From a virus, in the IMG/VR virus record IMGVR_UViG_3300033141_002055, positions 1 to 20,831 of that record: a stretch of 20,831 nt of DNA; one strand, given 5' to 3'. The notes below the pieces were generated by a model. That model did no database searches and was not told the DNA's origin. It saw nothing but the letters and a program-made list of their open reading frames with translations. Numbering within the stretch: the stretch's first letter is position 1; each line of letters opens with the position of its first letter. A program made the translations under genes and the position numbers. This document shows, in pieces, positions 1 to 20,831 of the stretch.

Positions 1-8
1 TAGAGGCA

Positions 9-32
9 TATAATGTTACTTTCAAAGGTAAC
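9..32 (+). promoter_or_regulatory. TATAAT box followed by a small stem-loop
   Basis: A TATAAT hexamer at 9-14 is followed at once by a 7-bp stem-loop (GTTACTT 15-21, AGGTAAC 26-32, loop TCAA). No gene can be read in 1-95 on either strand. The stretch may be the downstream end of an element that begins outside the window. The GGTAACCT in the right arm also occurs in the structured leader at 18880-18887, which may be coincidence. The promoter reading is weak because no -35 can be judged at the window edge. Confidence 0.25.
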
Positions 33-80
33 CTACAAATACTTAGTTTAGAATAGGCTCTTTTCGAGTCTCTAACCTTT

Positions 81-98
81 TGAGGCTTTCGAGCCTCA
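81..98 (-). terminator. Stem-loop at the 3' end of the leftward 100-aa gene
   Basis: A perfect 7-bp stem TGAGGCT (81-87) / AGCCTCA (92-98) encloses a four-base loop, and the stop codon of the leftward gene (96-98) lies inside it. A second, weaker stem (GGCTC 56-60 / GAGTC 66-70) lies just beyond. Neither is followed by a convincing U-tract on the minus strand, so this is a candidate transcript end or RNA-stabilising hairpin rather than a textbook intrinsic terminator. Confidence 0.4.
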
Positions 99-398
99 AT
101 TAAGAACAAGTCTCTTTATCTTTCCTCTAAAAATAACAGTTTTGTTTTTGTAGGTATCAATCCCGAAGCAATGGATAGACATCAGCATTAAATCAATCCC
201 TTTATGTTTTAATGAAAGTGGGCTGTAATCACAATCACGGATTTCTCTGAATTGGTTATATGACTGCTTATTAAACTTTAAAGTAACAGAGTTTTGAGTT
301 ACTGATATCTGCTTGATGCCTCTAAATAAAACTTTGCCAAAAGCAGCTATTATCATATTCTCTCTTTTTTGCTTTCTGAACTTCTTAGTATTTTTCAT
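96..398 (-). CDS. Hypothetical 100-aa basic protein
   Basis: I do not recognise this protein. It is 100 residues long, with a strongly basic N-terminus (MKNTKKFRKQKREN) and a beta-rich middle containing two Cys residues. The start is supported by AAAGGA five to six bases upstream of the ATG. It is transcribed away from the tail operon, from a promoter with TATCAT at 430-435 placed exactly 22 nt from the FNR-like box at 458-471. That is the same geometry seen for the early operons of this phage, so it is probably co-regulated with them. A small basic protein divergent from late genes could be a regulator or an accessory (moron) gene, but the sequence does not decide between these. Confidence 0.7.
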   Translation of the reverse strand: MKNTKKFRKQKRENMIIAAFGKVLFRGIKQISVTQNSVTLKFNKQSYNQFREIRDCDYSPLSLKHKGIDLMLMSIHCFGIDTYKNKTVIFRGKIKRLVLN

Positions 399-429
399 AT
401 TTAATCCTTTCTTCTTTTTTAATGCCCCA

Positions 430-435
430 ATGATA
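430..435 (-). promoter_or_regulatory. Leftward -10 element of box-1 promoter
   Basis: On the minus strand this reads TATCAT, five of six matches to TATAAT. Its centre is 32 bp from the centre of the palindrome at 458-471, which places that palindrome at -41.5. A start near 423 would give a leader of about 25 nt to the ATG at 398. No -35 hexamer is visible, as expected for an activator-dependent or Campylobacterota-type promoter. Confidence 0.55.
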
Positions 436-457
436 CCCCATATAAAAAATAAATACT

Positions 458-471
458 TTGACTTACATCAA
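458..471. promoter_or_regulatory. FNR/CRP-like palindromic box 1
   Basis: TTGACTTACATCAA is an imperfect palindrome that differs at one position from the FNR consensus TTGAT-N4-ATCAA. Its reverse complement is identical to box 4 at 17345-17358. It lies between the leftward 100-aa gene and the rightward tail operon. The leftward -10 is at the standard 22-nt distance, while the nearest rightward TATAAT (488-493) is only 16 nt away. The two directions may therefore respond differently. Whether the binding protein is a host FNR-family activator or a phage repressor cannot be told from the sequence. Confidence 0.65.
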
Positions 472-487
472 GAAATAGAAATTTAGC

Positions 488-493
488 TATAAT
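488..493 (+). promoter_or_regulatory. -10 element of the rightward tail operon
   Basis: A perfect TATAAT lies 16 nt downstream of box 1. A transcript from here would begin at about 500, exactly at the base of the long leader hairpin at 500-560. The spacing to box 1 is 6 nt shorter than in the other box-associated promoters, which suggests a different (perhaps repressed or late-factor) mode of control. Confidence 0.5.
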
Positions 494-499
494 ATGCAA

Positions 500-560
500 T
501 AGCATTTTACGAAGTCCATTTTCTCCCTCATTCATCTCCGGTGGGCTTCGTAAAGTGTTA
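500..560 (+). promoter_or_regulatory. Long leader hairpin with anti-Shine-Dalgarno loop
   Basis: Positions 500-520 pair with 540-560 in a stem of about 21 bp with several G-U pairs; the core TTTACGAAGTCCA 506-518 pairs with TGGGCTTCGTAAA 542-554. The 19-nt loop is pyrimidine-rich and contains ATCTCC at 534-539, the exact complement of GGAGAT at 567-572, which is the Shine-Dalgarno sequence of the next gene. A loop-SD pseudoknot could control translation of the first tail gene. No U-tract follows, so it is not an intrinsic terminator. Confidence 0.5.
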
Positions 561-578
561 ATCAAAGGAGATAAGAAG

Positions 579-959
579 ATGATACTGATAAAAAAAGATT
601 TAAAGACTGTAAAAAATAAACTGTTGTGCGAGCTGGAAGATTATATATTTGATAGTGTAATGCCTTTAATGACTAATGCTTCAAACATGACAGAAGAAAA
701 ACAAGAGCAACTTTCAACAGAGATGATGAAGAGTGTAATGGATGCCATAAAAGATAACAGCATCCGCTTTGCAACGATTTGTTATACAGATGAAAACGGT
801 CAATCGTTAAGTGAAGAAGATTTACAAGAGATCCCTTTGAAGCTAAAAGTGTTCCAAGAGTGCTTACCTGAAATCATGGAAATCATGGCTGACTATTTAC
901 AGAATGAGGATTCAGCAGAACAGGGAAAGCCAAAGCGGAAAATAATCCGCAAGAAATAG
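579..959 (+). CDS. Tail assembly chaperone, short (G-like) form
   Basis: This 126-aa acidic, helical protein sits directly before the tape measure gene, the position of lambda G, P2 E and Mu gp41-like tail assembly chaperones. The start at 579 was chosen over the GTG at 555 because AAAGGAGAT (564-572) is correctly spaced from ATG 579 and would otherwise lie inside the coding region. The C-terminus is basic and ends NPQ-frame-overlapping at the slippery heptamer G GGA AAG (923-929). Ribosomes slipping there extend the protein into the -1 frame. Role in tail-length control is inferred from position and the frameshift. Confidence 0.75.
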   Translation: MILIKKDLKTVKNKLLCELEDYIFDSVMPLMTNASNMTEEKQEQLSTEMMKSVMDAIKDNSIRFATICYTDENGQSLSEEDLQEIPLKLKVFQECLPEIMEIMADYLQNEDSAEQGKPKRKIIRKK

Positions 960-1231
960 TTAAGTTTTTACAGCAAAACAGAATCGCACCTCTTTTCTTT
1001 AGAGGCTCTGTTTTAATATCTCAGAAAGTAATCTCATTTAGTGAGTTTATGGACATGAGATATAAAGATTTTAAGAAAGTAGAAGCTACTTATTATTTCA
1101 TCCAGAGTATGAAACATGGAAGCGCGAAACCTTCTCAGTCTAAAGATAAAACTAAGCAAGAACTGCAAGGATTAGATACTATAAGTGCAAGTGATTTGAA
1201 CTTACCTAAAGAATACTTATCTATTTTTTAG
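579..1231 (+). CDS. Tail assembly chaperone, -1 frameshift (GT-like) form
   Basis: The product is a fusion made by -1 slippage at 923-929 (G GGA AAG in the zero frame, the same heptamer used by lambda G-T). The zero frame is read to 929, then 929-1231 in the -1 frame, giving about 217 aa. The -1 frame is open from 908, directly after a TGA at 905-907, to the TAG at 1229-1231. It codes a coherent domain (EIVKFLQQNRIAPLFFRG...) before the first ATG at 1049, so a separate 60-aa gene starting at 1049 would cut the domain in half. In lambda-like phages the longer form binds the tape measure protein; the tape measure gene follows 24 bp downstream here. Confidence 0.75.
923..929 (+). promoter_or_regulatory. 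Programmed -1 ribosomal frameshift site GGGAAAG
   Basis: The zero frame reads CAG GGA AAG, so the heptamer is G_GGA_AAG, matching X_XXY_YYZ. It lies in the 908-959 overlap of the two frames, 28 nt before the zero-frame stop. No strong downstream stem is obvious, as in lambda. Confidence 0.75.
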
Positions 1232-1255
1232 ATATAATTATCAAAAGGATTTATT

Positions 1256-2599
1256 TTGGCAACTGTTGAGGAATTAGATTATGAATTAAATTTTAAATGG
1301 GATAAGAAAACATTTGAAGGCTTCAATAAATCTCTTCAAAAATCTGTTGCGGGATTTGTAAAACTTGGAGCAGCGATTATTGCTGCACAAGGTGTTGCTT
1401 TTTCAATTGCCAAAAGTGTAGCAGACCAAAACGATCAACTAGACAAATTAGCATTAAGACTAAATACAACTACAGAAGAATATCAACGCTTAAAGTTTGC
1501 TGCCGAAGATTTTGGAGCAAGTGGCGATGATGTTACAAGTTCACTAAAAAACCTCACTAAAGCCCAAGAAGATATACTAAGAGGTAAAGGCGACATAGAA
1601 GCATTTGGAAGACTTGGAATTAATCCAGCAGACTTTCAAAACTCATCTGATTTACTTCTAGCCATAGGTGATTCAATACAAAACATTCAATCAAATTCTG
1701 AAAAGATAAATCTACTTGAAAGAATCGGAGTCAGTACAAACTTACTTCAAGCATTAGATAGTGGTAGTGCTAATATAGGAGCGCTTGGAGAAGAGTTTGA
1801 TAGTTTCGGTGGCACAGTATCAGTAGAACAAAAACGACTCGCTGGAGAGTTTCAAGCGGTATGGCTAAGATCTACAACAGTAATAAGTGGAATGACAAAC
1901 AAGATAGGCTCTAAGCTTTTAGTAAGTATAAATAAATTTTTACAAGTATTCGTTAAATTTGCTCAAAAGAATATGAAAGAAATAACAGCAGGATTTGATA
2001 AGTTTTTTAGAGCGATTACAAAAGCTTCTAAAATCTTATTTATCGTTTTAACAAGAATATTCTCTTTAATATCTAGCATTATAGGATTGATGGGTGGACT
2101 TGAAAATGCTGTACTTGTTGCATCCGCTGCTTTTATAGTATTGAAGAGAAGAATGATTCTAGCTTTTGCAGTTCCTCTCTTGATCGGTATAGCGCTATTT
2201 GCAATTATAGAAGATATTGTAACAGGGCTACAAGGTAAAGATAGTTTTTTCGGAGACCTATTAAATACACTAAGTTTCATTCCAGAAGCATTGAAAAAGA
2301 TAAGCTCATGGTTTGATATAATTATAGAAAAAATAGTAAAAATAGGTACTGATATAAAAGAAGCTTTTAGTTTTGATAACATTAGTTTACCAGATATTAG
2401 TTTGCCTTCATTTGGAGATATCGGAAGCTCAATAAGCGGATTCTTTGGTGGAACTCCACAAGGTCAAGCAATCACCAATAATATAGGCGGTGCAAGAGAT
2501 GCGAATATTACGATTAATGTTAGCGGAGCAGATGGGAGTGTTGTAGAACAAATAAACCAGTACTTCCAGCAAACATCAAATAGAATTTTTGGAGATTAA
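1256..2599 (+). CDS. Tail tape measure protein
   Basis: This 447-aa protein follows the frameshifting chaperone and precedes the baseplate genes, the standard tape-measure position. The start is TTG, supported by AAAAGGA (1243-1249) six bases upstream. Residues about 55-200 are helical and resemble the N-terminal part of phage tape measures (QLDKLALRLNTTTEEYQ, then LGINPADF, later VEQKRLAGEFQAVW). A hydrophobic stretch at about 256-325 holds several possible membrane-insertion helices. The C-terminus is Gly/Ser-rich and disordered. It is short for the family, implying a short contractile tail like those of Mu-type phages. Confidence 0.85.
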   Translation: MATVEELDYELNFKWDKKTFEGFNKSLQKSVAGFVKLGAAIIAAQGVAFSIAKSVADQNDQLDKLALRLNTTTEEYQRLKFAAEDFGASGDDVTSSLKNLTKAQEDILRGKGDIEAFGRLGINPADFQNSSDLLLAIGDSIQNIQSNSEKINLLERIGVSTNLLQALDSGSANIGALGEEFDSFGGTVSVEQKRLAGEFQAVWLRSTTVISGMTNKIGSKLLVSINKFLQVFVKFAQKNMKEITAGFDKFFRAITKASKILFIVLTRIFSLISSIIGLMGGLENAVLVASAAFIVLKRRMILAFAVPLLIGIALFAIIEDIVTGLQGKDSFFGDLLNTLSFIPEALKKISSWFDIIIEKIVKIGTDIKEAFSFDNISLPDISLPSFGDIGSSISGFFGGTPQGQAITNNIGGARDANITINVSGADGSVVEQINQYFQQTSNRIFGD

Positions 2600-2602
2600 A
2601 AC

Positions 2603-3112
2603 ATGGCATTAATTCAGATAAGCGGATTCTCTAAGAATGTTTTTGAAAGCGATGAAAGTGGAATCACTGTTGCTTTTGACGGATTCCTTAGTGTCAATCA
2701 AGTCGTAAACAATATTGTAACTAAAAGACCTATTGAGGATGGCTTTGACTTAACTGATGCTGTTCATAATAGTCCTACTGTCTTATCGGTTGAAATCATA
2801 GTAACTGATACAGCACAGACAATAATTGACAGTAGATCGATTACAAATCTTCCAAACATATTAGGAACTAAATTTGTTCAAACTTATACAAAAAGACAAT
2901 TAAACAGACTTGATGAAATCTCAAACAATAAAGAAACAATTTCTTTTAAAACAAAATATGGAAATTACAGCGGATACTTTTTAGAGAATTTTGCTTATAC
3001 AGAATCAGAAGAAGAAGGGCTAAGAATTAGTTTTAATTTATCAGAAAATAGAACTGATGTTGTTGCAGATACTTCACTAAATATAGATGATAGCATAGGA
3101 TTATGGTCATGA
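2603..3112 (+). CDS. Dit-like / baseplate adaptor protein
   Basis: This 169-aa protein lies three bases after the tape measure gene. The segment AVHNSPTVLSVEIIVTD (about 53-69) and the following beta-rich layout with a Tyr/Lys-rich strand (TKYGNYSGYFLENF) resemble the Dit-like phage tail protein N-terminal family, which links the tail tube end to the hub. It ends with an ATGA overlap into the next gene. The family assignment is by motif and position; a generic minor tail protein is the alternative. Confidence 0.6.
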   Translation: MALIQISGFSKNVFESDESGITVAFDGFLSVNQVVNNIVTKRPIEDGFDLTDAVHNSPTVLSVEIIVTDTAQTIIDSRSITNLPNILGTKFVQTYTKRQLNRLDEISNNKETISFKTKYGNYSGYFLENFAYTESEEEGLRISFNLSENRTDVVADTSLNIDDSIGLWS

Positions 3113-3363
3113 TAATAAATTTAGATTTAAACTTTATCAACAAGATTTTAAAAACAAATCAAGCCGAACTCAGATTCAAATACAATACAAATAATGATTA
3201 TTTCTATTTTGATCTATTTGATTTAGACGGCAATATAATCTCTTATCATAATAAAATAGTCACAGGTTTTCAGTTTCTAGGTTTTAGATTTACTTCTGAC
3301 ACTAATGCAAGTTACGCGACAGCAGAAAATATCTCTGGATTCAAGCTAGTAACAGATGAGTAA
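3109..3363 (+). CDS. Baseplate plug-like protein
   Basis: The protein is 84 aa when started at ATG 3109, which overlaps the previous stop as ATGA; an upstream ATG at 3103 would add only two residues. The pattern of short beta strands (AELRFKYNTNNDYFYFDLFD, LDGNIISY, GFQFLG) resembles the small Pam3 gp18-type baseplate plug proteins, and the order Dit-like, plug, hub, spike is the one found in those phages. It overlaps the start of the hub gene by eight bases, so translation is likely coupled. Confidence 0.55.
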   Translation: MIINLDLNFINKILKTNQAELRFKYNTNNDYFYFDLFDLDGNIISYHNKIVTGFQFLGFRFTSDTNASYATAENISGFKLVTDE

Positions 3364-4261
3364 ATTTTCTACTAGAGACTTAATCGTATCAATAAGAAAT
3401 AAAGCAATTGACAAGACGATAGAGAATTTAAATATAAGAGTTGTTGCGACTAAGACTCTCGCAAGTGTACCAAATGAAGCAGAAATAGAAATCTATAATC
3501 TTAATCAAAACAGCAGAGAAGATTTATATAACAATGTTTATAATTTTACTGAAGATATAGGCAATACAAATATCACTGTAACTTTAGACAATAAGCAGAT
3601 TTTCACAGGTCAATTAATCAATGTAAATAGCACCTATTCTATTCCAGATGCTGAATGGAAAACAGTTCTATATTGTGGCGATGGATTTAATGCTTTTCGT
3701 ACTAAGACTAATAGAAAGTTTGATAAAGGTACATCAAGAAAAGATATGGTTGATGAACTTATAGGGGAGCTTGAAAGTGCTGGAGTAGTGGTTAAAGGAG
3801 CAATAGAAGGCTTCACAAATTGCACAGATAAAAGTTTACTCAAAGCGATCCTGGTTAATGGTGAAGTCGTATCTAATATAAAACGATTATTGAAAGATTG
3901 TTTCAAAGATGTAGATGTTTATGTAGATGAAGAAAAGATAAACATTTTAGTGGAAAAATCAGTTATTAAAAATAATCTAATTGTTATAAACAGTGGATTA
4001 ATTGAACCGCCAACATTAAGTGAACAAGGCATCAATGCTAAAGTTGTTTTAAATTCTAGCCTAAAGATTGGTGCAGAGTTCCAAGTACAATCAAGAAGTA
4101 GAAACATTAGCTTCGGAAATCTTACAATAAACAGACCTAGAAAAAAACAGATAAGTGGTGACGGGATTTATAGAGTGCAAGAATTAAAACACATTGTTGA
4201 TAATTTCTCCAGTAATGTTGCAACAACTGAGATAATCGGTTTAAACTCAGGGAGACTATAG
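3356..4261 (+). CDS. Baseplate hub protein (gpD/gp27-like)
   Basis: This 301-aa protein has the profile of phage hub proteins: an N-terminal beta domain (SVPNEAEIEIYNLNQNSRE, about 37-55), a conserved-looking CGDGFNAFR segment near 105-114, and a helical segment (SRKDMVDELIGELE) before a second beta domain. The hub trimer connects the tail tube to the central spike. The gene overlaps the plug gene by eight bases and is followed by the spike gene with no gap (stop 4259-4261, ATG 4262). Confidence 0.65.
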   Translation: MSKFSTRDLIVSIRNKAIDKTIENLNIRVVATKTLASVPNEAEIEIYNLNQNSREDLYNNVYNFTEDIGNTNITVTLDNKQIFTGQLINVNSTYSIPDAEWKTVLYCGDGFNAFRTKTNRKFDKGTSRKDMVDELIGELESAGVVVKGAIEGFTNCTDKSLLKAILVNGEVVSNIKRLLKDCFKDVDVYVDEEKINILVEKSVIKNNLIVINSGLIEPPTLSEQGINAKVVLNSSLKIGAEFQVQSRSRNISFGNLTINRPRKKQISGDGIYRVQELKHIVDNFSSNVATTEIIGLNSGRL

Positions 4262-4882
4262 ATGCCAAAAGAAGTAGTACAATCGAATAACGGCATGATT
4301 AATTTTATATTCAATGCTATCAATAATTCGTTATTAGAATTAAACACTTCTAACATGGCAACGATAACATCTGTAAGCGATGATAAGACTAAAGTAGATG
4401 TAACTATTGACTCAAGCAAAGAAGAAGTGCCAGACATACCATTTGTAACACTACAAGGCGGAGGAAGCTTTTTACAGTTCCCAATAAGCGTAGGGGATAA
4501 AGTCTTATTGATTTTTGCAAAAGACACTATAGAAGATTGGTTAAGCGGCGATGATGATTTTATCTTTGATTCTAACTTTGATATAAACAATGCTTTTGCT
4601 TTAGTTGGGATAAACAATATTAATCCGATAGAGATTCAAGATTATACGGATTTTAAAATAGATACGATTAAGATCAGAAATGAAAATGAAGAATTAATCA
4701 CAATTTTAAGTGAAACAACTCAGGCTCTAATCGATACAAGTGATTTGCTATCAACAACAAATGTCGTGATAGCATCTGGCTCTAGTGCCGGAACTTATCC
4801 AATCAGTTCACAAGCAGCTTTCACATCACTTAAAACAGCGATAGATGATTTAAAGACAAGACTAGATACATTTAAGGTGTAA
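4262..4882 (+). CDS. Baseplate central spike (gpV / Gp138-type)
   Basis: This 206-aa protein carries an OB-like N-terminal domain at about 30-120 (MATITSVSDDKTKVDVTI, then VPDIPFVTLQGGGSFLQFPI and SVGDKVLLIFAKD), characteristic of Gp138_N/gpV-type spike proteins. A repetitive beta region and a C-terminal helix (AAFTSLKTAIDDLKTRLDTF) follow. No lysozyme domain is present, so membrane puncture rather than wall digestion is expected. It starts directly after the hub gene. Confidence 0.7.
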   Translation: MPKEVVQSNNGMINFIFNAINNSLLELNTSNMATITSVSDDKTKVDVTIDSSKEEVPDIPFVTLQGGGSFLQFPISVGDKVLLIFAKDTIEDWLSGDDDFIFDSNFDINNAFALVGINNINPIEIQDYTDFKIDTIKIRNENEELITILSETTQALIDTSDLLSTTNVVIASGSSAGTYPISSQAAFTSLKTAIDDLKTRLDTFKV

Positions 4883-4884
4883 AT

Positions 4885-5253
4885 ATGGCAACAATGGATT
4901 ATAAAACAATTGAATATAGTGAAGGCGAATTTGATATAGCAATACCTCTTGAAAAAGTAGTAGCATTTGAAGATTTATTATTTCAACAAGTTGATTTACT
5001 TCTTGAAACATGGAAGGGTGAATTTGTTTATGATATTACTCAAGGTATGCCCTATGAAGAAATTTTAGAAAAAAGTTTTGATTTAACTTCAATAGAATCG
5101 GTTTATTATGATAGAATTAAGGAATTAGTTTATTTCAAAGATTTACAAGACTTTGCAATAGATATTGATTCGGATAGAAATTATCTAATCAGTTTTGTGG
5201 TAGTAGCTCAAAACGATGCAACACAAAACTTTAACTTTTCACTAGGGGTATAA
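4885..5253 (+). CDS. Baseplate wedge protein, gp25/gpW-like (DUF2634-like)
   Basis: The protein is 122 aa. The sequence around EDLLFQQVDLLLETWKGEFVYDITQGMPY (quoted here only for position; about 27-55) has the form of gp25/gpW/Mu gp46 wedge proteins, in which a helix leads into a short strand with GE-F. These proteins join the sheath to the baseplate wedge and are not enzymatic. Position between spike and J-like gene agrees with Mu and P2. Confidence 0.65.
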   Translation: MATMDYKTIEYSEGEFDIAIPLEKVVAFEDLLFQQVDLLLETWKGEFVYDITQGMPYEEILEKSFDLTSIESVYYDRIKELVYFKDLQDFAIDIDSDRNYLISFVVVAQNDATQNFNFSLGV

Positions 5254-5254
5254 A

Positions 5255-6376
5255 ATGGCAATAATTACAGACAACGGTGTAAATATTGATACATTAGAAG
5301 AAGCAGTAAAAAATAACACCGCTTCATACTCTGAAAAAACAGGTGATGTTGATGTATCGCCAAGTAGTGCTTCTGGGGAACTTATCGCGATTACTTCTGA
5401 AATGGATGTAAGAAACCAGCAGAATGTAGCAGACGCATTTACTCAAAATACCATTACAGATGCGACTGAATTAAATCTTGACAGCCTAGCTTTAATTAAA
5501 AATCAAGCTAGAAAAGAAAATCAATCAAGTATAGTGTTTGTAAAATTCGAGGGAGTGAATACAACAATAGTTCCAAAAGATATTATTCTAGTTTGTAGTG
5601 ATAACGATGAAGAATTTTTAACAGATTTTGCAGTAACTATAGCAAGTGGTGAAGCTTTTGTGAGTGCTACAAGTGTAAACATTGGAGTGATATGTCCAGC
5701 AGAGACAATCAGCCTCAAAACGGCAATCACTGACATTACGAGTGCTACAAATCAAACTGATGCAGAAGTGGGCTTTGATAGTGAAAGTGATTCATCATTA
5801 AGAACACGACTTCAATTCATCGGCTCACCATTTACAAACAATCTCAAAGAGGGATTATTTCTAGCTTTAGCAGAATTACAAAATACTACTAAAGTTGCAA
5901 TACTAGATAACAATACAGACTCTACAATAGATGGAGTACCAGCAAGATATTTTAGTCCTGTTGTTCAGGGTGGGAATCAAGCAGAGATAGCAAGAATTAT
6001 TTACCGTTATATGGGTGTAGGTAATCCAAGTTTCGGAGATATTAATCAGACAATAATAAGCGATATTGATAGTTCTATATCTTATGTAGTTTCTTATAAT
6101 ATACCTACTGAATTATTAACAGTTGTTGCAGCAACAATCACAACTGCTTCAACATTTAATTCTGATACAGGATTCGATGAAATTAGAGATAATATTGTAG
6201 CTTATTTTGATTCACTAAAGATTGGAGAAGATGCGATTATTCAGAAAGTTGAAGCAGTTTGTTTTATTCAAGGAGTGACAGCAGTGAGTATTCTTCTAAA
6301 TGGTTCAGCAGTTAGTCTCAACTCTACTTTTAAAGAATTGTTTGTAACTAATCTATCTAATGTGACAGCCTCATGA
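5255..6376 (+). CDS. Baseplate J-like wedge protein
   Basis: This 373-aa protein is of the usual length for gpJ/gp47. Residues about 1-70 (GVNIDTLEEAVKN, then SPSSASGELIAITSEMDVRN and ATELNLDSLA) match the start of the family, and SESDSSLRTRLQF near 178-190 matches its conserved D-E/S-LR-R region. It forms the wedge ring with the next gene product. It overlaps the following gene by four bases (ATGA). Confidence 0.8.
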   Translation: MAIITDNGVNIDTLEEAVKNNTASYSEKTGDVDVSPSSASGELIAITSEMDVRNQQNVADAFTQNTITDATELNLDSLALIKNQARKENQSSIVFVKFEGVNTTIVPKDIILVCSDNDEEFLTDFAVTIASGEAFVSATSVNIGVICPAETISLKTAITDITSATNQTDAEVGFDSESDSSLRTRLQFIGSPFTNNLKEGLFLALAELQNTTKVAILDNNTDSTIDGVPARYFSPVVQGGNQAEIARIIYRYMGVGNPSFGDINQTIISDIDSSISYVVSYNIPTELLTVVAATITTASTFNSDTGFDEIRDNIVAYFDSLKIGEDAIIQKVEAVCFIQGVTAVSILLNGSAVSLNSTFKELFVTNLSNVTAS

Positions 6377-6996
6377 CATTTCAAGATTTAGCAATTAGCA
6401 GAATTACTCCAAAATTTGCAAATGCTAATAACTATAAAAATATTGTAAGATTCACGACAAGCATATTTGATAAAACTGTAACAGATATAGAACTAATAAA
6501 AGATTTAAAAAACTTAAACTCTGAAAGCACAATAGTATTGGATGAATTAGGGAAACTTTTAGGCATATACCCAAGACCGATATTGGAAGTTGGCACAACT
6601 GGCGATGGCTTTATGCAGTGGGATGTTTTAGGTTGGGATACTACACCTTTCTTTACTCTTGGAAGTGAAGATATCAGACCTTTAACAAATCTTGAATATT
6701 CAAGACTTTTAAGAGCAGTTGCAACTCTGATGACTTTCAATGGAACAATTGATGAATGGTCAAGTCTTATTGGAAAACTTGCAGATGCTTCAGTATATAT
6801 AGTTAATAAACCAAGCTCTTATGATATTGTAATATTAAAAACATTAACACAAATAGAGAAAAATCTGCTAGAATTTCTTTTAGATAAGATTGACAATCTA
6901 ACAGTAAAAAAAGGTTTTTTAGGAACTTCTGATAATCAGCCTTTTCAATGGGATGTAACATCTTGGGATACGGTCTCTTTTATAGAGCCGTGGTAA
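6373..6996 (+). CDS. DUF2612-like tail protein I analogue
   Basis: The protein is 207 aa. It has LDELGKLLGIYPRP near 55-68, then two W-D repeats (QWDVLGWDT near 83-91 and QWDVTSWDT near the C-terminus), and LRAVATLMTFNGTIDEW near 113-129, features of DUF2612 proteins that take the place of gpI/gp48 after the J gene. It probably joins the baseplate wedge to the fibre. Overlap with the J gene indicates coupled translation. Confidence 0.6.
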   Translation: MTFQDLAISRITPKFANANNYKNIVRFTTSIFDKTVTDIELIKDLKNLNSESTIVLDELGKLLGIYPRPILEVGTTGDGFMQWDVLGWDTTPFFTLGSEDIRPLTNLEYSRLLRAVATLMTFNGTIDEWSSLIGKLADASVYIVNKPSSYDIVILKTLTQIEKNLLEFLLDKIDNLTVKKGFLGTSDNQPFQWDVTSWDTVSFIEPW

Positions 6997-7017
6997 ATTA
7001 AAATAAAGGACAAATAA

Positions 7018-7884
7018 ATGGCTATATCTAACCCGAACTTAATAGACGGTATTGATCTAAACGGAACAAATCAAGGTACACCGGCAACAGCATTAGTTGA
7101 TGACGGATATCTCTTTCAATCAATACCAAAATCAGCAGACATGAATAGATATTTCAAAGAGATATATAGAGGCATGCACTTCTCTAAAGAAAGCGGAGTA
7201 TGGCAATATGATGCTGCGGTGTCTTATAAGAAACATGCTAGAATGATGAGAGATCAAAACATCTACCGTTCTCTATCTGACGGGAATCAAGGTAATGATC
7301 CTTTATCTGCTCCTACTTTTTGGCAAATTGACCAGTGGAGAATGAATACAACAACTCACAATATAACAGCAGATAGTGATTATACTTTAACTTCCGAACA
7401 AAATAATTTTGGAAAAGTAATCATCACTGATACTGGAGTAGTTTTGACTGGTGCGATTAATATCATAATGAGCGATGAAGAGAAAGATTTTATTATTCAT
7501 AATGATACAGCTCAGATATTAACAGTTAAAACAAGTGCCGGAACTGGTATCGCAATTGATGTTGGTATTAAAGCTTGGTTAGTTTGTGATGGAACTAATG
7601 TAATTGAAGCAGTTGATACTACAGAAATAGGCTCTAATCAAACATGGCAAGATGTAACGGCTAGTAGAGCAAACGGAGTTACATATACAAATACTACTGG
7701 AAGACCTATTCAAGCAAATCTAATATTTTATAATACTGCAGGAAATAAGACGATGACAATCGCAGGAAATACAATAACAGTCGCAACAGGTGGACAGTAT
7801 AATAACACAACTGTTATCGTGCCAAATGGAGCAACATATATTCAAAATGGATTAGATGCAAATAATTGGAATGAATTAAGATAA
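7018..7884 (+). CDS. Tail fibre protein
   Basis: This 288-aa protein follows the DUF2612-like gene and has a strong ribosome site AAAGGA. The N-terminal 120 residues carry W/Y-rich segments (GVWQYDAAVSYKKHARM, APTFWQIDQWRMN) similar to carbohydrate-binding or capsid-attachment segments in fibre proteins. The remainder is made of short beta repeats (TVKTSAGTGIAID, TGRPIQANLIFYN, TMTIAGNTITV) as expected for a trimeric beta-helical shaft and tip. It is short for a fibre. Receptor specificity cannot be inferred. Confidence 0.6.
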   Translation: MAISNPNLIDGIDLNGTNQGTPATALVDDGYLFQSIPKSADMNRYFKEIYRGMHFSKESGVWQYDAAVSYKKHARMMRDQNIYRSLSDGNQGNDPLSAPTFWQIDQWRMNTTTHNITADSDYTLTSEQNNFGKVIITDTGVVLTGAINIIMSDEEKDFIIHNDTAQILTVKTSAGTGIAIDVGIKAWLVCDGTNVIEAVDTTEIGSNQTWQDVTASRANGVTYTNTTGRPIQANLIFYNTAGNKTMTIAGNTITVATGGQYNNTTVIVPNGATYIQNGLDANNWNELR

Positions 7885-7895
7885 AAAGGGAAATA

Positions 7896-8300
7896 ATGAA
7901 ATACTTTAAAGATGAAAACAACAAAGCTTGGGTTTATGAAGATGATGCGAAAGAATATCAGATAGAGGATGGATTAACTTCCATTACAGAAGCTGAGTTT
8001 TTAACTATTACAAATCCGCCATTAACACAAGAACAATTAGATGCAATAGCAAAACAAGATAAATTAAATGCTATTGCGACAATCGCAGTAAAAACACAAG
8101 CAGGAAATATTTTTGATGGACATGATGATGCTAGAAACAATATGCTATCAGCATTAAGAGAAGCAGACACATCAAACGAAACAGAAACACCGTTTTGGAT
8201 ATTAGCAGATAATTCAAAACTGAAGCCTTGCACCTATGCGGAAATTGAAGAAGCTCATGGGTTAGCAATTAGAGCAAAAGGGGTTATCCTCGATGGATAA
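7896..8300 (+). CDS. DUF4376-like tail fibre accessory protein
   Basis: The 134-aa protein begins with a small Trp-containing strand (NNKAWVYEDDA). It then has a PPLTQEQLDAIA linker, and a domain with GNIFDGHDDARNNMLSALRE followed by FWILADNS and a final helix EIEEAHGLAI. That arrangement is the one seen in DUF4376 proteins next to tail fibres, proposed to be fibre chaperones or distal fibre parts. The ribosome site is AAAGGGA just upstream. Confidence 0.6.
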   Translation: MKYFKDENNKAWVYEDDAKEYQIEDGLTSITEAEFLTITNPPLTQEQLDAIAKQDKLNAIATIAVKTQAGNIFDGHDDARNNMLSALREADTSNETETPFWILADNSKLKPCTYAEIEEAHGLAIRAKGVILDG

Positions 8301-8327
8301 ATATTGCAAGAAGATAGGCTGTTAATC

Positions 8328-8356
8328 TCACTACTTCTATTAAATATTAGTAGTGA
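8328..8356 (+). promoter_or_regulatory. Stem-loop between tail and lysis genes
   Basis: TCACTACT (8328-8335) pairs perfectly with AGTAGTGA (8349-8356) around a 13-nt AT-rich loop. It lies in the 85-nt gap between the fibre accessory gene and the holin candidate. No U-tract follows, so it is more likely an RNA processing or stability element, or a leaky stop between modules, than an intrinsic terminator. Confidence 0.4.
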
Positions 8357-8385
8357 ATTGAGATATAAAATAATAAGGTTTAGAC

Positions 8386-8604
8386 ATGAACGAAGAAGAA
8401 TCAAAAATACCAAAGAACTATAAAAGCTGGTTTGCATTTGTCACTTTTTTATCGGCATTTGCTTATTCGGTTTTTTCTGACAAAACAGAGCCTATTGTTT
8501 ATACTACTGGTTTATTCTTTGTTGTTATCACCATAGCCTTCATGCTGAGAAGTGAAGAACTTTTACAGCTTATAAAAATCGTGGTAGAAAGGTTTAAAAA
8601 GTAA
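8386..8604 (+). CDS. Holin candidate, two membrane segments
   Basis: The protein is 72 aa with two hydrophobic segments (about 15-30, WFAFVTFLSAFAYSVF, and about 38-54, VYTTGLFFVVITIAFML) separated by a short charged turn, and a basic C-terminus (VERFKK). This is the form of class II holins. It is the first gene of a cluster that contains spanin-like proteins and an amidase without an export signal, which would need a holin to reach the wall. The holin call rests on topology and neighbours, not on sequence similarity. Confidence 0.55.
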   Translation: MNEEESKIPKNYKSWFAFVTFLSAFAYSVFSDKTEPIVYTTGLFFVVITIAFMLRSEELLQLIKIVVERFKK

Positions 8605-8975
8605 TGTCAAGCTTTAATATAAAAGACTATATGCTCTTAGCTTTAGGACTAATTATCATAGGTCTATTATGGTCAAGAAACTCTCTTCAAAATGACTTGC
8701 AAGAAATGACAGATAAGCGAGATAAAAAAGCTTCTGAATTGCTCGTAAGCCTCACGAATGAACAGTCACTAGAAAATGCAATAATTCTATATAATGAAAT
8801 TGTTGAAAAAGACCGATTAGATACAGACAAAAAACATCAAGCATATATCAAAGCGATGAAACCAGAAGCAGTTACAAAATATATAAAAATTTACACAAAG
8901 GACACAGATGAAAATGCTACTGAATGTGAAAATATTAACAGTATTCTCGATAATGTTATTTCTATCGGGTTGTAA
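8604..8975 (+). CDS. i-spanin-like (Rz-like) protein
   Basis: The 123-aa protein has one N-terminal membrane segment (about 9-23, YMLLALGLIIIGLLW) and then a long charged coiled-coil-prone region (QNDLQEMTDKRDKKASELL and onwards), the layout of inner-membrane spanins. Its start overlaps the last base of the holin candidate. The 3' end contains the start of an out-of-frame lipoprotein gene, the classic Rz/Rz1 arrangement. Spanin sequences diverge fast, so topology and nesting carry the call. Confidence 0.6.
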   Translation: MSSFNIKDYMLLALGLIIIGLLWSRNSLQNDLQEMTDKRDKKASELLVSLTNEQSLENAIILYNEIVEKDRLDTDKKHQAYIKAMKPEAVTKYIKIYTKDTDENATECENINSILDNVISIGL

Positions 8976-9144
8976 AGAAGATTGCACTCCCACTGTTATA
9001 ACAAAAGTTGTGATCCAAAAAGTTCCAGTAAAGTGTAAAATTAAAGAAGTTGATTGTAATTACTCTGGAGATAGAATGCAAGCACTCACAGAACTCATAA
9101 GATGTAATTATGCACTAAAACAAGCAAATAAGGAATGCCAATGA
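8908..9144 (+). CDS. o-spanin-like (Rz1-like) lipoprotein
   Basis: This 78-aa protein has a lipoprotein signal ending in LSGC with the lipidated Cys at residue 22. A mature part of about 57 residues with several Cys and VPVK-type turns follows. AAAGGA at 8897-8902 supports the ATG at 8908. The gene begins inside the i-spanin-like gene in another frame and overlaps it by 68 bp. Together the two would bridge inner and outer membranes and fuse them at lysis, implying a Gram-negative host. Confidence 0.65.
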   Translation: MKMLLNVKILTVFSIMLFLSGCKEDCTPTVITKVVIQKVPVKCKIKEVDCNYSGDRMQALTELIRCNYALKQANKECQ

Positions 9145-9701
9145 GTGATGAAGATTACAAAGATATGGTTATAGAGCATGACAAGCACATAGAAAGTCTT
9201 GCTACTTCTATCGAATCTTTGGCTGGTGGAGTTGGAGCAACTAATAGAAAGCTAGAAGATATTATTGATGTAATCTCTACACAAAATGTATTAATTGAAA
9301 AATTTACAAATCTTGAATCAAATCTAAAAGAATCTTTTAATAGAGTGCATAGCAAAATAAGAGTTGTTGAAGATAAGCAAGATACAAATGGATGCCCTGT
9401 TCTGAATATCGAAGCTGAAAAAATAAGAGTTGCAAATAAAAGAATTAGCGACCTTGAGCAAGAAGTAAAAAAAATAATCTCTCCAATGTTGATAAAATCT
9501 ATTGCAACTTTGCTTATAATCCAATCAATTATCTTTGGAACTTACTTAGTCCAATCAATTCATTCACTCGACACAAGAGAAAGCGCCGCATCTGCTGAAT
9601 ATAAAGCACTCGAAGCAAGAGTAAGAAGATGCGAGAACAATACTAATAGAAATTATGGTCACATTACAGGGCGGAATGTTTATAAAAAAAATGAAAGATA
9701 A
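9141..9701 (+). CDS. Coiled-coil protein with one membrane segment
   Basis: The protein is 186 aa when started at ATG 9141, since TAAGGA (9129-9134) is six bases from it and abuts the earlier ATG at 9135. Residues about 10-110 are predicted by eye to be helical coiled coil (KHIESLATSIESLAG, NVLIEKFTNLESNLKESF, ISDLEQEVKKI). A membrane segment follows at about 117-137, then a short charged tail. It overlaps the o-spanin stop. Its place between spanins and amidase suggests a lysis or superinfection-related envelope role, but I do not recognise the family. Confidence 0.65.
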   Translation: MSDEDYKDMVIEHDKHIESLATSIESLAGGVGATNRKLEDIIDVISTQNVLIEKFTNLESNLKESFNRVHSKIRVVEDKQDTNGCPVLNIEAEKIRVANKRISDLEQEVKKIISPMLIKSIATLLIIQSIIFGTYLVQSIHSLDTRESAASAEYKALEARVRRCENNTNRNYGHITGRNVYKKNER

Positions 9702-9723
9702 TACTAATTTTAAAGGACAGTAA

Positions 9724-10302
9724 ATGATAAAAGCAGTAATACATTGTAGTGATTCACCACCATTTGAAGAACTATTGCCAACAATAGATAACCTCTACAA
9801 CACTAAGGGTTATAGCCTAACCATGATTGAAGAAGAATTAGGCTTAATCCGTTCCACTCTGTGGGTGAAATTAAAAAAGGTAGGGTTTAAATTAAGAAGC
9901 AGGAAAGATGCCCAAAACATAGCAAGCATTAATGGACGAAAGTCTAAAGTTGGTGTAGATAATCCAAACTTTAATAAGGATGATAAGCTAAGAGAGTGTT
10001 ATTTGAAAAGAGGGATATATTTTCTCTACAATAATGATGAGTTGGTATATATAGGAAAATCAATTACAGATATCCGAAAAAGATTAAAAAGGCATATTTT
10101 CGAAGAGACAAAAATATTTGATAGGGTAGATGCTTACTTTATTAATTCAGATACAGATGTTCATTTGGCAGAAGTGTATTTGATTAATAAATTCTCGCCC
10201 AAATATAATAAGAATGAGCATGGGGATATGCCTATGACACTAGAAATACAAAATATAGACAAAGTGGTAAAAGAGTCTATATCAATAAGTTTAAAGGATT
10301 AA
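9724..10302 (+). CDS. GIY-YIG homing endonuclease fused to an amidase start
   Basis: The 192-aa protein has three parts. Residues 1-12 (MIKAVIHCSDSP) are the start of an amidase_2 enzyme, 10 of 12 identical to the start of the amidase at 10351. Residues about 24-62 resemble a helix-turn-helix (YSLTMIEEELGLIRSTLWVK). Residues 97-165 form a GIY-YIG nuclease: GIY 97-99, YIG 109-111, Arg near 118-120, Glu150 and PKYN 159-162. NPNF at 80-83 resembles the NUMOD3 DNA-binding motif. The gene uses a strong AAAGGA site that was probably that of the amidase gene. It is best read as a homing endonuclease gene inserted in the lysozyme gene. Confidence 0.8.
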   Translation: MIKAVIHCSDSPPFEELLPTIDNLYNTKGYSLTMIEEELGLIRSTLWVKLKKVGFKLRSRKDAQNIASINGRKSKVGVDNPNFNKDDKLRECYLKRGIYFLYNNDELVYIGKSITDIRKRLKRHIFEETKIFDRVDAYFINSDTDVHLAEVYLINKFSPKYNKNEHGDMPMTLEIQNIDKVVKESISISLKD

Positions 10303-10303
10303 T

Positions 10304-10354
10304 ATGGGAATTTCATCAATAACACTATCTCCAGTTGGTCGAGTAAAAATATGA
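10304..10354 (+). CDS. 16-codon minigene coupled to the amidase
   Basis: An ATG at 10304 lies five bases after AAAGGA (10293-10298) and opens a 16-residue frame (MGISSITLSPVGRVKI) whose TGA overlaps the amidase ATG (ATGA, 10351-10354). The amidase itself has no clear ribosome site, so this minigene probably delivers ribosomes to it by termination-reinitiation. It may be part of the inserted segment. The peptide may have no function of its own. Confidence 0.45.
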   Translation: MGISSITLSPVGRVKI

Positions 10355-10725
10355 TAAAATGTATTATTCACTGCTCAGACAGCCCACAAAATATAGGAAC
10401 AACAGCAAAAGATATTCATAAATGGCATCTAACAAGGGGATGGGACGGGATTGGTTATCATTATGTAATACTAGAAGACGGCACTATTGAAAATGGAAGA
10501 CCTGAATATTGGAAAGGTTCACATGCCAGAGGGCATAATGATGCTTTAGGCATTTGTCTTATAGGAACTGATAATTTCACTCATGCACAATTCATAAGCC
10601 TAGAGAAGCTCTTAAAAGATAAAAACTTCAAAGCCGACGAGATTGTTGCACATTCAGAGATAAGCTCTAAAACATGCCCTAACTTTAATGTGAGTAGTTA
10701 TTTAATCTCAATCGGGATAAGTTAA
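10351..10725 (+). CDS. Endolysin, T7 lysozyme-like N-acetylmuramoyl-L-alanine amidase
   Basis: This 124-aa single-domain amidase_2 enzyme cleaves the bond between muramic acid and L-Ala in the peptidoglycan stem. Zinc ligands visible by alignment to T7 lysozyme are His7 (IHCSDSP), His101 and Cys109 (AHSEISSKTCPN); Tyr36 (GIGYHYVI) and Lys107 sit in the catalytic places. There is no signal peptide, so release depends on a holin. The start has no good Shine-Dalgarno sequence and is overlapped by the stop of a 16-codon minigene. Its 5' end is a second copy of the amidase start now fused to the endonuclease gene upstream. Confidence 0.85.
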   Translation: MIKCIIHCSDSPQNIGTTAKDIHKWHLTRGWDGIGYHYVILEDGTIENGRPEYWKGSHARGHNDALGICLIGTDNFTHAQFISLEKLLKDKNFKADEIVAHSEISSKTCPNFNVSSYLISIGIS

Positions 10726-11114
10726 AACCTATCCAACAATATAGACAAGTCTCTTTTATTGGGTGGCACTTCGACTTTAATAAATAAAGCCCGGATAAGC
10801 CACCTGGCATAACGATAAAACTTCCACATTAAACCATTGACATTATAAGACATAACATCATCTCTTTGCAGTAAAAATAAAGTAACTGCCAAAAAACTAT
10901 TCCATGTCTCAACAGTAATAGAAACATCAACTTTATGTAGAAGCCTAGCTAAATCCAAACGAGTATTATGCTTTGTCAAAAAATAATACATATCATGCGA
11001 CTCTAACCACACTTTTTTCTTAAACTCTCTTCTGCGGATAAAAAACTCTTCATTGATAAGTCTTTGCCCTCTCTTTAACCCCTCTTTAAACACTGAAATA
11101 GGAAGAGTACCCAC
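10722..11114 (-). CDS. Hypothetical 130-aa basic protein (start uncertain)
   Basis: I do not recognise this protein. It is rich in Arg/Lys and aromatic residues (FFIRRREFKKKVW, FYRYARWLIRALF), with a likely amphipathic or membrane-contacting C-terminal half. It converges on the amidase gene with a four-base overlap. The only usable start is a GTG at 11114 that lacks a good ribosome site and lies in the arm of a perfect hairpin (11113-11128). The same frame stays open upstream to 11198 with protein-like sequence (FIELHDASLALIYTRKS), so the N-terminus may be longer, with a non-standard start. Confidence 0.5.
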   Translation of the reverse strand: MGTLPISVFKEGLKRGQRLINEEFFIRRREFKKKVWLESHDMYYFLTKHNTRLDLARLLHKVDVSITVETWNSFLAVTLFLLQRDDVMSYNVNGLMWKFYRYARWLIRALFIKVEVPPNKRDLSILLDRF

Positions 11115-11128
11115 ACTCTTTCGAGTGT
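11113..11128 (-). promoter_or_regulatory. GAAA-tetraloop hairpin over a start codon
   Basis: On the minus strand ACACTC, loop GAAA, GAGTGT form a perfect 6-bp hairpin with a GNRA tetraloop. Its 3' arm contains the GTG start of the 130-aa gene. It could hide the start or mark a processing point after the Q-rich protein gene. Confidence 0.35.
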
Positions 11129-11202
11129 AGATTAAAGCAAGACTTGCATCATGAAGTTCAATGAAATCATTTACCGGTATGAACTTACTGATTTCTCACC
11201 CT

Positions 11203-11535
11203 TTATCTTTGTTGATACTGCTGCTGTTGCTGATTATGTTGCTGTTGGCTTTGTTGATTGCCTTGATTATCCTGGTATTGTGTTGGAGGCTGTTGATAAC
11301 TTTGGTTTCCGCCTTGTTGCTGTCCACCCTGATTATTGCTTGTCTCTTCAAATACTCCTACCATTACCATACCATTTTCGCCTATTGGCAAACCTGCTAA
11401 ATTGATTTTAGGATCAAGCAAAATATACTCTTTGCCATTTGCATTAGTATTTAGTATCCCTAAGTTTGTCCACTCTGTACCCTCTGAACCATCTTGTTTT
11501 TGGTATTTTCTACCTGCAATGCTTAATTTTTTCAT
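11203..11535 (-). CDS. Small beta protein with Gln-rich tail, possible ssDNA-binding protein
   Basis: The protein is 110 aa. The first 64 residues look like a small beta domain (MKKLSIAGRKYQKQDGSEG, then WTNLGILNTNANGKEYILLD). From about residue 66 the chain becomes almost only Gln, Asn, Gly, Tyr and Ser, ending QQQQYQQR. A compact OB-like domain with a Gln/Gly-rich tail in a recombination operon suggests an SSB-like role. It lacks the acidic tip by which cellular SSBs recruit partners. The function is inference. Confidence 0.5.
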   Translation of the reverse strand: MKKLSIAGRKYQKQDGSEGTEWTNLGILNTNANGKEYILLDPKINLAGLPIGENGMVMVGVFEETSNNQGGQQQGGNQSYQQPPTQYQDNQGNQQSQQQHNQQQQQYQQR

Positions 11536-11750
11536 TATTTTTCCTCATTTATTTTTTTATTGTTTGATTTAAACGACCATGTGTAAAGAATCTCATCTTT
11601 TTTTGGACCATATAAAATTGATCCGATTAAAAAAATCGCTCCTAAAATATGATGCGTCTCTCCGCCTTCTAAAAAAGATGAACTTATGTAATAGTAAATA
11701 GAAAAACTATATAGCAATATAGTTGTTATGTTAATATTGATTTCTCTCAT
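11535..11750 (-). CDS. Small membrane protein, two segments
   Basis: This 71-aa protein has two hydrophobic stretches (ITTILLYSFSIYYYISSSF and ILGAIFLIGSILYG) and a charged, Lys-rich C-terminus. It overlaps the gene before it (ATGA at 11747-11750) and the gene after it by one base, so it is an integral member of the early operon. I cannot assign a family; phage early membrane proteins often act in superinfection exclusion, but nothing here proves that. Confidence 0.6.
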   Translation of the reverse strand: MREININITTILLYSFSIYYYISSSFLEGGETHHILGAIFLIGSILYGPKKDEILYTWSFKSNNKKINEEK

Positions 11751-12157
11751 TTTGTTTTCCCTTTTGCAATTTTAAGTAAGACTAGATAGCCAAGTAAATC
11801 ACTCACCACATCTTCATCTTCATCTTGATTCGACATTCTACTAAGTTTATCGTCAATCCTAACTAAAATCTGCCGCTTTGGCTCTAAAGCAGAGTTCCCA
11901 TACTTAGCATTTTTACTTATTAGCATCTCAGCTAACGCATTTGTAATCTCGTAGACATTCTCACTAAAAGAATCACATTTAGTCTCAGCAATAGGACTCA
12001 TTGCTAAATCATTAAGACTTGTGATAGCATCTAGTTTCATATCTATCTCGCATTTGCCAGTGAAACCACCTTGCGCACAAGGAGTGAATGTCTCACTATC
12101 TTTTTCCATATCGCGTTTAGCTACTTGATGATCTTCGTAAGTTAATTCATTACCCAT
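11747..12157 (-). CDS. DUF1599-like nucleotide-modification-associated protein
   Basis: The protein is 136 aa. The C-terminal half has LISKNAKYGNSALEP, ILVRIDDKLSRMSN and VVSDLLGYLVLLKIA, which match the pattern of DUF1599 (nucleotide modification associated domain 1), found in phages near thymidylate or dNTP enzymes. The N-terminal 60 residues contain three Cys and are not recognisable. GGAG upstream overlaps the stop of the preceding gene. A dUTPase and a DNA methyltransferase in the same region fit a nucleotide-metabolism context. Confidence 0.6.
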   Translation of the reverse strand: MGNELTYEDHQVAKRDMEKDSETFTPCAQGGFTGKCEIDMKLDAITSLNDLAMSPIAETKCDSFSENVYEITNALAEMLISKNAKYGNSALEPKRQILVRIDDKLSRMSNQDEDEDVVSDLLGYLVLLKIAKGKTK

Positions 12158-12160
12158 TTT

Positions 12161-12619
12161 TTAACTCCATACTATTTTAGTTTCTGAAAACAACTTCACA
12201 AACTTTTCTCTTTTAGCCTTTTTCTCAGCAACAATTCTGCTTCTGTTTCTTCTAGGAATACGAACAACGCAATCTCTAGAGTATAAATCGCCCCATACAT
12301 CAGTAGTATCCGGAACTCTATCATCAAATTTCAACCTATCAGCCAACACAGACTTTAAGATATCAACATAACGCTGATAATCAAACTCTTTATGTCTCCA
12401 GAAAGGATCATCTCGCACTGCTTCAATAACAGCAACAGCCTTTCTAATATCAAAGAAACTTGTTTGAGTCTTAGTGTAGTAAATGCCGCTATTTCTCATT
12501 ACTTTAGAGTATCCATATCTCAACACAAGATCCATTTTAATTCTAAGCATCTTGATAATAGTAATTGACTCATGATAGTTCGCATATTTATTAATATGAG
12601 ATACATTTACCGGTTTCAT
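12161..12619 (-). CDS. Hypothetical 152-aa basic protein
   Basis: I do not recognise this protein. The start at 12619 (MKPVNVSHINKYANYHES) was chosen because AAAGGAGATAAG lies directly upstream; the longer frame to 12649 would include the ribosome site and most of the promoter. It is rich in basic residues, with a C-terminal run (IPRRNRSRIVAEKKAKREKF) suited to nucleic-acid binding. It is the first gene of the transcription unit driven from box 2. Confidence 0.65.
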   Translation of the reverse strand: MKPVNVSHINKYANYHESITIIKMLRIKMDLVLRYGYSKVMRNSGIYYTKTQTSFFDIRKAVAVIEAVRDDPFWRHKEFDYQRYVDILKSVLADRLKFDDRVPDTTDVWGDLYSRDCVVRIPRRNRSRIVAEKKAKREKFVKLFSETKIVWS

Positions 12620-12639
12620 CTTATCTCCTTTTGATCTAA

Positions 12640-12645
12640 AGTATA
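12640..12645 (-). promoter_or_regulatory. Leftward -10 element of box-2 promoter
   Basis: On the minus strand this reads TATACT. It is 22 nt from box 2 (12668-12681), placing the box centre at -41.5, and would give a leader of about 14 nt carrying AAGGAG before the ATG at 12619. Confidence 0.6.
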
Positions 12646-12667
12646 ACACTTCTTAAACAAAAATATC

Positions 12668-12681
12668 TTGACTTGCATCAA
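12668..12681. promoter_or_regulatory. FNR/CRP-like palindromic box 2
   Basis: TTGACTTGCATCAA lies in the 67-nt gap between the stop at 12687 and the ATG at 12619. It differs at one base from box 1. Only the leftward direction has a gene to serve; the rightward side is the 3' end of the preceding leftward gene. Confidence 0.65.
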
Positions 12682-12686
12682 GTTTT

Positions 12687-13097
12687 TTATAAAAATCTTA
12701 ATATTTCTTCTAATGCTTCATCTCCAATTAATTCCACACACACATCTTTAGCATATCTCATATAATTGTCAAACTGCAAACTATCCATCTTGTCAAAACT
12801 TAATGATTTTGTAATGATAAACGGTTCTCCATTTAGTGGTATAATAGTTTCATAATATCCGCTTTTAAACTTACATACTTCATGCAGATTGTCTATCGTT
12901 TTATAATGCGACTGATTATCTAAAACCGCTTTGAGCATCGCAAAATAAAACTTATGGTACTGATAGCTCCTTTGTTTTTTAATTTTATATTCAAAACTAA
13001 ACTCTTGATCTATCTCAAGTGAGTTAAAAAACTTAACAGAGTCATCGTTTGATGGGATAACTCTATCGGCTTTTTTAACTAGGGTTATAATTTGCAC
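12687..13097 (-). CDS. DUF1367-like phage protein
   Basis: The protein is 136 aa and starts at GTG 13097, with AAGG about seven bases upstream inside the previous gene, which it overlaps by 13 bases. The pattern ADRVIPSNDDSVKFFNSL, then a basic stretch with YQYHKFYFAMLKAV, then SLSFDKMDSLQFDNYM, resembles DUF1367 proteins of lambdoid and other phages, found in recombination regions near annealing proteins. The biochemical role of the family is not known to me. Confidence 0.55.
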   Translation of the reverse strand: MQIITLVKKADRVIPSNDDSVKFFNSLEIDQEFSFEYKIKKQRSYQYHKFYFAMLKAVLDNQSHYKTIDNLHEVCKFKSGYYETIIPLNGEPFIITKSLSFDKMDSLQFDNYMRYAKDVCVELIGDEALEEILRFL

Positions 13098-13717
13098 AAC
13101 TTCGCCTTATTAAGCTTTGACTGTAACATCGCTTTAGCTTTTTGAAACTCTTTAATCGGCAACTCTGATAGATTATTGATTGCATAATTATCATTAAACT
13201 TGATTAAGTCTGTCTGACTGTCTTGTATCATTTGAGTAAGTTCCTGCCTCTGCTGCCCACTTATCATCTCGAATGTTCCAATCATTTCATTTACATAATT
13301 AGCATCTTCAAACTTACCTAAGAAAATATCTGCACCAAATCCGATATAACTAAGTGCTTTTGCAATAGTATTCGTCATCAGTTTTTTTGGACAATCCTCA
13401 TCAACTTTTAAATACTGCTGTTTTGTCATATAAACAAATTTAAGACTGTTTCTTATAGGAAATTCATTATCTTTGTAAAAGAATACTGCATCAAGTGTCT
13501 GTATTACTGTATCGCCAAACGATTCACTGCTCCATTCCATTGACTTTATTCCGAATCCATCACCGTAAGAGCCAAATTCTTTAGTCGCTTGCTGTATCAA
13601 GTAGTAAGTATCAATATTTGTGAATGCTGGTTTCCCTGCAACACTAACCTTTTTTGTATATTTAGGATCTGTTTTGCTTGATCGTTCCCATAATGAATTT
13701 TCTTTTAATTCGCTCAT
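13085..13717 (-). CDS. Probable single-strand annealing protein (Sak3-like)
   Basis: This 210-aa protein has a beginning, LWERSSKTDPKYTKKV and then FTNIDTYYLIQQATKEFG with a following GDGFGIK, that resembles phage annealing proteins of the Sak3/Erf-like type. KLMTNTIAKALSYIGFGADIFLG (about 112-134) is like the conserved core in which a phage recombinase decides on helical stacking. The C-terminal 60 residues are helical. It sits between a Gp157 gene and a DUF1367-like gene, a usual recombination-module order. Exact family needs a profile search. Confidence 0.55.
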   Translation of the reverse strand: MSELKENSLWERSSKTDPKYTKKVSVAGKPAFTNIDTYYLIQQATKEFGSYGDGFGIKSMEWSSESFGDTVIQTLDAVFFYKDNEFPIRNSLKFVYMTKQQYLKVDEDCPKKLMTNTIAKALSYIGFGADIFLGKFEDANYVNEMIGTFEMISGQQRQELTQMIQDSQTDLIKFNDNYAINNLSELPIKEFQKAKAMLQSKLNKAKLCKL

Positions 13718-14220
13718 TATCTTATCCCCAATGATTCTTTAACTACAATCTCAGCACCAGGAACATCATTAAAATCTGCAAGTGCTTCTTTAATTTTCTT
13801 CTTATCTGGAGTGATCTTCTCAACTACATTTAAAAACTCTGCCGGTATTAAACTCTCATCTGTAATATTAACACTTTGTGAAGTGCGATAACTGAATGTG
13901 AATCTATCTGTCTTTAGCTTCTCACCGCCAAGTAAATAGCTACAAAGTTTCTTTAAACTATCTTGCTGTCTAATAGCCATTTGTTTACGCTCATTTAATC
14001 GTGTTATTTCGGCTTTTAAAGAGCTTTCCGTATCAATCGCTTCTTTTACTAAATAAGCTATGTTATCGGCTTTAGAATTACGCTCATCTTCTATCTCGTT
14101 TAGTAGTGATTCTATCGCTTCACTATTATCAATCATCTCGCCAGTATCTTCGTCAAACTCTTCATTCTGTAAAAGCTCTTGAATTGCGAAAAATTCACTC
14201 TTTATTTCGTATGTTTTCAT
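13717..14220 (-). CDS. Siphovirus Gp157-like protein
   Basis: The 167-aa protein shows the Gp157 (PF05565) layout. An N-terminal helical half carries a charged coiled coil (LLNEIEDERNSKADNIAYLVK, then LKAEITRLNERKQ); after it come FTFSYRTSQSVNI and a final PDKKKIKEALADFNDVPGAEIV. The family is known from phage-resistance observations in Streptococcus thermophilus and commonly stands next to single-strand annealing proteins, as here. It has a clean AAGATAAG leader site and overlaps the next gene by one base. Confidence 0.8.
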   Translation of the reverse strand: MKTYEIKSEFFAIQELLQNEEFDEDTGEMIDNSEAIESLLNEIEDERNSKADNIAYLVKEAIDTESSLKAEITRLNERKQMAIRQQDSLKKLCSYLLGGEKLKTDRFTFSYRTSQSVNITDESLIPAEFLNVVEKITPDKKKIKEALADFNDVPGAEIVVKESLGIR

Positions 14221-14229
14221 CTTATCTCC

Positions 14230-14388
14230 CTAAGTATTTTCATCAAGCCAATCAATTAAGGCTGCTTCATGTGTTTTTACTGTCTCTATCGCTTCAGCCA
14301 TTTGATTAATACACAAAGTATATGTAAAATCCTTTAACTGTCTTCCAAGTGTATAACTATAGAAGAAGTCTATTATCTCATCACTCAT
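14230..14388 (-). CDS. Hypothetical 52-aa protein
   Basis: The frame begins MSDEIIDFFYSYTLGRQ and ends IDWLDENT. GGGGAG upstream supports the ATG, and that ATG overlaps the stop of the gene before it (ATGA at 14385-14388). It is short, acidic and helical. No family recognised. It is the third of three tiny genes at the head of the box-3 transcription unit. Confidence 0.6.
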   Translation of the reverse strand: MSDEIIDFFYSYTLGRQLKDFTYTLCINQMAEAIETVKTHEAALIDWLDENT

Positions 14389-14495
14389 GGATTTTCTCCC
14401 CAATTTCTACTCTCACACTTATGCAAGCTATAAAATAAAAATAGATTCAAAACACACAGTCCTAAATATATAAATAATTCCGCATCACTAAACAC
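14385..14495 (-). CDS. 36-aa single-pass membrane peptide
   Basis: The start is GTG 14495 with AAAAGGAG five bases upstream, inside the end of the previous tiny gene. One hydrophobic segment (LFIYLGLCVLNLFLFYSL) is followed by a polar tail ending NWGENP. Its stop overlaps the next ATG. Good ribosome site and tight coupling on both sides argue that it is real. Confidence 0.55.
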   Translation of the reverse strand: MFSDAELFIYLGLCVLNLFLFYSLHKCESRNWGENP

Positions 14496-14601
14496 AGTAT
14501 CTCCTTTTAATAAAATCATGCAAATCTGAAAACTCGCTTCCTCTCAACTTAAAAAGCAAGAAAACTATTTTAAGAGCATGAAAAATATTCCATTCGCTCA
14601 T
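14488..14601 (-). CDS. Hypothetical 37-aa protein
   Basis: The first gene after the box-3 promoter: AAAGGAG precedes ATG 14601, and the frame starts MSEWNIFHALKIVFLLFKLR and ends RRYCV. It is part hydrophobic, part basic. It overlaps the next tiny gene by eight bases. No family recognised. Confidence 0.55.
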   Translation of the reverse strand: MSEWNIFHALKIVFLLFKLRGSEFSDLHDFIKRRYCV

Positions 14602-14624
14602 CTTAAATCTCCTTTTCTGAACAT

Positions 14625-14630
14625 ATTATA
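14625..14630 (-). promoter_or_regulatory. Leftward -10 element of box-3 promoter
   Basis: A perfect TATAAT on the minus strand, 22 nt from box 3 and followed by a leader of about 17 nt with AAAGGAG before ATG 14601. Confidence 0.65.
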
Positions 14631-14652
14631 TAAGAATCTAAGACAAAAGTAA

Positions 14653-14666
14653 TTGACATAGGTCAA
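14653..14666. promoter_or_regulatory. FNR/CRP-like palindromic box 3
   Basis: TTGACATAGGTCAA has perfectly symmetric half-sites (TTGAC/GTCAA). It lies just past the dUTPase stop (14677-14679) and drives the leftward recombination genes. It is the most diverged of the four boxes in the central four bases and the left half-site. Confidence 0.65.
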
Positions 14667-14676
14667 GAAAATTGCA

Positions 14677-15339
14677 TTACTTTCCAGTAGAACCAAAACC
14701 ACCACAACGCTCAACATCACTTTCAATACCAAAAAGATATCCCTTATGCTCTAGTAGAGTTATCTGAGCTATCTTTGTAGCTTTAATATCTCTATTTGCT
14801 TTTTTAACAACAAGAGCACCATTTTTATCTAAACCTATGTCTTCATACTGTAAATATTTAAACCTTTGAAAGCCTAGCTTGTTTATCCATTTAATAGCAA
14901 TATTTGAAATAGATTTAAAATCATAAGGGCGATACACTCTAAGCATAATTTCATCAGGGAAATCTAAATCTATAACACCAACACCATTTTTAATAATCAA
15001 GTGTTTTGATAATGAACTTCTTAGCATTAGTTGGAGGTAGTGAGAGTTCATAAACTTTTCAATTTCTCTTTTTAATACACTTGGATTCTCTCCATGCATA
15101 GCAAGAAAGTTGGCTTTATCTGTAGATGTATTTTCAAGTCTATATAATTCGTCAACTGTGCCTTTGTTTAAATCAAAATCTTTTTCAAAAAAAGAATACA
15201 AATCTATAATTACACCTAAACCTACAAGCTTAGTCTCTCCAGCACCTATAACTACATCTTCACTTGCATATAGATCAACACAAGCACTATACTTACTACC
15301 ACGAGTAGGCTCACACCCCTCAGTTAAAACTTTAAACAT
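14677..15339 (-). CDS. dut: dUTPase (trimeric type) with large insertions
   Basis: The enzyme hydrolyses dUTP to dUMP and pyrophosphate, keeping uracil out of phage DNA. All five motifs can be seen: 1, ACVDLYAS (19-26); 2, RSSLS (107-111); 3, NGVGVIDLDF (118-127), with the catalytic Asp kept; 4, ATKIAQI (187-193); 5, RCGGFGSTGK (211-220). At 220 residues it is much longer than the usual 140-160. Two insertions, at about 47-104 and 135-180, explain this. AAGGA six bases upstream fixes the ATG. The preceding Zn-finger gene overlaps it by 16 bases. Confidence 0.88.
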   Translation of the reverse strand: MFKVLTEGCEPTRGSKYSACVDLYASEDVVIGAGETKLVGLGVIIDLYSFFEKDFDLNKGTVDELYRLENTSTDKANFLAMHGENPSVLKREIEKFMNSHYLQLMLRSSLSKHLIIKNGVGVIDLDFPDEIMLRVYRPYDFKSISNIAIKWINKLGFQRFKYLQYEDIGLDKNGALVVKKANRDIKATKIAQITLLEHKGYLFGIESDVERCGGFGSTGK

Positions 15340-15506
15340 TTTTTTTCCTTCATTGGTAAATACTGACTACAAACCCATCCGAGCTTTCTATCTTTTTTAG
15401 GAGCATATGTAGCAACAGCATCACTTTTCTCTTTAGTAACCCTTTTACAAGACTTACAAACATCCACAATCATAGTATTAGGTGTATTACATTTAATCAA
15501 ACTCAT
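15324..15506 (-). CDS. Small zinc-ribbon-like protein
   Basis: The protein is up to 60 aa, with CKSC near residues 17-20 and two more Cys (WVCSQYLPMKEKKC), consistent with a four-Cys zinc site. The ATG at 15506 touches its AAAAGG; the in-frame TTG at 15500 is six bases from it and may be the real start, as TTG is also used by the tape measure gene. It overlaps the dUTPase start. Confidence 0.55.
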   Translation of the reverse strand: MSLIKCNTPNTMIVDVCKSCKRVTKEKSDAVATYAPKKDRKLGWVCSQYLPMKEKKCLKF

Positions 15507-15520
15507 CCTTTTAAATAATT

Positions 15521-15571
15521 TTACGATACAATTACAAAGTCACCAAGCTTTAGCACCTTGAATGACAACAC
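15521..15571 (-). CDS. Possible 16-aa leader peptide
   Basis: AAGGAG (15580-15585) is eight bases before a GTG that opens a 16-residue frame (start read as M, then LSFKVLKLGDFVIVS), ending 15 bases before the zinc-ribbon gene. It may be a coupling leader. The alternative is that its ribosome site is by chance the complement of a loop in a plus-strand RNA. Confidence 0.25.
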   Translation of the reverse strand: MLSFKVLKLGDFVIVS

Positions 15572-15608
15572 TTCTTAATCTCCTTAAGATAAAACACACC
15601 TACTGTAA

Positions 15609-15637
15609 CCCTTAGTCTCACTCGCTAAGGGGGTTTT
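15609..15637 (+). terminator. Stem-loop with T-tract on the plus strand
   Basis: CCCTTAG (15609-15615) pairs with CTAAGGG (15625-15631) over a 9-nt loop, followed by GGTTTTC. The T-tract faces rightward although genes on both sides are leftward. It may end an antisense or small RNA begun near 15530, or serve as a processing stem after the methyltransferase gene. Confidence 0.4.
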
Positions 15638-16984
15638 CTAAAATAGGCTACCTTTTAGCTTAACAGGTCTATACAACTGACGAATAATACTTCTCATAGT
15701 ATTTATCTCAATCCCATTCCCTGCTATCTTATACGACTGAGTATCACTGTTAACTAAAACAATATCAGAATCATCAAGACCCATCAAACGAAAACACTCA
15801 AGAGGAGTAAACTTTCGTATCATAAAGCCATCAATGATTCCTTGATTACACGCACAATCCAAGGTTTGTGCGACCCCTTTGCCAACACGACCTCTGCGAG
15901 TTTCGCTTCCAGGGTGGGTAAAGTTGATACTATCGTTTTCAGTAGCCACCTCATAACCACAAGAAGTAGCACTTTTAACTAAAATCTTTGGTTGTCTGTG
16001 ACCACCTTCCATAGTGGTGAGCGCAGGGCTTATCCCATCCGCAGAGTCTACTCTGCGGATGCTTTCGTTCCCTTTGATATCAAGTTCGCCAATTTGTTTT
16101 AGCTTAGGCTCTTCTTTTATATAACCTTGAGCATATCCATGTGTGCCACTGCACAGTGATGGTGAAACACCATCACTTGCGAATACACTTGAAGATTGTG
16201 TGTCTTGGTTAATAAATCCAACTTTAATAGTGTTGTCAGTTGGTGCTAGTGCAGCGTTAGCGCGCAAGCAACTAGCACTACCATCAAGGGAACGGGGTTT
16301 CCATGCGAACCCCGTTCCCTTGTCCTCGTGGCGCGCACCATGAGATATGAATCCATCAATCATCTTTTGAGATAGATAATACTTTGCAGAAACTTTTTCT
16401 TCAAGATAGTCTCTAATACATTTAGTGAGTGGAATGGCATCAGAAAAGTGAAAATCATGATAATCATCATCATCTAAAAATCCAACAACAAAAACTCTTT
16501 CACGATTATGAGCCGTTCCTTGCTCTTTGGCATTTACAACTTTCATAGCCATGTGATAACCAAGTTCACGAAAAGTTTTCTCAACTTCTTTATAATCTGC
16601 ACCACCATTTGAAGACAAAAGACCTTTTACATTCTCAAATATAAACGCTTTAGGCATAACTTCACCCATAATACGAGCACCCTCACGAAAAAGAGATGAC
16701 TTTTCACCATCAAAACCTTTTCGCTTACCCGCAAGTGATAAATCTTGGCAAGGGCTACCCCAAACCATTAAATCAACCCCCCCACTATAAGGACTTCCAT
16801 CCATATCTGAGACATCTTCATAAAAACAACTAGTAGGCTCACCATGAAAAGCAAGATACTGAGCACGAGCATACTTATCCCACTCACAAGCAAAAACAAT
16901 CTCATGCTCAAACTCTTCATACTTCATAGCCCACTCAACAGCAGCAAGACCACCAGAGAAAAGAGTTCCTATTTTAATCTTCAT
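15638..16984 (-). CDS. C5-cytosine DNA methyltransferase
   Basis: The 448-aa enzyme transfers methyl from AdoMet to cytosine C5 in a specific site. Motifs: I, GTLFSGGLAAVEWA (6-19); IV, GSPCQDLS with catalytic Cys79; VI, FENV (116-119); VIII, AHNRERV (158-164); IX, RKFTPLECFRLMGL (390-403); X, YKIAGNGI (418-425). ATG 16984 was chosen because motif I begins five residues later and it overlaps the preceding stop. The region between VIII and IX (about 200-385) is long, repetitive (DGVSPSL, DGISPAL, GVAQTL) and richer in GC. It carries five perfect inverted repeats at DNA level. No restriction partner is present, so it may protect phage DNA from host restriction. Confidence 0.9.
   Translation of the reverse strand: MKIKIGTLFSGGLAAVEWAMKYEEFEHEIVFACEWDKYARAQYLAFHGEPTSCFYEDVSDMDGSPYSGGVDLMVWGSPCQDLSLAGKRKGFDGEKSSLFREGARIMGEVMPKAFIFENVKGLLSSNGGADYKEVEKTFRELGYHMAMKVVNAKEQGTAHNRERVFVVGFLDDDDYHDFHFSDAIPLTKCIRDYLEEKVSAKYYLSQKMIDGFISHGARHEDKGTGFAWKPRSLDGSASCLRANAALAPTDNTIKVGFINQDTQSSSVFASDGVSPSLCSGTHGYAQGYIKEEPKLKQIGELDIKGNESIRRVDSADGISPALTTMEGGHRQPKILVKSATSCGYEVATENDSINFTHPGSETRRGRVGKGVAQTLDCACNQGIIDGFMIRKFTPLECFRLMGLDDSDIVLVNSDTQSYKIAGNGIEINTMRSIIRQLYRPVKLKGSLF
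15851..16322. repeat. Cluster of five perfect inverted repeats inside the methyltransferase gene
   Basis: Arms: CGCACAA 15851-15857 / TTGTGCG 15866-15872; CATCCGCAGAGT 16036-16047 / ACTCTGCGGATG 16050-16061; AGTGATGGTG 16155-16164 / CACCATCACT 16168-16177; GTGCTAGT 16243-16250 / ACTAGCAC 16271-16278; CAAGGGAACGGGGTT 16285-16299 / AACCCCGTTCCCTTG 16308-16322. All are in frame within the target-recognition region and none lies in the conserved catalytic motifs. Confidence 0.75.
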
Positions 16985-17165
16985 ATTCTCTTTCTCTCTT
17001 TTCTTCCATCTCCATATCAGCCACATCATCCATCATCGAATCAAAAGCTTCATGAGCTTCATCCCACAAGTCCTCAGCACTTCTGCCAACATTATCACCG
17101 TCAGCTTCTAGCTCTTCATATTTGGCTTGTACCCATTCTTCTCTTTTTGCTTTGTCGTTCCTCAT
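16974..17165 (-). CDS. Hypothetical 63-aa acidic protein
   Basis: A helical, strongly acidic protein (AEDLWDEAHEAFDSMMDD, then MEMEEKREREYED) with WVQAKYEEL near the start. Similar small acidic proteins stand in many phage early regions, but I know no function. Its start overlaps the stop of the 42-aa gene (ATGA) and its 3' end overlaps the methyltransferase start, so the three are translated together. Confidence 0.6.
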   Translation of the reverse strand: MRNDKAKREEWVQAKYEELEADGDNVGRSAEDLWDEAHEAFDSMMDDVADMEMEEKREREYED

Positions 17166-17290
17166 TCTGATTCCTTCATCTCTTTTAATTTAGCTCTGTT
17201 ACTATCCAGCATCACTTGACTAGCCAAACAGTCCGGACTTTGCTTTAACTCATTTTTATAAAACATTATAAGTAGTTGAATCTCAATCAT
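17162..17290 (-). CDS. Hypothetical 42-aa protein
   Basis: The first gene of the leftward unit from box 4: AGGAGAGAG precedes ATG 17290, and the frame begins MIEIQLLIMFYKNELKQS. It is helical with a hydrophobic start. No family recognised. Its stop overlaps the next start as ATGA. Confidence 0.6.
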   Translation of the reverse strand: MIEIQLLIMFYKNELKQSPDCLASQVMLDSNRAKLKEMKESE

Positions 17291-17316
17291 TCTCTCTCCT
17301 AATCTTAATATTCCAA

Positions 17317-17322
17317 ATTGTA
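17317..17322 (-). promoter_or_regulatory. Leftward -10 element of box-4 divergent promoter
   Basis: TACAAT on the minus strand, exactly 22 nt from box 4 and about 20 nt upstream of ATG 17290 after the expected start point. Confidence 0.6.
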
Positions 17323-17344
17323 ACACACATCATTCAGAAAGTTC

Positions 17345-17358
17345 TTGATGTAAGTCAA
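17345..17358. promoter_or_regulatory. FNR/CRP-like palindromic box 4, shared by two divergent promoters
   Basis: TTGATGTAAGTCAA is the reverse complement of box 1. Its centre is 32 bp from the centre of the leftward TACAAT (17317-17322) and 32 bp from the centre of the rightward TATAAT (17381-17386). One bound dimer would thus sit at -41.5 for both. It separates the leftward methyltransferase/dUTPase unit from the rightward pentapeptide/HTH unit. Confidence 0.75.
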
Positions 17359-17380
17359 GGAAAATGATTTATTTTTACAT

Positions 17381-17386
17381 TATAAT
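17381..17386 (+). promoter_or_regulatory. Rightward -10 element of box-4 divergent promoter
   Basis: A perfect TATAAT 22 nt after box 4, giving a leader of about 20 nt with AAAAAAGGAGAT before ATG 17412. No -35 hexamer is apparent. Confidence 0.65.
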
Positions 17387-17411
17387 TAGGCTACAAAAAA
17401 GGAGATACAAC

Positions 17412-17927
17412 ATGAAGATTTTAAACAGATGGAACTTGAAAGTAATTTTTGAGTGCGAGAAAGAGACTATAAAAGAAACAGTAGAAGACGCAAACCTAAT
17501 AGGCGCAAACCTAAGAGGCGCAGACCTAATAGACGCAAACCTAAGAGGCGCAAACCTAAGAGGCGCAGACCTAATAGACGCAGACCTAAGAGGCGCAGAC
17601 CTAAGAGACGCAAACCTAATAGACGCAGACCTAAGAGGCGCAGACCTAAGAGGCGCAGACCTAATAGACGCAGACCTAAGAGGCGCAGACCTAAGAGACG
17701 CAAACCTAATACAAATCACACTACCATACTATCAAGTAATAGTGCAAAAAACACATACTAGAATTGGTTGTCAATATTATAGCAACATAGAATGGAAAGG
17801 ATATAATGATGATACAATCAAAGAAATGGATTCAAATGCTCTTTCTTTTTGGGAATCATATAAGAAAATTATCTTTAGTGCAATGGAAAGTTTACAGGAT
17901 GATGAAAATGAAAAACACACTAAATAG
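17412..17927 (+). CDS. Pentapeptide repeat protein
   Basis: The 171-aa protein holds 15 consecutive A(N/D)L(I/R)(G/D) pentapeptides at residues 27-101, enough for nearly four coils of a right-handed quadrilateral beta-helix. A short N-terminal strand precedes them. The C-terminal domain ([20 protein letters not shown], then [14 protein letters not shown]) is one often found after such repeats. ATG 17412 is preceded by GGAGATACAAC. Some pentapeptide proteins mimic DNA and bind gyrase (Qnr, MfpA); whether this one does is unknown. Alternate frames over the repeat are open only because the repeat is so regular. Confidence 0.85.
17490..17710 (+). repeat. 15-bp tandem repeat array (14 full units plus one partial)
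   Basis: The unit is GCARACCTAAKAGRC. Only three of its 15 positions vary, each with two states (AAC/GAC, AGA/ATA, GGC/GAC), and every variant changes the amino acid. Units 4-9 and 10-15 form a 90-bp higher-order duplication differing only at the N/D site in two units. Confidence 0.9.
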
Positions 17928-17981
17928 ATTTGAGGCATTTTGTCTCAGAATGTCTAAGAAATTGTTTTAAAGGGGTTGATG

Positions 17982-18242
17982 ATGAAAGGCAAACTAAGAA
18001 ATTTTAAGACAGGATCACAATGCTCAAAGATATTAGAGCATCTTAAACAAGGGCTAACCCTTACAGTTGAAAGTGCCAGAACATTGGGCTTTGGATCTAA
18101 CCTTAGAAGCCGCATATCTAACTTACATGAGGGCGGTCACATCATTAAGTCAAAGTTAGTTAAGTTTCCCGGCGGATATATAGCGAGGTATTATATGCCA
18201 GAATTTGTAAAAGGATTTAAAAATGGCAAAACTACACTATAA
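17982..18242 (+). CDS. Small HTH/winged-helix protein
   Basis: The 86-aa protein has a helix-turn-helix core: SQCSKILEHLKQGLTLT, then ESARTLGFGSNLRSRISNL and a wing-like GGHIIKSKLVKF. This arrangement is typical of small phage and plasmid HTH proteins (HTH_64-like). It could regulate the early units. AAAGGGG (17969-17975) is best spaced to ATG 17982, though ATG 17979 is possible. The next gene overlaps its 3' end by 20 bases. Confidence 0.6.
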   Translation: MKGKLRNFKTGSQCSKILEHLKQGLTLTVESARTLGFGSNLRSRISNLHEGGHIIKSKLVKFPGGYIARYYMPEFVKGFKNGKTTL

Positions 18243-18369
18243 AAGAAGAGATGAAATAGAAGCAGAACTCAAAGAGCTTAAAGAAGAGCTAAAATGGAAA
18301 GATGCACAGATAGACAATATGCAAAAAACTATCTCTAAGTTGGAAGAACAATTAAAGGACAAGAAATGA
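18223..18369 (+). CDS. 48-aa coiled-coil protein
   Basis: The frame begins MAKLHYKRRDEIEAELKEL, with AAAGGA eight bases before ATG 18223. Almost the whole chain is a charged leucine heptad helix (KELKEELKWKDAQIDNM, ISKLEEQLKDKK). It overlaps the HTH gene and ends ATGA into the next gene. It may dimerise or pair with another early protein; no function is known to me. Confidence 0.6.
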   Translation: MAKLHYKRRDEIEAELKELKEELKWKDAQIDNMQKTISKLEEQLKDKK

Positions 18370-18527
18370 AAGAACTATCATTCAAACTCAAAGAAAACAA
18401 ATGGCACTTTAGCATGGACGGAAAAGACATGATGACAAATCAGCATCTTCTTCGTCTGTTTCAAATCGTGTTGAAATTAATCAAGAGTAAAGAGATGGAG
18501 AAGTTAGAACAAAAGGAAGCAATATGA
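18366..18527 (+). CDS. Hypothetical 53-aa protein
   Basis: The frame begins MKELSFKLKENKWHFSMDGK and continues with a helical part (HLLRLFQIVLKLIKSKEMEK). AAAGGA lies inside the end of the preceding gene, and the start overlaps its stop. Not recognised. Confidence 0.55.
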   Translation: MKELSFKLKENKWHFSMDGKDMMTNQHLLRLFQIVLKLIKSKEMEKLEQKEAI

Positions 18528-18652
18528 TAAAAGATATAAAAGAATATTTAAGAATAGTGGGAGCTATCATTCTCATAATTTTATTTATAGGAATAAATAT
18601 GTATATTGATACTTGGTTCATGAGTGTTCGTATGGATTGGTTTGGATTTTAA
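18524..18652 (+). CDS. 42-aa single-pass membrane protein
   Basis: The frame begins MIKDIKEYLRIVGAIILIIL and has one membrane segment at about 11-27, then a short aromatic tail ending DWFGF. AAAAGGAAG precedes the ATG, which overlaps the previous stop (ATGA). It ends the short rightward unit begun at box 4. Confidence 0.55.
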   Translation: MIKDIKEYLRIVGAIILIILFIGINMYIDTWFMSVRMDWFGF

Positions 18653-18682
18653 ATCCTACGATAAAACAAAAGTTAATTTGTA

Positions 18683-18710
18683 TTGCATTTTAGCTTTTGT
18701 GTGGTACAAT
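18683..18710 (+). promoter_or_regulatory. Promoter with extended -10 for the HNH/replication unit
   Basis: TTGCAT (18683-18688), a 16-bp spacer and TACAAT (18705-18710) preceded by TGG form a sigma70 promoter of the extended -10 type. No FNR-like box is present, so this unit is controlled differently from the others. A start near 18717 would give a leader of about 210 nt. Confidence 0.55.
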
Positions 18711-18716
18711 ATGACA

Positions 18717-18925
18717 TATCAATTAAATACTAAGTTTTGGATTGCGGATTCGTGGTTGGCTTAGTGTTTATAGATACATTCTTAAATTAACAAAACAACG
18801 AGTTTATAAAGGTTACCAAGCTGAGGTTATCTTTTTTGATAACCTTTATACACTCCGATACACATCAGTCGAGAAGCTTGGTAACCTCTCCCCTGATTGA
18901 GTGTAAATCTAAAAATACCTACAAT
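18717..18925 (+). ncRNA. Structured leader or small RNA upstream of the HNH gene
   Basis: This gene-free stretch holds strong, nested pairings. Stem 1: 18724-18734 with 18760-18770, 11 bp. Stem 2: AGGTTACCAAGCT 18810-18822 with AGCTTGGTAACCT 18875-18887, 13 bp perfect. Inside it stem 3: AGGTTATC 18824-18831 with GATAACCT 18838-18845, 8 bp around six T. A competing stem, TATAAAGGTTA 18805-18815 with TAACCTTTATA 18840-18850 (11 bp perfect), cannot form together with stems 2 and 3. The arrangement suits a switch-type leader, a small RNA, or a replication-origin dyad. The following gene has no visible Shine-Dalgarno sequence. Confidence 0.5.
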
Positions 18926-19354
18926 ATGAAAATAGACAAAAAAGCTATTAATTATTATTTTTCTTTTTTTGAAGTATCGAAAGAACTTAATCAAAAACAG
19001 TTTTATGATTTTAATATGGCTATTTACAAAGTTATGTTTAGCAAAGGCTCTAATTTTGAAAATACTAAAAATGTAATATTTAAAGATGAACACTGGAATG
19101 ATGAATGGGATGGCATAGTCATACAGTTATCAAAACGAGATAGAAACTCGTATGATTATACCCATTGGAGAACTTCTGTCTTTGAAAGAGACTTGTACTC
19201 ATGTCAAGTATGCAAAAACAGCATAGGTAAACTAAATGCACATCATGTAGTTAGGTGGATTGATAGTGTAGAAAAAAGGTTCGAGTTGTCTAATGGCATT
19301 ACTCTCTGTATTCCATGTCATCAAAAGGTGCATAGAGGGGAAATTAAATTATGA
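18926..19354 (+). CDS. HNH endonuclease
   Basis: The 142-aa protein ends in a clear HNH nuclease with zinc ligands: CQVC (93-96), AHH (105-107), Asn123 in NGITLC, and CIPCHQKVH (128-136). The N-terminal half (KAINYYFSFFEVSKELNQ) is unlike known DNA-binding motifs. ATG 18926 is the first good start after the structured leader, which lies upstream of it; no Shine-Dalgarno sequence is visible. It overlaps the next gene by four bases (ATGA). It may be a free-standing homing-type nuclease or a phage replication/packaging nuclease. Confidence 0.8.
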   Translation: MKIDKKAINYYFSFFEVSKELNQKQFYDFNMAIYKVMFSKGSNFENTKNVIFKDEHWNDEWDGIVIQLSKRDRNSYDYTHWRTSVFERDLYSCQVCKNSIGKLNAHHVVRWIDSVEKRFELSNGITLCIPCHQKVHRGEIKL

Positions 19355-20055
19355 AATTAATTCCTAAAAATTGGAGCGACTTCCAACAATACAAAGATAG
19401 AAAACCATTATGGATAAAACTACATAGAGATTTATTAAATGACTTCTCGTACAGTTCCGTACATATTGGTACAAAAGCTACACTCCCTCTTTTATGGCTT
19501 TTAGCTTGTGAGTATGAAGATGGCATAATAGATGCAACACTTGAAGAAATAGCCTTTAGAATACATATTGACAAAAAGACGATAGATCAAGCAATCCCGG
19601 AGCTTGTGGAGTGTAATTTTTTTGCTTTAAAAGATGAGTGTACACTTCTGTACGAAACTGTACCTAGAGAAGAGAAGAGAAGAGACAGAGAAGAGACAGA
19701 GAAAAAGACAGATGAGTTTTCGTTTACACTCACAACTCAAAAACTCCTATCTTCTACAAGCAGAGAATATCAATCTAAACTAAAAGAGTATATTTTAAAC
19801 TCTGGTAAACAAATGAGCTACGAAGATTTTTATAACCAATGTGAAATGAAGCCTTATAAATACAAGAACTTTAAAATGGCTTATGACTCATGGAATAAAA
19901 AAAGTAATGCAGTTACAACAACTCAACCTAAGAGTTTTAAACAGCAAGACAAAGAGACTTCAAGAAATAAAGTTAATGCTTATTTAGAATCAGGGTATAG
20001 TTTAAGAGGCAATAGCGAACATTTAGAAGTTGAGGTAATCACACATGACAACTAA
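19351..20055 (+). CDS. Replisome-organiser-like winged-helix protein
   Basis: The 234-aa protein has an N-terminal part, KDRKPLWIKLHRDLLNDF, then LPLLWLLACEYEDGIIDA and LEEIAFRIHIDKKTIDQAI, that looks like a winged helix of the kind in phage replication initiation proteins (lambda O-like/replisome organisers). A charged linker (REEKRRDREETEKKTDE) and a C-terminal helical domain (SYEDFYNQCEMKPYKYKNF) follow. Translation is probably coupled to the HNH gene. The assignment is by form and position. Confidence 0.5.
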   Translation: MKLIPKNWSDFQQYKDRKPLWIKLHRDLLNDFSYSSVHIGTKATLPLLWLLACEYEDGIIDATLEEIAFRIHIDKKTIDQAIPELVECNFFALKDECTLLYETVPREEKRRDREETEKKTDEFSFTLTTQKLLSSTSREYQSKLKEYILNSGKQMSYEDFYNQCEMKPYKYKNFKMAYDSWNKKSNAVTTTQPKSFKQQDKETSRNKVNAYLESGYSLRGNSEHLEVEVITHDN

Positions 20056-20587
20056 AAGAGCAGAATTAATAAATGCAATAATATCAGGGTTAAGCATTGA
20101 AGAAGACCCATACGCAATAGAGACGGTAAATGAGAAAACAGAGTCTTTAGATGAGTCTCAATATTTAGACTTTTATCAAGCGGTAATGGCTGCAAATACT
20201 TTTGGAAATGGAGTAAAGGCAGTCATAGAAGTAGCCGAACAATTCAAGCCAAAAGAAATAAATCACGCAAAGTCAAAAGCAGAATTTCTAATAAGAGCAG
20301 TAGAGGCAATGAATACAGTATTATGGAATGAAGCAAGAGATGTGAAAAGAGTATTTGAGGACTTTGTGGAAGAGTACGAATTTGACAATGTGAGCAATGA
20401 ATCAAAAGCTATTTTAAACAATGTTGCACCGTACTATGATATCGCACAGCTCACGATAAACATTCGTCAGTATCAAACAGGCAGTGATGCAATAACGGCA
20501 TTTAAAAGAGCGATAGAGCAATCACCAACGAGTGATGCCATTCAAATAGCTAATCCACTCAGTAAACTACAAATTAGAAAAGGATAA
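20045..20587 (+). CDS. Hypothetical 180-aa acidic helical protein
   Basis: I do not recognise this protein. It is largely helical and acidic (LSIEEDPYAIETVNEKTESLD, KSKAEFLIRAVEAMNTVLW, VKRVFEDFVEEYEFD), and ends IANPLSKLQIRKG. It overlaps the previous gene by 11 bases. Following a replication-organiser-like gene, it might be a helicase loader or similar partner, but no P-loop or other motif is seen. Confidence 0.65.
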   Translation: MTTKRAELINAIISGLSIEEDPYAIETVNEKTESLDESQYLDFYQAVMAANTFGNGVKAVIEVAEQFKPKEINHAKSKAEFLIRAVEAMNTVLWNEARDVKRVFEDFVEEYEFDNVSNESKAILNNVAPYYDIAQLTINIRQYQTGSDAITAFKRAIEQSPTSDAIQIANPLSKLQIRKG

Positions 20588-20591
20588 TAAG

Positions 20592-20822
20592 ATGCGAGAT
20601 AGAAGTAGATTACACAAAACTAAATTAAATGACTTTTTAGTGTGGGTTTCAGTGAATAGAGATTATGAAGTCCTAGAAACAAAAGGATATTACGAAGCAT
20701 TTAGATTGAAAAGTAAGCAAGGTGCTTTTGTAATAGGACATCAAAGAGGTGGAACAGACCATATAACAGTTCACGGGACAGGATTATTTTTGATAAGTGA
20801 ATGGCTAAAGGAAAAAAGATAA
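20592..20822 (+). CDS. Hypothetical 76-aa protein
   Basis: The frame begins MRDRSRLHKTKLNDFLVWVS; AAAAGGAT lies eight bases upstream of the ATG. It is a small mixed alpha/beta protein, with GHQRGGTDHITVHGTGLFLI near the C-terminus. Not recognised. It ends ten bases before the window edge and may continue an operon to the right. Confidence 0.6.
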   Translation: MRDRSRLHKTKLNDFLVWVSVNRDYEVLETKGYYEAFRLKSKQGAFVIGHQRGGTDHITVHGTGLFLISEWLKEKR

Positions 20823-20831
20823 AAATTCTTG

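Follow-up and report, generated by a model that had tools for sequence, protein, structure and literature searches.

A GIY-YIG endonuclease-like gene in the start of a phage amidase gene, followed by a diverged substitute start: a probable natural home-and-rescue unit

A phage record of IMG/VR (IMGVR_UViG_3300033141_002055, positions 1 to 20,831; this whole stretch of 20,831 nucleotides is referred to as the window) encodes a GIY-YIG homing-endonuclease-like protein that begins with the first codons of an amidase (endolysin) gene, followed by an intact amidase whose own first 21 codons appear to be foreign. Based on this anatomy, on the uninterrupted sites found in related phages and on a second locus with an unrelated nuclease, it is probable that the arrangement is a homing unit, in which a nuclease lodged in the amidase start carries a substitute for that start, with coupled translation of the amidase and a cycle of homing and rescue. 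The features concerned are given below; L006 and L009 are related phages with an uninterrupted amidase.

9135-9701, + strand: left neighbour, a coiled-coil, probable membrane protein of the lysis cassette; a homologue lies immediately 5' of the uninterrupted amidase of L009
9713-9718, + strand: Shine-Dalgarno-like AAAGGA serving the nuclease ATG, read from the sequence
9724-9760, + strand: native amidase 5' end, comprising codons 1-12 and one further base, with which the nuclease ORF now begins; 36/37 bases as in L006 8001-8037
9724-10302, + strand: GIY-YIG homing-endonuclease-like ORF, 192 aa (PF01541, PHROG 1111, UvrC alignment, AlphaFold model)
9761-10412, + strand: inserted or replaced segment, 652 bp where L006 has 25 bp (8038-8062); blastn blocks stop at 9760 and resume at 10413, and a likelihood change-point lies near amidase nt 69
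10304-10354, + strand: 16-codon minicistron MGISSITLSPVGRVKI, with AAAGGA upstream and a stop that overlaps the amidase start (ATGA), from the sequence
10351-10725, + strand: intact hybrid N-acetylmuramoyl-L-alanine amidase of the T7-lysozyme type, 124 aa (PF01510, E=1e-10; T7 lysozyme 1lba, E=5e-23)
10351-10413, + strand: foreign or diverged amidase codons 1-21, with zinc ligand H7; 35/63 bases as in L006, residues 14-21 off the family consensus
10414-10725, + strand: native body of the amidase (codons 22-124 and the stop); 86.6% nucleotide identity to L006 8063-8375

These genes belong to a lysis cassette located 3' of the tail genes, in the order 72-aa ORF, Rz/Rz1-like spanin gene (PHROG 456, E=0.002), coiled-coil gene, nuclease ORF and amidase. 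Another IMG/VR contig (G001) has 100% identity to window positions 1-11873, so the nuclease/amidase layout is not an assembly chimera of one record. Elsewhere in the window there are a dUTPase-like ORF (14677-15339, - strand) and a probable C5 cytosine DNA methyltransferase (15638-17029, - strand), both named by sequence appearance only, a pentapeptide-repeat protein with ANLRGADL repeats (17364-17927, + strand) and a second endonuclease, of the HNH type (18836-19354, + strand; Pfam E=1e-6), whose stop codon shares an ATGA at 19351 with the start codon of the gene that follows. The N-terminal part of this HNH protein had no relatives in the phage collection searched and might likewise be a captured piece of a gene.

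The nuclease ORF starts with MIKAVIHCSDSPP and the downstream amidase with MIKCIIHCSDSPQ. The preliminary description had noted an amidase-like start on the GIY-YIG protein, and this likeness is real: the two starts share 10/12 residues and 21/36 bases, with serine codons swapped between AGY and TCN (AGT/TCA and TCA/AGC). Chance is not the explanation, since the uninterrupted amidase start of L006 agrees with the nuclease start at 36/37 bases, vs 23/37 for the downstream amidase of the window.

L006 (=G002) is a sister phage with about 86-90% nucleotide identity to the window over most of the tail region. In blastn comparisons, window 9722-9760 matched L006 7999-8037 (97%) and window 10413-10725 matched L006 8063-8375 (86.6%, like the rest of the genome). 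The native gene thus lies in two parts, codons 1-12 at the head of the nuclease and codons 22-124 as the present amidase body, and has lost codons 13-21. The 652-bp segment between these blocks holds the nuclease, the minicistron and the foreign amidase start. In L009, a homologue of the left neighbour (score 246, against a maximum of 56 in 200 shuffles) lies directly 5' of an uninterrupted amidase, the start of which shares 31/36 bases with that of the nuclease. Thus, the insertion of the nuclease in the amidase 5' end, as originally proposed, is borne out by close relatives in which the site is uninterrupted, L006 matching the right part and L009 supplying the left neighbour. On the left of the amidase, the window (9135-9701) and L006 (7576-8004) have unrelated genes (score 34), with flanks that are 86-97% identical; by sequence, this difference is best described as a separate exchange of modules within the lysis cassette. 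About 1.5 kb of L006 (1675-3188), with a diverged second copy of a baseplate gene (window 4885-5253) and a collagen-like fibre gene, are absent from the window.

Codons 1-21 are the sole strongly diverged part of the downstream amidase, with the maximum-likelihood change-point at nt 69. They have 35/63 bases in common with L006, vs 267/309 (86%) for codons 22-124 (Fisher P=1.6e-7); in L006 and L008, a more distant pair, 53/63 bases of codons 1-21 are kept. At the protein level, L006, L008, L009 and other close relatives show QGRGDxAETIH and the window shows QNIGTTAKDIH; versions like QNIGAKEI are present in another amidase clade. The simplest reading of these comparisons is that the downstream start is foreign and derives from a different amidase lineage, rather than being a local copy recoded in place. 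The substitute start can be searched for as MIKCIIHCSDSPQNIGTTAKD. Its donor was not matched by a 61-residue query against viral contigs or by a DNA search of phages, and no uninterrupted gene matching it at the DNA level was found, the best agreeing at 34/54 bases. A candidate donor, L253 (MIKCIIHCSDSEQ), was rejected, being close over the first 23 bases only (21/23 by eye).

The preliminary description also held that a functional lysozyme remains 3' of the nuclease, and the downstream ORF does look functional: it is complete, and H7, Y36, H101, K107 and C109 (zinc ligands and catalytic Tyr/Lys) are invariant in the alignment, in which it was aligned to T7 lysozyme. Since the substitute start supplies zinc ligand H7, the amidase body without it would be no enzyme, judging from the T7 lysozyme alignment.

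By sequence comparison the catalytic motifs are intact in the nuclease as well as in the amidase. The GIY-YIG domain occupies nuclease residues 97-162 (Pfam PF01541, E=7e-6), the ORF matches the PHROG 1111 endonuclease (E=8e-7), and GIY, YIG-K, R, E150 and N align with UvrC and relatives, although the UvrC alignment is weak (E=0.017). The AlphaFold model is a weak one in view of its mean pLDDT of 48.5; in it, residues 1-11 are disordered, the first helix, from residue 14, lies directly C-terminal to the amidase-derived part, and helices 14-27, 32-39 and 45-52 follow one another in helix-turn-helix order, with a Pfam HTH_8 match of E=0.16 only. For annotators, the amidase-like start of the nuclease should be taken as a scar and not as a domain. 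Apart from the identical contig G001, the searches found no second genome with this nuclease, which is a near-singleton; the GIY-YIG relatives L003, L004 and L087 were set aside, as they have only the catalytic domain in common with it and represent another type of protein. Among the relatives searched, no homing-endonuclease-like frame occurred without an adjacent amidase.

Capture of the ribosome site and start codon of the amidase by the nuclease, another proposal of the initial reading, is supported as well; an AAAGGA is located before the nuclease ATG, and the site at the amidase ATG is only a weak one. The minicistron between the two genes, with its own AAAGGA and an ATGA overlap, suggests that the amidase is translated by coupling to it. 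A resemblance between this minicistron and the native gene's right half (SPVGRV vs SPQGRG) was considered as a remnant and rejected, the best alignment (14/23; shuffle P=0.10) not being significant.

A second locus with a comparable layout was detected in another phage genome, L030. Its ORF 4991-5662 encodes an HNH endonuclease (Pfam E=7e-10) with an amidase leader of 37 residues, and PHROG amidase 822 matches residues 3-42; the intact amidase starts at 5650, within the end of the HNH ORF. Over 26 aligned codons, the two starts of L030 are identical at 23 residues and 53/78 bases (68%). Phage HNH relatives of the L030 protein match only from about residue 100 and do not cover the leader, so the amidase leader is specific to the L030 site. 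In L030, apparently an independent second case, the nuclease is inserted at another point than in the window and belongs to a different family. An empty site for L030 was sought via the terminase and not found, the relatives reached in this way having no amidase there. Among the amidase loci scanned, only the window and L030 showed the layout, and in a survey of HNH_3 for generality the query itself was the only match. L030 also contains a second HNH endonuclease ORF (3019-3594; HNH_3, E=8e-15), which adjoins the terminase gene and whose start, VNYQP, is faintly like the terminase start FNYKP.

In the proposed mechanism, a GIY-YIG gene would have entered the conserved amidase start after codon 12, producing an in-frame fusion on the ribosome site and start codon of the amidase. 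The same segment would carry, 3' of the nuclease, the 21-codon substitute start, followed from codon 22 on by the native body; the amidase would be read by translational coupling from the minicistron. During mixed infection, the enzyme would cut the amidase start in a sister phage where it is uninterrupted, and repair would copy nuclease and substitute start together into the recipient, which would gain the element and keep its lysis enzyme; as the substitute start would lack the target, the carrier would not be cut again. The L006 start and the window start constitute a concrete, cloneable pair of alleles for cutting and immunity. Given that neither a donor nor a second genome with the nuclease (besides the identical contig) was found, homing between lineages has not been seen.

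The same anatomy could have arisen in two events, the nuclease first breaking the amidase and a later recombination with the amidase of another phage providing the new start, which in that case would at no time have travelled in a mobile unit. Both junctions fit this course; lysis cassettes are mosaic, as illustrated by the different left neighbours of the window and L006, and no donor was found that pairs the nuclease with the start. However, a phage with a broken lysis gene would have to persist between the two events, and the unrelated nuclease of L030 shows the same finished layout, so that we regard two separate events as unlikely. Ordinary mosaicism, in which illegitimate recombination fused a passenger nuclease that does not home, or has ceased to, and the arrangement lacks a cleave-and-rescue function, seems distinctly unlikely: it would suit a near-singleton whose mobility is only inferred, but not the intact GIY-YIG motif, nor the insertion in the most conserved part of the target with a precise 25-bp replacement, nor a second case involving another nuclease family.

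The preliminary description favoured an origin in which the amidase 5' end was duplicated in tandem on the spot and then recoded under selection to escape cleavage; on this point the comparison leads elsewhere, as the start looks imported. The serine codon swaps speak for recoding, as does L030, where synonymous codons mostly differ (4/22 informative codons identical, 8.1 expected, P=0.046), an excess that is marginal. In the window, 3/9 synonymous codons are identical where random codon choice predicts 4.0 (P=0.35), which means that there is no excess recoding; furthermore, residues 14-21, conserved among relatives, change class (QGRGDNAET to QNIGTTAKD) between lineages otherwise about 13% diverged at the DNA level. 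Duplication in place is therefore very improbable. Restoration of the amidase by a self-splicing intron or an intein can practically be dismissed, for although the nuclease ORF continues the frame of a coding fragment 5' of it, like some intron ORFs, no Rfam intron matched in 9000-11200 at E<=1, only 48 nt of non-ORF sequence separate the nuclease from the amidase, too little for a ribozyme, and the nuclease ORF stops at 10302 with the amidase complete and having its own start.

Considering the homing unit of the window together with L030, we tentatively suggest a broader possibility, namely that unrelated phage endonuclease families (GIY-YIG and HNH) have repeatedly evolved natural home-and-rescue drives that settle in an endolysin start, capture its start codon and bring a cleavage-proof substitute.

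Among known systems, the T4-like Seg and Mob endonucleases resemble the window in that the nuclease adjoins a conserved target, with presumed spread by cleavage and co-conversion and with translational overlaps with neighbours (PMC2988022). Free-standing endonucleases of the T4 type either have intact genes on both sides or divide a gene into two polypeptides that reassemble, as in Aeh1 nrdA and gene 43 of phage 25 (PMC2988022), whereas in the window the substitute start appears to restore the target as one protein, the nuclease having captured the native start. No mention of start replacement occurs in the searched passages of papers on homing endonuclease genes of ICP1 (PMC10448857) and on Skunavirus HNH endonucleases (PMC12724721), and no description of 5'-end replacement in phages was found in the literature searched, which was mostly outside subscription journals. 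Homing endonuclease genes without an intron or intein are expected beside essential genes, or splitting them into pieces that still assemble; the layout of the window represents another solution, in which a replacement is carried for the part destroyed. Integrative elements such as e14 in icd are mobile elements that likewise bring a diverged replacement of the displaced gene end, but they act by integrase-mediated site-specific recombination with no homing endonuclease, and the end replaced is usually the 3' one.

The engineered HomeR and Cleave-and-Rescue systems (PMC7968924, PMC7951863) also put a nuclease into an essential gene and make good the part destroyed by a cleavage-proof replacement; they are synthetic, CRISPR-based, eukaryotic and deliberately recoded, whereas the start in the window is natural and apparently borrowed from another lineage. 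The closest likeness in anatomy is to the mORF hybrids of fungal mitochondria, reported in atp6 of Allomyces and in atp6, atp9, cox2 and nad3 of Glomus (PMC3630166; see also PMC4019555). There, a homing endonuclease gene in an essential gene is accompanied by a foreign gene end, the native end is displaced but retained, and the DNA of the two ends is diverged while the protein is similar (63.5% nucleotide and 91% amino acid identity for the native and foreign ends of Glomus atp6; PMC3630166). The window likewise retains the native start (9724-9760) next to the foreign one (10351-10413). The differences are that the mORF carries a foreign 3' end and moves the native C-terminus downstream, whereas the window carries a 5' end and its native start, upstream, heads the nuclease; that one resides in a mitochondrion and the other in a phage; and that the new start of the window needs its own translation initiation. 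By this analogy, the layout is the 5' mirror image of a fungal mORF hybrid, present in phages with two nuclease families, and would be a phage counterpart both to the mORF hybrids and to the engineered home-and-rescue drives.
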